A stretch of DNA of 64,000 nt from Planktothrix sp. PCC 11201 (GTDB taxonomy: Bacteria; Cyanobacteriota; Cyanobacteriia; Cyanobacteriales; Microcoleaceae), in the NCBI RefSeq assembly GCF_900009135.1, contig NZ_LT797711.1, positions 385,505-449,504 on the forward strand, given 5' to 3'. Shown here piece after piece: positions 1-64,000 of this stretch; the stretch's first letter is position 1, and each line of letters begins with the position of its first letter. Both the position numbers and the translations under genes were made by a program. The notes below the pieces were generated by a model. The model had not been told where the DNA came from. It did no database searches and was given only the letters and a program-made list of their open reading frames with translations.

Positions 1-1
1 G

Positions 2-403
2 GGATTAACCTTACAACCCCTATCGCCTGAATATCGAGTTTCCTATTATTATAAACCCGATCAAAATCAAGATCGAATTGTTAAAAAAATTCAAGATGCC
101 GGATTTGATTGTATTACCTCTGCCGATAAATATTTGGATATTTTACCTAAAGGTGTTGCTAAAGGTTCAACCTTGCTCAAATTAATGGATTTTCTAACAA
201 TATCTCCCCATCAAGTGATTACATCCGGGGATTCCTTAAATGATTTATCTTTATTTGAAACCGGACTTAAAAGTATCGCAGTTGCCAACTCAGAATTAAA
301 ATTATTTGAAAAAATTAAATCATTAAAAAATGTTTATTATAGTCAGTTTCCGGGAGTTACTGGAATTTGGGACGGAATTAAATATTATGATAAAACCTTC
401 TAA
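2..403 (+). CDS. HAD-family sugar-phosphate phosphatase, C-terminal part (5' end outside window)
   Basis: The reading frame is open from the first bases of the window, so this is the 3' part of a longer gene (133 codons visible). The late HAD motif GDSLND is present, preceded by PKGVAKGSTL, which fits the lysine and cap-return region of HAD-IIB enzymes. The visible part most resembles sucrose-phosphate phosphatase or glucosylglycerol-phosphate phosphatase type proteins, cytosolic enzymes that dephosphorylate compatible-solute precursors. The catalytic DxDxT motif would lie upstream and cannot be checked, so the substrate is open. An internal ATG at 134 is not a plausible start because homologous sequence continues upstream of it. 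gpsA follows 36 bp downstream on the same strand. Confidence 0.7.
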   Translation, partial: GLTLQPLSPEYRVSYYYKPDQNQDRIVKKIQDAGFDCITSADKYLDILPKGVAKGSTLLKLMDFLTISPHQVITSGDSLNDLSLFETGLKSIAVANSELKLFEKIKSLKNVYYSQFPGVTGIWDGIKYYDKTF

Positions 404-439
404 GCTCCGATTGAGATTATAATTTAAGATTCTACCATT

Positions 440-1387
440 ATGGTTCACGTTCCTGTGTCCGATCACCCCTTAACCTTAGCCATTTTAGGTGCGGGAGCTT
501 GGGGTTCTGCCCTAGCCAAATTAGCCCATTATAATGGTCATACTGTCCAGATATGGTCACGGCATTTGGGCAATTCCTTAGCCGAAAGTATCAACTCCAT
601 CGATGTTTTAGTTTCTGCGATTTCGATGACAGGAGTTGCCGCCACTATTGAGCAACTGCAAACCCTAAAATTACCCGATAAAATCCCAATTGTCACCGCC
701 ACTAAAGGTTTAGATCCCCATAGTACCCGTACTCCTTCCCAACTTTGGGGAATGGGGTTTTCTGACCATCCAATTGTGGTTTTATCCGGGCCGAATTTAT
801 CCGCAGAAATTGAACAGGGTTTACCCGCCGCCACGGTGGTAGCTAGTGAAGATTTAGAGGCGGCAAAGATTGTACAACGGGTATTTGCTTCTAATCGATT
901 TCGCGTTTATACCAGTTCCGATCCGATGGGAACAGAATTAGGAGGAACCCTAAAAAATGTAATTGCGATCGCGGCGGGGGTTTGCGATGGGTTACAGTTA
1001 GGAACCAATGCTAAATCCGCATTATTAACCCGTGCCTTAACCGAAATTATTAGAATTGGAACCCATTTAGGGGGGAAAACAGAAACGTTTTTTGGATTAT
1101 CTGGTTTAGGGGATATGTTAACCACTTGTAATAGTGCTTTAAGCCGTAATTATCGGGTGGGTTATGGATTAGCAGCAGGCAAAACCTTAGAACAAGTATT
1201 AACAGAATTAGGTAGTACAGCCGAAGGCGTAAATACCACTAATGTTTTAATTGAAATTGCCCACCGAGAACGGATTCCTATACCAATTTCCTGGCAGGTT
1301 TATCAGCTTTTAAATCATCAAATCACCCCAGAAAAAGCAGTAGAAGCCTTAATGGAAAGGGATTTAAAACCCGAATTCTATGGTTAG
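440..1387 (+). CDS. gpsA: NAD(P)H-dependent glycerol-3-phosphate dehydrogenase
   Basis: Cytosolic enzyme that reduces dihydroxyacetone phosphate to sn-glycerol 3-phosphate, the backbone for membrane glycerolipids. The N-terminus carries the Rossmann nucleotide-binding motif GAGAWGSALA (residues about 12-21). VLSGPNLSAEI, the GGTLKNVIAIAAG segment with the conserved Lys-Asn, and GLGDMLTTC, all typical of GpsA, follow in order. The 315-residue length is normal for the family. The start at 440 leaves a short N-terminal tail before the Rossmann strand. It may be co-transcribed with the upstream phosphatase (36-bp gap). One HIP1 site lies inside the gene near 964. Confidence 0.95.
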   Translation: MVHVPVSDHPLTLAILGAGAWGSALAKLAHYNGHTVQIWSRHLGNSLAESINSIDVLVSAISMTGVAATIEQLQTLKLPDKIPIVTATKGLDPHSTRTPSQLWGMGFSDHPIVVLSGPNLSAEIEQGLPAATVVASEDLEAAKIVQRVFASNRFRVYTSSDPMGTELGGTLKNVIAIAAGVCDGLQLGTNAKSALLTRALTEIIRIGTHLGGKTETFFGLSGLGDMLTTCNSALSRNYRVGYGLAAGKTLEQVLTELGSTAEGVNTTNVLIEIAHRERIPIPISWQVYQLLNHQITPEKAVEALMERDLKPEFYG

Positions 1388-1487
1388 AAGATCAGGGGAG
1401 AAACCCATGGGGTATCAGACCCAACACTCCACTCAAGAGTCGGGTTTAACCCAACACCGTTTGATTGTTAAAGATTTTTCTGCTAAT

Positions 1488-1505
1488 CTCTATCTATAGA
1501 TAGAG
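1488..1505. promoter_or_regulatory. 18-bp perfect palindrome
   Basis: CTCTATCTATAGATAGAG is self-complementary with no loop and lies about 100 bp after gpsA and 26 bp before a possible small ORF. No T-run follows, so an intrinsic terminator is unlikely. A dimeric-regulator operator is one possibility. The function is unknown. Confidence 0.35.
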
Positions 1506-1531
1506 GCACGATTAGAGGAGATTCCCATATA

Positions 1532-1654
1532 TTGATAAGCGTACTGGGTGCAATCCTTTATTCCCTCTGGTTAGTCTGGTGGAAACGGAGAGTCAAGTCA
1601 ATCGAGTTATCGGTTGTGACTCTCTATTATTTTTTGGGGGGTTATTTTGTCTGA
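1532..1654 (+). CDS. possible 40-residue membrane miniprotein
   Basis: An open frame with a TTG start encodes 40 residues and stops at TGA 1652-1654. A purine-rich Shine-Dalgarno-like stretch (TTAGAGGAG, about 1512-1520) sits 11 bases before the start. The predicted peptide has a hydrophobic aromatic first half (residues 2-17), a basic turn KRRVK (18-22) and a second hydrophobic half, so it could be a short hairpin or single-span membrane peptide. I recognise no family. It ends 2 bp before the 3' end of the convergent DUF3616 gene. A chance open frame is quite possible, because the start is non-ATG and no homologue is known to me. Confidence 0.25.
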   Translation: MISVLGAILYSLWLVWWKRRVKSIELSVVTLYYFLGGYFV

Positions 1655-1656
1655 GT

Positions 1657-2733
1657 CTAGTGGGACAAATGGAAAATATCTGCAAACACTTCCCATTCAG
1701 ATAAAATTCGCCTAGGATCGGGTGAATCATACACCACTAATAAACCGGGTTGTCCTAAACTATTAAAAAGTTCTAATCCCTCTGCTTTATCCCCATCCAC
1801 ATCAGCAGGGATATCGAATAAAATCTCTAACTGATCAGAATTAACATCAGTAATCGTATTACCAGATTGAGTCAAAGCATTTTTCCAACGATAGACTTTC
1901 GAGGTTCCTGATAAATCCATGGTCGGCCCAGCTAAAATAATTAAATTTTCCCCCTGTAAACATAAATCTCGAATTCCTAAACCCTTTAATTCAAAAAAGT
2001 GCTTTCGATAAAGTTTTCCCTTTTCTCCGATTTCTTTGAGGGTTAAAACCCCAGGTTTTTTTTCTTCAACTTCTAATTCTAAAATAATCGCAAATCCGCG
2101 TAAAACAGGCCCCCGTAGTCCTAAGAAAATTTTGTTTTTATCAACCGCTAATCCTTCGATATCCAATCCATTTTCCTTGGAGGGGAGAGATGTTGATATA
2201 AATAAACCTAAATGTTCATCGGTTTTTAAAGCCTCCATCAGTTGATTGCCATTTTCAGTTGTTTGCAGAACAGCGGCTTTGAAGGTTTGACCGCCCAACT
2301 CAGGAGATGAAAAAGACTGAACTAACTCTCCATTTTTGATCGGGATACGGGCTAAAAGATAACGATTCTGTTCTGCTTTAATTTGGCTCAAACGCTCAAT
2401 ATCTAAACCAGAATCTTTGCCATTTGGTTTTTTGCGTTTGAGACTATGGGAACCGACCAACCAAAGATAGGAATTATCATAATCTAAGCCTTCAATATCA
2501 ATTTCTTCGCCTTGATTCTTTAAGGGAATAAAATTTCCTAATTCAAAATGTTGATGCTGACCAAAAACCGAGGGTTCAAGGAGAGAAAATCTCTCAATTC
2601 CTGTGCCTTCATCTGCCCCTAACCATAAATTCCCATCGGGTGTTAACGCCACCGCAGATAAGTTATTTAATAGCAGATTCTGGGCTGTATCAAAACGTAA
2701 AAGTAGACGACTGAGTAAAAAACCTTCTGACAT
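1657..2733 (-). CDS. DUF3616 domain-containing protein
   Basis: A 358-residue protein whose sequence matches the cyanobacterial DUF3616 family in character: beta-propeller-like repeats such as LSAVALTPDGNLWLGADEG, IDIEGLDYDNSYLWLVGSHS and LDIEGLAVDKNKIFLGLRG. These resemble esterase-like phytase/SdiA-regulated propellers, but no enzymatic residues can be assigned. There is no clear signal peptide, so it is probably cytosolic. The gene stands alone, convergent with gpsA and divergent from the GH13 gene. Its function is unknown. Family assignment is by recognition of the sequence pattern only. Confidence 0.7.
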   Translation of the reverse strand: MSEGFLLSRLLLRFDTAQNLLLNNLSAVALTPDGNLWLGADEGTGIERFSLLEPSVFGQHQHFELGNFIPLKNQGEEIDIEGLDYDNSYLWLVGSHSLKRKKPNGKDSGLDIERLSQIKAEQNRYLLARIPIKNGELVQSFSSPELGGQTFKAAVLQTTENGNQLMEALKTDEHLGLFISTSLPSKENGLDIEGLAVDKNKIFLGLRGPVLRGFAIILELEVEEKKPGVLTLKEIGEKGKLYRKHFFELKGLGIRDLCLQGENLIILAGPTMDLSGTSKVYRWKNALTQSGNTITDVNSDQLEILFDIPADVDGDKAEGLELFNSLGQPGLLVVYDSPDPRRILSEWEVFADIFHLSH

Positions 2734-2925
2734 TAGTTTATCCCTGAATTAATTATTAGATTAATTTCTAGTTTACTCAATTAGATCAATCTTGACTAGG
2801 GTTGAGCTTGAAGACTCATATCAAAATATGAATAACTCAGAAATTATGTCTCATTCTTTTGATAGATGATTTATGAAATGCTTTTCTATACAATCAGGGA
2901 CACACATAACTTTATCAATAAAAAA

Positions 2926-4581
2926 ATGTCTAATTTAATTGAATTTTCTCTTTTCGCTCCTTATAACAAAGAAGCCACTTTAATCGGAAACTTTTCTAAA
3001 TGGAAAGATATTCCGATGCAAAAGGATGACGAGGGTTATTTTCGGACTCAAGTTGAGTTAGAAGATGAAATCTATCAATACAAATTTCGAGTCCGTTCAA
3101 AAAGTTGGTTTTTAGAACCTGACGAGTGGATAGAAGTTGTTGACCCCTACGCCACTGATATTGATGATGAGACTCAAAACGGCATCATTAGGATTAAAGA
3201 CGGGGAAAAAATTGTTGATACTTATGTTTGGAAAAATGATGACAAACCCTTACCCCCGGATCATAAATTAGTGATTTATGAAATGCACGTCGGGGATTTT
3301 TCGGGGGGAGAAGATGACATCTATTCCAGGGGTAAATATCAGCACGTTATGGAAAAGTTAGATTATTTGTGTGAATTGGGGATAAATGCGATTGAATTAA
3401 TGCCCGTCAAAGAACATCCAGGGGATCATAGTTGGGGATATAATCCTCGCTATTTCTTCGCATCCGAGTCCAGTTACGGCACAACCGAACAATTAAAAAA
3501 ACTCATTGATGAATGTCACGGGCGAGGAATTCGAGTATTAATTGATGGGGTTTATAACCATTCCGAAGCCGCCTGTCCCTTAACTCAAATTGATCATGAT
3601 TATTGGTATCACCATAGCCAGCAAGATACGGAATGTAACTGGGGGCCAGAATTTAATTATGAACAGTATGATGAACAATTAGGCACTTATCCAGCCCGCA
3701 AATTTATCGGTGACACGATCAGATTTTGGGTAAAAGAATATCACATTGATGGGATTCGTTATGATGCAGCCAAGCAAATTGGCAACTATGATTTTATGAG
3801 TTGGGTGGTGAACGAAGCTAAACAGGAAGCTGGGGTAAAACCCTTTTATAATGTGGCTGAATATGTGCCGGAAAGCCCCAGTATTACCAACAGTGATGGG
3901 CCGATGGATGGCTGTTGGCATGATAGTTTTTATCATATTCTCACGGATCATTTATGTGGCGATACCTTTGATTTAGAACAACTCAAAGATATTTTAGATG
4001 GTAAACGTCAAGGGTTTATGGGGCCGAATAATATTGTGAATTATTTGGGTAATCATGATCATAATCGCTTAATTGTGGAATTAGGAAATCGCGGAATTTT
4101 TGATGATGAAGTCTTTAAACGGGTGAAATTAGGGGTGGCATTATTAATTACAGCCGTAGGTATTCCGATGATTTGGATGGGGGAAGAATTTGGAGAGTAT
4201 AAACCCAAAACCATTGAATCTGCGAAACTGGATTGGAAACTCTTGAAAAACGACAGTAATCAGAGTTTATTTCAACATTATAAAGGCTTGATTTTTCTGC
4301 GGGAAACTAATCATGCTTTATATAGTGGCAATATTGATTTTTTCCATGAAGATCCTGATAATAAAGTTTTAGCTTATACCCGATGGAATGATCAAGGTTC
4401 TCGGATTGTGGTGGTTGTGAATTTCTCTGACAATTATTTTGCGGGTTATCAAGTTTCTCACTTCCCAGCTAATGGGACTTGGCATGAGTGGACAAGTAAT
4501 TATGATATTCAATCGGGAGATGATAATATTCTGATCGATTTACCTGAATATGAAGCTAAAGTTTTTGTTTGGAAAGGGTAA
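2926..4581 (+). CDS. GH13 alpha-amylase/branching-type glycosyl hydrolase with N-terminal CBM48
   Basis: Acts on alpha-glucans such as glycogen. An N-terminal CBM48-like Ig fold (LIEFSLFAPYNKEATLIGNF) is followed by the GH13 barrel. The four conserved regions are visible: DGVYNH (region I), DGIRYDAAK with the nucleophile Asp (II), VAEY with the acid/base Glu (III) and LGNHDHNR with the transition-state Asp (IV). It is about 551 residues, shorter than canonical GlgB and closer to maltooligosyltrehalose-hydrolase-like or branching-enzyme-like cyanobacterial proteins. The reading frame opens at ATG 2866, but ATG 2926 is preferred because family homology begins there. Neither start has a good Shine-Dalgarno sequence. 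Exact specificity is not certain. Confidence 0.85.
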   Translation: MSNLIEFSLFAPYNKEATLIGNFSKWKDIPMQKDDEGYFRTQVELEDEIYQYKFRVRSKSWFLEPDEWIEVVDPYATDIDDETQNGIIRIKDGEKIVDTYVWKNDDKPLPPDHKLVIYEMHVGDFSGGEDDIYSRGKYQHVMEKLDYLCELGINAIELMPVKEHPGDHSWGYNPRYFFASESSYGTTEQLKKLIDECHGRGIRVLIDGVYNHSEAACPLTQIDHDYWYHHSQQDTECNWGPEFNYEQYDEQLGTYPARKFIGDTIRFWVKEYHIDGIRYDAAKQIGNYDFMSWVVNEAKQEAGVKPFYNVAEYVPESPSITNSDGPMDGCWHDSFYHILTDHLCGDTFDLEQLKDILDGKRQGFMGPNNIVNYLGNHDHNRLIVELGNRGIFDDEVFKRVKLGVALLITAVGIPMIWMGEEFGEYKPKTIESAKLDWKLLKNDSNQSLFQHYKGLIFLRETNHALYSGNIDFFHEDPDNKVLAYTRWNDQGSRIVVVVNFSDNYFAGYQVSHFPANGTWHEWTSNYDIQSGDDNILIDLPEYEAKVFVWKG

Positions 4582-4625
4582 TGATCTGCCCATACCCTCT
4601 CTTACCCATTAATAGTCTATAGCGC

Positions 4626-6104
4626 CTAACTCGGCTCAATTTTTTGGGCTTGATAGAGTTGTTTAAACAGACGTTGCTGTTGATTATGATCGACAATAGG
4701 TTCAGGATAACCGCAGGATTTGCGATCGCGAGTTGATATTTTTCCAGTCACTAATAATTCTGGATCTAAACTTCTTAATTCTGGCAACCATTGGCGAATA
4801 TATTCGGCTTCTGAATCGAATTTTTGGGCTTGACTGGCGGGGTTAAAAATTCTTAACGGTTTAGTATCCATACCACTGGATGCACTCCATTGCCATCCCC
4901 CATTATTAGCGGCTAAATCGCCATCTATGAGGGTTTGCATAAAGTATTTTTCTCCCCATTGCCAATTAATAATTAAATCCTTGGTTAAAAAACTAGCCAC
5001 AATCATCCGACATCGGTTGTGCATCCAGCCACTTTCGTTTAATTGTCGCATGGCGGCATCAACAATTGGATAACCGGTTTTTCCTTGACACCAGGCTTGA
5101 AAATGTCGTTCATTATTCTGCCAAGGAAAGGTTTTAAAGGGTTCTCGATATGCCCCTAATTCTAATTCGGGAAAATGATATAAAGCGTGTTGATAAAATT
5201 CCCGCCAAGCCAGTTCTTGTTGCCAAGATTGAATTTGCTTTCTTCCTTCATCGCTGCGGCAAGTTTTCATGGCTTCGAGGGTTTTTTCCCAGACTTTTCT
5301 AATACTAATTACCCCAAATTTCAAGGCTGCACTCAGTTGAGAAGTGCCATCAGTTGCGGGAAAGTTTCGCTGTTCGTCGTATTCATATAAAGCGCGATCA
5401 CAAAATTCCTCTAGGCGTTCTTGGGCGGCTATTTCCCCAGGTTCTAAGATTAAGGAATTTTCCCAAATAAAGCCTAATTTTTGGGCTGAAGGTAAGGGAA
5501 TAACTCCAATTTTTTCGGCTAATTTCTGTTCAGATTCAGTTAAACCGATTAAGGTGGGAGAGAGGGGAGGTTTAGGTTTAGCTTTGGGTTTAAGATTAAA
5601 ATTACGCCAAAAGGGAGTATAGACTTTATAGGGTTCTTGAGATTGGGTTGAGATTTGATCAGGAGAATGGAATAACTGATCCCAAGTGGTTTTTGTGATA
5701 ATTCCCATGGAATTTAATGCTTCTGAAACGAGGCGATCGCGTTCTCTAGCAAAGGGTTCAATATCTAAATTAAAATAAACCACTTTCGCCTTTAATTCCC
5801 TGGCTAATTTAGGAATAATTTCTTGAGGTTTTCCCTCTAATATTAATAATTGACTGCCTAGTTTTTGATATTGTTTCTGTAGTGATTCCAAACAACCGAT
5901 CATATAGTGAACTCGCACTGGAGCAATATCATCTCGGTTTAAAATATTGGGATCTAAGCAAAACAAACCGACCACTTTAGAACTACATTCACAAGCATTG
6001 AACAGTCCTAAATTATCATCAATTCTTAGATCTCGTCGATGCCAAAATAAAATTAAATCTTCAGACATAGGATTGGATTTAGCTGTAGAAACTGTGTTTA
6101 TCAA
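4626..6104 (-). CDS. phrB: deoxyribodipyrimidine photolyase (class I, cryptochrome/photolyase family)
   Basis: Flavoenzyme that uses blue/near-UV light to split cyclobutane pyrimidine dimers in DNA. The N-terminal antenna-binding alpha/beta domain starts with [15 protein letters not shown]. The C-terminal helical FAD domain shows [45 protein letters not shown] and [15 protein letters not shown], including the tryptophan-rich FAD pocket. At 492 residues it is close to the Synechococcus (Anacystis) enzyme that uses an 8-HDF antenna. The frame opens at 6104, but the ATG at 6068 ([12 protein letters not shown]) is an equally good start because the upstream 12 residues are not conserved in the family. 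It is convergent with the GH13 gene. Confidence 0.95.
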
Positions 6105-6186
6105 AAAAATAATTTTACTGTCTATTCTATCACAATATAACCAGTCAAATCAGTTGTATCAATAATTCAAAAACCGTAGGGGGTAG

Positions 6187-6205
6187 GGGCGAGGTCTCCT
6201 CGCCC
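6187..6205. repeat. dispersed palindromic repeat (GGGCGAGG-TCT-CCTCGCCC)
   Basis: Perfect 8-bp inverted arms around 3 bases, preceded by GTAGGG. The same kind of GTAGGGG-type palindrome recurs at 6272, 47468 and 50992, so this is a member of a dispersed intergenic repeat family. It could fold as a hairpin at the 3' end of transcripts from the Nudix gene. Confidence 0.6.
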
Positions 6206-6271
6206 TCATAGAAGAATCTCGCCCTATTATATTCTGATCCTTTATTGGTATAAAAAACTCAACTCATAAGA

Positions 6272-6294
6272 GGGTTTGGAGACCAAACCCCTAC
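6272..6294. repeat. dispersed palindromic repeat (GGGTTTGG-AGA-CCAAACCC-CTAC)
   Basis: Perfect 8-bp arms around AGA, followed by CTAC. It is the same 23-base sequence seen as one arm of the nested repeat at 51026-51048. It lies between the Nudix and photolyase genes. Confidence 0.6.
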
Positions 6295-6351
6295 AAATAT
6301 TATCAGACGGATTTTTAGATCCTCTGTAATTTCCTCTCTTGAAATTACAGA

Positions 6352-6906
6352 TTAAAATTGCAGATAGGGTTTGGCTAAGAGAAAACTAGAAATCGTTTTA
6401 GCATCTACTGGTTCTCCATCTAAAATGGCTTGTTCTAGTTCTTTAGGAGTCATTAAAACCGTATCAATATCTTCATCCTCATCCTGTTGCGGGGGCGTTT
6501 CTAATTTTTCTAAATCTTGGGCTAAAAACGCATAAATAATTTCATCACAATAACCTGGGGCTAATATAAATTGCCCTAATTTTTGCCAGCGATGGGCGCG
6601 ATATCCGGTTTCTTCTTCGATTTCTCGCTTAACAGTTTCGGCGGGATCTTCATTAGGTTCAATTGTTCCGGCGGGAAACTCTAAAGTTCGTCCTGCGACT
6701 GCAAACCGATATTGTTTGACTAAGACTAATTCACCCTCTGAAGTCACGGGAATCACTAACGCCCCGCCCGGATGACGAATACATTCCCAGTCCCCTTCTA
6801 CTCCATTGGGAAGACGTAAAGTATTGACATCAAAACTGAACTTTCGTCCTTGATAAAATAGACGATTTTGTAAAATAGTTGGGGGTTCCGATCCGGGTTT
6901 GGTCAT
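6352..6906 (-). CDS. Nudix hydrolase (ADP-ribose pyrophosphatase-like)
   Basis: Hydrolyses nucleoside-diphosphate-linked compounds in the cytosol. A full Nudix box is visible from about residue 79, starting AGTIEPNEDPAE and ending KREIEEETGY. It matches GX5EX7REUXEEXGU with all metal-binding glutamates present. The upstream strand LVKQYRFAVAGRTLEFPAG is typical of the ADP-ribose/ADP-sugar pyrophosphatase subgroup. The 184-residue length fits. The gene sits 31 bp after folK on the same strand, so the two are probably co-transcribed, folK first. Confidence 0.9.
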   Translation of the reverse strand: MTKPGSEPPTILQNRLFYQGRKFSFDVNTLRLPNGVEGDWECIRHPGGALVIPVTSEGELVLVKQYRFAVAGRTLEFPAGTIEPNEDPAETVKREIEEETGYRAHRWQKLGQFILAPGYCDEIIYAFLAQDLEKLETPPQQDEDEDIDTVLMTPKELEQAILDGEPVDAKTISSFLLAKPYLQF

Positions 6907-6937
6907 AATATTTTAAGGGTAATTAGGATTAAAAAAA

Positions 6938-7420
6938 TTAAAGTTTTTGAATCCCTGAACAATCAACGGTTTCTAAAAGTTGAAAGACAGTTTTTTGTGT
7001 CACCGGATCAACCCAATTCGGGGCGATTTCCGCCAGAGGAATTAATACAAACGCCCGTTCTCTCATCCGAGGATGGGGAATTTGTAACGTTGGTGTTTCC
7101 CTGATTAAATTATCAAACAAAAGTAAATCTAGGTCAAGGGTTCTTGGCCCCCAAGGTTCTCGTCTTACTCGTCCCAGTTGGCTTTCAATAGCCAATAGTA
7201 TTTCTAATAGATGCTCCGGTTGTAGTTGAACTTCCAGAATAGCACAACCATTAATATAATCCGGCTGTGGAGGGCCAACAGGAGCAGTTTGATACCAACT
7301 CGAACAGGATTTTACTTCGATCTGGGGATGCTGATTTAGGAGATCTAATGCGGTTTTAACTGTTGTTTTAGAGTCTCCCAAATTACTCCCCAATGCGATC
7401 GCAACGAGCCTAGATTTCAT
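6938..7420 (-). CDS. folK: 2-amino-4-hydroxy-6-hydroxymethyldihydropteridine pyrophosphokinase
   Basis: Transfers pyrophosphate from ATP to 6-hydroxymethyl-7,8-dihydropterin in folate synthesis. The family signatures are all present: VAIALGSNLGD at the N-terminus, WYQTAPVG, the ATP/Mg-binding loop GPRTLDLDLLLFD with its two aspartates, and IPHPRMRERAFVLIPL. The 160-residue length is standard for a monofunctional HPPK. It is followed at 31 bp by the Nudix gene on the same strand. The upstream region is the repeat-rich 7.44-7.62 kb gap. Confidence 0.95.
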   Translation of the reverse strand: MKSRLVAIALGSNLGDSKTTVKTALDLLNQHPQIEVKSCSSWYQTAPVGPPQPDYINGCAILEVQLQPEHLLEILLAIESQLGRVRREPWGPRTLDLDLLLFDNLIRETPTLQIPHPRMRERAFVLIPLAEIAPNWVDPVTQKTVFQLLETVDCSGIQKL

Positions 7421-7456
7421 GGTTTTAGATATAGGAAATCGGGAATGGGGAATTAC

Positions 7457-7624
7457 GAATTACGAATTAATTAACCATTGACAAACTGATTACTGATAAT
7501 GCAGATAGGGGAATGGGCACTCTTGCAATAGGGAAGAAACAGACCCGGTTATTTGTTGGAAGAAAACTCTTATCCATTGCCCATTCCCTATTCCCCATTG
7601 CCCGCCTTTTTTGATAACTGATTA
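7457..7624. repeat. 168-bp dispersed repeat, copy 1
   Basis: These 168 bases are identical, in reverse complement, to 34473-34640 by direct comparison. The flanks diverge at once: a C/A difference at the left end, A versus C at the right. The sequence contains AACTGATTA near both ends as a direct repeat, and GGGAAT-type heptamers inside that can pair. It has no ORF. Its last three bases (TTA, 7622-7624) form the TAA stop codon of the RTX gene. Confidence 0.85.
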
Positions 7625-9055
7625 ACTTCCTCCTGCAAATTGAATCGGACTACCTGGTTGACCAATATTGGCATCAAATTTAAAGTCAGTGATACCATCA
7701 AGAATGGCAATCAATTCTGTCTGTTCTCCAGTTAATAAATAGATCGCTGTTCCCTGGGGTAAATTTTCCGGGGCGGCGGCGGCTAAATAATTACCAGGGC
7801 CTAAAAGAATCACATCTTCGGTGGGGATAAAATTAAGAATCAGGCCATAATCCACAAGTCCAATAATACTTCCTGCCCCATTAACATAATAGGTTTGAGT
7901 TCCATCTCCCAAAGCAAAGGTATCATTACCCACTCCTCCGCTTAAAGTATCAATTTCCACAAATCCAGCCGGTTGAGAATTGGGGTCAACACCAATCAGA
8001 ACATCATTTCCTTTATCACCACTCACGAAATCATTGCCAGCACCGCCAATCAGGGTATCATCCCCTTGACCTCCATAAAGGCTATCATCACCTTTACCAC
8101 CATTGACCTGATCATTTTGCTTATCCCCCCGCAGAAAGTCATTCCCTAGACCTCCGACAAGGGAATCTTCCCCCTGACCACCATAGATAAAATCATCATC
8201 CTCTGCTCCGAGTATGGTGTCATTATCTTCTCCGCCATAAAGGGTATCGCTACGCAGTCCCCCATTAATGCTATCATCACCTTTATCACCGATAATCAGA
8301 TCTCGACCATCCTCACCTAAGAGGGTATCATTATTAATTCCCCCATAGAGGGTATCGTTATCCGCCCCTCCATTGAGTAAATCATCCCCTTTATTTCCTT
8401 GTAGCAGGTCATTTCCCCCTTCTCCAACCAGGGTATCGTTGTTTTGACCGCCATAGAGAATGTCATTCCCCGCATTCCCATTCAGGGAGTCATCTCCTTG
8501 AAATCCTGAAATCAGGTCATCTCCCCCTAAACCAGCGACTAAATCCTGTCTCTCGGTTCCTAATAAGGTATCATTTCCCTCACTTCCCTGAACTAAAGAT
8601 GTTGTGATTGGGGTGGGAGTAGGAGTGGTCGGGGTGGGAGTTGTCGGGGTTGGGGTTGTTGGAGTTGGGGTTGTTGGTGTTATGGGGCCCGTGGGAGTCG
8701 GAGTTGTCGGTGTGGGAGTTGTCGGTGTGGGAGTTGTCGGTGTGGGAGTTGTCGGTGTGGGAGTTGTCGGGGTGGGAGTTGGTGGTGTCGTGGGTGTGGG
8801 GGGAGGTGAAGGGGGAAGGGTAGGAATCGGGGGAGTTACGGGGGGCTGAGGTTGAGGAATAACAGGGGTAGGAGGTTCAAGAATATCACCAGTGACGTCC
8901 CTACCTTGGGGAATGGGAGAGAGAATTTCGACCTTTGGGTTAAAGCTGATGGCAACTTCAGGTTGATTATAAAAGGAAGGACTAGAGTTTAACAGATTAA
9001 ATACAATATTTGTGCTATTATTTTCTCGAATACGGTGGGCTTGGAATTCATTCAT
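7622..9055 (-). CDS. RTX (hemolysin-type calcium-binding repeat) protein with Pro/Thr-rich linker
   Basis: A 477-residue protein, probably exported and Ca-binding. Residues about 60-155 are a low-complexity Pro/Thr linker. Residues about 160-395 are a long run of RTX nonapeptides of the GGxGxDxLx type (for example GGQGDDTLIGGAGNDFVSG). These form a parallel beta-roll when calcium is bound, and such proteins usually leave by type I secretion. No signal peptide is visible and no ABC/MFP exporter lies nearby. A C-terminal segment (about 400-477) is not repeat-like. The biological role is unknown; surface-layer, adhesive or motility roles are known for the class. The stop codon is supplied by the adjoining 168-bp repeat. 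Confidence 0.85.
   Translation of the reverse strand: MNEFQAHRIRENNSTNIVFNLLNSSPSFYNQPEVAISFNPKVEILSPIPQGRDVTGDILEPPTPVIPQPQPPVTPPIPTLPPSPPPTPTTPPTPTPTTPTPTTPTPTTPTPTTPTPTTPTPTGPITPTTPTPTTPTPTTPTPTTPTPTPITTSLVQGSEGNDTLLGTERQDLVAGLGGDDLISGFQGDDSLNGNAGNDILYGGQNNDTLVGEGGNDLLQGNKGDDLLNGGADNDTLYGGINNDTLLGEDGRDLIIGDKGDDSINGGLRSDTLYGGEDNDTILGAEDDDFIYGGQGEDSLVGGLGNDFLRGDKQNDQVNGGKGDDSLYGGQGDDTLIGGAGNDFVSGDKGNDVLIGVDPNSQPAGFVEIDTLSGGVGNDTFALGDGTQTYYVNGAGSIIGLVDYGLILNFIPTEDVILLGPGNYLAAAAPENLPQGTAIYLLTGEQTELIAILDGITDFKFDANIGQPGSPIQFAGGS
8604..8790. repeat. coding minisatellite, 15-bp unit (Pro/Thr linker of RTX gene)
   Basis: A near-exact 15-base unit (GTCGGTGTGGGAGTT and variants) is repeated in tandem on the plus strand inside the RTX gene. 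It encodes the Thr-Pro repeat on the minus strand. Units in the 8700-8775 stretch are nearly identical, so recent unit-number change is likely. The opposite strand gives a long Gly/Val open frame that is only a shadow. Confidence 0.8.
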
Positions 9056-9297
9056 ACAATTAACCTCAGTTCTCGGTTAAGATTAGCTTAATCCTTATAT
9101 ATCTCATAACTTGAACAGCTTGTAAAATTTTTTTTGATCAATTTTTGTTTTTATCGTATTTTTTCAGTATTTTTAACAATCTATGCAACTTTTTTTAAAC
9201 CGAGTTTTTTAAAAAACTTTCGGTTTATTTTGTTGAGGCGATCGCTGGTTTAATTTTAGCTAAATGCTTTTCTGAATATCATCCAATTGTAGTAATA

Positions 9298-9615
9298 TTA
9301 CAATTTCAAATTATTTAATTCTTCCAATAAAGTATTAATAAAATCTTGAGTCTGTGTTAGATTCATTTGTCCAAAAGCTTGCCATTCTTCCGGTGTAATT
9401 TTATCATTACTTTGAATCACTTCTTGTATCCAATAGGGTAAATCACCTGGGTTACCAATTAATTCATAGCTTTTTTCTAAAGCATTTTGACCTAAATTTT
9501 CCCCATTGTATTGAGTCACCAAGCATAATTTTAATAACTTAGCTAAATTACTTTCAGGAGGAATTGAGAGTAAAAAAGCCATTGTTTGAGCCAGGGTATT
9601 TTTGTTAAATTCCAT
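9298..9615 (-). CDS. hypothetical protein (105 aa)
   Basis: A small, soluble, mostly helical protein with an acidic N-terminal half (PPESNLAKLLKLCLVTQY) and a C-terminal helix. It has no signal peptide or membrane span, and I do not recognise a family. It lies 60 bp after the tandem-globin gene on the same strand, so it may be the second gene of that unit. The intergenic sequence at 9056-9297 downstream holds only AT-rich sequence and a HIP1 site near 9238. The frame and codon use look like neighbouring genes, which supports it being real. Confidence 0.6.
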   Translation of the reverse strand: MEFNKNTLAQTMAFLLSIPPESNLAKLLKLCLVTQYNGENLGQNALEKSYELIGNPGDLPYWIQEVIQSNDKITPEEWQAFGQMNLTQTQDFINTLLEELNNLKL

Positions 9616-9675
9616 GAATTTTTATTCCTTTTTTTACAGGTTTATGCTAAAAGAACTGATCAAATATCATTAGGA

Positions 9676-11529
9676 TTAAGGATGTTTTGATCCGTCAGGC
9701 ATTATAGCACCTTTGAGATACGCTCCTCGCAAGTCGTACTCACTGATATTCGCACCTCTGAGGTTCGCACCTGTTAAATAAGCATTTTTCAGATCTGCAC
9801 CACTCAGATTCGCGTTGCTGAGATTTGCCCCACTCAAATTTATATCCCTTAAATCAGCACAAATTAGGTTGGCATAATTCAAATTAGCACTACTCAGATT
9901 CGCGTAACTTAGTTTAGCAAAACCCAAGTTAGCATAACTCAAATTAGCCCCCGTCAGGTTGACGCGAGCCAGTAAAGCATTTCCCAGATTAGCATGATTC
10001 AGATCAGCATGATTCAGATCGGATTTAGTTAAATTAACTTCGCTTAAATCTGCTTTAGGAAGATTAATTCTGACTAATTTTGCGCTCGGCAAATCTAAAT
10101 TATTTAAAGCTACTCCATCTTCATTCAAATCTTGTAAAGCAATAATTCTGGCGGGGCTAACAGTGACACCATGAGCCGCATCAATCACACTCCAAGCTTG
10201 ATATCGAAATTCTTTTTTTCGGTCAGGAATTTCTTTGACATATAGAATAATAGCCACGATAATACTAATCGGTTCAACGTCTGATAAAATTCTTGATAGT
10301 ACCGAATCATCAGGCGTAAAAATAACTAAGACCACCAACATAAAAGCAATGGTAATGGCTACGACCCAAGTGGGGGATTCCCAGAACCAATCCAGAATTT
10401 TTTTAAAAATATATTTGACACTATTTTGAATTAGTTTTAGGGGTTTTAATATTAGTCTAATAACTTGACTTAAATTCCGTTGCTGTGGTGCAGTTTTCTC
10501 CCTGCCTTTTCTTCCATATTGGGGTAAGACAGTTTCCCCAGTTGATGGGGGAGAGGGTATAGCTTTGATTTCAGATTTTTCTGATTTTACAACAACATCT
10601 ACCCCGGCACCTTCTAACATTAATTGAGAGGTTGTTGTGTAAATTTCAAGCCAAGCTTGTGCGACTTCGGGAGTCCAATCTTCTTGCAAATAATCGGCAA
10701 AAGTTTGTAATAAAACTTCACCGACAAGGGGATAATATTCTGTAACTATACCATAGCTTTTATGTCTAGCCCCTAAATCTTTGAGGACTGGAATCAGTGC
10801 TTCAGGTGTGCGTAAACCTTCGACTAATAGAATTAGAGAGTTAAGTAGTTTTTTCTCTTGCTTATCCATATCTGTTTTTCCAAAAAAACGTTGAGTTTCT
10901 GGATAAACTTCAAACAGATTTTCATAAAAACTAGAGACAAATTCAACCGCCTGGGGCTTAATTTTTTCAAAGCTCGTCTCAACGAGTTCTATTTGTGCAG
11001 TTGTCGATAATTGCGGGGTTGTTTCTTTAGCTGAGGAAACGGATACTTGAGGCGGTGATGGAGGTTTTTCTATCTCTGGCTGTGGGCTTAACTGAGAAAT
11101 GTCTACTACGGCACCTTCTAACATTAATTGAGAGGTTGTTGTGTAAATCTCAAGCCAAGCTTGTGCGACTTCGGGAGTCCAATCTTCTTGCAAATAATCA
11201 GCAAAAGTTTGTAATAAAACTTCACCGACAAGGGGATAATATTCTGTAACTATGCCATAGCTTTTATGTCTAGCCCCTAAATCTTTGAGGACTGGAATCA
11301 GTGCTTCAGGTGTGCGTAAACCTTCGACTAATAGAATTAGAGAGTTAAGTAGTTTTTTCCCTTGTTTATCCATATCTGTTTTTCCAAATAAACGTTGAGT
11401 TTCTGGATAAGCTGCAAACAGATTTTCATAAAAACTAGAGACAAATTCGACTGCCCTGGGCTTAATTTTTTCAAAGCTCGTTTCAACGAGTTCAATGGGT
11501 AAATTTGAATAAGATGATTTCATGTTCAT
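9676..11529 (-). CDS. tandem-globin membrane protein with C-terminal pentapeptide repeats
   Basis: A 617-residue multidomain protein. Residues 12-140 and 180-308 are two bacterial globin domains that are almost identical. Each keeps the KDLGARHKSYG segment with the presumed proximal (F8) His at about 88 and 256, and WTPEVAQAWLEIY. They are joined by a Pro-rich linker. A basic helical region follows, then one membrane helix around WVVAITIAFMLVVLVIF and a second hydrophobic stretch (ISIIVAIILYV). From about residue 450 to the end there are A(D/N)LxxANL-type pentapeptide repeats forming a right-handed beta-helix. The domains suggest haem-based sensing or gas handling at the membrane, but that role is inferred. 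No output enzyme domain is visible. Confidence 0.85.
   Translation of the reverse strand: MNMKSSYSNLPIELVETSFEKIKPRAVEFVSSFYENLFAAYPETQRLFGKTDMDKQGKKLLNSLILLVEGLRTPEALIPVLKDLGARHKSYGIVTEYYPLVGEVLLQTFADYLQEDWTPEVAQAWLEIYTTTSQLMLEGAVVDISQLSPQPEIEKPPSPPQVSVSSAKETTPQLSTTAQIELVETSFEKIKPQAVEFVSSFYENLFEVYPETQRFFGKTDMDKQEKKLLNSLILLVEGLRTPEALIPVLKDLGARHKSYGIVTEYYPLVGEVLLQTFADYLQEDWTPEVAQAWLEIYTTTSQLMLEGAGVDVVVKSEKSEIKAIPSPPSTGETVLPQYGRKGREKTAPQQRNLSQVIRLILKPLKLIQNSVKYIFKKILDWFWESPTWVVAITIAFMLVVLVIFTPDDSVLSRILSDVEPISIIVAIILYVKEIPDRKKEFRYQAWSVIDAAHGVTVSPARIIALQDLNEDGVALNNLDLPSAKLVRINLPKADLSEVNLTKSDLNHADLNHANLGNALLARVNLTGANLSYANLGFAKLSYANLSSANLNYANLICADLRDINLSGANLSNANLSGADLKNAYLTGANLRGANISEYDLRGAYLKGAIMPDGSKHP
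10606..10992 (-). repeat. globin-domain direct repeat, unit 2
   Basis: A 387-bp unit within the tandem-globin gene, matching 11110-11496 at an offset of 504 bp. I count about 14 differences, roughly 96% identity, with only three in the first 230 bases. This indicates a recent duplication or gene conversion. Confidence 0.85.
11110..11496 (-). repeat. globin-domain direct repeat, unit 1
   Basis: Partner of 10606-10992. It encodes the N-terminal globin domain of the same protein, with most differences clustered near the start of the coding unit. Confidence 0.85.
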
Positions 11530-11616
11530 GATTAGGATTATCCTTATTCGATTTGATGACTCCTTTCTGCTAAATGCTTGGAAAATAAAAACCTTGGTTT
11601 CAGTTAAGCAATTGCT

Positions 11617-12555
11617 TTAAATTAGTTGACTATTTGATTCCAAAATCCCACGATTTTTAGGTGTAGAAATATCAAAATCTACCCATTCTGTTTCGATTTC
11701 AGCTTGTAGTTGTTGGCAAAATCGATCTAAAGGTAAGTCATTGCGATCATAACCGAAAGGATTTTCAATTTCTACACCAATGTCTTCTATTCCTAATAAA
11801 GCAAAACTAATAATTCCCACAACCGGAATCGTAAACCAATCTAGTTCTTTTACAAGTTGAAAAGGTAAAGCAAAACAATATAACAATAATAAATGTTTGA
11901 GATGAATAGAATAAGGTCTAGGAAGGGGGGTGTTTAAAATTCGTTCACAACCACTCAATAGCATGATTATTTGGTCTAAAGAGCGATTGAGTTCAATAAA
12001 AAATCTATAGGGAATGACTTTTTTGTCATAATAAAGCTGGCGAAAATATTCGGCAAACCAATTAATAATTCTCAGGGGGACATTGTTGGCTTTTTGAAGT
12101 TCTAAATAATCTTCTGGACTCATTAATAATGCTATACTATCATCGATACTTTCATCTCTCAAATGCAATTTAATAGCGATTATTAATATACTCACTAATC
12201 TAATATGGGCTATTTTTTTTTCTAAGTCTTCAGTATGATTCGTGGGAACAATTGTCCAAATATTCCGACACAAAATTCGACCGGCATTAATCAAGTCATA
12301 CCAAAGTTTACACCCTTCCCAAAATCTGTCATAAGCTGTATTGGTTCTAAAAACTAATAATAGTCCCAGAACGATTCCAGGAATTAAAGTGGAGAGAATC
12401 GGTTGATTTACAGCATATCCTTGGTGATAGGCAATGGTGATCAGTAAAGCAAAGATCATCGTCGCTATTACTCGTCGCCAAATAGCCAGAATAACCGAGT
12501 TTCTTAAATCAATTGCTAAGTCTAACCAAGTTGAGTTTTTAATTAATTTGATCAT
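11617..12555 (-). CDS. bestrophin-family anion channel (UPF0187/YneE type)
   Basis: An integral membrane protein of 312 residues. The bestrophin signature is clear: TWLDLAIDLRNSVILAIWRR at the N-terminus, then hydrophobic helices including VIATMIFALLITIAY and LIPGIVLGLLLVFRTNTAYD, followed by RFWEGCKLWYDL. A second hydrophobic pair lies at about 220-255, and GIEDIGVEIENPFGYDRNDL is the conserved C-terminal segment. Family members are pentameric chloride or cation channels. In cyanobacteria and plants some act in thylakoid ion balance, but the localisation here cannot be told. The start at 12555 puts the first conserved Trp at residue 10, which is normal. Confidence 0.9.
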   Translation of the reverse strand: MIKLIKNSTWLDLAIDLRNSVILAIWRRVIATMIFALLITIAYHQGYAVNQPILSTLIPGIVLGLLLVFRTNTAYDRFWEGCKLWYDLINAGRILCRNIWTIVPTNHTEDLEKKIAHIRLVSILIIAIKLHLRDESIDDSIALLMSPEDYLELQKANNVPLRIINWFAEYFRQLYYDKKVIPYRFFIELNRSLDQIIMLLSGCERILNTPLPRPYSIHLKHLLLLYCFALPFQLVKELDWFTIPVVGIISFALLGIEDIGVEIENPFGYDRNDLPLDRFCQQLQAEIETEWVDFDISTPKNRGILESNSQLI

Positions 12556-12603
12556 GAAGTTTGATTAATATTCAGAAGATAAGTAGACCATAATTATATA
12601 CAA

Positions 12604-13500
12604 CTATTCAACATAATTCAACAGAATTGTTAAAAATTTATCTAAATATTTAGCGGGTGTTTCTTTCCTCCAGACCGCAGTTGAGCGGGAGTAGTATAGG
12701 GGATGGTTGAGCTTTACAAATACCGTTTGAGGATGGGGCAATGCTTCTGCCTCGCTCGGCATAATTGCGACCCCTTGCCCTGTGGCAACCAAAGCAATCA
12801 TTGAGGCATGACTATCAGCAAACAGATGTAAATTGGGGACGAAGCCAGCGCAACGGCAAACATCGTGAATCCGATCATTTCGCCCTGGAAACGTTTCTTC
12901 AGACATCCCAATAAATTTTTCCGATGCAAGTTCAGCTAGATTAATTGAGGATTGATCTGCAAGCCGATGTTTATTGGGTAGCAGCGCAACAATAGGCACT
13001 TTCTTAATACATTTGACCATAAATTCTTCTTCTAAATTATCGGGTGGATTGCCCATAAAGGCAATATTAATTCCGCCATCTCGCAACGCTTTAACTTGCT
13101 CACTTGGCGACATCTCCCGAAAACTTACAGCAACTTGAGGATAGGCAAGTCCAAAGTTCTGTAGGGTTTGACCTAGAAAACTCTGGAGGATAGTTGGGAT
13201 ATAGCCAATCACTAAAGGTTGATCTTGCTTGGCGTAATGAGCCTTGATGGTTTGCACAGAGACATAACTACGATTCAAAATATCTTTAGCTTGTTCGAGA
13301 AAAAATTTCCCGGCTTCTGTGAGTTTTAATCCATCCGATTGTCTTAAAAAAAGCATAACGCTCAGTTCACTTTCAAGATCTTTGATTTGGCGGCTTAACG
13401 CAGGTTGTGAGATATACAACCGAACAGCAGCGCGGCTGAAGTTAAGATCTTCTGCAACAGCAACAAAATATTTAAGATGACGTAATTCCATAAAAAACAC
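12604..13500 (-). CDS. LysR-family transcriptional regulator
   Basis: A 298-residue DNA-binding regulator. The N-terminal winged helix-turn-helix is typical (LRHLKYFVAVAEDLNFSRAA, then SQPALSRQIKDLE). The type-2 periplasmic-binding-like effector domain starts near residue 95 (PLVIGYIPTILQSFL). It resembles the BenM/CbnR group. The ATG at 13491 (MELRHLKYF) is probably the true start because family members begin there; 13500 adds only three residues. It is transcribed divergently from the secreted PepSY-like gene across a 124-bp region that contains an inverted repeat, so that gene is its most likely target. Confidence 0.9.
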   Translation of the reverse strand: MFFMELRHLKYFVAVAEDLNFSRAAVRLYISQPALSRQIKDLESELSVMLFLRQSDGLKLTEAGKFFLEQAKDILNRSYVSVQTIKAHYAKQDQPLVIGYIPTILQSFLGQTLQNFGLAYPQVAVSFREMSPSEQVKALRDGGINIAFMGNPPDNLEEEFMVKCIKKVPIVALLPNKHRLADQSSINLAELASEKFIGMSEETFPGRNDRIHDVCRCAGFVPNLHLFADSHASMIALVATGQGVAIMPSEAEALPHPQTVFVKLNHPLYYSRSTAVWRKETPAKYLDKFLTILLNYVE

Positions 13501-13583
13501 CCTAAAAAAAATCCCTATGTTTTATAATTATATCTCTATTCTTTCTAAGCATATACATCTCAAAAAAAATTAATACAAGCATG

Positions 13584-13596
13584 GTAGATTATCTAC
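13584..13596. promoter_or_regulatory. 13-bp inverted repeat GTAGAT-T-ATCTAC, candidate operator
   Basis: A perfect 6-bp inverted repeat with one central base, 28 bp before the start codon of the secreted PepSY-like gene and in the divergent region shared with the LysR gene. LysR proteins bind short interrupted dyads, so this is a candidate site; the assignment is inference. A GAGGA ribosome-binding site follows at about 13611-13615. Confidence 0.35.
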
Positions 13597-13624
13597 ATTC
13601 CTGATTTTTTGAGGACTCCAATTC

Positions 13625-14119
13625 ATGTTTAAAGTATTCAAACGGTTTTGTTTAACAATTGTTTTAGTGGGTTTCTTACTATTGACAACTGGAACATTTT
13701 CTGTGTCAGCACAAAATGTTGATATTCAGATCAAAGATGTTCCTCCTCAAGTTTTGCTTTCCGCTAAACGGGTACTTCCTGATGCCAAATGGACAATTGC
13801 TAACTGGGATTTGGGTGATAATGGCTTACCCGTCATTGAAATTGAAGGCACTCTAAACGGGAAGAAAGTTGAGGTTGATGTTTATACTGATGGTGGTATT
13901 GAAGAAGTAGAACGTGATATTTCTGAAAGTGAAGTTCCTCCTGTGGTAATGACAGCACTGAAGAAATATGTACCTACATTTCAAATTGCTGCGGTCAATA
14001 AATCTGAAACCAGTGGTGTTGTTGATCGTTATGAATTCCGTGATTCTAATGGTCTGTCTGTTAAGATTGGAGAATTCGGTCAGCGAGTTTTGATCACATC
14101 AGAAGATGCTGGTCGGTAA
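13625..14119 (+). CDS. secreted PepSY-like protein
   Basis: A 164-residue exported protein. Residues 1-29 form a classical signal peptide: a basic start (FKVFKRF), a hydrophobic core (CLTIVLVGFLLLTTG), and cleavage after SVSAQ or nearby. The mature part has two similar alpha-beta units, VPPQVLLSAKRVLPDAKW and VPPVVMTALKKYVPTFQ, each followed by strands such as VIEIEGTLNGKKVEVDVY. This is the pattern of PepSY-like/BLIP-like putative periplasmic domains. Proposed roles for the family are protease inhibition or ligand sensing; none is shown here. It is divergent from the LysR gene, which suggests regulation by it. Confidence 0.75.
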   Translation: MFKVFKRFCLTIVLVGFLLLTTGTFSVSAQNVDIQIKDVPPQVLLSAKRVLPDAKWTIANWDLGDNGLPVIEIEGTLNGKKVEVDVYTDGGIEEVERDISESEVPPVVMTALKKYVPTFQIAAVNKSETSGVVDRYEFRDSNGLSVKIGEFGQRVLITSEDAGR

Positions 14120-14137
14120 CAATTAGATACTAACAAT

Positions 14138-14173
14138 ATTTTCCTACCCACCTCAGTTAGTGGGCGGGAAAAT
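14138..14173. terminator. bidirectional hairpin terminator
   Basis: Arms ATTTTCCTACCCAC and GTGGGCGGGAAAAT pair with two mismatches around an 8-base loop. The run of T on one side and A on the other suits both converging genes (PepSY-like on plus, GATase-like on minus). Confidence 0.6.
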
Positions 14174-14201
14174 TTAAGTTTTACCGGATCTAAATTTGTC
14201 C

Positions 14202-15560
14202 TTACTCTTGCATCCCGGCATAGAGTAATCGAGCAAATAATCGGGCTCCATCATCTTTTTTGAGTTCAGAATATTCGGGATGTTTACGAAAACCCACCGA
14301 CCTCAAATCCGATAATAATTCCGGGTGAAATTGACAAGTAAAGGAGCGCCGAATCAACTTACTTTCAAAATCTTTATAGTTGATACAGGTAGCAGAACAT
14401 TCGGTGACGATTTCATCTTCATGGGCTGTTGAACACAGAATTTCTATGGCATAGGGCATTTGCATCAGCCAAGATAGGGGACTTCCTGCGAGAATATGAC
14501 GATGGGAAATAATTGTATCGTGCAGTAATCGATAGGCCCAATTTGCAAATAGAATTGCTTCTTCATTCACTTCATCTGAATGAAACATGGCAATATTTAG
14601 TTCGTGTTCATATTCGATAGAAGTATCAATCACCCCTTCAAATTCATCGGCGGTTACTTCATGGGCGGTAATTAATTCTTGGGGAATTCCTGAACTTTCA
14701 CTATCAGGAGATTCATAATGATGTAACTGGCGATCGCCCACTTCTTTAAATTCGTTTGGCCCCACAGCAAATTCAGGATCATGCCAGTTTTGAGCCACGA
14801 TATTACCATTCTTTTTCTGAACAGAAAGAGAATTCCCAATCCTTTCAATTTCTTGACAAACATTTTGCAAGGCTTTGAGGGTTTTTCCTGATGAATCGTT
14901 CTCTAATTGGTTTAAATTAAGTACCTGCTGCACCGCCTTTTGAATCAGATTAATGTGTCCTTGGGCAGCTAATTGATGTCCTAAACAAATAAAAATTGCA
15001 GGCGCACTGGTTGGTGTTCGAGATAACAGCAACTTCTCCACAAATAAATGTAAATCTGCGAGAGAAGATTGGCTTCCTGCAAAACTAGAAGCATCGCGTA
15101 CTGATGGATCTCCTCCTTCCACAACAACAGCTAACCCGGAAGAAATTACCGGAATAATTGTTTCAGGATCGAGTAATCCTGATGACCATAAAGGAAACAA
15201 AATTGAGTCACAGTCTGCAATAGTTTGAGCAATATAAGCAACATTAAGGGAGGCTCTAACGTGTTCCCCTAATGGATTATACCCAACGTGTTCCCAAGGT
15301 TCAATAATCGCGATCGCATTCCGAAAAAGCCGAGGGTGCTGCATCAGAAATTCAAAATCCGACTGACAGTTAATTACCTTTTCTAAAGGTTTGCCCTTTC
15401 CCCACTCAAAGGCTTCATTTTCCGTGAGCAGAGACTTATTCGGTAAGGGGGTTGCTGAATGACGATTTGCGATAAAATATCCTAGCAAAATGTGTACAGA
15501 TTCAAAATCAGAGCAACCTTCGTTTAAATATCCGGGTTTGAGTCGCCAATCTAAAGTCAT
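14202..15560 (-). CDS. putative class I glutamine amidotransferase-like protein
   Basis: A 452-residue cytosolic protein of no named family that I recognise. Residues 188-198 read AIFICLGHQLA, matching the nucleophile elbow of class I glutamine amidotransferases (C-x-G-H-Q, Cys192). Near the C-terminus FTCQFHPELL supplies the His412-x-Glu414 pair expected for the triad. Between them lies a roughly 220-residue stretch, much longer than in a free GATase domain, with acidic and variable segments. No synthetase partner is fused or adjacent. It could be a hydrolase or a gamma-glutamyl-peptide or ammonia-donating enzyme. Only the motif evidence is firm. It stands alone between the LysR/PepSY pair and yqhA. 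Confidence 0.55.
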   Translation of the reverse strand: MTLDWRLKPGYLNEGCSDFESVHILLGYFIANRHSATPLPNKSLLTENEAFEWGKGKPLEKVINCQSDFEFLMQHPRLFRNAIAIIEPWEHVGYNPLGEHVRASLNVAYIAQTIADCDSILFPLWSSGLLDPETIIPVISSGLAVVVEGGDPSVRDASSFAGSQSSLADLHLFVEKLLLSRTPTSAPAIFICLGHQLAAQGHINLIQKAVQQVLNLNQLENDSSGKTLKALQNVCQEIERIGNSLSVQKKNGNIVAQNWHDPEFAVGPNEFKEVGDRQLHHYESPDSESSGIPQELITAHEVTADEFEGVIDTSIEYEHELNIAMFHSDEVNEEAILFANWAYRLLHDTIISHRHILAGSPLSWLMQMPYAIEILCSTAHEDEIVTECSATCINYKDFESKLIRRSFTCQFHPELLSDLRSVGFRKHPEYSELKKDDGARLFARLLYAGMQE

Positions 15561-15644
15561 AATTTTCCTGAGTTGTTGGGTATCTATTTTAATCGGAATG
15601 ATCTACTGTAAAGAAACAATCCTTAAGTTCCAGAATCGTCCTTA

Positions 15645-16169
15645 CTAATGATGGTTTGAACTCGATTTCATCAAGTAGGCACTAGTGGCAATCAGCAAGA
15701 TTGATATAGCCAGAAGCAGGATATCTAGGGAGGTTTTAACTTCTAACTCGATTAATCGCTTGAAAAATCCTACAACCATGACCATGACGATCACTTTCAG
15801 AATTTTATCTTTGAGTTGATCTAGGGAAGTAATTGTTAGAAGTTGAACCTCTGTTTCTTCTTGTCTTCCTACATCAATTTTAGAGATAAATAGCTCATAA
15901 ATTCCGTAAGCAAACAAGATCATCACAATACCAATCAAGTAAATATCTATTCCCCCGATAATACCTGTCATGATCTCAGGGAGCATTTTTTCTGGATCTT
16001 CATTGATATGTAGAAGGAGTCGTAAACTTCCTAAAATCTCGATACTTCCCAAGATAAACAATATGAACACACTCAGGATACTAAAGACAACTGGAACCAG
16101 TGTGATAAATCGGAGTAACCAAAGACATTGTTCTACAAAATTCTCTAAACTTTTAAAAAATCTATTCAT
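15645..16169 (-). CDS. YqhA family (UPF0114) membrane protein
   Basis: A 174-residue integral membrane protein with three or four hydrophobic helices: FITLVPVVFSILSVFILFIL (about 21-40), GIDIYLIGIVMILFAYGIYELF (about 73-94) and SLDILLLAISILLIATSAYL near the C-terminus. The central ITSLDQLKDKILKVIVMVMVV segment is characteristic of UPF0114/YqhA proteins. The function is unknown for the family. The gene is 28 bp downstream of the 114-aa ORF, so both may form one transcript. Confidence 0.8.
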   Translation of the reverse strand: MNRFFKSLENFVEQCLWLLRFITLVPVVFSILSVFILFILGSIEILGSLRLLLHINEDPEKMLPEIMTGIIGGIDIYLIGIVMILFAYGIYELFISKIDVGRQEETEVQLLTITSLDQLKDKILKVIVMVMVVGFFKRLIELEVKTSLDILLLAISILLIATSAYLMKSSSNHH

Positions 16170-16197
16170 ACGACATAATCAAAATTACTATCGCTAT

Positions 16198-16542
16198 TTA
16201 CTTTTGAATCTTTAAACGCAATTGATTTAACTCATCAATGGTGTTTACAATTTTAATTTTCCATTGACTATCGCTATTTTTCTGAATCAACGACTCAACG
16301 ATCGCGTCTAAAGAAGCGAGTAACCAGTTTTCTTCTCTTTCATCTCCATCATCGAGTTCCATAAAACCAAAGAAATAGTCTTGATTTCGGGCTATCAAAT
16401 TACGCCAGACCTCTGATGGAGGAACAGACCAGTCAATTTGCCAAACCTGTTTTAGCATTCTAATAAAAAACTGTTCTTCTTGACTGCGATGGGCTTCCTT
16501 TGACAGATTCTCTACGGCATCAATTAATTTTTTCTTGTTCAT
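16198..16542 (-). CDS. hypothetical protein (114 aa)
   Basis: A small soluble acidic protein, predicted helical, with a WQIDWSVPPSEVWRNLIARN segment and an acidic stretch DDGDEREE near residue 75. It has no signal peptide or known motif, and I do not recognise a family. It precedes yqhA by 28 bp on the same strand and is probably co-transcribed with it. The 231 bp upstream (16543-16773), toward the CheB gene, is AT-rich with no recognisable element. Confidence 0.55.
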   Translation of the reverse strand: MNKKKLIDAVENLSKEAHRSQEEQFFIRMLKQVWQIDWSVPPSEVWRNLIARNQDYFFGFMELDDGDEREENWLLASLDAIVESLIQKNSDSQWKIKIVNTIDELNQLRLKIQK

Positions 16543-16773
16543 AATAGAGGGGAGTATTCTTAGGTGATATCAGAATCAAATCTATCTTTATAGAATACCA
16601 TGTGATCGCCCTTTAAATCTTTACTAATTATTAATTTTATTTGATCCCAATCTTAACTTTTATATCGGCTCAATTGAAGAATAAAATTAAGTAGAAATAC
16701 TGAATTTATTGAAAATTTTAGAACAGAAAAAAAGGTTGACTAGAGGAATATTATAGGATAAACTTCAGCCTAA

Positions 16774-17808
16774 CTAACTACCCTTATTGATTCGCTGAAT
16801 TAAAGTATTAGCGATCGCTTCGGGAGGCAAAACTTCAACGGCTGCATTTAACTGAACTGCTGCTTTAGGCATTCCATAGACAATCGAACTCTTTTCATCC
16901 TGAGCGATCGTATGCCATCCAGTCTCACGCAAAACCCTGAGTCCATCAGCACCATCTTGTCCCATCCCCGTCAGTAATACAGCAATTTCTTTATGATGCC
17001 AGTGTTGGGCAAGGCTCTTAAAAAATACATCTACAGAGGGTCTATAAGGATAATTAACAGGTTCTTTTGTATAATATAATGTGAGATCAGGACGCAGACT
17101 CAGATGATCGTTAGTCCCGGCAATATGGACAATACCTTTTTCTAAGCGATCGCCAATATTAGCTAATCGCACCGTTAGAGGGGTTTGTTGATTCAGCCAA
17201 TCTACCAGACCCGCAGAAAACTGCTGATCAACGTGCTGGACAATCGCAATTGCCGCGCCAAAGTTAGCTGGAAGTCGGGAGAGAATCGTGGCTAAAGCTT
17301 TTGGCCCACCCGTTGAGGAGCCAATAGTCACAAGGCGAGGAAGTAGGGTAGAGGGTTTAGAGAATGAAGTCAGTTTTGAGGTTTGGAGTGCAGGCGTTGA
17401 GGGGGTTGATGATTTGCCTATCAGCTTACTGAGAGTAACAATTTTTGCCAGTAAGGGTTGGTGAGAACTTGAGCTTCCTTGAGTTCCTAAGATCGGCGTG
17501 TCCACCGCATCACGGGCACCATATCCCATCGCCTCAAACACTTTTCCGGCATTGTTTCCCACGCTTGCCGTCACGATCAAGATGGCGCAGGGACTCTGTT
17601 GCATAATCTGCCGAGTCGCTTCCACACCGTCCATAATCGGCATAAACAAATCCATCAAAATCAAGTCAGGAGTATCTTTTGCACAACGGTCAACGGCTTC
17701 TTGACCATCTCGTGCAATCCATACAACTTGGTAATTGGGAACAGTTAAAACCACTCGTTTGAGTGCTTCTACTGCCATAGCCGTATCATTAACAATCGCA
17801 ATTTTCAT
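16774..17808 (-). CDS. cheB: CheB protein-glutamate methylesterase/deamidase (WspF-like)
   Basis: Removes methyl groups from receptor glutamates and sets the adaptation level of the chemosensory array. The N-terminal receiver has its phosphoacceptor Asp53 in LILMDLFMP and the conserved DTP turn after it. A low-complexity linker (about 110-155) leads to the methylesterase domain, with catalytic Ser165 in IGSSTGGPK, His in AIVQHVD and Asp in [12 protein letters not shown]. The 344 residues are the usual length. It is the last gene of the Wsp-like operon, 60 bp after cheA, with an AATTACG heptamer tract in the gap. Confidence 0.95.
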
Positions 17809-17818
17809 AAGAAGGAAT

Positions 17819-17860
17819 AGGGAATTACGAATTACGAATTACGAATTACGAATGGGGAAT
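17819..17860. repeat. heptamer repeat (AATTACG)n
   Basis: About four AATTACG units flanked by GGGAAT units, in the gap between cheA and cheB. The same family of heptamers is found at 25459, 34620, 41967, 53200, 56735 and 63015. Confidence 0.8.
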
Positions 17861-17868
17861 TTAGTAAC

Positions 17869-20112
17869 CTATCTTCCAATCAGATCAATGATTGCATTGA
17901 TTAATGTATCATCGTGAAAGCTGCTTTTGGTCAGATAATAATTTGCCCCAGCTTCCATGCCTTGAATGCGGTCATCCTCCCGATCCCGATAGGACACAAT
18001 AATTACAGGAATAACGTGAAACTTAGGATGTTGTTTAATTTGCTTCACTAATTCAATTCCGTTCATCCGAGGCATATCAATATCGCTAACAATCAAATCA
18101 TAAGAATTGCTGCGAATTGCTGTCCAAGCATCCATACCATTCACAGCAACATCAACATCATAACCTTGATTTTGTAACAATTTCCGAGTCATTTCTCGCA
18201 CCGTAATCGAATCATCTACCACTAAAATTCGTTTATGGTCGTCGCCCTTTTTAGCTTTAGCTTTGACTTTATTAACATCAACAGGTCTTAATTGACCACT
18301 GTTGAGCATATTGTCAATTGATCGGACTAAATCAGAAACATCTAAAATCAAAACCGGGGAGCCATCATCCATCAAAGCAGAAGCACTAATATCCCGAACC
18401 TTACCCAAACGGGGGTCAAGGGGACGCACCACCAAATCTCGCTCGCCGAGAAACTCATCTACAAAAAGACCATAAGCGTTAGATTGGTCACTAATTACAA
18501 CGACGCAAAGGGCATCAGAATCAGGGAGTGTTTCGGGCAAATCTAAAATATCGTGGGCAGCAATTAACCCAATATTTTGACCATCCTTCGTAAAATATTG
18601 GCGACCTTCAACAACATAAATCTCAGACTTGTCGAGTTTAACAATTCGATCCACCCGTGCCAAGGGAAAGGCATAAGGTTCATCAGAAATAGTAACAATC
18701 AGCGTCCTCACCACCGAGAGTGTCAGGGGAAGCTGAAAGTGAAAACTGGTTCCATTTCCCAATTGAGATACAGCACGGATAGTGCCGCCCACCTCTTGCA
18801 CCATGCTCTTAGCAATATCTAATCCCACCCCTCGCCCGGAAATTTCCGTCACTTGGTCAGTAGTCGAAAATCCAGAGAGAAACAGAAATTCAATGATTTC
18901 AGCTTCCGTCAGTTGCGCCGCCGTTTCCGATGAAGCTAAATTGCGATCGACAATATGTTGACGAATAAAATTAGGATCAATGCCTTTACCATCATCAGAA
19001 ACACTGATCGCCAGCATTCCACCGCGATGAAACGCTTCTAGGCGAATTGTCCCCTCAACTGGCTTTCCTGATGCCTCACGAGCTTCTGGGGGTTCAATCC
19101 CATGATCAACAGCATTGCGGATCATGTGCGTCAGGGGAGCTTCTAGTTTTTTGAGAATATCTCGATCAACCAGGGTAGACTGACCGACAATCTGGAACTT
19201 CACCTGTTTCTCTAATCGTCGGGAGAGGTCACGAACCATGCGCGGAAGTCCCTGTACCCCATCCACAAAGGGACGCATATGGGAGGCAATCACTTCTCGG
19301 TAAAGGCGATCGCTCAAATTAGTGGTGCGACGGGCATAGAGTTCCAGTTCACCCAAACGATCCGTGAGAATTTCCCGGCATTCTTGGGCTTTCTGTCGAG
19401 CCGTATCCACAACTTGTTGGCTTTCAGGACTAATCGCCGTATTCGCTAAGGCAGTATGGAGGGTTTCCAGAAGTCGGGAAAGCTCTAATTGGCGGTATCT
19501 GAGAACCGTGAAGGAATCGGCAAAGGGTTGTAACCAATTGGCCTCAACCAAAGATTCACCCGCGAGTCCCATAATTCGATTCAAATTCTCGGCGCTCACC
19601 CGCACAACCCGATCATTTGGGATGGTGATTGCTTCTAAAGCCCCATTTTCTTGACGAGGAGTTGGAGTAATCTCCGAACTCTGCTCAACGCTGACTAAGG
19701 ATGATCGAGCGTTAAAATCTGGAGGTAGCAGGGCTCTAATTGCAGCACAGCAAGCCTCAAACTCTCCGATATTTTCCGTTAGCCAAGAGAGCATATCGGT
19801 TTCGGGGACTTGACTGACAGCCTGAAATAAGTCAACCCCTTGGAGTAAGACATCAATTTGTTCTGGGCCCAAGATAATAATCTTGTTCTGTGCGGCTACA
19901 AAACAATCTTCCATACAGTGAGCCAAGTTAATCACCCCATCCAGAGAAATAATCCGAGCCGCACCTTTAATGGAATGGGCCACTCGCATTAAGGCTTGCA
20001 AGATTTCCTCCGATTGGGAATTGCTTTCTAAGATCAGGAGTCCCTGAGTCAAGATCGCAACCTGCGTCTGAGCTTCTTGGCGAAATAGCTCGATCATCGA
20101 ATCATCACTCAT
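17869..20112 (-). CDS. cheA: CheA-type hybrid histidine kinase with C-terminal receiver (WspE-like)
   Basis: Kinase of the Wsp-like array, 747 residues. The N-terminal Hpt domain has its phosphorylatable His46 in RVAHSIKGAAR. The dimerisation and HATPase domain includes the N-box HMIRNAVDHGIEPP near residue 332 and the G-boxes DDGKGID and GRGVGLDIAKS. A CheW-like docking domain covers about 470-605. The receiver (about 625-747) carries the phosphoacceptor Asp in DLIVSDIDMPRMNG. A fused receiver is typical of WspE. With no WspR-like gene nearby, this receiver may be the local phosphate sink. It is 2 bp from the upstream four-cysteine cheW, so the two are translationally close. Confidence 0.95.
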   Translation of the reverse strand: MSDDSMIELFRQEAQTQVAILTQGLLILESNSQSEEILQALMRVAHSIKGAARIISLDGVINLAHCMEDCFVAAQNKIIILGPEQIDVLLQGVDLFQAVSQVPETDMLSWLTENIGEFEACCAAIRALLPPDFNARSSLVSVEQSSEITPTPRQENGALEAITIPNDRVVRVSAENLNRIMGLAGESLVEANWLQPFADSFTVLRYRQLELSRLLETLHTALANTAISPESQQVVDTARQKAQECREILTDRLGELELYARRTTNLSDRLYREVIASHMRPFVDGVQGLPRMVRDLSRRLEKQVKFQIVGQSTLVDRDILKKLEAPLTHMIRNAVDHGIEPPEAREASGKPVEGTIRLEAFHRGGMLAISVSDDGKGIDPNFIRQHIVDRNLASSETAAQLTEAEIIEFLFLSGFSTTDQVTEISGRGVGLDIAKSMVQEVGGTIRAVSQLGNGTSFHFQLPLTLSVVRTLIVTISDEPYAFPLARVDRIVKLDKSEIYVVEGRQYFTKDGQNIGLIAAHDILDLPETLPDSDALCVVVISDQSNAYGLFVDEFLGERDLVVRPLDPRLGKVRDISASALMDDGSPVLILDVSDLVRSIDNMLNSGQLRPVDVNKVKAKAKKGDDHKRILVVDDSITVREMTRKLLQNQGYDVDVAVNGMDAWTAIRSNSYDLIVSDIDMPRMNGIELVKQIKQHPKFHVIPVIIVSYRDREDDRIQGMEAGANYYLTKSSFHDDTLINAIIDLIGR

Positions 20113-20114
20113 GA

Positions 20115-20855
20115 TTAAAAAACCTTATGACTTAGGGTGTAGAACAAGAGTTCGGAGTCCAAAAAGTTGATCTTCTTGCCTTGCCAGGTCACGACCCCTT
20201 TGGTGTAAGCTTCCGATGCCTTGGAAATGACAACGGGAGCGTCTTTAAACTCATTGATATGGAAGCGATAGGTTCCATGAACTTCATCCACCGGAAAAAC
20301 CCACTTATTCTCATTTTTCCCCGCTACAATCATCCGTTGAGGATTAATCGGATTCGAGAAATCTACGGATTCGGTGACGGGTTCTAAGCCCAGCAAGTCT
20401 CTGATCGAAATACAGAGCAGGGTTTCGCCGCGAATATTGATCAATCCCAAAAACACCGAGTTTCTGCGGTGAGGGACGGTATGAATGGTGTAGAGAGGAG
20501 TGACTTCTTGGAGGATATTAACGGGTAATGCTAATCGTTCGTTACCCAGACGAAAAATGATTACCGAAAGGGTGTCTGTCGCCCGAACCAACGTACCTTC
20601 CCCCACTTCGGTTTGCTGGGTGGAAGATTCTGATAAGATATCCGTCCATTCTTGGAGATATTCGGGTGGAGCCTCGCGCTCTAATAAGCTGCGTCCCGCC
20701 GCCGAATACACCTTGCAATTTCGGCAGTGGATCACGGTCTTGAGTTCGTCACAGGAGCGATCGCCCATCACCCCAATTTTATTCCAACAATCATTGAGAG
20801 TTGGAGGGTCAGAAGTGGCGGGTATGATAGATACCGTATCAATATAACTTTCCAT
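20115..20855 (-). CDS. cheW: CheW adaptor with N-terminal four-cysteine domain (WspD-like)
   Basis: Scaffold that links receptor to kinase. The C-terminal CheW domain (about 100-240) shows VIIFRLGNERLALPVNILQEV and LINIRGETLLCISIRDLLGL. The N-terminal part has a conserved cysteine pattern, CWNKIGV, GDRSCDEL and HCRNCKVYSAAG (Cys23, 35, 44, 47), which could bind a metal. This extension is also seen in WspD-type CheW proteins, so it supports the Wsp assignment. It is 246 residues, against about 150-170 for a plain CheW. It lies 2 bp before cheA and 17 bp after the MCP gene. Confidence 0.9.
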   Translation of the reverse strand: MESYIDTVSIIPATSDPPTLNDCWNKIGVMGDRSCDELKTVIHCRNCKVYSAAGRSLLEREAPPEYLQEWTDILSESSTQQTEVGEGTLVRATDTLSVIIFRLGNERLALPVNILQEVTPLYTIHTVPHRRNSVFLGLINIRGETLLCISIRDLLGLEPVTESVDFSNPINPQRMIVAGKNENKWVFPVDEVHGTYRFHINEFKDAPVVISKASEAYTKGVVTWQGKKINFLDSELLFYTLSHKVF

Positions 20856-20872
20856 GATTTAATTCCTTATTT

Positions 20873-22582
20873 TTATGCTATTACTTTAAATCGTGAAATC
20901 TCTGTTTTTAAGCTATGACTGGCTTCATCAAGCTGTTCTAAGGCATGACTGGTTTCTCGTAACGAGTCGGCCGTCTGTTGAGAGGCTTGACTCAGATGTT
21001 CCATAGCCTCGCTAATTTGCTGCGCTCCTTGAGATTGTTCATCAACGCTCTGACTCACCTGCTCAAAGCGGGGGGTTAATCCCTGTACCTGTTGAATTAC
21101 TTCGGCTACTTGGTCGCTAATGCGGTCTACGTCTTCGACGCTGTTAACGACGGATTTTGTAAACTTATCCATCTCAGCCACACCAATAGACACGGCTAAT
21201 TGCATCTCCTTAATCATCTGCTCAATTTCTAAAGTGGCAACGGCGGTACGATCAGCTAATCGCCGGATCTCCCTAGCTACAACCGCAAAACCTGCCCCAT
21301 ATTCTCCGGCTCTCTCCGCTTCCAATGCGGCGTTCAGGGACAGTAAGTTAGTTTGATCGGCTACAACTGTAATCGTTGTCACCACCTGGCTGATATTGTT
21401 AGCCCGTTGGTGCATAACTTCGAGCTTAGAAGAAATTACCTTAGTCCCTTCTAACAACTGGCGCATGACAGAATCAATGTGATGCAGATTATCTTTACTG
21501 TTACCTGCGGCTATGGTTGTCTGTTCAGCCATGGCGGCTACCTGTTCCATGGTTTTCACCAATTGCTTTGAGGTCGTGGCAATTTGATGGGCTGTTGCTG
21601 AGACTTCATTGGTTGAAGCCACCTGTTCTGCCACGGTTGCTTCTAGGTTTTTGCCAGAAGCCGTAATTAGGTCGGTAGAACTGGTGATTTGATTTCCTGA
21701 GCGTTGAATGCGATTAACCAGGGCATTCAAGTCTTTATTCATGGTATAAAAAACATTCTGTAATTGCCCGACTTCATCTTGTTGCTCCGCTAGGGAAATT
21801 TCACTGGTTAAGTCTCCCGATGAAATCCGGTGAGCAATATCAACGACCCCAGCAATCTTTGCTCCAAGGGGTTTAGCGATGGTATTACTAAAGAAAATTC
21901 CAAATAAAATAGCCGTTCCTGGCCCAATGATAATGGCGACAAAAGCCCAAAATCCGACTTGAGAAACATCTTGTTCTGAGATTTTTTCGGTTTGGGATGC
22001 TAAGTCTTCATTAATTTTTAACAATGTCAATAGCAGATTGGTGACTGCTTGGGAGGGTTGACGGTTTGCCTCAACTTGGTTCTCCAGAGCTTTTAATCCA
22101 GAGTCTACGGGCTGAAATTCTCCGGTAAAATTATTCAATACATTGACAGTTCCCTGACTCTCGAACCGAAGATTAAGTCTCAAAAACTGATCATGGGCTT
22201 TCTTCCATACATCCCACTGATTCAAAAATTCTTGATAGACTTTCTTTTCTTCCGCGCTCGACTTCGGAGCCGCTTCGTATTGATGAAATCCCTCTTGAAT
22301 TTGCTTCCAAGCATTATCCATACGACCGATTTCATCTTGTCGCCCTTCTTTGGTCAAATTGATATCCAGCAAACCCCTTTCTGATGATTGAATTTGGGTT
22401 TTTCCTTCATTAATTTTCCACAGCCCAGAAATACTAGGAACATTATTCTTGGCTAAGGTATTAATGTGCTTACTCAAGCGAGAACTGCCACTCAGACCAA
22501 CCAAGGCGACTATCAGCACCAGAAGCCCCATAAAGATGAAAGCGACGATCAGGCGAGCCTGCATGGATTGATTTTTGAACAT
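20873..22582 (-). CDS. methyl-accepting chemotaxis protein (second MCP of the Wsp-like operon)
   Basis: Transmembrane chemoreceptor, 569 residues. The first membrane helix is near residues 10-32 ([19 protein letters not shown]). A helical four-helix-bundle-like periplasmic domain covers about 35-200 and the second membrane helix about 212-235. HAMP is at about 236-290. The signalling hairpin tip reads [20 protein letters not shown] followed by [16 protein letters not shown]. It lacks a C-terminal NWETF-type tether. Its signalling domain is very like that of the MCP at 23852, consistent with a duplication, while the sensor domains differ. It is 1 bp from the cheR stop, so translation is probably coupled. 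Confidence 0.95.
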
Positions 22583-22583
22583 A

Positions 22584-23843
22584 TTAGGTTTCCCCTTCTA
22601 AACGTCTGTTCTGAAACCGTGATCCCAGGGCTGAAATTCGCTGCTGAATGAGGTTTGCTCCAACTGGATCGCCTTGATTTTCTTTCAACAATGCTAGGTG
22701 AACTAAGGCGGGGTAGGAATTGGGATCGAGATAAATAGCCCGTTGAAAGCACTGTTCTGCTTGCCTATTTTGTTGGTTAGCCTGATAGAGTTCCCCTAAA
22801 AGCACATAAGCATCCGCACTGGTGGGATGATCACTCAAATAGCTCTGACAAAGGGTCATTGCCTCTACAAGTCGCCCTTCATCCGCCAGTTGTCTCACGG
22901 CTTGTAAATTAAGAGAGGGTGTCGGGTTTCGGGTTTCGGGTTTCGGTTCAAAGTCACCAATTGAGGACGCTCCCCCTGCTCCCCCTGCTCCCCCTGCTCC
23001 CCCTGCTCCCCCTGCTCCCCTTGCTCCCCTTGCTCCCCCTGCCTCCCCTGCTCCCTCTTGCTTGCGATAGGCAAAGGTGAAGGGCTGACGGATGGATTTA
23101 TAGGGTTCTGCGACAATTTTTCCCGTTTCAGACGCTCCCACAAACAGTAATCCTCCGGGTATCAGCAAGCGATCCAGGGCTGCTAATACCTGTTCGCAAA
23201 CTTCGGATTTCAAATAGATTAATAAGTTACGACAGAAGATAATGTCGTATTGCTTTTGAGTCAGAGCCAAAGCTCTCATCACATTCCCCTGCTGAAAATT
23301 AACCAACTTACGAATAGATTCGGAGAGTTCATAACCCTGCTCTGTTTGCTGAAAGTAGTGCGATCGCGGTTTCCAGTCCTCGCCCCGAAAGGAATTTTTA
23401 GTGTAGACTCCCTGCCTTGCTTTGGCCAGTGATCGATGGCTAATATCAATGGCATCGATCTGGAACTGTTTGGGATGCAGACCCGCTTCGAGTAAAGCGA
23501 TCGCTATGGAGTAAGGTTCTTCCCCTGTAGAGGATGGCACACTCAGCACTTGCAGAATATTCCGGTTGAGCGAGGGTCGCCATTCTGAGGTGATGTATGT
23601 TTTGAGGTAATCAAAGGGTTTACCATCTCGGAAAAACCAAGTCTCTGGAACAATCAGAATTTCGATTAGTTCTTCTAATTCGGTCGCGGAGGTTTGTAAC
23701 TTTGCCCAATAGCTTTCCAGATCCGGTAATTTACATCTGACTCGACGAGTCTCGGCAGATCTGGCAATCTGGTTAGGGCTGGCGATATCGGGATCTAAGC
23801 CAATGGTTTGGCTCAACAATTTGGCGATCTTCTGTAGTACCAT
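22584..23843 (-). CDS. cheR: CheR methyltransferase with C-terminal TPR domain (WspC-like)
   Basis: S-adenosylmethionine-dependent receptor glutamate methyltransferase, 419 residues. Visible motifs are [39 protein letters not shown] for SAM binding and [14 protein letters not shown]. Residues about 262-292 are a Gly-Gly-Ala linker encoded by a 9-bp minisatellite. TPR repeats follow ([20 protein letters not shown]). A CheR-TPR fusion in this gene order is a Wsp hallmark. It is flanked by MCP genes on both sides, with gaps of 8 bp and 1 bp. Confidence 0.93.
22920..22945. repeat. coding heptamer repeat (GGGTTTC)3
   Basis: Three copies of a 7-base unit inside cheR, encoding part of the linker. 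A period not divisible by three means that changing the copy number would shift the frame and lose the TPR domain. Confidence 0.6.
22970..23052. repeat. coding minisatellite, 9-bp unit (CTCCCCCTG), in cheR linker
   Basis: Eight to nine tandem copies of a 9-base unit with a few variants, read on the minus strand as Gly-Gly-Ala. Unit gain or loss keeps the frame and only changes the length of the linker between the methyltransferase and TPR domains. Confidence 0.8.
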
Positions 23844-23851
23844 ATCTAACC

Positions 23852-25450
23852 CTATGCGGTTTTAAACTTAGCAATTTCTTTTCGCAATCCATTTGCTGCC
23901 TCGTCAAGCCGATCTACGGCACTGTTTGTCTCTCGTAAAGAGTCTACGGTCTGCTGGGAGGCTTGACTAAGTTGTCCCATCGCTTCACTAATCTGTTGTG
24001 CTCCTTGGGATTGCTCCTCAATGCTCTGACTCACACGCTCAAAGCGGGGGGTTAAGCCTTGCACCTGTTCAATGACTTGAGTGACGCGATCGCTAATTTT
24101 GCTCACATCGGCAACGCTATCAACGACTGATTTACTGAATTTATCCATTTCCATCACACCCGTAGAAACAGCGGACTGCATTTCTTTAATCATCTGGGCA
24201 ATTTCTAAGGTAGCGACGGCGGTTTGATCAGCCAGTCGGCGAATTTCCCGTGCGACCACCGCAAACCCGGCTCCATATTCCCCGGCTTTTTCAGCTTCGA
24301 TCGCCGCATTCAACGAAAGCAGGTTCGTCTGGTCAGCCACTTTATTAATAGTCGTCACCACGCTATTAATATTGTTTGCCTTTTCATTCATCACTCCCAG
24401 TTTGGTAGTAATACTGTTAGTTGCGCCCGAAAGTTCGCGCATGACCGTTTCCATGCGGTTGAGGTCATTGTGACTGGCTCCGGCGGATGTGGCTGTGGAC
24501 TGTGCCATCTGTGTCACCTGCTCCATGACTCTGACCAATTCTTTAGAAGTGGCGGCAATCTGTTGGGAGGTAGCACTAACTTCATTCGTCGAGGCTAGTT
24601 GCTCGACAACGGTGGCTTCTAATTCTTTTCCGGCGGCGGCAATTTGAGTGGAAGAGGTACTGATCTGAACTCCTGACTTTTGCATCTGGAGAATCAGGGC
24701 ATTCAGCTTTTTGGACATATAGTGAAACGCGGTCATCAACTTGCCCACTTCGCTAGAATCGTTGCTTAACTCAATATTTTGTTGTAAATCTCCCTCAGCA
24801 ATCTGTTCTGCGGCTTTCACTACCTTGGGTAGATCTCGTCGGATCGGTAATGCAATCAAAAAGGCTGCCGCCAGGGTTGCCGCGATCGTGATCAGGGTTC
24901 CCAAAATGATCATCAAAGTCTGAAACTGCTTGGCTTTCTGGGCTTGGAGTAAATTATCCTGTAGTCTGGCTTCAAGAATAGTATGGGCCCGATCACTGGC
25001 TTCAGCGAGTTTGGCAACGCGAGGAATTAAAATTTGTTGTTTGGCTTCATTCAGCTTATCGGCATCAACGAGGGGATAAACACCTGCTGCAACGCTATCG
25101 TACTCATCCCCAATCTGGATCATGGCGTTTACAGCTTCTCGCGTCTGTGGATCGGTAATCTTTGCCAATTCCTCCTTGTTGAGAAGCATACTTTCTCTGG
25201 CTTTATCATAAGTTCCGCGATAGTAAGGATCTTTCGGATAAAGAGCATATCCTCGGATACTGGCAATAATCCTAGTGACATCATAAGCATAGGAATCTGT
25301 AGCGCTGATGTTATCACCGACTTCCTTTGAGTCGGACTGCAATTCGACTAAGTGTTCTGTGCCTGAAAATAGTATGGAGCCTAGCACAATTAAAAACAGA
25401 ATCGGAACGGAGAAGCCCAGGATTAGGCGGTTAGTGATATTGTTAAACAT
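23852..25450 (-). CDS. methyl-accepting chemotaxis protein (first MCP of the Wsp-like operon, WspA-like)
   Basis: Transmembrane chemoreceptor, 532 residues. Membrane helix 1 is at about 10-30 ([19 protein letters not shown]). A four-helix-bundle periplasmic sensor covers about 31-175 ([12 protein letters not shown]). Helix 2 is [19 protein letters not shown], followed by HAMP with [14 protein letters not shown]. The signalling tip is [20 protein letters not shown] and then [16 protein letters not shown]. There are many Gln/Glu methylation candidates in the flanking helices. It is 8 bp upstream of cheR and separated from the preceding cheW by 116 bp that is mostly heptamer repeat. Confidence 0.95.
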
Positions 25451-25458
25451 GGTATTAG

Positions 25459-25550
25459 GAATTGGGAATTGGGAATTGGGAATTGGGAATTACGAATTAC
25501 GAATTACGAATTACGAATTACGAATTACGAATTACGAATTACGAATTAAT
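25459..25550. repeat. heptamer repeats (AATTGGG)4 then (AATTACG)n
   Basis: Two heptamer types joined in tandem, covering nearly all of the gap between the WspB-like cheW and the first MCP. The high unit identity suggests copy-number change by slippage. Confidence 0.85.
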
Positions 25551-25566
25551 TAGGACTCCTATTTAA

Positions 25567-26025
25567 TTAAGTGTTTTCACCCATGAGCAGGTAAGCGTGT
25601 TGTTCATCGCTGAAAAGCTTCTCAAGCTGGAGACATTGAATAATTCGTTTTTCATCAATAATTGTGCCACTTAAGTAGGGGGCTTCATCAACCCGAATAC
25701 TGGAATCTTTAATGTCTGTAGTTGATATATTTAGAGTCTCCGTTACCCGCTCGGCCATGAGACCTAAATATTGTGAATCTCCTTTTTGATTAGGATATTT
25801 AACAATAATAATCCGGGTACTGAGGTGCGATCGCCCGGGAGTTCCTTGGATTAATTGGCACAGGTCAATTACGGGAAGAATTACTCCTCGGTAATTAAAT
25901 AAACCCGCGACATATTCGGGTACATGATGTACTTTCCTGAAACTAACTCGCGGAATCACCTCAACAATATAGGAACTACTAATCGCAAACAGGTCTTTTC
26001 CAGCGTAGAAAAGTAGAATTAGCAT
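25567..26025 (-). CDS. cheW: CheW adaptor (WspB-like)
   Basis: A plain CheW of 152 residues that docks kinase to receptor. Recognisable parts are LFYAGKDLFAISSSYIVEVI and VAGLFNYRGVILPVIDLCQL, the conserved strand and turn that bind CheA and MCP. It is 6 bp after the ion-channel homologue stop and 116 bp before the MCP. It is the second gene of the predicted transcript. Confidence 0.9.
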   Translation of the reverse strand: MLILLFYAGKDLFAISSSYIVEVIPRVSFRKVHHVPEYVAGLFNYRGVILPVIDLCQLIQGTPGRSHLSTRIIIVKYPNQKGDSQYLGLMAERVTETLNISTTDIKDSSIRVDEAPYLSGTIIDEKRIIQCLQLEKLFSDEQHAYLLMGENT

Positions 26026-26031
26026 TTTTAT

Positions 26032-27096
26032 TTAACCCACGATTGCTGCGTGAGCAATAACAACAATATTAAGAACAACAAATGAACCGGACAGGATCGG
26101 AACAGCAAAACGTCGCATTAAATCCCGTGACAATTGTTCCTGTTCTGATTCACTTAAAAATCGAGTATAAACTAGCAGACTGGCTGTGATGAAAATGTAA
26201 ATAATTGCCATGATATGAATGAAATCAATCAGGGTGACGGAATTGCTACTTCCTAACTCGGATGTTGCTGTTTGCATATTAACTAAAACGGCAAACAAAG
26301 TCCCGACAAAAATACCCATTCGATCCCCAAAATCTTCATCCAGCAGCAATGTGATAATTGACAGTGCTACCGCGGCATAAACGCCCAAAGAAAGTTTAAA
26401 GAAGCTAACTTTACTCTCGCGATTAATCGTAACTGAAACCACGATGCGGGAACGACGGTAATTAGGATCTTTTTGAATGGACGGATTACCAAAGCTGGTT
26501 TGATAAGGAAAATTAACTTGAGAAATCTTAAAATCTGTAATTTTCCAACCCGCCAAATTCATATCTTTCTGATAACTGGAGCCAGAATAATCTGGGGTAT
26601 GAACGAAACTAGACGCATCTAACTGGGTTTCCTCTAGTATAATTTGCAATATATGGCGATCAAATGGATAGTTATTTGTGTCCCAGTTGTAATAGAGAGT
26701 TGTACCAATTTCCTGTCCAGACCAGAAGACATTTTTACTAGATCCAAATAGATCGGACAGATTTTCATTCCGCGAAAACCTGTCGTAATTTTTGCTAACT
26801 TCCTTACTATCTAAAACCTTCAGGGTTTCTAAAGGTTTCATATTCTCAAAAGGACAGACACTCCAGATCCAGAAATTGGCAGCAAATGAGTTCTCTGCTG
26901 GGTTAAAATCTCGCAATGATGTCAAATAAACTCCAATTTGACAAGTTTTGGGAGGGGTTAAATCCTCCGCACTAACTGGCAAAATTTGATAGATCCAGCA
27001 ACTAAAACTAACGGTCAGCAAGCAACTAATTAGATATAATTTATTGATCACTGCTTTAACAGCAGAATGCTGAAGTTTAGAAATATTTTCCCTCAA
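26032..27096 (-). CDS. pentameric ligand-gated ion channel homologue (prokaryotic Cys-loop superfamily)
   Basis: A 354-residue membrane protein with the topology of bacterial pLGICs (GLIC/ELIC class). A signal peptide covers about 18-43. An extracellular beta-sandwich (about 50-230) includes CQIGVYLTSLRDFNPAENSF, the hallmark YPFDRHILQIILE (residues 143-155) and AGWKITDFKIS. Four hydrophobic segments follow: M1 FFKLSLGVYAAVALSIITLL (232-251), M2 from GDRMGIFVGTLFAVLVN (257-273), M3 LIDFIHIMAIIYIFITAS (289-306), and M4 near 330-350. There is no cysteine loop, as in other bacterial members. It is the first gene of a Wsp-like chemosensory operon, 6 bp before cheW. Ligand and ion selectivity are unknown. 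Confidence 0.82.
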   Translation of the reverse strand: MRENISKLQHSAVKAVINKLYLISCLLTVSFSCWIYQILPVSAEDLTPPKTCQIGVYLTSLRDFNPAENSFAANFWIWSVCPFENMKPLETLKVLDSKEVSKNYDRFSRNENLSDLFGSSKNVFWSGQEIGTTLYYNWDTNNYPFDRHILQIILEETQLDASSFVHTPDYSGSSYQKDMNLAGWKITDFKISQVNFPYQTSFGNPSIQKDPNYRRSRIVVSVTINRESKVSFFKLSLGVYAAVALSIITLLLDEDFGDRMGIFVGTLFAVLVNMQTATSELGSSNSVTLIDFIHIMAIIYIFITASLLVYTRFLSESEQEQLSRDLMRRFAVPILSGSFVVLNIVVIAHAAIVG

Positions 27097-27168
27097 CCAT
27101 CAACTCCTTTACTAATTAGGATTAGAGCCACTGTAAGCCTGCCTCATTTGACTACAAACCGCTACAAT

Positions 27169-27576
27169 TTAAGTTTTTTGCAGACTTGCTCTTGCTAATA
27201 AAACACCGATTTGGACACAAATCATACCGACTACGGCACTTCCAAAAAAATAAAGGAACATCGTCTGGTTATCTCCCTTGGTTAAGAAACCATTAGTTTC
27301 TAAACCGTAGGTTGAAAAGGTTGTATAGGCTCCGCAGAAACCCGTTGTCGTCATCAGTCGGAATTCAGGGGAGATCAACCGAATATTCTCGATCGCTAGG
27401 GTCAAAATATAAGCAATCAATAAACAGCCGGTGACGTTAATAAAGAATGTGCCATAAAAGCCAAAATCTTTGCCAAAAATTGCTTTGGCGGTTTCGGTGA
27501 AATAGAAACGACTCAATGCACCAAAAATTGCCCCGATTGCTATAGCCAGGGAATAACGTCCTTTCAAAAATTCCAT
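27169..27576 (-). CDS. crcB: CrcB/Fluc fluoride channel, copy 2
   Basis: A small membrane protein (135 residues, four helices) that exports fluoride as a dual-topology dimer. Signatures visible: GALSRFYFTE, GTFFINVTGCLLIAYIL with the conserved Asn, and TTGFCGAYTTFSTYGLET with the TTFS motif that lines the pore. It follows the other crcB by 62 bp. Paired copies in one organism can be homologous or heterodimeric partners. It lies just upstream of the pLGIC gene on the same strand, with a 72-bp gap. Confidence 0.92.
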   Translation of the reverse strand: MEFLKGRYSLAIAIGAIFGALSRFYFTETAKAIFGKDFGFYGTFFINVTGCLLIAYILTLAIENIRLISPEFRLMTTTGFCGAYTTFSTYGLETNGFLTKGDNQTMFLYFFGSAVVGMICVQIGVLLARASLQKT

Positions 27577-27638
27577 TGTGTTTTGCCTAAAATATTGAGG
27601 ATTTGCGGTTTTTTGTCAGCTAAATTTCAACCTGTTTA

Positions 27639-28034
27639 TTAGGTTGGGACTACGACAATATTGGCGATCGCAACGCCTATCATCACCGCTATTAAACCTA
27701 AAATTGCACTCCCAGCCCAATAAAAAGCTGTGAGAAAGGTTTGTTTATTCCGCCATAAACTTAGGGTGTCAAAGCCATAGGTTGAAAATGTGGTGTAAGA
27801 CCCTAAAAACCCAGTTCTAATCAGTAAATCTAATTCTTTGGGATAGCCTGTAATTCCTTTGGAAATGGTGAAGAAGAAACCCATCGCCAAACATCCAGTT
27901 AAATTAATCATAAATGTTCCGTAGGGAAATTTGGCTCCAAATTTGGCTTTTGTCCATTCGGTAATTTGATACCGAGATAGTGCCCCAGGAACTGCCCCAG
28001 CAGCGATCGCTAAAACATTAGTTATGTCTGACAT
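27639..28034 (-). CDS. crcB: CrcB/Fluc fluoride channel, copy 1
   Basis: A membrane protein of 131 residues with the same architecture as its neighbour: GALSRYQITEW, YGTFMINLTGCLAMGFF and RTGFLGSYTTFSTYGFDT. The two copies differ substantially in sequence, so the duplication is old or they came separately. No classical fluoride riboswitch was recognised upstream. It is probably the first gene of the crcB pair. Confidence 0.93.
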   Translation of the reverse strand: MSDITNVLAIAAGAVPGALSRYQITEWTKAKFGAKFPYGTFMINLTGCLAMGFFFTISKGITGYPKELDLLIRTGFLGSYTTFSTYGFDTLSLWRNKQTFLTAFYWAGSAILGLIAVMIGVAIANIVVVPT

Positions 28035-28191
28035 TCGTTAATATTCACCCTATACTAAGTAAGTTGCCGTTTTTTGGAGTATTTTGGGTTCATAATAGAA
28101 ATGTAGCTGAAATTACAAAATGTTGTTTTTAGAAAACCAAAAATTCTCTATCTTGATCAACATCAGTTTCATTGATTTCCTTATTCCCAAA

Positions 28192-28226
28192 AAAAGTTGT
28201 TTGTTGTTTGAATTCAAACAACTTTT
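28192..28226. terminator. hairpin, possible terminator
   Basis: Perfect 12-bp stem AAAAGTTGTTTG/CAAACAACTTTT around an 11-base loop. The inner 20 bases GTTGTTTGAATTCAAACAAC are themselves a palindrome. It is upstream of crcB on the minus strand and could also be a regulatory site. Confidence 0.4.
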
Positions 28227-28278
28227 ACCCATCCGTCGCCATTATGCCATCAAAATTCAGAAATTTGTATTTTAGCAA

Positions 28279-28349
28279 CATGAATATTTTTAATTATAGA
28301 TATGCAGCAAATCGATATTGAGCAAATAGACCAAAATTTGTTAATCTAA
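28279..28349 (+). pseudogene. relic of the LysR gene 5' end (duplicate of 28923-28985)
   Basis: The sequence from TGAATATTTTTAATTATAG through ATGCAGCAAAT and on to AAATTTGTTAA matches the leader and first codons of the LysR gene at 28947, with scattered substitutions. The copied ATG at 28302 opens 15 codons and hits TAA at 28347-28349. It is best read as a fragment left by a local duplication. Confidence 0.7.
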
Positions 28350-28395
28350 ATTTTTAGTGTTTGGATACAAAATCAGGTTTCTGTGAATTGAGAAA

Positions 28396-28428
28396 CCTCC
28401 GTCAAAGCAACTTTAAGATTGACGGAGG
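28396..28428 (-). terminator. perfect hairpin terminator of the 129-aa gene
   Basis: Arms CCTCCGTCAA and TTGACGGAGG pair exactly around a 13-base loop. On the minus strand a short T-rich stretch follows. It is about 47 bp after the stop codon of the minus-strand gene. Confidence 0.55.
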
Positions 28429-28474
28429 TAAGGATCAATTTAAGCTTTTGACTTAAAAATTCTCTTTATTTCTC

Positions 28475-28864
28475 TTAGTAATTAGTCTGGCTCTGATATT
28501 TTCCGTTTTGGTTTTTACCATCAGTTGTTTGGATTACAAGGATTTCATTACCACCGCGAATCACTACACCAAACTGTTTGTATGGTTGAGATGGTCTTCC
28601 ATCTTCATAAGACTGGGTAGCATCCAGAGAGAATGTGCCATCATTGTTAACTTTGTAAGTCCCGGTCACGCTATAACCTACTTCCTGCCCGTCAATGCTA
28701 ACAAAACCCTTACCTGTATGAGCTCCATTACCATCAAAATTAGCTGTTCTCAAAGCAGAATAGGATACAGTAGAAACTGTACCATCAGGATTGGTAGTTT
28801 TGCGAGTACCTTGATCTTGAAATCCGAATCCACCTTTGAGGCTGCCATTGTTAAATTCAGTCAT
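28475..28864 (-). CDS. hypothetical protein, beta-rich (129 aa)
   Basis: A small protein that reads as antiparallel strands: GGFGFQDQGTRKTTNPDGT, GYSVTGTYKVNNDGTFSLDA and FGVVIRGGNEILVIQTTDG. The DGT/DGTF turns and overall pattern resemble lipocalin or allene-oxide-cyclase-like barrels, but that is only an impression. There is no signal peptide. It is transcribed divergently from the LysR gene at 28947 with an 82-bp shared control region, so it is the likely target of that regulator. Confidence 0.6.
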   Translation of the reverse strand: MTEFNNGSLKGGFGFQDQGTRKTTNPDGTVSTVSYSALRTANFDGNGAHTGKGFVSIDGQEVGYSVTGTYKVNNDGTFSLDATQSYEDGRPSQPYKQFGVVIRGGNEILVIQTTDGKNQNGKYQSQTNY

Positions 28865-28946
28865 AACAAAATTCCTATTTGTAAATACAAGATTAATTAT
28901 TAGTTAACTTGATTCTTTTGTAAAATGAATATTTTTAATTATAGGT

Positions 28947-29882
28947 ATGCAGCAAATAGATATTAAGCAAATAGACCTAAATTTGTTAACAATTTTAAAA
29001 GTTCTACTGGAGGAAGTTAATGTTACTAAAGCCAGCCAAAAATTGAATTTAAGTCAATCCGCAACTAGCCATGCTTTAAAAAGACTCCGAAAAATGTTTA
29101 ACGATCCCTTGCTGGAGCGCTCATCTGCGGGAATGCGTGCTACGCCTAGGGCTTTAGCTTTGCAAGCATCCCTAGAAAGCATCCTGCTTGATATTGAAAA
29201 GTTAGTTACAGAACCAGTTTTTATCCCGGAATTAGCTCGGGGGACGATTCGGATCGCCGCTTCAGATTACGCCACCACTGTGATCCTGCCTTCGGTTTTG
29301 AGAGAACTTTCTTTGAAGAATCCTTATCTTGATATCGAATGTTATGACTGGCATCCTGAAACTTTGGATCGGCTCAAAAGTGGGGAGATTGATCTCGCTT
29401 TAGGAATAGTAGACCTAGATAAAACTCATGAATTTGGATATGAAAAGCTATTTACGGAGGATTTTGTCTCAATCGTCAGGGTAGAACATCCTATTATTAA
29501 AAAAGGGATTACTCTGGAATCCTATATTGCTTCGCCCCACGCTTTAATTACGATTACAGGCTTACCCATTAACTCAATTAAGAAATCATCTAAAAGTCAT
29601 GTTGATCGCATTTTAGAAGAATTGGGAGTCGAACGTCGAGTCAGGTTAAAGTTACCCCATTTCCTATCTGCGGCTCTAATTGTGGGTCAAACCGATATGA
29701 TTTTGACTTTACCCCGTCGGATTGCTTTGATATTTGCCAGTATAGCTAAGATCACCATATTTGATCCCCCAATTGATTTGGGTCAGTATAACTATATGCA
29801 AATTTGGTCTAAGAAGTCTGATCATGTTCCCTTTCAAATCTGGCTACGCGATTTGATCAGAATCCAAACTCAAGACATCTAA
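28947..29882 (+). CDS. LysR-family transcriptional regulator (NodD/NahR type)
   Basis: A 311-residue regulator. The N-terminal domain reads LDLNLLTILKVLLEE-like, then SQSATSHALKRLRKMFNDPL, the variant helix-turn-helix of NodD/NahR/LinR-like LysR proteins. The effector domain starts near residue 90 (GTIRIAASDYATTVILP). It is divergent from the 129-aa gene. A relic of its own promoter and first codons lies 645 bp upstream. The start at 28947 is fixed by conserved spacing to the HTH. Confidence 0.9.
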   Translation: MQQIDIKQIDLNLLTILKVLLEEVNVTKASQKLNLSQSATSHALKRLRKMFNDPLLERSSAGMRATPRALALQASLESILLDIEKLVTEPVFIPELARGTIRIAASDYATTVILPSVLRELSLKNPYLDIECYDWHPETLDRLKSGEIDLALGIVDLDKTHEFGYEKLFTEDFVSIVRVEHPIIKKGITLESYIASPHALITITGLPINSIKKSSKSHVDRILEELGVERRVRLKLPHFLSAALIVGQTDMILTLPRRIALIFASIAKITIFDPPIDLGQYNYMQIWSKKSDHVPFQIWLRDLIRIQTQDI

Positions 29883-29996
29883 GAAACAATCATTCTGTCT
29901 CTTTTTTTCTATCCCCTATCTCCTATTCCCTTGCCATCTGTAGCACTAATTTCAGGATTTCATATTAGACCTCTTGCAAAAAAAATCTATGCTATA

Positions 29997-30224
29997 ATGC
30001 CAAACTTTCACTATAAACCGGATAAGCCTCTGTCAGTATTGATCGGTAATCTTAAAACTGTTAGTAGTAGGCTGATTCGCAAAGAATTTCCTTTGTTGGC
30101 ATCAAAGTATTTTTACAATAAACATTATTTTTGGACAGGTTCTTATTTTGTCGCTAGTTGTGGTGGTATTACAGTTGAACAGTTGAAAAAATATGTTGAG
30201 CAACAATCAACTCCAGAAAATTAA
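29997..30224 (+). pseudogene. tnpA: IS200/IS605-family TnpA (Y1 transposase) 3' remnant
   Basis: About 75 codons match the C-terminal half of a TnpA/REP-type Y1 transposase: LSVLIGNLKTVSSRLIRKEF, WTGSYFVASCGGITVEQLKK, and the catalytic Tyr in KKYVEQQ. The N-terminal half with the HUH metal-binding motif is absent (NFHYKP stands where the conserved block would be). The element is therefore dead. A terminal-type hairpin follows at 30270-30297. Confidence 0.8.
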
Positions 30225-30269
30225 ATCGAATTCGCTATCGCTCATGTTTTCTTTGGTCGTGATTCATCT

Positions 30270-30297
30270 CACCGCCAAGCTAACGCTGTGGCGGGTG
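30270..30297. mobile_element. right-end hairpin of the decayed IS200/IS605 element
   Basis: CACCGCCA pairs with TGGCGGGTG (one bulged G) around an 11-base loop, about 45 bp after the transposase remnant, in the position where IS200/IS605 elements carry their subterminal right-end structure. Confidence 0.5.
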
Positions 30298-30362
30298 TCC
30301 TCTCACGACGTTAAGATAGAGGCTGAGATGATCTGCCCCTATTCACTATTAACAAGTAACTA

Positions 30363-33300
30363 TTATCCCGCGGCAACCATCGTATTTCCCACCACTTCAC
30401 CCTGTAACATTCGTCCGGCTGCTTCTAATAATTGCTCCTCCAAATAGGGTTTGGTAAAGTAACCTTTCGCCCCCAAATTAAAAGCCATTTGACGGTGACG
30501 ATCCGCACCGCGAGACGTCAACATGGCAATGGGTAAATTTGTTAACGCCGGATCTTTTTGCATCCGAGATAACAACTCCAACCCATCCATCCGGGGCATT
30601 TCAATATCGCAGAAGACAATATCGCAGGGTAAACCCGATTTCAGTTTTTCCCAGGCTTCCTTACCATCCCGGGCTTCTTCCACACGATAACCAGATTTTT
30701 CAAACGTAATCGAAAGGAGCGATCGCACCGTAATCGAATCATCCACAATTAACACCGTCGGCTCCGACTTCTGAACCACAGGTTCCGCCGTGGCACTACC
30801 CATCTGCCAAATCTTGCCCGAAGCATCCCGACGAATCCGACCCATGGCCAAATCAATCAGTTCTAGGACATCGGCGATCGCCACAATTTGACCATCCCCT
30901 AACACCGTCGCCCCAGCAATCCCAATCGGTTTTGGTACGGGCCCTTCTAAGGGTTTGATCACAATTTCCTGTTCAATCAACACCTGATCCACCTGCACGG
31001 CCAAATAACTATTAGAAGACCGTAGGACAATCACCGAAATCATGTCTTCTTCTACATTTGCACCATAGACATTCCCCCGACCCAAATGGCGATGATAGGT
31101 CAACAGTTCCCGCAAATGACGTAGGGGCAAAATTGTACCCCGCCATTCCAACACCTTACTGCCATCGGACTCCGTGCGGATTTGTTCCCGAGGAACGTCA
31201 ATCATATCTTCCACCCCATCCATTGGGAAAGCAATCCGAACCCGATCGCTCACGCAACACAAGGCCCGGGAAATACTCATATTCAGGGGCAAACGAATCG
31301 TAAACGTCGTCCCGTGTCCCAAGGTAGAATCCGTCGTGATCGCGCCCCGAATATCGGTTAAGCTGGTACGCACCACATCCATTCCCACCCCTCGACCCGC
31401 GAATTCATCCGCCACATCCTTCGTACTAAAGTTGGGCAAGAATAACAGGTCATAAATTTCTGGGTTACTCATACTTTCGGCGTCTTCGGCGGTAATGATT
31501 CCTTTCTGAATCGCCTTATTTTTCACCCGGTTGACATCAATACCACCCCCATCATCGGAAACCGCAATAATCGTTTGGTTTCCTTGGTGAAATACCCGAA
31601 TCGAAATTCGGCCCACCGCCGATTTCCCCGCCGCCGTCCGAACATCCGCCGGTTCAATCCCGTGAGTAATAGCATTATTCACTAGATGAATCAAGGGGTC
31701 GTGGAGTTTACCCAGTAACATTTTGTCAATTAAGGTATCTCGACCCTCCACAAATAACTCCGCCTGTTTCCCACACTTGATCGAAATATCCCGCACGGGA
31801 CGTTTCAGGGCGTCTGCCTCACTGCCAAAGGGTTCCATGCGGGCGCGATTTAACCCTTCTTGTAACGCTGTTGTAATCCGTCGCAACTCCCGAGTTACTT
31901 GGTCGGCTTCTTCAACTAAAAATCCAATATCTGCACTGGACTCCCGCACCCGCACAATTAACTCAATAATCTCTTGGGACAGGGTATGGAAGGGCGTAAA
32001 CCGATCCAGTTCCGTTGAGTCTAAATCATTATTGGAATCATCATCATGAATCGAGGAACTGTCCGAAAACCAGAAGGGTTTGCGACGGTGGGACAGTAGG
32101 GAAATTTCCAAGAGCGATCGCTCATAAAAATCCTGCATCCGTTGACCCACATCTCCCAATAAAGAAACCTGATGCAGCAAATTATCCAAAAACTGTCGCA
32201 TCCGTTCTTGGTCTTGTTCCAAACTGTTGCGGTTAACGACCAGTTCCCCCATCAAGTTACTCAGACCATCCAGTTGTTTCACCGGAACCTTGACAATTTG
32301 TTCGGCAATGGGTTTAGCAAATGTCCCCCTAGGAGGAGTGGTGGTTCGAGATCGAGGAGGAGCATCTTCAATCAATCGAATTAATGCGATAAATTCCGAA
32401 TCCTCCTCCGAGAGTTGTGATTCTGTGTTAACGGCTTTGCGGGCGGTCTGGGAGTTAATATTTTTAGGAGGATCGGGTGTCCAGGGTTCAGCCACGGGGG
32501 TATGGAGCAGTTGATCCAAATCCAAGAAATCCTCATCTTCCACCGTCGTTTCAGCAGCCGTTGGCTGACTATCTGCCCCTCCTAAATTGAGTAGGGCATC
32601 CAAACTGGCAAAATCATCCTCCGGCAGTTCTAGGGTGGGCTGCACCGTCGCTACAGGTTCTAATTTTGGGGACATCCGGGGGAGTTGAGTGGGACTTGGC
32701 TGATCCAGGGTTACATCCGCGGCTTCTTCGAGTTCTCCTTGTAAAAGTTCTTCAAACCAATCTTCTTGAACATTCATCTGACCCGATGTGCTGCTGTCGG
32801 TTTCCCGACTGGCTTGGATTTTGGGGTCAAACTGGTCAAATAGATCATCTAAATTTTCCGCATCTTCCAATAACTCCGTAATTTGAGCCGGGGAAAGATC
32901 GACAGAACGGGCAGATGGCATCCCCTCTTGGGGATTAATCGCTAACAACTCATCAAATAAATCCCCAAAACCATCTACCGGGTCATGCTGTCGGGTTTCT
33001 ACCGACATCGGCTTGGTTGCTGTTCCCGTTTCTGGGATGGCTGACTCCCCATCACTGAGGTGATCAAAGAAACTCAATAGATCATCATCGGCTCCAGAAG
33101 TCACTAAACCGGGTTTTTGTTTGGTTTTACCCTTCTGGGTTTGGGGTGGATAGCCAGAGGTTGACCGTTGATTGAACTCAGGTTTTTCGTCTCCCAACAA
33201 ATCAAAAAAGTCCCCCGATATTGATTCTGTTTCGGTTTCCAAGGACGGGGAAGTTGACGCGGGGGCTTCTTCCGTCACCTCCTGCTCCCATTGATCCAAA

Positions 33301-34460
33301 CCTTCAAATAAATCTCTGAGACTGTTATATTCTTCGGGGGTAATTTCTGGGCCGTTTTGTAAACGGGCTGGGGTATTACTGGGGTTGGTCACTGAATCTG
33401 ACCAGTTCACATCGGAGAAAGAATTGTTGGGTGCTGCTACTTTAGGGTTTTTTTTCTTACTATTTCCCTGTTTCAACTGACCCGATTTTGTGGCTGTCTC
33501 CGTCGTAGTTTTAGGCGGTTTAGATTGACTTGGAGATGTTTCAGGAGATGATGTAGATGGAGGCGACGATTTGGTTTTTTTATCTGTTTTTGCCGGGCTA
33601 ACCGTCTTGGGCAAAAGTTTTGTAATCCCTTCTGTTACAACAATTTCCCCCTCTCGATTCACTAAAACCAGTTCTTGGGCTTCTTTAATAGATTTAATCA
33701 CAATCGGAGCTAGACTCCGATAAGTATTATCAGGATTGGCAATCACTTTTTCTAGGATCTCAATAAACTTAACCCAATTGGGCAAATCAAAGAGTTCCCC
33801 CGCCCGGGCTAAACTCCGACAGGTTTCGATTAACCCTTGACGAGTTTTTGGGGTTTCTGACTGTTTGAACTGTTGCAACATTTCTCGCAGACGTTCGGGA
33901 ACATCACTGCGAAATACCAAGTCCTTCGCACTACTAGGAGGTTCTTTAGATATAACAGGAGTAGGAATGGGGCGATTAGATACAGAGGACGTAGGCCCGG
34001 TTTCTACTTCAGATGATCGCTTTGTCCCCTGTTGTTGAACCACTTTAATATGGTAATTTAAGGCTTCAAAAACAGGCTCAACATCCTGCAAAATAGCACT
34101 AGCTGCTTCTTCCGTTAAGCCATAGGGCCCTGATAACTGATCGATTAAGGCCTGTAATGTATCAAAAACCTGTAAAAATAATGATTCTAATTGTTGATCG
34201 ATAAATTGAGTCGGAAGACGGTTTTCTTTCAGGATTTTAAAACTATCTTCTAACCTGTGAGCCGTTTGTTGAATACTATTAAGTCCCAACATCGCCGCCC
34301 CACCCTTGACCGAATGAGCCGCTCGGAAAACTTCATTGAGCAGTTCTGGATCTTCAATCGTCGTTTGTAGATTGAGTAATCCCTGTTCAATCGTATTGAG
34401 GTGGTCTTTCGCCTCCTCAATAAAATAGCCCATAATCCGTTGTTGCTGTTCAAGTTGCAT
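30363..34460 (-). CDS. pilL: CheA-type hybrid histidine kinase of the Hmp/Pil motility locus
   Basis: A 1365-residue kinase that controls type IV pilus-driven motility in cyanobacteria (HmpE/PilL). The Hpt domain is at residues 1-110 with His49 in FRAAHSVKGGAAM. A long acidic, low-complexity region covers about 270-740. The dimerisation/HATPase domain has HLVNNAITHGIEP near 923, DDGGGIDV and GRGVGMDVV. A CheW domain covers about 1080-1215. The receiver (about 1240-1355) has its acceptor Asp in DIVFCDIEMPRMDG. It is the last gene of the locus, 208 bp after pilJ; the gap contains the 168-bp repeat. Confidence 0.93.
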   Translation of the reverse strand: MQLEQQQRIMGYFIEEAKDHLNTIEQGLLNLQTTIEDPELLNEVFRAAHSVKGGAAMLGLNSIQQTAHRLEDSFKILKENRLPTQFIDQQLESLFLQVFDTLQALIDQLSGPYGLTEEAASAILQDVEPVFEALNYHIKVVQQQGTKRSSEVETGPTSSVSNRPIPTPVISKEPPSSAKDLVFRSDVPERLREMLQQFKQSETPKTRQGLIETCRSLARAGELFDLPNWVKFIEILEKVIANPDNTYRSLAPIVIKSIKEAQELVLVNREGEIVVTEGITKLLPKTVSPAKTDKKTKSSPPSTSSPETSPSQSKPPKTTTETATKSGQLKQGNSKKKNPKVAAPNNSFSDVNWSDSVTNPSNTPARLQNGPEITPEEYNSLRDLFEGLDQWEQEVTEEAPASTSPSLETETESISGDFFDLLGDEKPEFNQRSTSGYPPQTQKGKTKQKPGLVTSGADDDLLSFFDHLSDGESAIPETGTATKPMSVETRQHDPVDGFGDLFDELLAINPQEGMPSARSVDLSPAQITELLEDAENLDDLFDQFDPKIQASRETDSSTSGQMNVQEDWFEELLQGELEEAADVTLDQPSPTQLPRMSPKLEPVATVQPTLELPEDDFASLDALLNLGGADSQPTAAETTVEDEDFLDLDQLLHTPVAEPWTPDPPKNINSQTARKAVNTESQLSEEDSEFIALIRLIEDAPPRSRTTTPPRGTFAKPIAEQIVKVPVKQLDGLSNLMGELVVNRNSLEQDQERMRQFLDNLLHQVSLLGDVGQRMQDFYERSLLEISLLSHRRKPFWFSDSSSIHDDDSNNDLDSTELDRFTPFHTLSQEIIELIVRVRESSADIGFLVEEADQVTRELRRITTALQEGLNRARMEPFGSEADALKRPVRDISIKCGKQAELFVEGRDTLIDKMLLGKLHDPLIHLVNNAITHGIEPADVRTAAGKSAVGRISIRVFHQGNQTIIAVSDDGGGIDVNRVKNKAIQKGIITAEDAESMSNPEIYDLLFLPNFSTKDVADEFAGRGVGMDVVRTSLTDIRGAITTDSTLGHGTTFTIRLPLNMSISRALCCVSDRVRIAFPMDGVEDMIDVPREQIRTESDGSKVLEWRGTILPLRHLRELLTYHRHLGRGNVYGANVEEDMISVIVLRSSNSYLAVQVDQVLIEQEIVIKPLEGPVPKPIGIAGATVLGDGQIVAIADVLELIDLAMGRIRRDASGKIWQMGSATAEPVVQKSEPTVLIVDDSITVRSLLSITFEKSGYRVEEARDGKEAWEKLKSGLPCDIVFCDIEMPRMDGLELLSRMQKDPALTNLPIAMLTSRGADRHRQMAFNLGAKGYFTKPYLEEQLLEAAGRMLQGEVVGNTMVAAG

Positions 34461-34472
34461 ATAAGTTATCCG

Positions 34473-34640
34473 TAATCAGTTATCAAAAAAGGCGGGCAAT
34501 GGGGAATAGGGAATGGGCAATGGATAAGAGTTTTCTTCCAACAAATAACCGGGTCTGTTTCTTCCCTATTGCAAGAGTGCCCATTCCCCTATCTGCATTA
34601 TCAGTAATCAGTTTGTCAATGGTTAATTAATTCGTAATTC
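34473..34640. repeat. 168-bp dispersed repeat, copy 2 (inverted relative to copy 1)
   Basis: Exact reverse complement of 7457-7624. It lies between pilJ and pilL, 13 bp upstream of the pilL start. AATTACG-type heptamers extend it to about 34662 outside the identical part. Confidence 0.85.
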
Positions 34641-34668
34641 ATAATTCGTAATTCGTAATTTTCCGAGG

Positions 34669-37600
34669 CTAACCTTTCTCCGAGGAATCAACGCGGAAGC
34701 GTTCCACCGATGTCAGCAGGTCTCGCGCCACACCCACGAGTTTAGTTAAGGCACTGGACACCTTTTGGGCTTCGGTAGAAGTTTCTTGGGCGCTATGTTC
34801 CACCGCTCGCATCACCTGGGCGACGGCGCGGGCGGTTTCGTTTTGTTCAACGGTATCCGCCGTAATTGAACGGACGAGAACGTCAATCCGGTTGGTCACC
34901 TGAATAATGTCATCCAGGGCTCGTTTAGCTTGTTCCGCGAGGCGAGTCCCCTCAATCACCTGTTGATGACCTTGGGACATCGCCATCATCACCGTGTTGG
35001 TTTGGCTTTGAATTTGCATCACAATTTGTTCGATATCCTTTAAGGATTTCGCCGACTTATCTGCCAACTGTCGGACTTCATCGGCAACGATCGCAAATCC
35101 CTTACCCGCTTCTCCAGCCCTGGCTGCCTCAATACTAGCGTTTAAAGCCAGTAAGTTAGTCCGGGAGGCAATTTGAGAAATCAGCCCCACAATTTTAGAA
35201 ATTTCCTGAGACGATTCTCCCAAACGCTTGACTTCTCGGCTAGTTTCTGCTACGGTTTCTCGAATTTTTAGAATCCCGGCCACGGTCATTTGTACCGCTT
35301 CCCCGCCTTTGGTCGCTAAGGCGGCCGCCGACCGAGCCACTTCTTCAGCTTCCCGCGCACTTTCAGCCACCCGTTGAATGGCATCGGTCAGTACCTGCAC
35401 CGAGTTTAAGGTAGCAGCGAGTTCCTCCGCCTGGCGGAAAGCATCCCCGGCCACATCCTTGGCAAAGGTCGCACTATCGGTAGCTCCCTTACTCACCTGA
35501 CGGGCGGCTTGTTTCACCTGTACCACAATTTCCCGCAGGTTTTGAATGGTTAAGTTAAAGGAATCCGCCACTGCCCCCAAAACGTTCGCCGTCACTTCTG
35601 CGGTTACAGTTAAATCTCCTCGGGCCGCCCCTTCCACGTCATCCAAGAGCCGAATCACCTGACGGTGTAAATCATCCCTAGCGTCTTCCTGTTCCTTAGC
35701 CTTGCGTTGGGCTTCTCGGGTAATACTTTGGATAAATTGGGCTGCATGGTTGAATTTAGAAGACATTTTCCCAAACTCATCCTCGGCAAAAACCGTGGCC
35801 CGGGCATCTAAATTACCCTTACTGATGGCATCAAACTGAGCTTGTAAATCGTCTGTGGCCTTAGAAATTTGTTGGGCACTGATCCGACCCAATCCCCAGG
35901 TCGCCAGAAAACTAGTCGCCCCAGCTACTGTGGTCAGCAGCCATCCGGTGCCTCGCAGATAGTCTACGACTTCGGACTTATTATTCAAGGAAGCGGTACG
36001 AGTCGCAATATTGGTGGCCGTTGCCACTAAAATCAGGGTCACCAGTCCCGTCCCCATCGCCATATACAAGGGTTTCCGCTTCAAGGAGGCATTTTCCAAG
36101 AAAGAGAATGGCCCCTGCTCGGTGGTGACCATCGTATCTATCCCTTCTCCGAAGTCTGGGGTTAGGGTGGTTACAGCCGATGCAGCGTAAGCCGTATTAA
36201 AAATCTCATCATCCCGAATCGCTGAACTGTCACTGTCGATGGTACTATTGCTGGTGGTATTACCAAATTTACTATCGACACTACTAAAATCTGAATCAAC
36301 GTACAGGTCATTGTCCCCACTGTCGGTGATGCCAAAATCCCCAATATCATCAAATTCTTCAAAATCCTCTAAGAAATCATTGGGGGTCTGAGCCACCACC
36401 TGGCCATTTTGAGAACGGCCATTGGTATCATGGCTCTCCACCGTGACATCAAAGGAATCTCCAAAGGTATCTTCATCAAAGGTATCGAGATCAAAACTAT
36501 TGGGAATGTCCGCCGAATCGAAAACCAGATCATCGGGTTCTTCATATTCTTCCGCATCAACATAATGGGAACGGTCGGCACCATTTATACCTGAGAGGGG
36601 GCCAGAGTCGTCGGGGTCGGACAAATAGGGATCATTGACCGCATTATTGGTTAATAGTGTTTCTTCTTCGTTGCTTTCTTCAGCATCCAGAACCTTATAG
36701 TTAGCCGTCATATTAGGAGTGTTCGGGGGTAGGGTAACAGCAATCTTGGCATCATCAACGAAGGGTTCATCTGAAAAACTAAAAGCTGAATCCAAATCAG
36801 GGTCAAACTCATCTTCCTCAAATAGTGGAGTTTCCTTGACGGAGACGAAACCATTTTGGGATGGGGGTTCATGATTAACAAACTCCTGATCTGAATCGGC
36901 TGCATCTTCTAAAGGGGCAAAAATATCATCAAGTTCTGCTTCAAAGTTCGAGGAAGCCATCACCCCTGTAGAGTTACCATTAGAGGACTCATGACTAGCA
37001 CCGTTGAGTTCTCTTTGATCTGCTGGATGAGATCCATAGGCTTCTGGATCGTTTAACCCCCCCAATTCATCGTCATCCAAGCTATCAAATTCTAGGAATT
37101 CCGTCGGTTGAGATAAATAATCTGGGGATGACCCATTCAGAGTTTCCGGTGATTGGACTGAATCCGATTCGTCTTGGGGGTTTTCGGTTGGGGAATCGAG
37201 CCAATCTAAGACCTCATCCTCGGAAGAAAATAAATCCCCACTTAACTGTTCGAGATCACTGGTGTTCGATTCATCACTGGCAAAGTTTTGCCCCAAGAGG
37301 GGTTCATCTTCTTCTAGTGTAAACGGATCGGCTTCTAATTCAGTGAAAGAATTTTCTGGGTCTAGGGGGTTTAAAATTTCTGTACCTTCGTCTAAGTCTC
37401 CCCCTGGAGCAAAAGGATTATCTTCGGTGAAGGTTAGGGGAGATTGACTGCCATTGGACTGTATATAATCGGGTTCATCCTCTGAATTGTCGAACTCTAA
37501 ACCGATGGCAGCATCCAGATTGGAAGTGGATAAATCCAAGTCAGCATCGTCTAAGTCTGGGAAATCAAAGTTATCATCCGGCAAATCATTAAAATCCGAC

Positions 37601-38079
37601 CGGGTTCCTTCGGTGGCTGCCCCATTCAATCCATGGGTATCGGCGGATTCTAGGTCTAAATCAGGCATGGAGGATTCTTCTGATAGCCAGTCTAAATCTT
37701 GGGTTAAATCAACTTCCCCATCCTCGATTTCTTCATCTACTAAAGCATTAAAAATTTCTGGGGAATCGGAGCTATCATCGAAACTGCCCGCAGGAGATTC
37801 GAGTAAGTATTGATCTGTATCGGCTAAGGCTTGATGGGCTTGTTCGAGTAATTCGGAGTCATGGGTCAAGTTGATCACTGCCTCATACTGCTCACGGGCG
37901 ACATCATACTGCTGCAACCCATAGCCATAGATGTGACCACAGAGAAGACGGGCCGATGGATCTTCTGGATAATCTTCCAACAGTTGATAAACCAGCGCCG
38001 CCGCCTGTTCGTAATTTCCCTGACAGTATGCTTCCTCGGTTTGCTGATACTCTTGTAGGAAGTCTGTGCTTGTTGCCAT
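34669..38079 (-). CDS. pilJ: methyl-accepting chemotaxis protein with TPR and long acidic N-terminal region (PilJ/HmpD-like)
   Basis: A 1136-residue receptor of the motility locus. Residues about 5-95 are TPR-like (GNYEQAAALVYQLLEDYP). Residues about 100-650 are very acidic and probably disordered, rich in DDD/SED runs. Two close membrane helices follow (MAMGTGLVTLILVATATNI near 670, and TGWLLTTVAGATSFLATWGL near 710), then HAMP and the signalling hairpin (IASRTNLLALNASIEAARAG, FAIVADEVRQLADKS). With only a short loop between the helices, there is no real periplasmic sensor, so input probably comes through the cytoplasmic N-terminus. It has no GAF domain, so it is not a PixJ photoreceptor. 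Confidence 0.92.
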   Translation of the reverse strand: MATSTDFLQEYQQTEEAYCQGNYEQAAALVYQLLEDYPEDPSARLLCGHIYGYGLQQYDVAREQYEAVINLTHDSELLEQAHQALADTDQYLLESPAGSFDDSSDSPEIFNALVDEEIEDGEVDLTQDLDWLSEESSMPDLDLESADTHGLNGAATEGTRSDFNDLPDDNFDFPDLDDADLDLSTSNLDAAIGLEFDNSEDEPDYIQSNGSQSPLTFTEDNPFAPGGDLDEGTEILNPLDPENSFTELEADPFTLEEDEPLLGQNFASDESNTSDLEQLSGDLFSSEDEVLDWLDSPTENPQDESDSVQSPETLNGSSPDYLSQPTEFLEFDSLDDDELGGLNDPEAYGSHPADQRELNGASHESSNGNSTGVMASSNFEAELDDIFAPLEDAADSDQEFVNHEPPSQNGFVSVKETPLFEEDEFDPDLDSAFSFSDEPFVDDAKIAVTLPPNTPNMTANYKVLDAEESNEEETLLTNNAVNDPYLSDPDDSGPLSGINGADRSHYVDAEEYEEPDDLVFDSADIPNSFDLDTFDEDTFGDSFDVTVESHDTNGRSQNGQVVAQTPNDFLEDFEEFDDIGDFGITDSGDNDLYVDSDFSSVDSKFGNTTSNSTIDSDSSAIRDDEIFNTAYAASAVTTLTPDFGEGIDTMVTTEQGPFSFLENASLKRKPLYMAMGTGLVTLILVATATNIATRTASLNNKSEVVDYLRGTGWLLTTVAGATSFLATWGLGRISAQQISKATDDLQAQFDAISKGNLDARATVFAEDEFGKMSSKFNHAAQFIQSITREAQRKAKEQEDARDDLHRQVIRLLDDVEGAARGDLTVTAEVTANVLGAVADSFNLTIQNLREIVVQVKQAARQVSKGATDSATFAKDVAGDAFRQAEELAATLNSVQVLTDAIQRVAESAREAEEVARSAAALATKGGEAVQMTVAGILKIRETVAETSREVKRLGESSQEISKIVGLISQIASRTNLLALNASIEAARAGEAGKGFAIVADEVRQLADKSAKSLKDIEQIVMQIQSQTNTVMMAMSQGHQQVIEGTRLAEQAKRALDDIIQVTNRIDVLVRSITADTVEQNETARAVAQVMRAVEHSAQETSTEAQKVSSALTKLVGVARDLLTSVERFRVDSSEKG

Positions 38080-38247
38080 GAGCGATTCCCCTTTTGACTT
38101 TCAAGTTTAGTGTTGCTCGTGCTTAATAGTTAAGATTTCAATGTAGAAACACGGATCATAAGGATGTAACCCGGTCTGTAGTAGATTTTCTAATAATCCC
38201 GACCCTCGGCTGGGTGAGTGGGGATTGAAAGTTTAATCCTAGGGTAA

Positions 38248-38270
38248 AAAAACCGCTGGTGGGGGTTTTT
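38248..38270. terminator. hairpin in the pilI-pilJ gap
   Basis: AAAAACC pairs with GGTTTTT around a 9-base loop, giving a T-run on either strand. It lies in the 288-bp gap between the CheW and MCP genes, so it may attenuate read-through and let pilJ have its own promoter. Confidence 0.4.
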
Positions 38271-38367
38271 GATTTCCCAGGTTAACAGCTTTAGCTTAAG
38301 CAGTTTTATAATCAATTGATAGATCGGTTTCCTCAACGGTTATAGGACGAAACCGGCTGCTGACGGG

Positions 38368-38892
38368 TCACGTTGCCCAACGAGCCGAGCGCAGAATGGC
38401 GATTTGGTCTAAAAGTCGCAGGACGCTGCCTTCGGTTCCAACTTGCCACTCTCCTTTGATAAAAGGAGTCATACTATCGCTGACTTGGGTGGGCATTTGC
38501 ATTTTATCAGGGTCAAGCCATGCCATGTCATTGACTTCATCAACGGCTAATCCTAATATAATGTCTTGATCTTCAACGGCAATCACATGGATCTCTGTTC
38601 GATCCGTATTCAGGGGAGTTGAATCACCTAAAAACTGACCTAAATCGGCGACCCAAATCACTCGACCCCTAAGATTGAAGGTTCCCAGTAACAGGGGGGA
38701 AACATTAGGAATTGGGGTCATCCGGTCTGGCGATTGAAAGAGTACCTCCCGAATCCCGATGGCGGGAAGGGCAAACTCACTCCGTGAAGGAACGAAAAAG
38801 CGAAGATGGGGTTCACCTTCGGGGGTTTCCAGTTCTTGAAATCCTGGACTGTCTGTTCCTGGCCCGGTTAAAAAATCAGGATTCCCAACCAT
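38368..38892 (-). CDS. pilI: CheW-like adaptor (PilI/HmpC)
   Basis: A 174-residue CheW: FVPSRSEFALPAIGIREVLF, LLGTFNLRGRVIWVADLGQF and ILGLAVDEVNDMAWL are the conserved blocks. It couples the HmpD receptor to the HmpE kinase. It is 13 bp after the CheY-like gene, on the same strand. The start at 38892 leaves a roughly 25-residue N-terminal tail before the domain. Confidence 0.93.
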   Translation of the reverse strand: MVGNPDFLTGPGTDSPGFQELETPEGEPHLRFFVPSRSEFALPAIGIREVLFQSPDRMTPIPNVSPLLLGTFNLRGRVIWVADLGQFLGDSTPLNTDRTEIHVIAVEDQDIILGLAVDEVNDMAWLDPDKMQMPTQVSDSMTPFIKGEWQVGTEGSVLRLLDQIAILRSARWAT

Positions 38893-38905
38893 GGTTATTT
38901 TTCAC

Positions 38906-39271
38906 CTATCCTCTAAGTAATTGTTTAACGGTTCCGACTAATTCTTCAGGTTGAAAGGGTTTAGCAATATAAGCATCTGCCCCTTGTTTCATTCCCCAAT
39001 AGCGGTCAAATTCTTCCCCTTTAGAGGAACACATCACGATGGCAATATTACGGGTTTTGGGATCGGATTTTAGGCGACGACAGAGTTCATAGCCGTTCAT
39101 CCTGGGCATGACAATATCTAGCACCATTAAATCGGGGCGGTTTTTTTGCACTTCTTCGAGTGCTTCCACACCGTCAGTGGCGATACTGACTTTTAACCCA
39201 TTCTGCTTGAGAAGACCACAAATCATCTCCCGTTGAGTGACACTATCTTCCACAACCATAACTGTATTCAT
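38906..39271 (-). CDS. pilH: single-domain response regulator (PilH/HmpB-like)
   Basis: A 121-residue CheY-like receiver: VMVVEDSVTQREMI with the acidic pair, acceptor Asp in LMVLDIVMPRMNG, Ser/Thr near IVMCSSKG and Lys in AYIAKPF. This second small receiver in Pil/Hmp loci acts in the phosphorelay from the CheA kinase. Its ATG overlaps the stop codon of the upstream 76-aa ORF by 4 bp, consistent with translational coupling. Confidence 0.93.
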   Translation of the reverse strand: MNTVMVVEDSVTQREMICGLLKQNGLKVSIATDGVEALEEVQKNRPDLMVLDIVMPRMNGYELCRRLKSDPKTRNIAIVMCSSKGEEFDRYWGMKQGADAYIAKPFQPEELVGTVKQLLRG

Positions 39272-39498
39272 CTTTCTTCTCCCTTAGAAACTCCCAAATT
39301 ACCTGTAGTCAGGTTGGCGGTTTGAGTCCAAGTGGAACGAGGTTTATGCTGCATTACAAATTCATCGTAGAGTGTAAGAAAACCTAAGTATCTCAAAAGA
39401 TGTGATTCTATTTCGATTATACAAATCTTTGAGAGCCGAAATTGATCCGGCTGGGGGTTTTCTGTTTCAGGGGATGTCGCGGTCGCAGAAACGGTCAA
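39268..39498 (-). CDS. possible small protein ahead of pilH (76 aa)
   Basis: An open frame of 76 codons whose TGA overlaps the pilH ATG by 4 bp, and whose start is 38 bp after the PATAN-REC stop. The product is short and polar with one hydrophobic patch (ICIIEIESHLLRYLGFLTLY). I recognise no family. Position and overlap favour a real gene in the hmp/pil operon, but the frame could also be a by-product of the 5' leader. Confidence 0.4.
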   Translation of the reverse strand: MTVSATATSPETENPQPDQFRLSKICIIEIESHLLRYLGFLTLYDEFVMQHKPRSTWTQTANLTTGNLGVSKGEER

Positions 39499-39536
39499 TG
39501 GATTCCATTGCCGGAGATCAGCCAGGTGATATTAGG

Positions 39537-40772
39537 TCAAAGGGTTTCTAACTCTGTCATAAATTCATCTTCTAAATCTGTATTAACAGAAGCATCTATT
39601 GTTTTTCCTGGCCCAATATAGGTTTCAACTAATGTTAATAATTCGGCATCTCCAAAGGGTTTTGTTAAATAATTTGTCGCCCTCACCATACGGGCTTTAA
39701 GTCGGTCAATAAATCCATCAATTCCTGTTAACATAACAATCGGAGTTTGACGGAAAGCCGTAGAATTTCTTAACATTGCACAGATTTCATACCCATTCAA
39801 TTCAGGCATAGCAATGTCACAAAGAATTAAATCAGGTTTTAGCTGAAAAACTAAACTCAATGCTTTTAAAGGGTTGCCAATTGCTGTGGCTTCATAGCCC
39901 TGTTCTCTTAAAATGATTTCAACACTTTCCCGAATTACTAGATCATCATCAATACAAACAATTCTCGGAGTTCTATTCCTATCAGTAAAGGTTTCTGGCT
40001 CGTTAAAAATGTTTTCAGGATGGAGAGCCAACAATTGTACAAGTCCCTGTTGGACAAAGGGATAAATAGCCTTGGCTACCGTGACAATATCTCGGTGTAA
40101 GTAACGGGAAATTTGACGAATTGAGGTTTGACCATCCGCCCAATGATTTAGGCTTTCAAATACTTTGGGTCGGACTGTTTTTTGTAATTTTGACCGATCG
40201 GTGATCAAGGGACATTGGTTGGGGGAGGTAATATGGGGATGGAATTTTTTCCACTCTTGAACTTGTTTGAAAATATCGGCTAATAAGGGACTAATTTCTA
40301 AGGTGGTTAACTGGGGGGCTAATCCCGATCCCATTTCAAAAATAAAAGCACCTTGATGTAAACTCAGCAAGTCAAATAGGGTTTCTTGAACCATACAATG
40401 AATGATATTACGGGCGATGTTTGGGGTAATTACTTGATTTTCTAGCAACACCCATAAATATCCGTATTCGGGCGCATTGACCGACGTGATCGAAGGAACT
40501 TCTAACTCTGAAAGCACGGTTTCGGCCTGATAGCGCCGTAAGTAATCCCGTAATCTCTGGAGGCTTCCTTCGCTTTGGCCGGCATAGATAATTCGACCAT
40601 TCCAAGAAAACACTAACCAACATTGTCCCGTGAGACGAATGGGATGGCGTTCCATTTCCATCGTCGTCTGGGATGAACTGTAAGCTTCTACCATGAGTTC
40701 CCCTGTCCTCTGGCCAAGCTCAATCAGTTGTAAAATACTACGAATATCAATTTCGTTTAAAGAGCCTTGCAT
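39537..40772 (-). CDS. pilG: PATAN-domain response regulator (PilG/HmpA, PatA-like)
   Basis: A 411-residue regulator. The N-terminal PATAN/DUF4388 domain starts MQGSLNEIDIRSILQLIELG and continues with GRIIYAGQSEGSLQRLRDYL. The C-terminal receiver (about 275-395) has IVCIDDDLVIRESVEI, acceptor Asp in LILCDIAMPELNG and Lys in NYLTKPF. PATAN-REC proteins such as PatA, PixG and LsiR bind partner proteins to set the direction of type IV pilus motility. It is the first gene of the six-gene motility locus. Confidence 0.93.
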   Translation of the reverse strand: MQGSLNEIDIRSILQLIELGQRTGELMVEAYSSSQTTMEMERHPIRLTGQCWLVFSWNGRIIYAGQSEGSLQRLRDYLRRYQAETVLSELEVPSITSVNAPEYGYLWVLLENQVITPNIARNIIHCMVQETLFDLLSLHQGAFIFEMGSGLAPQLTTLEISPLLADIFKQVQEWKKFHPHITSPNQCPLITDRSKLQKTVRPKVFESLNHWADGQTSIRQISRYLHRDIVTVAKAIYPFVQQGLVQLLALHPENIFNEPETFTDRNRTPRIVCIDDDLVIRESVEIILREQGYEATAIGNPLKALSLVFQLKPDLILCDIAMPELNGYEICAMLRNSTAFRQTPIVMLTGIDGFIDRLKARMVRATNYLTKPFGDAELLTLVETYIGPGKTIDASVNTDLEDEFMTELETL

Positions 40773-41239
40773 TTAGCAAGTTGCCTCCTGCAAATCAGTT
40801 TCAGTTTATATATAGCAGGGAACATTCGCGGTGGAACATCCAAACGGCTTTTAGCCAATATTCCACAGCAAGTTGTCTTCAGGTTCAAATCATAGAGCCA
40901 AGATGCCCCTTTGTCCCGTCGCAAAGCCTATGGGTTCTAAGAAAGTTCTAAGAAAGTAGAACTCACATTGAGCATACCAGTCCGAGGCTTGGAATACAAC
41001 TTAAAGGGATTGATAGTTCTGGTGTGGGAACTCCGATTTTCTGGGTATCTTTTCCCTAGCAAGGGTCTGATGCTGGTAATTCGGAGGTAACTTAGGGTGA
41101 TTTGATGAAAAATTTGCGAAATATAGGCAGGGAATCTAGTGAAAAGTCCCTGGAGATGTTAACTTTTATAAACGCCCTCTGGAAACAAATTACGATTCTG
41201 ACCGGGTAAACTGTCCATCCATCATGATTTTCAAGCAAA
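40773..41239. other. 467-bp intergenic region between divergent pilG and SGNH genes
   Basis: This is the likely control region of the motility locus (minus strand) and of the SGNH gene (plus strand). Two direct copies of TTCTAAGAAAG occur at about 40936-40957. I see no ORF worth calling, no known riboswitch and no clear promoter hexamers. Base composition is less AT-rich than other gaps, so a noncoding RNA is possible but not shown. Confidence 0.4.
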
Positions 41240-41935
41240 ATGCAAGCAGCGATCAATCCCACCCTAGCTAATTTGTCCATTGTTCCCCAACGTCAGCCTC
41301 TGAAAGTTGTGGTATTAGGAGATAGTCTCGTCTATGGATTTGGTGATCCTGAAGGGGGTGGCTGGGTGGAGCGACTGCGGCGTCAATGGATGTCACCGGA
41401 GGCAGTTGGCCCGATTCTTTACAATTTGGGGGTACGGGGAAATCGGGTGATTCAAGTTTGCGATCGCCTAGACCAAGAATTGCGCCATCGGGGAGAATTA
41501 CGCAACCGTTTACCTGACGTGAGTGTTTTTTCTGTGGGATTAAATGATTCGGCGCGGGTACAATCGTTTCAAGGTCGCAATTATACGGAATTTGATCATT
41601 TTGAAACCACCCTACATCGTTTATTGGATAAAGCTCAAAAAATGTGTCAGGTTGTATTTGTGGGAATGGTTCCGGTTGATGAAAGTAAAATGCCCTTTCA
41701 AGGCTGTTTATATTATACTTTGGCCGATCAATTTCGCTACAAAGATGCCACTCGTCTCGCCTGTTTAGAGCGCAATATTCCCTATTTAGATTTATTGGAA
41801 ATTTGGCTAGATCGAGGGGAACATTGGTGGAAATCTCGGTTATGTTCGGATGGTTTACACCCGAATGTTGCTGGATATGAGGCGTTATTACAGGACATTC
41901 ACCAATGGGAACCTATTCAGAAATTAGCCCATTAA
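41240..41935 (+). CDS. SGNH/GDSL-type hydrolase
   Basis: A 231-residue esterase/lipase-type hydrolase. The four SGNH blocks are visible: block I VVVLGDSLVYGFGD (Ser29), block II with Gly in LGVRGNRVIQ, block III with Asn in VFSVGLNDSARV, and block V DGLHPNVAGYEALL with the catalytic Asp and His. There is no signal peptide, so it is probably cytosolic. The substrate is unknown. Heptamer repeats (TATTCCC) follow the stop codon. Confidence 0.88.
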   Translation: MQAAINPTLANLSIVPQRQPLKVVVLGDSLVYGFGDPEGGGWVERLRRQWMSPEAVGPILYNLGVRGNRVIQVCDRLDQELRHRGELRNRLPDVSVFSVGLNDSARVQSFQGRNYTEFDHFETTLHRLLDKAQKMCQVVFVGMVPVDESKMPFQGCLYYTLADQFRYKDATRLACLERNIPYLDLLEIWLDRGEHWWKSRLCSDGLHPNVAGYEALLQDIHQWEPIQKLAH

Positions 41936-41966
41936 TCTAGGAACTCCAGGGGTAAAATCTTTCCCT

Positions 41967-41999
41967 CCGGTGTTCCCTATTCCCTATTCCCTATTCCCT
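41967..41999. repeat. heptamer repeat (TATTCCC)n
   Basis: About four copies of TATTCCC between the convergent SGNH and acetyltransferase genes. Confidence 0.8.
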
Positions 42000-42000
42000 G

Positions 42001-42567
42001 CTATAAACTCCGAATCACCCGACAAGGATTTCCCGCCGCTAAAACCCCAGGAGGAATATTATCAACCACCACACTCCCGGCGCCAATGGTGGTATTGTCG
42101 CCAATTTCTACCCCTGGACAAATAATCGCACCGCCACCAATCCAAACATTATCACCTATTTTAATCGGTGCTGCTAATTCTTTTCCGGTTAGGCGTAATT
42201 CGGGATCAATTGGATGATAGGCGGCATAAATTTGAACATTGGGCGCTAATAAAACATTATCCCCAATTTCAACATAATTGCAGTCTAGGATAATACAATT
42301 AAAGTTCATATAAACATTATTCCCCAGTTTAATATAACAGCCATAATCACAATAAAATGGGGGAGTAATGCACAGATTATTTCCGATTTTATCGAATAAC
42401 TCCAAGAGAATTAGTTGACGAGTTTCTAACTCATCTTCTGTGGTACTGTTATATAAACGAGTCAGTTTAGAAGCGCGTTTACGTCCTAAAACTAACTCGG
42501 GATCGTTACCGAGATATAATTCTCCCGCCAGCATTTTTTCCTGTTCGGTTTTGGGTATATTATCCAT
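42001..42567 (-). CDS. sugar O-acetyltransferase (maltose/galactoside acetyltransferase, NodL/Maa-like)
   Basis: An acetyl-CoA-dependent left-handed beta-helix enzyme, about 188 residues. The N-terminal TEQEKMLAGELYLGNDPEL matches the Maa/LacA cap. The hexapeptide repeats are clear (KLGNNVYMNFNCIILDC, IGDNVLLAPNVQIYAAYHP with the catalytic His, IGDNVWIGGGAIICPGVEIG). The ATG at 42567 is preferred: it begins just 1 bp after the STAND stop codon. ATG 42579 adds four residues and overlaps that gene. The arrangement suggests translational coupling to the upstream STAND gene. Confidence 0.9.
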   Translation of the reverse strand: MDNIPKTEQEKMLAGELYLGNDPELVLGRKRASKLTRLYNSTTEDELETRQLILLELFDKIGNNLCITPPFYCDYGCYIKLGNNVYMNFNCIILDCNYVEIGDNVLLAPNVQIYAAYHPIDPELRLTGKELAAPIKIGDNVWIGGGAIICPGVEIGDNTTIGAGSVVVDNIPPGVLAAGNPCRVIRSL

Positions 42568-42568
42568 A

Positions 42569-44839
42569 CTAATCCGCATTAATCCAACGAAACACAGAAG
42601 CGATCGCCCGGTTCACAAAACTATTGGGTTTCTCCCCAATAATTTTACGTTGAGCTTGATCCCGTTCTAATTCTAATTTAGCAATTAATCGTTCTCCTTT
42701 TTGTTCACGAATCAAAGCCACCAAATAATCATGGGTAAGTTGATATCGATCATCGGGGATATCCGGGAGGTGTAGAATTAATCCTTCCTCTACTAATACT
42801 TCTAACAAAGGTTCAATTTTACTAAATTCTGTATTTAATTCTTCGGCGAGTTCTTTGCTAGTTTTCAGGGGACGGTGTTCTTGTTCACTGGTCAAAACAT
42901 TGAGAATTTTAATTACTATTCGTTCATTTTTGGTACTACAATCTCGAATGATTTCATCCAAAAACTGCTCTAACATTTTTTGTCTGGGATATTCTCCCAG
43001 TTTTCTGTATTGTTCTAGGGTTTGAATATCATTGGATTGTAATTGGGTTCCAATCAATTGTAATTCAATCGGTCTAATTTGATCAATATTAACAGTTAAA
43101 TCTTGAATTAATTGATTCATTAAATCAGGTTTTATATTAAATTGAGCTCGCTCAACTTGATTTTGAATTAATTTTTTTGCTTGAATTAAAGTAAAGTTAT
43201 CTAAGCCATAAAGCACTTTTCTTGAGAGGATTTCAGCCTGAATAACATCTTCTAAATTAGTTCGGCGATCGCATTCTAACAAATAATGTAAAGCATCATC
43301 TCTTAATGAGAGTAAAATCTTAATTGAATCCAAGCTCAAACTTTCTTTTAAAAATTCATAAAAGGGTAATCGTTGTTCTAACTGTTTACACACCACAAAA
43401 AATTCTTCAAATTGATCAAAAATTAATATCGTGGGAATTTGATTTTGATCATTGCGTTTGAGTAAATTGATCACTGAATTTAAGTTCCAGGTTTTCGGGT
43501 TGGGTTCGCGTAACCAGTCGGTATAAATTCTGAGTAAAATTGGTGTAGCAACTTGAGGATTACGCCCCTGTTCTTCTAAGAGCTTGGGTATAATTCCTGC
43601 ATTCAGTAATGAACTTTTTCCTACCCCGGACTCTCCATGCAAAATAATCAGTTTATGTTGCGGGTCTTGAATCCGTTCAAATAGGGCTTGAACATCCTTT
43701 AAACGGTCGGAATTTTCAATTTCTACAGCGATAGATTGTTGTTGTTCATTCGGTTTAGATTGGGCTTGTAAGGTGCGAACCCCAATAAAGGCGCGTAACC
43801 CATATTGATATTCTATTTTAATTTTTTCTTCCTTTAAACGGGAGGCTTGAATATATAAATCTTGATCAAAATAAAGTTTGTGTAAAGCGGTCAAAATTCT
43901 GAGATAACCCTTGGGATCATCTTCAAGACTGGTTCTTTTTAAGGCTTCTTCGAGTTGACTAACCGTAGTTTCCCACTGTTTTAATTCCTGTTTGGATTCC
44001 GTGAGTAAATAAAGATAGGAATTATTAGAACTGGCGGTGGTGCTCATCGGGTCACTGTAGGTAGATTGACCTTGAATGGCTAAGGCTAACTCCGCTAATT
44101 GATTGGCGTGCGCCCATTTAGATTCATGTAACGCAGCTTCGGCCAAGAAACCATAATCCTTGGCTAACTGGGTTTCTGAACCATAGGAAATATGTAATTC
44201 AATGGCTTTTTTGGCTGCTTTTTGCAGTGCGTCCCATTCCTCTAATTGTCTTAAAACCGTGGTTAATTCCCCAATAAATTTAGACATTAAATCAGGGCGA
44301 TTGACTTTATCAAAAATTTCTAAGCTTTTCTCAAAATAGTTTCTAGCTTCTTGCAAGTTTTGAGTATTTTTTGAGGGATTATCGGACTGACTTAGGGTGA
44401 CAAAACATAACCCCAAATGGAATAAAACCCCCCCCATTTGTTCGATAAATTGATTGGGTAAAATGGTTTCTCGGTTAGCCATAGAAAGCATCTCTAAATT
44501 GCCTTTAGCTAAAGCCGATGGCCAATATTCCAAACTGCGACGATAATGGTAAAGAGTCGCTTCTAGGTCGTGATTATCGTAGGCTTCTCGACCCAAAATA
44601 AATTGTAATCCGGCGATTAAGGTGGGTAATAATTGCTGGTAGTTGTTTTGTCGAACTTGCTGAAGAATGACTTTAAATTCAGCATAGGAGTCTCCCAAAA
44701 GCGTAGCATTGCTTTGGAATAGCTCCGTATTGGGATCTAAAATTCCGGTAAACACCTGCTCAACACAGCGATTGAGAAATAGAATAGATGGGGAGGAAGG
44801 ATTACCAGGAACAGTTTGGGGGGGAGTAATGTCGCTCAT
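42569..44839 (-). CDS. STAND-type NTPase with N-terminal TPR region
   Basis: A 756-residue signalling NTPase. Residues about 60-340 are helical TPR-like repeats (NLQEARNYFEKSLEIFDKV). The nucleotide-binding core starts near 380, with Walker A GESGVGKSSLLNAG (about 395-408) and Walker B TILIFDQFEEFF (about 470). This resembles nSTAND1-type conflict and signalling NTPases. The C-terminal winged-helix part includes RYQLTHDYLVALIREQKG. STAND proteins usually pair a sensor with an effector, but no obvious effector domain is fused here. The role is unknown. It is directly upstream of the acetyltransferase. Confidence 0.75.
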   Translation of the reverse strand: MSDITPPQTVPGNPSSPSILFLNRCVEQVFTGILDPNTELFQSNATLLGDSYAEFKVILQQVRQNNYQQLLPTLIAGLQFILGREAYDNHDLEATLYHYRRSLEYWPSALAKGNLEMLSMANRETILPNQFIEQMGGVLFHLGLCFVTLSQSDNPSKNTQNLQEARNYFEKSLEIFDKVNRPDLMSKFIGELTTVLRQLEEWDALQKAAKKAIELHISYGSETQLAKDYGFLAEAALHESKWAHANQLAELALAIQGQSTYSDPMSTTASSNNSYLYLLTESKQELKQWETTVSQLEEALKRTSLEDDPKGYLRILTALHKLYFDQDLYIQASRLKEEKIKIEYQYGLRAFIGVRTLQAQSKPNEQQQSIAVEIENSDRLKDVQALFERIQDPQHKLIILHGESGVGKSSLLNAGIIPKLLEEQGRNPQVATPILLRIYTDWLREPNPKTWNLNSVINLLKRNDQNQIPTILIFDQFEEFFVVCKQLEQRLPFYEFLKESLSLDSIKILLSLRDDALHYLLECDRRTNLEDVIQAEILSRKVLYGLDNFTLIQAKKLIQNQVERAQFNIKPDLMNQLIQDLTVNIDQIRPIELQLIGTQLQSNDIQTLEQYRKLGEYPRQKMLEQFLDEIIRDCSTKNERIVIKILNVLTSEQEHRPLKTSKELAEELNTEFSKIEPLLEVLVEEGLILHLPDIPDDRYQLTHDYLVALIREQKGERLIAKLELERDQAQRKIIGEKPNSFVNRAIASVFRWINAD

Positions 44840-45004
44840 ACGATTGCCTCAGACTGGGTGTAGTCTTAGAAGTATTAATAGTGTGGCATTTTTTGGATTA
44901 AAAAACAATAGTTGGGAAAAGCATCGAGGTATCCCTGGATATTTTCAAGGATACCCGTTTAAAGATTAAACCTTGGGGTGGGTTGGGCTAGAAATTTTGC
45001 CTGT

Positions 45005-45862
45005 TTATGGTAAACATTTATTATGAGCCGCTTCGAGGGTTTTTACATAATCTGAATCTTTTCCATATAGTCCCGTTAAAATATTAACTGTTTCTTCGAC
45101 TAAGATCAAAGAATTTACCGTATTAATCCAAGATATATCTCCGGCGGGAAGAATCATGCCATAAAATTCACAGGTTAAGGGTTCCTTGGGAATTAAAGCA
45201 TAATCTTGAGGTTTGATGGCTGGATTTCTCAGCACTTCTCCAATTAATAATAATCCGTCACTGGCGAAGGCATTTAAACGACCCTGAACCACATCTTCCA
45301 CGGCATTTTTTCGACCGTCAACTCCTGGGTATTCTACAACTTTTGCTAAGGAATAACGACTGCTAATAAACTGTTGGGTTAAGGAAGCGGGTAAGACCCC
45401 AATGGAAATGGCTTCTAAAGCTCCCGAGGGTTGAATATAAGATTGATTATCCGGTCGAACTAATAAATGAACACCTGTGGCTAAAAACCGATCAGAATAG
45501 GTAATACCGGATTCTGGATTCCGCAAAATTGTATTAGGGCCACATTCTAAATGAACTTTTCCTTCCCTGACCAGTTGTTCCCGATTTTGCAAATTTGAGG
45601 GAATTAATTGTACTTCTATGGGTTTACTTAGTTTTAACTGTTTTTGCAATCTTTCTCCTAATAAATCCATTAATTTAATACAATATCCCTCCCATTTACC
45701 ATCGGCGGAAACAAATCCTAATGGGGGTGCATCTTCTCGAACTCCTACTTTTAAAACTCCGGTTCTTTTAATTTCTTCTAAAACTGTTCCAGCAAAACTT
45801 TGTGCTGGGAAAAGTACCGATAAAATCAGACTTAATGTAATAGTCGCGAGTTTGGTTTTCAT
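45005..45862 (-). CDS. periplasmic solute-binding protein, family 3
   Basis: A secreted substrate-binding protein, 285 residues. The signal peptide covers 1-24 (LATITLSLILSVLFPAQSFA). Family-3 motifs include RTGVLKVGVREDAPPLGFVS, WEGYCIKLMDLLGERL and QGRLNAFASDGLLLIGEVL. These proteins bind amino acids for ABC uptake. No permease or ATPase gene lies nearby, so it may work with distant components. The 155-bp region upstream is shared with divergent lpdA. Confidence 0.85.
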   Translation of the reverse strand: MKTKLATITLSLILSVLFPAQSFAGTVLEEIKRTGVLKVGVREDAPPLGFVSADGKWEGYCIKLMDLLGERLQKQLKLSKPIEVQLIPSNLQNREQLVREGKVHLECGPNTILRNPESGITYSDRFLATGVHLLVRPDNQSYIQPSGALEAISIGVLPASLTQQFISSRYSLAKVVEYPGVDGRKNAVEDVVQGRLNAFASDGLLLIGEVLRNPAIKPQDYALIPKEPLTCEFYGMILPAGDISWINTVNSLILVEETVNILTGLYGKDSDYVKTLEAAHNKCLP

Positions 45863-46017
45863 GTGATAATCAGGGTGAAAAACACAGTAATCGAGTCTAG
45901 CTTACCGCAAAAAGCCGGGGGCAGACCAAATAATCTGGCTTTTGTAAAGGCGATTGAGTTGGCAAGGGACAGGGAAAACGGTAATATTTTTTAATCCCAA
46001 TAGAGTAGTAACAGAAT

Positions 46018-47448
46018 ATGGATTACGATTTAGTGATTATTGGTGCGGGAGTGGGCGGACATGGTGCTGCTATCCACGCCGTTGGTTGTGGCTTGAAAAC
46101 CGCAATTATTGAAGCGGGGGACATGGGGGGAACTTGTGTTAACCGAGGCTGTATTCCCTCTAAAGCCCTATTAGCCGCATCGGGACGAGTGCGAGAATTA
46201 CATAATACCCATCACTTAAAAAATTTGGGCATTCAGTTAGGACAAGTCAGTTTTGATCGCGAACAAATTGCCAACCATGCTGATAATATTGTAACTAAAC
46301 TTCGGGGTGATTTAACCAATAGTTTGAAGCGGTTAGGGGTTGATGTAATCCAAGGTTGGGGCAAAGTTTCAGGGGCGAATAAAGTGACCATTGAAACCAC
46401 TAATGGGGAAAAAACTATTACCGCTAAAGATATTATTTTAGCCCCGGGTTCTGTGCCCTTTGTTCCCCCTGGAATTACGATTGATCATCAAACAGTTTTT
46501 ACCAGTGATGATGCGGTTAAATTAGAATCCCTACCCCCATGGATTGCTATTATTGGAAGTGGCTATATCGGATTAGAATTTTCTGATATTTATACGGCTT
46601 TAGGTTGTGAAGTTACCATGATTGAAGCCTTGGATCAATTAATGCCAACCTTTGATCCTGATATTGCTAAATTAGCTCAAAGGGTTTTAATTAATCCCCG
46701 GGATATTGAAACCAAAGTCGGAAAATTAGCTTTAAAAGTAACGCCGGGTTCTCCGGTTATTATTGAGTTAGCCGATACCAAAACTAAAGAAGTAGAAGAA
46801 GTCCTAGAAGTGGATGCTTGTTTGGTCGCCACTGGACGCATTCCTGTGAGTAAAAATTTAGGTTTAGAATCGGTTAATGTTGAACCTATTCGGGGCGGTT
46901 TTATTCCTACAAATGATCATTTAGAGGTATTATCCGGGGGTGAACCTGTTCCCCATTTATGGGCGATTGGAGATGTGACGGGTAAAATGATGTTAGCCCA
47001 TACCGCATCCGCCCAGGGGGTCGCCGTTGTGGAGACTATTTGCGGACGTCCTCGGGCTGTGGATTATCGGAGTATTCCGGCGGCGGCTTTTACCCATCCT
47101 GAAATTAGTTATGTGGGTTTAACTGAACCGGCGGCGAAGGAATTAGGACAAACAGAAGGGTTTGAAATTGCAACGGTGAAAACCTATTTTAAGGGGAATT
47201 CTAAAGCCATTGCGGAGGGAGAAACCGAAGGGATGGCTAAAATGATTTATCGTAAAGATACGGGGGAACTTTTAGGGGTTCATATCTTTGGTCTTCATGC
47301 TTCTGATTTAATTCAGGAAGCGGCAAATGCCATGTATCACCGTCAATCTGTCCATGATTTAGTGTTCTCGGTTCATACCCATCCTACCCTTTCTGAAGTG
47401 CTTGATGAAGCCTACAAACGGGCTGTTTTTAGTGTTGGGGGTCATTAG
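46018..47448 (+). CDS. lpdA: dihydrolipoyl dehydrogenase (E3)
   Basis: FAD- and NAD-dependent E3 of pyruvate dehydrogenase and the glycine cleavage system. The N-terminal FAD motif [16 protein letters not shown], redox-active disulfide [16 protein letters not shown] (two Cys, five apart), NAD-binding [17 protein letters not shown], and the C-terminal active-site [17 protein letters not shown] are all intact. The 476 residues match cyanobacterial LpdA. It is divergent from the solute-binding protein gene. Confidence 0.95.
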
Positions 47449-47467
47449 AAAATATCAAAATTATCCT

Positions 47468-47495
47468 GTAGGGGTGAGGCGCGCCTCGCCCCTAC
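47468..47495. repeat. dispersed palindromic repeat (GTAGGGGTGAGGC-GC-type)
   Basis: GTAGGGGTGAGGCG pairs with CGCCTCGCCCCTAC, one mismatch, no loop. It belongs to the same GTAGGGG repeat family as those at 6187, 6272 and 50992. It lies downstream of lpdA and may act as a hairpin at its 3' end. Confidence 0.65.
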
Positions 47496-47612
47496 AACGA
47501 ATGGGATGTCAAACTATTGATCCAATTGATTTAGACTTGCTATATATCTTGATTAACGTTAAATTTCATATCATGATATCATTGATTTTAGATCAATTAA
47601 GAGGATTAATCT

Positions 47613-47987
47613 ATGTCTTTTTACTATCAAAACCTAGAGGCTTTTTTGAAATTATTAGAAGAACAGCCTCAATTATTTAATAACTCACACCGTCAAGATC
47701 TGATTGAGTTGATTGAACCCTTACCCGATGATATTGAAACTTTGTCAATTGCGATCGCCAGTTGGTATGAAAACTATGATGATATTGTGGATGCTCAGTT
47801 AGAAATTCTGAATAGTGCTATTTTAATTAATAACGATTCTGAACAAACAGCAACTTCAAAATTAGCATTAGCTCGTTTACCCCTAACTAATATTAGTTCT
47901 GTTCCCAAACCCAAACTTGAGTTAAACAAGGAAACTTTAAAAAATGCCATTCAACCCTTATCGGGAACAACTCCTCCTCAATTATAA
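47613..47987 (+). CDS. hypothetical protein (124 aa)
   Basis: A small, acidic, soluble protein (NLEAFLKLLEEQPQLFNNS, then LIELIEPLPDDIETLSIAIA). It has no signal peptide and no motif I can assign. A conserved-looking helical N-terminal half is followed by a Ser/Thr/Pro-rich C-terminal part. The same-strand Uma2 gene follows 101 bp later. Codon use is like its neighbours, so it is probably real. Confidence 0.55.
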   Translation: MSFYYQNLEAFLKLLEEQPQLFNNSHRQDLIELIEPLPDDIETLSIAIASWYENYDDIVDAQLEILNSAILINNDSEQTATSKLALARLPLTNISSVPKPKLELNKETLKNAIQPLSGTTPPQL

Positions 47988-48088
47988 TTGATGGCGTAAA
48001 AAATCTCGGTTGATTTCATATCAATCTATTCGACAAATGATTGAAGTTTACGCTAAACTATATCTATCTTAATTGGGTTAACCTGTTT

Positions 48089-48766
48089 ATGTTTATTGTT
48101 GATCACGAACCCGCTAACCTTCAAAGATTAGAACAACCGGGAGAATTTGATGATATTATATTTCCACCTAGTGATTTATGGAGTGAGGAACCTCCCGTGG
48201 AAAGTGATTTACACCGCAGACAAATTGATCTCCTGATTCATCTTTTAGAGTGGTGGTGGCGAAACCGTCAAGATTTTTATGTTTCTGGAAATTTAACTAT
48301 CTATTTTAACCCGAATCAAAAAAAATCACAGGATTTTAGAGGGCCAGATTTCTTTGTGGTTTTAGACACAGAACGCAAACCCCGGCGGAGTTGGGTGATT
48401 TGGGAAGAAGGCAAATATCCTAATATTATTATTGAACTTTTATCCCCATCCACCGCAGAAATTGATAAAGGATTAAAGAAACAACTCTATCAAGATAACT
48501 TTCGCACCTTTGATTATTTTTGGTTTGATCCTGATACCTTAGAATTAGCCGGATTTCATTTAGTAGAGGGTAAATATCAACCCCTTGAACCTAATGCTCA
48601 AGGATGGTTATGGAGTCAACAATTAGAATTATTTTTAGGTCTTTATAACTCCCAATTGCGTTTTTTTACCTCAGACGGTCAACTCCTCCCCACTCCCGAA
48701 GAAGCAGCAATAGCAGCAGAAATATTATTAGCAAAATATCGCGAACAATTTGGGGAGTTAACCTAA
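48089..48766 (+). CDS. Uma2-family (DUF820) putative restriction endonuclease-like protein
   Basis: A 226-residue PD-(D/E)XK-like protein. The family blocks are RGPDFFVVLDTERKPR (acidic catalytic Asp), PNIIIELLSPSTAEIDKG and NFRTFDYFWFDPDTLEL. Cyanobacteria carry many such genes, often acting as nucleases in mobile or defence contexts, but function is not established. The longest frame opens at 48041; ATG 48089 is chosen because homology begins there. Confidence 0.85.
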   Translation: MFIVDHEPANLQRLEQPGEFDDIIFPPSDLWSEEPPVESDLHRRQIDLLIHLLEWWWRNRQDFYVSGNLTIYFNPNQKKSQDFRGPDFFVVLDTERKPRRSWVIWEEGKYPNIIIELLSPSTAEIDKGLKKQLYQDNFRTFDYFWFDPDTLELAGFHLVEGKYQPLEPNAQGWLWSQQLELFLGLYNSQLRFFTSDGQLLPTPEEAAIAAEILLAKYREQFGELT

Positions 48767-49023
48767 TCTTTTAAGTCGGTGGTCATAAAACGTTGTTGGG
48801 TTTTAGCCCTCCCCTGAACACCCAAGCCCCACCCCTGACCAAGATTAGCCGAATAATTTTGCTCATTTAAGATTTGTTACGAAAATTAAGGTCTAATCAA
48901 GGTAAAATAAATTCCGTTCAGAACCCGCAGTTTAGGTTATTATCCCCAACCCTGATATTTGCGATTCAGTTTGGGGTGAAAACACAACTCGGGACTACTC
49001 ATTCAGATTCAATTACAATATCT

Positions 49024-50109
49024 GTGCAATCATCCAATAAGTCTAACCAGGCCACCCTTAGTGCCTCAGCAACCAGAAAATCAGAGTTACCCTTTACTCT
49101 CCAAGATATCAAAGCGGCCATTCCCGCCCATTGTTTTGAACCCTCAGTTGGGAAATCTCTAAGTTACTTCTTCATTGATATTTCGATCATTGCCGGTCTG
49201 TATTTTGTAGCCTATAAACTCGATTCTTGGCTGTTTTTCCCCATTTTTTGGGTGATGCAAGGAACGATGTTTTGGGCGTTATTTGTTGTGGGCCATGACT
49301 GCGGCCATGGGTCTTTCTCCAAAATCAAATGGCTGAATAACTTAATTGGCCATCTGTCCCATATTCCGATTCTAGTTCCCTATCACGGTTGGCGCATCAG
49401 CCATAGAACCCATCACGCCAATACCGGAAATATTGATACCGATGAAAGTTGGCATCCGGTAACGGAAAGTACGTTCAATAATATGGTTTGGTATGAAAAG
49501 CTGTTGCCCTTTTATATCCCCTTAGTCGCCTATCCGGTTTATCTGTTCCGAAGTTCTTCTCCCCTTCGTAAAGGCTCTCACTTTTTGCCGAGTAGCCCTA
49601 TGTTTAAAGAGTCCGAAAAATGGGATGTTATTACCAGTACATCTTTAATGATTGTAATGGTTAGCTTTTTAGGGTTGATCACTTATCAGTTTGGATGGGT
49701 GTTTTTCCTGAAATACTATTTCATGCCCTATTTCGTGTTTGTGATGTGGCTGGATTTAGTCACCTACTTACATCATACCGAGGCTGATATTCCCTGGTAT
49801 CGGGGGGAAGATTGGTATTTCCTCAAAGGAGCTTTATCCACAATTGACCGGGATTATGGCTTTATTAATCCCATTCATCATAATATCGGAACTCACGTTG
49901 CTCATCACATTTTCTTGAGTATGCCCCACTATCATTTAAAAACAGCAACAGAAGCGATTAAACCCCTACTGGGTGAATATTATCGGTCTTCTAATGAACC
50001 GATTTGGAAAAGTTTTATTAAATCCTATCGGTCTTGTCATTTTGTTCCTGATAACGGTTCAAAAGTCTATTATCAATCGGCTTGGAATTCTGACAAAACC
50101 GTTGATTAG
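49024..50109 (+). CDS. desB: omega-3 (delta-15) acyl-lipid fatty acid desaturase
   Basis: Membrane di-iron enzyme that introduces the omega-3 double bond into glycerolipid-bound fatty acids, with reducing power from ferredoxin. The three His boxes are intact: HDCGHGSF, HRTHHANTG and HVAHH. DYGFINPIHHNIGTH is characteristic of DesB rather than DesA. Hydrophobic helix pairs flank them. The frame is open from TTG 48874; GTG 49024 gives about 361 residues, close to Synechocystis DesB. The start is uncertain because no strong RBS is visible. Confidence 0.92.
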   Translation: MQSSNKSNQATLSASATRKSELPFTLQDIKAAIPAHCFEPSVGKSLSYFFIDISIIAGLYFVAYKLDSWLFFPIFWVMQGTMFWALFVVGHDCGHGSFSKIKWLNNLIGHLSHIPILVPYHGWRISHRTHHANTGNIDTDESWHPVTESTFNNMVWYEKLLPFYIPLVAYPVYLFRSSSPLRKGSHFLPSSPMFKESEKWDVITSTSLMIVMVSFLGLITYQFGWVFFLKYYFMPYFVFVMWLDLVTYLHHTEADIPWYRGEDWYFLKGALSTIDRDYGFINPIHHNIGTHVAHHIFLSMPHYHLKTATEAIKPLLGEYYRSSNEPIWKSFIKSYRSCHFVPDNGSKVYYQSAWNSDKTVD

Positions 50110-50127
50110 ATCCTGTAAATCTTTAAG

Positions 50128-50168
50128 AAACCGAGTTTTAAAACCATTGTTTAGAACCCGGTTTTTTT
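50128..50168. terminator. intrinsic terminator between desB and the 262-aa gene
   Basis: AAACCGAGTT pairs with AACCCGGTTT (one mismatch) and runs into TTTTTTT. It is 18 bp after the desB stop and just before the convergent minus-strand gene ends, so it probably serves both. Confidence 0.75.
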
Positions 50169-50175
50169 CTGGGAA

Positions 50176-50898
50176 TTATTGAATTTTAACGGTTAATTGA
50201 TAACTAGCATTCCCCCGAGTTCCACCAACGATAATTTCATAATTTCCGGTGGCGGGTAATTTCAAACTAGACTGGGTGGCTTCAGTTTTCAAAACCTGCC
50301 CATTGGGAGCAATCACATCAAAAACAGCATTATTTTCTAAAGCGGTAATTTTTAGATCCATTCTTTGACCCTGGTTGGCTTTTAATAAATAGATATTGCG
50401 AGTTCCTCGCACCACCGACTGACTCACAGTTGCCGAATTTTTCCCTGGGGCAAAACGAACTTGAGAGACTAAACAGGGTTGTTTTTTATAAACTGTTCGT
50501 CCCGTATTTAAAGAGTCTGAATTTAATGTCCAAGTTTCCTTGGTTTTTTGAGTATCTAACTCAATTTTTGTAGTGATATTTAAGTTTAATTTATTGCCAT
50601 TTTTCGTCCCTTCTAATATTTGAGTATAGGACGTATAATAGGATTCTTTTTTGTTATGAATGGTGGCTTCAACTCGACCCGTGACTTTATTCCCATCAAT
50701 ATAAATCCGGGCAGTAGAGTCCATATTATCATCAGCAACAGAAAAACAATATCCTTGAATTGAGGAAGCAGAATTAGAATTTTGAGCTAATTGGACTGAA
50801 GAATTAGAGATCACAGAATCCAATGTTAAACTATTAAGATTAGGACTCAAGCTAAGAATTGTTCCAGTCAAAACAACAAAATTGAATAATTTGATCAT
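50176..50898 (-). CDS. secreted protein with C-terminal PPC-like beta-sandwich
   Basis: An exported protein of about 240 residues. ATG 50898 gives a classical signal peptide (MIKLFNFVVLTGTILSLSP). A longer frame to 50964 adds 22 residues that are encoded by a MITE-like repeat, so it is rejected. The middle has strands with IYIDGNKVTGRVEATIHNK. The C-terminal ARTRN-like part (RNIYLLKANQGQRMDLKIT, NAVFDVIAPNGQVLKTEA, GNYEIIVGGTRGNASYQLTV) resembles pre-peptidase C-terminal domains. The function is unknown. Confidence 0.7.
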   Translation of the reverse strand: MIKLFNFVVLTGTILSLSPNLNSLTLDSVISNSSVQLAQNSNSASSIQGYCFSVADDNMDSTARIYIDGNKVTGRVEATIHNKKESYYTSYTQILEGTKNGNKLNLNITTKIELDTQKTKETWTLNSDSLNTGRTVYKKQPCLVSQVRFAPGKNSATVSQSVVRGTRNIYLLKANQGQRMDLKITALENNAVFDVIAPNGQVLKTEATQSSLKLPATGNYEIIVGGTRGNASYQLTVKIQ

Positions 50899-50955
50899 AA
50901 AAAATTTGGGTAGAAACTCCGTATTTTGGGGTTTAGGGGGATGGCTTTTTCCATT

Positions 50956-51073
50956 ATATAGCAATCCGTATAGGATTTGTGATCAAAACCTGTAGGGGTT
51001 TGGTCTCCAAACCCTCTTTACGCCTGGGTTTGGAGACCAAACCCCTACGATAAAATATTTAGGATTGCTATAT
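50956..51073. mobile_element. MITE-like element with nested inverted repeats
   Basis: A 118-bp element with perfect 12-bp terminal arms (ATATAGCAATCC and GGATTGCTATAT). Inside sits a 23-bp inverted repeat, 50992-51014 with 51026-51048, with perfect arms (GTAGGGGTTTGGTCTCCAAA...) and an 11-base loop. It has no ORF. The inner arm is the same repeat as at 6272-6294. It lies between the 5'-nucleotidase and secreted-protein genes. Confidence 0.65.
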
Positions 51074-51084
51074 CTTAAAAATGA

Positions 51085-52668
51085 TTATTTCACCCTAATC
51101 CGATCGCCCGATTTCATATTAATTTCCGATTGCTTTTTAATATAATCAATCACCACATCCGCCAATAAAAATCCGGTGTCAACTTGATTTTTTCCTGATT
51201 TCATCACTTCATAACCATCTCCTCCGATGGACATGAAATTATTGGCAACCACTCGATAGGTGGCGGTTAAATCCAGGGGTTTTTCTTGCCCTGATTGATC
51301 AATAATGGTAACGGAAATAACCCGAGAACCCGCCGGAGCTTTTGGATCATAAATGAACCTTAATCCTGAAACTTGGGGGAATCTTCCCTCTCCTAATTCT
51401 ACTTGACTGACGCCATGTTCTAAGGCTTGTTTGAGTTGTTCTCCGGTTAAATCTAAGCGAGCAATTGTATTCCCAAAAGGCATGACTTCAATCACTTGAC
51501 TCACACTAATATTTCCGGCGGGAATACTAGACCGAATTCCTCCAGAATTTAATAGGGCAATTTCAGCGCCATCGGGTCTTAATTTATTTAACATAGCATC
51601 GGTAATTAAGTTCCCTAAATTAGTTTCTTGAGTTCTAACTAAATCTCGACTTCCTTCTAAGGGGGTGAGGGTTTTTCCAATAATAGTTTGGCGTAGGACT
51701 TCTAGGGAAGCGGAAAATTTTGCTAACTGTTGGGCAAAGCTGGCATCCGGCTGAATTTGAACATCAATGGCGTGGGGTGTGCCTGTCCAAGAAGTTACTT
51801 CCCCTCGGCGATTAAATTTAACTTGTAAATCCCCTAAATATTTGCCCCATTCCCAAGACGTCACCACTAAAACCTTCTGACCTTTCGGGGTGGTTTCAAC
51901 AATAGGATAGGGTTGTTTAGCATTGGGCATGGAACCTAACGGCGTGTGGCTATGTCCCCCGATAATAATATCAATATCATTGACGGTTTTAGCCAGTTCT
52001 AAATCCGATTCTAAGCCAATATGAGTTAATCCAATAATTTTATTCACTCCTTGTTTTTTTAACTCAGAAACCGCCTTTTTTGCCGCTTGAATAGCATCGG
52101 TAAAACCCACTCCTTCCCCGGGACTCGACATATTAGCCGTGGCTTCTGTGGTTAAACCAAATACCCCGATTTTTTTCCCTTTAACCGATAGAATCACCCA
52201 AGGTTTTACTAACCCAGCCAAGGGAGAATTAGGTGCGATTTCCAGATTGGCCGAAAGCATAGGAAACTTAGCTTTTTTAATAAAATTAGCTAAAACGGTT
52301 TGTCCTCGGTCAAATTCATGGTTTCCCAGGGTAACCGCCTGATAATTCATCTGATTATAAAAGGGTAAATCCGCTTGACCTAAATATTGGTTAAAATATA
52401 AAGTGCCTTGAAAAATATCCCCCGCATCTAGGAGGAGAGTTTCTCGGGGATTTTGGATTTTTAAGCGATCAATTAGGGTTTTACGTCGGACAATGCCTCC
52501 TAGTTCTGTCTCATTAACGGTGATGGGTTCTAGGTGGGCGTGATGATCATTGCTATGGATAATTCTCAGGTCAAATCCAGGATTGAATAATCCTAAACTG
52601 GGGGGAGCGATCGCTAAAATTATCCCGACAAAAAATAGAATAAAACTGTATTTTAGTATTCGTTTCAT
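51085..52668 (-). CDS. exported 5'-nucleotidase/metallophosphatase (UshA/NT5E family)
   Basis: A secreted nucleotidase of 527 residues. A signal or anchor segment at 8-25 (FILFFVGIILAIAPPSLGLF) is followed by the metallophosphatase domain: IIHSNDHHAHLEP, LLLDAGDIFQG, VTLGNHEFDRG and IIGGHSHTPLG bind the two metals. The C-terminal substrate domain starts near residue 330 (TNLGNLITDAML and NSGGIRSSIPAGNIS). It hydrolyses extracellular nucleotides and helps phosphate salvage. No promoter motif was found. Confidence 0.9.
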   Translation of the reverse strand: MKRILKYSFILFFVGIILAIAPPSLGLFNPGFDLRIIHSNDHHAHLEPITVNETELGGIVRRKTLIDRLKIQNPRETLLLDAGDIFQGTLYFNQYLGQADLPFYNQMNYQAVTLGNHEFDRGQTVLANFIKKAKFPMLSANLEIAPNSPLAGLVKPWVILSVKGKKIGVFGLTTEATANMSSPGEGVGFTDAIQAAKKAVSELKKQGVNKIIGLTHIGLESDLELAKTVNDIDIIIGGHSHTPLGSMPNAKQPYPIVETTPKGQKVLVVTSWEWGKYLGDLQVKFNRRGEVTSWTGTPHAIDVQIQPDASFAQQLAKFSASLEVLRQTIIGKTLTPLEGSRDLVRTQETNLGNLITDAMLNKLRPDGAEIALLNSGGIRSSIPAGNISVSQVIEVMPFGNTIARLDLTGEQLKQALEHGVSQVELGEGRFPQVSGLRFIYDPKAPAGSRVISVTIIDQSGQEKPLDLTATYRVVANNFMSIGGDGYEVMKSGKNQVDTGFLLADVVIDYIKKQSEINMKSGDRIRVK

Positions 52669-52687
52669 AAGTTTAATAAAAATTGAG

Positions 52688-52731
52688 ATTTCTCTACAGA
52701 ATGAATAATTTTAAACACTCCGTAGAGAAAT
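52688..52731. terminator. hairpin downstream of the DUF4926-like gene
   Basis: ATTTCTCTAC pairs with GTAGAGAAAT exactly around a 24-base loop, 62 bp after the stop codon of the minus-strand gene at 52793. The loop is long and no strong T-run follows, so it is only a candidate. Confidence 0.3.
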
Positions 52732-52792
52732 GTAGCATAATTCTGAGACAGTTTTAGCTAAAATTTTAACTGAGGGTGATTTGAGTGTGATT

Positions 52793-53137
52793 CTACTCCT
52801 GAGTCGGTTTTTCTACTGGGGTTTCTGGAGAATGGGATTGTTCATTACCAACTTGGGGAACTTCATAACTAATATCGCCAAACACTGAAATAAAATTCCC
52901 CATTTCCGGGGTATCATTAACGACAGAAAACTGATCAGGATACAAAATTACATTCTCATATTCAAAACCCGATTCTCCAGTTTCACTAAGAATAGTTAGG
53001 TCAACCGCATATCCCTCTTTAGGACGTTCATAACATTCGATTATTGTTCCAATTGTTCCTTTGGGAATTAGGGATTTTCCAAAATCTGCGGGAATATCCA
53101 CTAATGTTTTAATCCGATCATAGGCTTGTGCTTTCAT
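52793..53137 (-). CDS. DUF4926-like small protein
   Basis: A 114-residue protein with an N-terminal domain of SH3/KOW-like character: DRIKTLVDIPADFGKSLIPKG, TIGTIIECYERPKEGYAVD, the pattern of DUF4926. The C-terminal part is acidic and Pro/Thr rich (HSPETPVEKPTQE). DUF4926 proteins occur beside toxin-like genes in some bacteria, but no partner is present here. Its function is unknown. Confidence 0.6.
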   Translation of the reverse strand: MKAQAYDRIKTLVDIPADFGKSLIPKGTIGTIIECYERPKEGYAVDLTILSETGESGFEYENVILYPDQFSVVNDTPEMGNFISVFGDISYEVPQVGNEQSHSPETPVEKPTQE

Positions 53138-53199
53138 TTTAAATCCTAAAATGGAGTTAATCTATCATACCGGATCGGATATGAAGCAGCCAGAAGTAT

Positions 53200-53258
53200 T
53201 ATCCCCATTCCCTATTCCCTATTCCCTATTCCCCATTCCCCATTCCCCATTCCCCATT
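53200..53258. repeat. heptamer repeat (CATTCCC/TATTCCC)n
   Basis: About eight 7-base units directly before the AAA-WD40 gene. The frame stays open through them, so an automatic call would extend the protein at its N-terminus. Confidence 0.85.
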
Positions 53259-53261
53259 TCT

Positions 53262-56200
53262 ATGACCTTATACAAAGTTGGTGGTAGCTTAGAAAATCAT
53301 GATCCTACTTATGTGATGCGAAGTAGTGACCAGCACCTTTATCATGCCTTAAAAGCGGGACAATTCTGCTATGTTTTTAATTCCCGACAAATGGGCAAAT
53401 CTTCCTTAATGGTTAGAACTAAATACCAACTCGAAGCGGAAGGATATGCTTGTACAGTGATAGATATGACCCTAATTGGTAGCCAAGATACCACTCCGTT
53501 ACAATGGTATAAAGGAATAGTAATGGATTTATTACGGGGATTTGGATGTTTTGATAAACTTAATTTAAAGATCTGGTGGCAGGAACAAGAAGGAATTTCT
53601 TTATTACAAAAATTAAGTGAATTTTTAGAAATTTTATTAGTCCAGCAATTTCCTGAACAGAATCTCTGTATTTTTATTGATGAAATTGATAGTATTCTGA
53701 GTTTAAACTTTCCCACGGATGACTTTTTTGCCCTAATTCGAGCCTGCTATAATCAACGGGCGATTAATCCCGCCTATAAACGTCTAACCTTTGCCTTATT
53801 TGGTGTGGCGACTCCTTCGGATTTAATAGCTGATAAAAACCGAACTCCCTTTAATATTGGCACAGCAATTAATTTAAGCGGATTTACCTTAACAGAAGCT
53901 GCCCCTTTAGTCCAAGGATTAACTGGAATTTTTGAACAACCGGAAGCCATGCTTCGAGAAATCTTAGCCTGGACAAATGGGCAGCCATTTTTAACCCAAA
54001 AACTATTAAGATTATTGGTGTTAAATCGGCAACTAAAAAATGATCTGATTGCTCAAAATAGTCCGATATTATGGATTAAAAAGATCGTGCGATCGCAAAT
54101 CATTGAAAAATGGGAATCCCAGGACGAACCCGAACATTTAAGAACCATCCGCGATCGCTTACTGCACAACTCCCAGCACACCGGACGCCTGTTAGGAATT
54201 TACCAATCTATTCTACAAGAAATAAAAATAGAGATCGATGACAGCCCCGAACAAGTAGAGCTTTTATTATCTGGTTTGGTACTCAAAGATCAGGGATTTT
54301 TAAAGGTCAAAAACCTAATTTATAAAGAAGTCTTTAATTTAGTTTGGGTACAACAGCAATTAGCAAAAATTCGTCCCTATTCCCAGACCTTTGAGGCTTG
54401 GATCACTTCAAATCAAAAAGATGAATCACGGTTATTAAGAGGACAAGCCTTAAAAGATGCTCAAATTTGGTTCCAAGGAAAAAGTTTAAGCGATTTAGAT
54501 TATCAATTTTTAGCAGCTTCAGTAGAATCGGATAGAAAAGGAGTCCAACTAATTTTAGAAGCTGAACGTGCTAAAGCCATTGAAGCCAAATTAGCCGAGG
54601 AAAAACAAAGATTATTACAGGAACAAAAAACTGCTAAATTACAACGATTATTTTTAGGAGCAATGAGTATTGCTTTTCTAATTGCTTCCGGCCTAGGATT
54701 ATTCGCCTTCAAACAATACAGAGAAGCCAGAGTTAGCGAAATCAAAGCCTTAACTTCCTCCTCAGAAAGCTTGCTTGGTGCTAATCGTCAATTAGATGCC
54801 ATGATCGCCGCCATTAAAGCCAAACGCAAATTAGAAAGTTTAGGGAATGTTGATCACCAAACCACTAAAAATGTTGAAACTGTTTTAAATCAAGCGGTTT
54901 ATGGCAGTTATGAATTTAACCGTTTAAACGGACATAAAGACAGTGTGATGGCGGTTGCTATTAGTCCCGATCTTCAGTTAATTGCCACAGGAGGGGAAGA
55001 TCAAACCGTGAGAATTTGGAAACCCGATGGCAGCATTCTGCATATCTTAAAACATAGCGGAGCAGTCTGGCGGGTTGTATTTAATCCTGATAGTAATTTG
55101 ATCGTTTCTGCTAGTTTAGATGGCAGTGTCAAACTTTGGCGGGTTGATGGTACATTAATCAAAAGTTTTCAAGCCCATAAACTGCCAGTTTGGGGCGTTG
55201 CTTTTAGCCCTGATGGTCAACTCATCGCCTCATCTGGTGGAGATGCAAAGGTTAAATTATGGACGTTAGATGGGCGACTTTTAAAAACATTTATTGGTCA
55301 TCAAAATTTTGTGAGAAGTGTGGCTTTTAGTCCAGATGGCCAGATGATTGCTTCCGGCGGAGCCGATAATACTATTAAATTATGGAGCGTTGATGGTAGA
55401 TTACTCAAAACCCTAGAAGGACATCAAAAAAACGTCTGGCATTTAAGTTTTTGCCCCTCTAAAAATTTACTGATTTCTGCCAGTCAGGATCTCACCGCTA
55501 AAATCTGGAAACTGGACGGAACTTTAGTTAAAACAATTACCAATGATCGGCCATTTTTTGGGATTTATTGTCAGGATAAACAGATTGTCACTATTGACGA
55601 AGAAAACATCATTAAAACTTGGAAATTTGACGGCACATTGATTCAAGAATTAACCCAGTTTCGCAGTTTTATTGGATATGTGGCAATAAGTTCAAATGGT
55701 TTAATCGAAATTTCTGCTAATAATGAGGGCGTGATTAAACTCTGGCATCTCAATAACAATTTATTAAAACCTCTCACCGGACATCAGAATACAGTTTGGG
55801 ACGTGGCGACTAGCCGGGATGGTCAATTAATCGCCTCAACCAGTGTAGATCAAACCCTGAAATTATGGCGCTCAGATGGTACACTTTTGCAAACCCTCAA
55901 AGACCAAGGATCTCCGGTTTTTCGGAGTGTGGTTTTTAGTCAAGACAGTCAAATATTAGTCACGGGTAGCCTAAATCAGAAGCTGCAACTTTGGGATATC
56001 CGTAATCCTGAAACCTCCGAGATCAAACTTCTAAAAACCTTGGTCGGACATCAAGCTCCGATTAATGGTTTAGCGATTAGTCCCGATGGAAAAATGATTG
56101 CTTCTGGAGATCATAAAAGCATCAAACTTTGGAATTTTGACGGGAAATTGCTGCACAGTTTTCCAGCCCATAATGAAATTATTTGGAAGTTAGCCTTTAG

Positions 56201-56735
56201 TAATGATGGACAATTTATCGCCTCTGCTAGTGCCGATCGCACGGCTAAAATTTGGACACGAGAGGGTCAATTAGTAGCAACACTTCCCCACAATAGTTCA
56301 GTTTGGGGAGTCGCTTTTAGTCCTCAAAATGATTTTGTCGTCACTTCTAGCCGAGATGATACCCTCAAATTTTGGCAGTTGGATGGAAAATTAATTAGAA
56401 GTATATCCGGTGAAGGTAAAGGGTTTAACCGCCTCGCCATTAGTCCTGATGGTCAAACCATTGCCACCGCCGGAGTTGATACGAATGTTAAGTTATGGAG
56501 TGCTACCGGAGACTTACTGGCGACTTTACCCGGACACCAAAGGATGGTTTTTAGTGTAGCGTTTACTGCTGATGGGAATTCCTTAGTTTCTGGATCGGAT
56601 GATCAAACACTAATTATCTGGAATTTAAAAAATATTCGCACTCTTAATCAACTTAATTATGCTTGTAATTGGGTGCGGGATTATTTAAGAACTAATATTG
56701 AGGTTGAGGAAAGCGATCGCTCTTTATGTCAGTAG
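53262..56735 (+). CDS. AAA-like/STAND-type ATPase with membrane helix and C-terminal WD40 propellers
   Basis: A protein of about 1157 residues. N-terminal AAA-like (AAA_35-type) NTPase domain: Walker A FNSRQMGKSSLMVRT (near residue 45) and acidic Walker B LCIFIDEIDSI (near 140). A helical linker follows, with a coiled coil rich in EAERAKAIEAKLAEEKQ. A single membrane helix (GAMSIAFLIASGLGLFAF, about 467-484) comes next, then about fourteen WD40 repeats from about 550 to the end (for example VAFSPDGQLIASSGGD with LWTLDG). Signalling or protein-interaction roles are typical. The frame reaches up to 53151 through heptamers; ATG 53262 is preferred. Confidence 0.85.
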   Translation: MTLYKVGGSLENHDPTYVMRSSDQHLYHALKAGQFCYVFNSRQMGKSSLMVRTKYQLEAEGYACTVIDMTLIGSQDTTPLQWYKGIVMDLLRGFGCFDKLNLKIWWQEQEGISLLQKLSEFLEILLVQQFPEQNLCIFIDEIDSILSLNFPTDDFFALIRACYNQRAINPAYKRLTFALFGVATPSDLIADKNRTPFNIGTAINLSGFTLTEAAPLVQGLTGIFEQPEAMLREILAWTNGQPFLTQKLLRLLVLNRQLKNDLIAQNSPILWIKKIVRSQIIEKWESQDEPEHLRTIRDRLLHNSQHTGRLLGIYQSILQEIKIEIDDSPEQVELLLSGLVLKDQGFLKVKNLIYKEVFNLVWVQQQLAKIRPYSQTFEAWITSNQKDESRLLRGQALKDAQIWFQGKSLSDLDYQFLAASVESDRKGVQLILEAERAKAIEAKLAEEKQRLLQEQKTAKLQRLFLGAMSIAFLIASGLGLFAFKQYREARVSEIKALTSSSESLLGANRQLDAMIAAIKAKRKLESLGNVDHQTTKNVETVLNQAVYGSYEFNRLNGHKDSVMAVAISPDLQLIATGGEDQTVRIWKPDGSILHILKHSGAVWRVVFNPDSNLIVSASLDGSVKLWRVDGTLIKSFQAHKLPVWGVAFSPDGQLIASSGGDAKVKLWTLDGRLLKTFIGHQNFVRSVAFSPDGQMIASGGADNTIKLWSVDGRLLKTLEGHQKNVWHLSFCPSKNLLISASQDLTAKIWKLDGTLVKTITNDRPFFGIYCQDKQIVTIDEENIIKTWKFDGTLIQELTQFRSFIGYVAISSNGLIEISANNEGVIKLWHLNNNLLKPLTGHQNTVWDVATSRDGQLIASTSVDQTLKLWRSDGTLLQTLKDQGSPVFRSVVFSQDSQILVTGSLNQKLQLWDIRNPETSEIKLLKTLVGHQAPINGLAISPDGKMIASGDHKSIKLWNFDGKLLHSFPAHNEIIWKLAFSNDGQFIASASADRTAKIWTREGQLVATLPHNSSVWGVAFSPQNDFVVTSSRDDTLKFWQLDGKLIRSISGEGKGFNRLAISPDGQTIATAGVDTNVKLWSATGDLLATLPGHQRMVFSVAFTADGNSLVSGSDDQTLIIWNLKNIRTLNQLNYACNWVRDYLRTNIEVEESDRSLCQ

Positions 56736-56935
56736 GAAATAGGAAATAGGCAATAGGCAATAGGCAATAGGCAATAGGTTGTAACATTTTAATACTGACA
56801 TGAAACAGCCAGAAGTGTTACCCATTACCTATTCGTAATTCGTAATTTGTAATTCGTAATTCCCTATTCCCTATTCCCTATTGCCTATTCCCTATTCCCT
56901 ATTCCCTATTCCCTATTCCCTATTTCCTATTATTG
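56735..56935. repeat. heptamer repeat tract (AATAGGC, CCTATTC, CGTAATT types)
   Basis: Almost the whole gap after the AAA-WD40 gene is short repeats in both orientations, split by a unique core (56780-56823) that contains ATGAAACAGCCAGAAGTG, a near-copy of 53181-53204. Confidence 0.8.
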
Positions 56936-56946
56936 TTTAAATAGGT

Positions 56947-56952
56947 TATAAT
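56947..56952 (+). promoter_or_regulatory. -10 hexamer TATAAT upstream of the ssl1498-type gene
   Basis: A consensus -10 box 30 bp before ATG 56982, with an AGAGGG ribosome-binding site at about 56972-56977. No clear -35 box; the sequence upstream is heptamer repeat. Confidence 0.5.
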
Positions 56953-56981
56953 AGTAAATATAAATTTAATAAGAGGGCAAC

Positions 56982-57278
56982 ATGACCAACTCCGAAACAA
57001 CAGGGAAAACCCTTAACCCTAACCCAGAGCATCGTAGCGACGGTAGCGAACTCATTCCTGCCGAAATTGCAACAAATGATCCTCAATCTCCTGATGTAGT
57101 TCCTGGAACTGGCTACACTAAAGATGATGAAGGTCTGATCAATAACTTCGCTGTTGAACCTGATATCTACCCCTCGGAATATCCCTCACCTGGACAACAA
57201 AAACGATATATTTTTCTAGGGGCGGGAGCAGTTTTGTTCGTTGTTATTTTGCTAATGATTACCTTTTCTGTTAGCTAA
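56982..57278 (+). CDS. ssl1498-family light-harvesting-like protein
   Basis: A small membrane protein of 98 residues. The conserved part is YTKDDEGLINNFAVEPDIYP and then SPGQQKRYIFLGAGAVLF, followed by one membrane helix (AGAVLFVVILLMITFSVS). This matches the ssl1498 light-harvesting-like family of cyanobacteria. The N-terminal roughly 40 residues are longer than in Synechocystis ssl1498. Thylakoid location is probable. The role is unknown; stress-related binding to photosystem partners is only inferred. Confidence 0.8.
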   Translation: MTNSETTGKTLNPNPEHRSDGSELIPAEIATNDPQSPDVVPGTGYTKDDEGLINNFAVEPDIYPSEYPSPGQQKRYIFLGAGAVLFVVILLMITFSVS

Positions 57279-57416
57279 ATATTAATGGACGATGGTCAAT
57301 AGGTAGTGAGCAATGAGCGATCGAGAATGGGCGATAGTCAATCTTGGAATAGGTCATAGGTAGTCCGTATAATGTTGATATAATTGAACCGTAGCCAACT
57401 CAATTAGGATAAAATC

Positions 57417-57998
57417 ATGGAAACTACTACAATACCCACACCCTTTGAGTTAACTATTGAACTAACAGATGACCAGTTTTTTCAGCTATGCCAAAACAAC
57501 CGGGATTTGAGATTTGAACGCAGTGCATCGGGAGATTTAACTGTTATGCCACCTACAGGTAGCGAAACGGGCAACCGGAATATCAAAATTAGTGCTCAAT
57601 TAGAAATCTGGAGTTCTCAAAATAATTTAGGATTAGCCTTTGATTCCTCAACGGGTTTCAAACTTCCAAATGGGGCAAATCGCTCCCCCGATGCCGCTTG
57701 GGTCAGTAACCAAAGATGGGAGGTTTTAACCACAGCAGAAAAAGAAAAATTTGCTCCCCTATCTCCAGATTTTGTCGTCGAATTACGCTCAAAAACTGAT
57801 TCCTTAGAAAAGCTACAAGCGAAAATGCAAGAATATATAGAAAATGGGACAAAATTAGGATGGTTGATTGATAGACACCATCAGCGTGTAGAAATTTATC
57901 GTCCGAATCAAACAGTAGAAATTATTCTATCTCCCCAATTTTTATCGGGAGAAAATATCTTACCAGGATTTGTATTAGATTTGAAAAATATTCTCTAA
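57417..57998 (+). CDS. Uma2-family (DUF820) putative endonuclease-like protein
   Basis: A 193-residue protein of the Uma2 family. Blocks visible: LTIELTDDQFFQLCQNN, NRSPDAAWVSNQRW (catalytic Asp), FVVELRSKTDSLEKLQAKMQ (Glu-x-Lys-like) and NGTKLGWLIDRHHQRVEIYR. It is a second, divergent Uma2 copy in this window. The antitoxin-like ORF follows 28 bp later and may form an operon with it. Confidence 0.85.
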   Translation: METTTIPTPFELTIELTDDQFFQLCQNNRDLRFERSASGDLTVMPPTGSETGNRNIKISAQLEIWSSQNNLGLAFDSSTGFKLPNGANRSPDAAWVSNQRWEVLTTAEKEKFAPLSPDFVVELRSKTDSLEKLQAKMQEYIENGTKLGWLIDRHHQRVEIYRPNQTVEIILSPQFLSGENILPGFVLDLKNIL

Positions 57999-58026
57999 AG
58001 TCTTGTACCATTAAGGAACAGTTACC

Positions 58027-58278
58027 ATGAATATTCAATTAGTAGAATCTTTGGCAACAATTATTAATACTTTGAGTGTAGAAGAACGCCAACTATTACA
58101 AAAAAAAGTAAAAATTAATGGCGAAATGTCTCCAGCTAATATTACTGTAGATCATCAATCTGCCCAAGATTGGATAGAAAAACTACAGAATTGGAGTATG
58201 AGCCATCGGCAAAATACCCCGTTATTATCAGATGAAGCTGTGAGCCGTCAAGGAATTTATGAGGAACACACGAGATAA
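58027..58278 (+). CDS. small antitoxin-like protein (83 aa)
   Basis: An 83-residue protein. The N-terminal LVESLATIINTLSVEERQLL and the C-terminal LLSDEAVSRQGIYEEHTR resemble the short antitoxins that sit before PIN-type toxins in cyanobacteria. No toxin gene follows: the next frame gives only 12 codons (about 58285). So it is either an orphan antitoxin or a hypothetical protein. It is 28 bp after the Uma2 gene. Confidence 0.5.
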   Translation: MNIQLVESLATIINTLSVEERQLLQKKVKINGEMSPANITVDHQSAQDWIEKLQNWSMSHRQNTPLLSDEAVSRQGIYEEHTR

Positions 58279-58343
58279 TAGATTATGAGTCTGTTTAAGG
58301 ATAAAAAATTCTGGCAAAAATAATTAAATAAAAATTAAGTTTG

Positions 58344-58372
58344 TTGACAAAAGTGTTTATTTGAGTTATTAT
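58344..58372 (+). promoter_or_regulatory. sigma-70-type promoter TTGACA-N17-TATTAT of the CheB/CheR-kinase gene
   Basis: A perfect -35 box TTGACA (58344-58349) is 17 bp from TATTAT (58367-58372), one base off consensus. The last two bases of the -10 box are the first two bases of the (ATTTT)10 array. Confidence 0.6.
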
Positions 58373-58420
58373 TTTATTTTATTTTATTTTATTTTATTTT
58401 ATTTTATTTTATTTTATTTT
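58371..58420. repeat. pentanucleotide microsatellite (ATTTT)10
   Basis: Ten perfect copies of ATTTT, starting at the end of the predicted -10 box and ending 96 bp before the start codon of the 1511-residue kinase. Perfect 5-base arrays are prone to slippage. Confidence 0.95.
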
Positions 58421-58516
58421 TTGAAAACCATTTGTTGATGTGTTCATAGAAAGTTATCTGACTAATAAATAAAATTTTAATTCCTGTACCAATCCCTTTT
58501 AATTACCTTCCTTAAT

Positions 58517-61500
58517 ATGACACAAAATACCCAGAATAATAGCCCTGAAACGCCAGAAAAATTTTTTGTGGTAGCCATGGGTGCGTCAGCCGGGGGTTTA
58601 CAACCTTTAGAAGAATTTTTTACCCATTTACCGAATAATCCCGGTGCCGCTTTTGTGGTTTTACAACATCTTTCTCCCGATTTTCCCAGTTTGATGCCCG
58701 AATTAATTCAAAGACGCACCTCAATGCAAGTTGAACCGATAAAAGATGGGGTACAGTTACATCCAAATCATATCTATGTATTGCCACCGCGTCACACTTT
58801 AACAGTCGAAAAAGATTGCTTACGATTAGAACAACATCTTTCTGAGCGGGTAAATTATCCGATCAATATTTTCTTCAAATCCCTCGCCACCGAATGGGGG
58901 GAAAAAGTGATCGGAATCCTGCTATCGGGAACGGGAAACGATGGCACAGAAGGATTACAAGCTATTAGTCAAAAAGGCGGAATCACCCTAGTTCAATCCC
59001 CAGAAACCGCCCAATTCACGAGTATGCCAAGTAGTGTGATACCTTGTGATTGCTTGGATGGGATTTTATCCCCTGAAGATCTAGCCCAGGCCGTTTATAG
59101 TTTAGTGGGCTATTCCCTGAACTATCCCATTTCTCAAGTCAAAGGCGGAGATTTAATTCCCGTAGAACAATTTGAACAAATCCTGGGGATTTTATCCAAA
59201 TATGAAAAGATTGATTTTTGTCAATACAAAATTAGCACCCTCAGTCGTCGGATTCTGAATCGTTGTGGTGTCACCCAATCCCCAAATTTAACTCAGTATA
59301 TTACCTTATTAAATCAATCGGAAACGGAAAGAAAATTACTCCGTCAAGATTTATTAATTAGTGTTACCCAATTCTTTAGAGATCCTCCCGCCTGGGAATT
59401 AATAGAACAGCAGGTTTTACCGGAGTTGATCAACTCCTTAGCACCCCAGGAACAATTGCGAGTCTGGGTTCCCGCCTGTGCGACCGGAGAAGAAGCCTAT
59501 TCCTTAGCCATATTAATTGATGAAGCAATTCAGGCGGCTAATAAAGAGATCACCGTCAAAATGTTTGCCACCGATATTGATAGTAAAGCCCTGGAAGTAG
59601 CCTCTCAAGGAACTTATAACGAAAGCATTAAAAATAATATTACTCCTGAACGTTTAGAGAAATACTTTATCTATAAAGCCGGCTGTTATCAAGTCAAACG
59701 GCATTTACGCGAGATGTTAATTATTGCCCCCCATAATTTAACTAAAAATGCGGGTTTTTCTAAAATGAATTTGATTAGTTGCCGAAATGTGCTGATTTAT
59801 ATGCAGCCTCTACTTCAGCAACAAGTATTACGCTTGCTGCATTTTTCTTTAGCTTCCCAAGGGATTTTATTTTTGGGAAATGCCGAAACCTTGGGAGAAA
59901 TCGAAACAGAATTTATTAATATCGATCAAAGATGGAAAATCTTCCGCAAACACCGAGAAATTCAACTGAGTTTAATGCCCGTATCCCAGCTACCCCTATT
60001 AGCTCCAGTCACGATACCACCCACCTCTAATCGAAATTTATTTCAGTATGAACGGATTTTAGATTCAGTTTTTAATCTTTGTTTTACAGAACAACATTTG
60101 ACCTGTGTATTAATTAATCAAGACTGCCAATTACTGCATATCTTTCATAATGGTGCAGATTTGCTATCCTTCTCCACAGGCAAGCCTAAATTGGATATTA
60201 CGGAACTGGTTCCCACCCCTTTACGATTACCCTTGAAAACCGCTATCCATCGAGCCAAACGGGAACAACAAAATGTTCTGTATACAGGCATTAATTTGTT
60301 CAGAAATGGGGTGAATGAGATCCTCAGTTTAAAAATAGCATTTCCCAATAAATACCCAATCATAAATGAATTTCTATTGGTTTTATTGGAGATAAAAACC
60401 ACAGTAGAAAACAAATCTAATCAGATTGAGTTTCAGGTTGATATTGAAACCGTCAAACAAATCACCGAATTAGAATATGAACTGCAACAAACCCGAGAAA
60501 ATTTACAAGCGACTATTGAAGAATTAGAAACGACCAATGAAGAACAACAGGCTACCAATGAAGAATTACTGGCTTCTAATGAAGAATTGCAAAGTACCAA
60601 TGAAGAATTACAGTCGGTAAATGAAGAACTTTATACCGTTAATTCAGAATATCAGATTAAAATTCAACAACTCACCGAACTAACGAGCGATATTGATAAT
60701 TTACTTCGCAGTACCGATATCGGGGTGATCTTTCTGGATAATGATCTGAATATTAGAAAATTTACCCCGACGACCAGTAATATTATTAATATTCTTCCCA
60801 CTGATATTAACCGCCCCCTCAGCCATTTTACCCATAATTTAGACTGTCCTAACTTAGTTGAAATTTTATCGAATTTTGTCGTGACTCAAATTCCCTTAGA
60901 ATTAGAAGTGATCAACCAAAGGACTCAAAAACAACTGTTGATGCGAGTGAACACCTATAAAGGGGAAAATAATAACAATAATGGATTAGTTGTTACCTTT
61001 GTTAATATTAATGAGTTGAAAAAAATTCAAAATCAACTCCAAGCTAGTAATAATTGGTTAGAGAATATTTATATTAATAGTCCTGTGGGGTTATGTTTAC
61101 TGGATCAAAATCTAAAATTTGTTAAAGTTAATGAAAACTTCGCCAAGATTAATCATTTGTCCGTAGGAGAACATATTGGCAAAACCGGGCAAGAGTTATT
61201 TCCTGAATGGGCAAGTATTTATGAACCCTTGATGCGTCAAGTCTTAGAAACGGGTGAAACCCTGAGAAATGTCGAATTTCAAACCCTAACCCCTGTCTTT
61301 TCACAAACTCGATATTGGGTCAGTAGTTTTTATCCAGCTTTATTACAAGATGGACAGTCTGGAGTCGGAGGAGTCATTACAGAAATTACCGAACAAAAAG
61401 AGACTCAGAAAGAGGTAAAAAGAGCAAAAGATCGCCTAGAAGAAGCTCAAAGTATTTCCCAGATAGGAAATTGGGAATTGAATCTTCAGACTCAAAAAAT

Positions 61501-63052
61501 GCGCTGTTCAAAGGAATTATTTAAGATTCTTGGCTTTGATTTTAATTTAGGAGAACCCACATTATCCCAGTTAATTACTCGCATTCATGTTCAGGATCAA
61601 CCTAAATTTTTAGAGGCTTTAGAACAACTCAAAACCCAAGGGATTAGTTATGATCTAGATCTCAGAATTATTCGTCATAATGATGGGGTAATTCGATATA
61701 TTAATGCTATAGGTAAGGCTGGTTATAATCAACAGCATCAGATTACCGATATCTATGGCACAATGATGGATATTAGCGATCGCAAACAAGCAGAAATCGC
61801 CCTATCTGAAGCCAAGGAAGGCGCGGAAGCCGGAACCAAAGCCAAAGGTGATTTTTTAGCTAATATGAGTCACGAAATCCGTACCCCGATGAATGGTGTG
61901 GTGGGGATCGTTCAACTTTTGTTGATGACCGATCTTTCCCAGGAACAAAAAAAATTAGTCGATATGATTCAAGATAGCGGGAATCTGCTTTTAACCATTA
62001 TTAATGATATTCTTAACTTCTCAAAAATTGAATCGGGGAATTTGGAACTAGAAGAAAATCCTTTGGTTTTAAGAACTATATTCCAGTCGGTATGTGATCT
62101 CTTACACAAAAAAGCTGTAGAACGAGAAATTGACCTCACCTATTTAATTGATTCTGATATTCCTAATTATTTTTTAGGAGATAGTTCTCGTTTGAGACAA
62201 ATTTTATTAAATCTAATAGGAAATGCGGTTAAGTTTACTAGTCATGGCAGTGTTTCTATTCGGGTAATGGGTCAACCTATTTCTGGTCAGAAATATGAAT
62301 TAATCATCTCAATTCAAGATCAGGGGATTGGGATTAATTCTGATCAAATTAATCAACTCTTTCAACCCTTTACCCAGGGAGATATTTCCATTAATCGTAA
62401 ATATGGCGGTACGGGTTTAGGATTAGTGATCAGTCAGAGTTTAGTTAATTTAATGGCAGGAACAATTTGGGTGGTAAGTCAGGGTGAGATTGGGGGAAAT
62501 CCTCCCCCGGATTTTTTCTTAGATCCCGAACAACCTCAGACCCAAGGTTCAACTTTTTATTTTACCCTGCAATTAAAACTCGCTGCTGAGAGCGACATTA
62601 ATTTACTAACAAATCCCGCTTTACCTCAAGTCGAAAAAATTTATGATCAATCGCAATTAAAAGTTTTGATCGCCGATGATGATCAGATCAATCAAGAATT
62701 TGGATTATTACTTCTGAAATTATTTGACTATGATGCGGATATTGCTAACAATGGATTAGAAGTATTAGAAATGTTAGAAAAACAATCCTATGATATCATT
62801 TTGATGGATATGCAAATGCCAGAAATGGATGGTTTAACCGCAACAAAAATAATTCGTGAATCCGCCCAAACCCAACCCTGGATTATTGCGGTGACGGCTA
62901 ATGTTTTAGAGCGCGATCGTCAAAGATGTTTGGAGATAGGGATGAATGATTATCTGAGTAAACCGATCATGATCGAAGATTTTAATAAGGCTATTTCTAA
63001 ATATTTGGAAAGTTTAGGGAATGGGGAATGGGGAATAGGGAATGGGGAATAG
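58517..63052 (+). CDS. CheB-CheR-PAS hybrid histidine kinase with receiver
   Basis: A 1511-residue soluble signalling protein. The CheB methylesterase domain (about 15-195) has Ser24 in [10 protein letters not shown], His in VVLQHLSPD and Asp in [12 protein letters not shown]. CheR (about 215-480) shows [15 protein letters not shown] and [21 protein letters not shown] coiled coil ([19 protein letters not shown]) covers about 640-720, followed by three PAS regions to about 1095. HisKA has [16 protein letters not shown] near 1112; HATPase is at about 1220-1350 ([14 protein letters not shown]). REC (about 1381-1500) has Asp in [13 protein letters not shown]. The last residues ([11 protein letters not shown]) are encoded by heptamers. 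Confidence 0.92.
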
Positions 63053-63072
63053 GGAATGGGGAATGGGGAATT
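63015..63072. repeat. heptamer repeat (GGGAATG/GGGAATA)n across the kinase stop codon
   Basis: Alternating GGGAATG and GGGAATA units run from the last codons of the kinase through its TAG stop (63050-63052) and into the 3' gap. Confidence 0.85.
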
Positions 63073-63115
63073 ACGAAGTGATTTCTTGCCAAAATCAGCT
63101 ATAGTATTTATTTGA

Positions 63116-63256
63116 TTAACCCAAACCTTCCCTATCGAGCACAGGATTAAAACATTCAGTCAACTGTAAATCCAATTCAGTCTCTAATTTAACTAACACC
63201 GCCGGGAAGTCCCCCGCTCTACAATAACCCAGGTGAGCGGTGGGATGAAAGGCGGG
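63116..63256 (-). pseudogene. 3' fragment of an unidentified gene cut by the TnpB element
   Basis: A frame of 46 codons ends in TAA (63116-63118): a coherent C-terminus with PAFHPTAHLGYCRAGDFPAV, then LVKLETELDLQLTECFNPVL and DREGLG. The frame runs into TGA at 63257-63259, inside the left-end hairpin of the TnpB element. I do not recognise the family. It looks like the end of a real gene interrupted by the insertion. Confidence 0.55.
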
Positions 63257-63279
63257 TCAACGTAGGTACGGAGTTGACC
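63255..63279. mobile_element. left-end hairpin of the IS605-type TnpB element
   Basis: GGTCAAC pairs exactly with GTTGACC around an 11-base loop, 51 bp upstream of the tnpB start. This is where IS200/IS605 elements carry their left-end structure. The element runs out of the window on the right. Confidence 0.6.
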
Positions 63280-63329
63280 AAATCTTTTTTATTATGTAGT
63301 AAGATATTCAGACCAGGAGGTGATATTGA

Positions 63330-64000
63330 GTGCCACACAAAGCTGTACAAGTCCGTCTGTATCCAACTGCATTGCAAGAAGCACTACTAGCCCAAACATT
63401 TGGATGTTCGCGGTGGTGGTGGAATTATGCTTTAAATAAATCGATTCAGGTTTATCAAGATACGGGGAAAGGGCTGGGACAGGTAGCACTCAACGCCCTA
63501 CTACCTAAGCTCAAAAAAGCCGAAGATACTATTTGGTTAGCTGATTGTTATAGTCAGGTTTTACAAGCTACAACACTTAATCTAACCACAGCATACAAAA
63601 ACTTTTTTGATAAACGTGCAGGTTTCCCTAAGTTTAAGTCTAAACATGGCAAACAGTCAATTCAATACCCTCAAAATGTCAAAATTGTTGATGGTAATGT
63701 CAAACTTCCTGGCAATATTGGGATAGTCAAAGCTAAAATACATAGACCAATTGCCGGGAAAATCAAGACTGTAACTGTTAGTAAAACTCCTTCTGGGAAA
63801 TATTTGGCATCTATCCTAACAGAAATTGAAGGGGAAAATCCCACTATTTCAGAAGGTAAAATCTATGGTATTGACTTAGGAATCAAACACTTTGCCGTTG
63901 TCACTGATGGCGAAAATGTTTCTAAATACGATAATCCCAAACATCTTGCTAAACATGAGAAAAATCTCAAACGCAAACAGAAAAAATTAGCGCGTAAAGA
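63330..64000 (+). CDS. tnpB: RNA-guided endonuclease TnpB (IS200/IS605-type), 5' part
   Basis: A GTG start with a perfect AGGAGG Shine-Dalgarno at 63315-63320 opens 223 codons that run off the window. The N-terminus reads KAVQVRLYPTALQEALLAQ and FGCSRWWWNYALNKSIQVYQ, typical of TnpB. AGFPKFKSKHGKQSIQYPQN follows. The first RuvC motif is KIYGIDLGIKHFAVV, whose Asp is catalytic. It is part of an IS1341-like solo TnpB or IS605 element. No tnpA lies upstream; RuvC-II and III and the right end are outside the window. Confidence 0.9.
   Translation, partial: MPHKAVQVRLYPTALQEALLAQTFGCSRWWWNYALNKSIQVYQDTGKGLGQVALNALLPKLKKAEDTIWLADCYSQVLQATTLNLTTAYKNFFDKRAGFPKFKSKHGKQSIQYPQNVKIVDGNVKLPGNIGIVKAKIHRPIAGKIKTVTVSKTPSGKYLASILTEIEGENPTISEGKIYGIDLGIKHFAVVTDGENVSKYDNPKHLAKHEKNLKRKQKKLARK

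Follow-up and report, generated by a model that had tools for sequence, protein, structure and literature searches.

The locus examined here raises the question of why a gene related to the pentameric ligand-gated ion channels (pLGICs) stands directly before a set of chemosensory genes, and whether channel and pathway belong together. The window, a 64,000-nucleotide stretch of DNA from Planktothrix sp. PCC 11201, holds on its minus strand the run pLGIC-cheW1-mcpA-cheR(TPR)-mcpB-cheW2-cheA(REC)-cheB. The genes concerned are the following.

27639..28034, minus strand: crcB1, fluoride-channel gene, neighbour outside the unit (domain match)
27169..27576, minus strand: crcB2, fluoride-channel gene, neighbour outside the unit (domain match)
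26032..27096, minus strand: pLGIC gene, 354 aa, TTG start (ORF list, profile matches, conserved columns)
25567..26025, minus strand: cheW1 (PF01584, 1.4e-27)
23852..25450, minus strand: mcpA, chemoreceptor with HAMP and MCP signalling domains (domain match)
22584..23843, minus strand: cheR with C-terminal TPR (domain match)
20873..22582, minus strand: mcpB, chemoreceptor with 4HB_MCP sensor domain (domain match)
20115..20855, minus strand: cheW2 with N-terminal extension (domain match)
17869..20112, minus strand: cheA with C-terminal receiver domain (domain match)
16774..17808, minus strand: cheB, receiver plus methylesterase, last gene of the conserved unit (PF01339, 8.4e-60; PF00072, 2.7e-16)

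The N-terminal extension of CheW2 is presumably WspD-like. Open reading frames and domain matches confirm the initial annotation in placing the channel gene 6 bp (stop to start) upstream of a cheW gene and on the strand of the whole MCP-CheR-CheW-CheA-CheB series, the che genes after cheW1 being spaced by 1–116 bp. That the channel gene comes first holds for the sensory unit, but not for the same-strand run, which begins upstream with crcB1 and crcB2 behind a divergent lysR-type gene; in one related genome (G386, below) the channels come last. The label ‘Wsp-like’ likewise fits in part: a CheR with TPR, two CheW, a CheA with receiver domain, CheB and MCPs are united in one cluster, as in the ACF or Wsp-type clusters described in the accessible portion of PMC3447774, but no WspR-type effector follows cheB, and no WspR (REC-GGDEF) gene was found among the adjacent genes examined. 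Multidomain response regulators are given in that portion as the distinctive feature of ACF pathways; the window operon differs from those clusters in having none after cheB, in carrying a pLGIC, and in having mcpA between cheW1 and cheR. Promoter and terminator scans gave counts at or below those of shuffles and so have no bearing on co-transcription.

Some further features of the region may be recorded. A tandem heptamer repeat of the AATTACG type occupies 25459-25548, between cheW1 and mcpA, and a similar stretch lies ~4 kb from crcB remnants in Planktothrix G048 (L297). After the operon (15645-16169) there is a gene for a UPF0114 membrane protein; UPF0114-like ORFs also stand just upstream of pLGICs on four Azospirillum plasmids read (L229-L232), which may be coincidence. 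A second chemosensory cluster, with PatA-like, CheY, CheW, large MCP and large CheA genes, lies close by on the same strand (30363-40772) and was not seen beside the pLGIC-che operon in Planktothrix G046.

The predicted channel protein has a hydrophobic N-terminus followed by an extracellular β domain and four membrane helices, and by inspection a ribosome-binding-type AAGGAG lies directly 5′ of its TTG start. Taken as a single sequence its identity is ambiguous, since Pfam returned no match, ligand domain included, both NCBIfam matches were below cut-off (TIGR00860 LIC, 4.6e-7; LGIC_1, 4.2e-5) and the PDB match was weak (GLIC chimera, 4.7e-4). The claim that it is a pLGIC homologue is borne out by a subfamily profile (A2) built from 26 relatives. 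Among the best 60 of its 174 matches, this profile found Cys-loop channel entries of ELIC type at 4.2e-15 (an entry that we take to be ELIC itself), an entry named as the Erwinia channel at 5.2e-14 and proton-gated (GLIC) entries at 7e-14 to 4e-12, with alignments to ELIC and GLIC spanning the second half of the ligand domain and the four helices. Profile A2 also aligned with a second cyanobacterial set, A3, over 277 columns (hhalign probability 99.9%), and A3 matched the GLIC chimera at 4.6e-27. At a threshold of 0.01, 3 of the 26 relatives match Pfam PF02931. Given this profile homology across ligand domain and helices, we read the missing Pfam match as divergence, and the family as a divergent branch of the superfamily. 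An AlphaFold2 monomer model from nine close sequences (pLDDT 43.6) was too poor for use, and agrees in strand and helix order only. The closest named match is in P. paucivesiculata PCC 9631 (97%), and dN/dS values of 0.10-0.23 in six comparisons indicate purifying selection. No relatives were found among viral contigs and phage records.

Four positions in the protein bear on its class and function.

26941..26943, minus strand: codon of C52 (conserved-column analysis)
26854..26856, minus strand: codon of C81, the partner of C52 (conserved-column analysis)
26653..26670, minus strand: codons of the pro-loop motif YPFDRH, residues 143-148; P144, F145 and D146 invariant in 26/26 of the subfamily
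26272..26328, minus strand: codons of the M2 pore helix, residues 257-275 (alignment to ELIC)

The pro-loop Y/FPxD with its invariant proline, called the best superfamily marker in the accessible text of PMC4795631, is present as the YPFD that the initial annotation had pointed out, and the basic residue expected just before M1 is there too (R226, 26/26). Invariant throughout the 26 sequences are W125, P144, F145, D146, W184, Y198, R226, D291, H294 and Y300; of these, D146 and R226 correspond to the acidic and the basic residue that the available part of PMC549065 connects with gating. In the profile alignment, with residues counted by hand, D258 pairs with E-1′ of ELIC, the selectivity filter, and F268 with L9′, the gate (ELIC positions from the accessible part of PMC12637682); E155, present in 24/26 of the subfamily, falls opposite E131, one of the two glutamates that this part links with the agonist in a simulation set-up. 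The protein therefore resembles ELIC and GLIC in its ligand domain and four helices, its pro-loop, its pre-M1 arginine and an alignable M2. It is unlike them in giving no Pfam match alone, in its location in a chemosensory operon, in the nearly invariant G-x-L-F core of the subfamily M2, with F at 9′, and in the pair C52/C81. Both cysteines are present in 23/26 members and both are absent from the other 3/26, making the pair a possible disulfide distinct from the Cys-loop.

Searches with the pLGIC found matches in 17/61 genomes of the family, 26/195 of the order and 32/386 of the phylum; at 1e-15, matches occurred in 26/388 genomes of the order. All four samples overlap. Neighbourhoods read in these loci place che genes beside a pLGIC in 12 cyanobacterial genomes from five families: Planktothrix G000, G046, G047, G050 and G052, G015, G018 and G029 of a sister genus, and G065, G106, G156 and G386. 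The operon of G050 is known from a 4.8-kb contig ending in mcpA. Three genomes (G018, G029, G065) carry a tandem pair of pLGICs in front of the operon. Some copies are damaged. G015, a genome 74% complete, has its pLGIC split into two pieces, and neither cheR nor mcpB was detected there. Both channel copies of G018 end short of M4. In G046, pLGIC and cheA are open, but cheR is short, cheB is split in two and a DDE transposase separates cheA from cheB (L054, L224); the chemosensory pathway of this strain may be decaying.

The CheW2 protein, searched in the same three samples, served as a control, its matches being compared by hand with those of the pLGIC. Every genome with a CheW2 of ≥77% identity had the pLGIC in the operon (10/10; G050, whose contig ends earlier, is outside this count), compared with 1/66 genomes with a more distant CheW2 (best E ≤ 1e-40, lower identity), the exception being G156 (CheW2 61%). 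The remaining 65/66 had no pLGIC match near the distant cheW2: the channel was missing, sat on a different contig or, in G028, was 138 kb off; contig ends may hide some. None was seen in the 19 control regions read, one of which (G219) is an isolated cheW2-like gene. Gene order differs as well: in control regions with labelled cheR and MCP genes, cheR precedes the MCPs; in pLGIC-bearing operons that contain both kinds of gene, mcpA stands between cheW1 and cheR. In a tree of CheW2, CheA, CheB and CheR, which left out G015 and G050, the ten pLGIC-bearing operons fell into a single clade (100/99) that excluded the 19 control rows. The pLGIC is thus a regular part of one operon type.

The link belongs to that operon type rather than to the channel family. 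Among 91 pLGIC ORFs in the cyanobacterial loci examined, a count that excludes the window gene and includes some flanks shorter than 5 kb, 16 ORFs (15 genes, one in two pieces) lay within 5 kb of a CheW or MCP gene, all 16 belonging to the pLGIC-che operons of the 12 genomes; the other 75 did not. The flank reading leaves out two loci in G500 and one each in G395, G510, G539 and G382. For 7 of 23 flagged ORFs the supposed chemosensory link had come from weak CheA (six) or CheR (one) matches, and was dropped after Pfam identified the neighbours as hybrid kinases, OmpR-type regulators or a TPR protein. The case that the initial annotation had named against itself, homologues that never sit beside chemosensory genes, is not what was found. 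A plasmid search returned 10 records with 11 pLGIC places. At 7 of the 8 places read no che genes lay beside the pLGIC; the exception was a plasmid of Azospirillum sp. B510 (L226 7776-13824), on which ~20 bp separate a pLGIC (profile E 2e-64) from the gene of a CheW-domain protein; next come an MCP, an MscS-type channel carrying a cyclic-nucleotide-binding domain, and a TPR protein. Two channel types thus surround one CheW-MCP pair on this plasmid.

G386, a member of another order, shows a second association. Its operon, sister to that of Planktothrix in the Che tree (100/100), lacks a front pLGIC but carries two such genes after cheB, with gaps of 3 and 74 bp. In a pLGIC tree that left out the two G015 pieces and in which the G156 channel grouped with the front channels at a support of 74/66, each of these two genes groups as sister with one member of the unlinked pLGIC pair of G178 (100/100, 72% identity). 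Placement of the G386 channels with the 12 front rows was rejected by an AU test set after the tree had been seen (p 6.3e-9 for both, 3.1e-5 and 4e-5 singly). From tree and test together, it appears most likely that a pLGIC joined this operon type twice. Upstream in G386, 18 bp before cheW1, is a crcB1::crcB2 relic (L198 7194-7412), a fusion of the beginning of crcB1 with the end of crcB2 whose first part contains a stop. The relic marks a deletion where Planktothrix has crcB-crcB-pLGIC.

Within Planktothrix, channel and pathway are also absent together. Orthologues of both cheW2 and the pLGIC are missing from G045, G048, G049, G051 and G053; other pLGIC paralogues are present in G045, G051 and G053. 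In G051, lysR-crcB1-crcB2 is followed directly by the gene beyond the operon in the window, positions 15594-27147 of the window being missing as one block. In G045 the crcB pair and the intergenic DNA are still present, followed by the first ~31 bp of the pLGIC and then by other DNA, which indicates loss of the channel along with the operon in that genome. G053 retains a stretch similar to the ribosome-binding region upstream of the pLGIC start (a weak match). The retention of crcB without pLGIC or che genes in G045, G051 and G053 puts crcB outside the unit, as a separable neighbour. Recurrence, joint absence and the second association together make chance linkage of pLGIC and che genes, which had been left open at first, unlikely.

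Our preferred reading, which we consider somewhat probable, is that the pLGIC would be a dedicated ionotropic co-receptor of one variant of the cyanobacterial ACF (Wsp-like) pathway, with its ion flux read by the array. Beyond the recurrence in 12 genomes, the CheW2 contrast, the Che clade, the second association in G386 and the joint absence, the Azospirillum run and the invariance of D146 and R226 also argue for it. On the other side we count the short cytosolic part of the protein, the damaged operons of G046, G015 and G018, and the unlinked majority of pLGICs in cyanobacteria and on plasmids.

The 3′ ends of the operons bear on a different direction of signalling. A receiver-effector gene apparently follows cheB in 14/19 control regions; five of these were checked with Pfam, and the rest were assigned by weak CheY, PatA or CheA matches together with length. 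Effectors checked in this way (L201, L206, L207, L211, L212) include a nucleotide cyclase, a SpoIIE phosphatase and a histidine kinase. In contrast, neither a receiver-effector nor any multidomain response regulator was seen among the next genes after cheB in the pLGIC-bearing operons read at this end (0/10; G018, G046, G047 and G052 were judged by phmmer labels or lengths, not all by Pfam). In G106 a receiver-kinase-like ORF lies ~8 kb beyond the operon. In G386 the two pLGICs occupy the very slot after cheB that holds an effector in controls. These observations are what might be expected if the channel were an output or feedback element replacing the missing effector, the pathway altering channel activity or abundance and ion flux being the response. 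We nevertheless regard this as unlikely, because the pLGIC offers a phosphorylated regulator no cytosolic domain to bind, and its gating residues are still those of a ligand-gated receptor.

Distinctly unlikely, in our estimate, is that a channel with a role of its own, such as ion or pH homeostasis, simply travels with a mobile che cassette. The Che tree is discordant with the families, as the position of G386 illustrates, so that the operon probably does move; pLGICs also occur alone, and in G046 damaged che genes lie beside an open pLGIC. Passive carriage fits poorly with G386, however, where a close relative of the operon has channels of another lineage at its opposite end, and with the tandem copies present in three genomes. 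A fluoride-related crcB-crcB-pLGIC island with incidental che genes is very improbable and largely refuted: the crcB pair does lie 72 bp upstream of the pLGIC on the same strand, but crcB persists without pLGIC or che genes in the three Planktothrix genomes named above, no crcB was detected in front of pLGIC-che in G018, G029, G065, G106 and G156, and no fluoride riboswitch was found in 15500-30500.

Under the co-receptor reading, the channel gene would be co-transcribed with the pathway and its product would assemble as a pentamer. A small periplasmic ligand would bind at the subunit interface and open the pentamer, and the resulting ion flux would shift local ion concentration or membrane potential, a change to be read by the co-encoded MCP-CheW-CheA array. 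CheR and CheB would supply adaptation, and output would pass through the CheA receiver domain or an unlinked regulator. Input by ion flux is the simplest reading of a protein whose ligand domain is periplasmic and of which hardly anything lies in the cytosol; and since the channel comes and goes with the sensing genes as a regular part of the operon, it probably feeds an ion signal into the pathway. In Planktothrix the ions are perhaps cations, given D258 at the filter position of ELIC E-1′. We rejected cation selectivity as a property shared by all these channels, since linked ones variously carry D, A, G or P at -1′; cation flow would be at most clade-specific.

The tandem pairs offer a separate observation on selectivity. 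At the inner end of M2, the first copy reads GDR and the second GAR in both G018 and G065 (L036, L107), while the two copies group together within each of these genomes in the tree; in G029 both copies read GAR. The GDR/GAR pairs could possibly represent two ion selectivities kept through gene conversion.

A role for such channels in chemotaxis has been raised before. Tasneem et al. 2004 (PMC549065) proposed, in the part available, that bacterial ART-LGICs with fused PBP, Cache or MCP-N domains are chemotaxis receptors; the case made there comes from fused or neighbouring binding domains, and that part mentions no CheA or CheW operon. The window pLGIC differs in being unfused and in having a whole pathway alongside. 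The possibility of a chemotaxis or quorum-sensing role for prokaryotic pLGICs is repeated in excerpts of a review (PMC9221113) and of a research article (PMC8449418). According to the accessible text of Jaiteh et al. 2016 (PMC4795631), which contains neither the word operon nor chemota*, a biological role is known for no unicellular pLGIC. Among the matches listed in our literature search no title or abstract described a pLGIC in a che operon, which is weak evidence of absence since subscription journals are mostly uncovered.

A broader statement of the co-receptor reading, to be held tentatively and as falling a little short of probable, is that a channel of the neurotransmitter-receptor type may act as a chemosensory array's own dedicated receptor, ion flux carrying the message from receptor to kinase; that cyanobacteria would have recruited such a channel on two or more occasions and Azospirillum on one; and that tandem pairs with D or A at -1′ may differ in ion selectivity. 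What the sequences establish is that a relative of the ion channels of nerve synapses is a regular part of one type of cyanobacterial chemosensory operon, and this makes the role of such channels testable. Since the channel and a complete chemosensory pathway occur or are missing jointly, the operon points to a particular pathway, to organisms and to mutants with which the role of a pLGIC can be tested. If the co-receptor reading is true, ion-channel and chemoreceptor signalling would be joined in one bacterial system.
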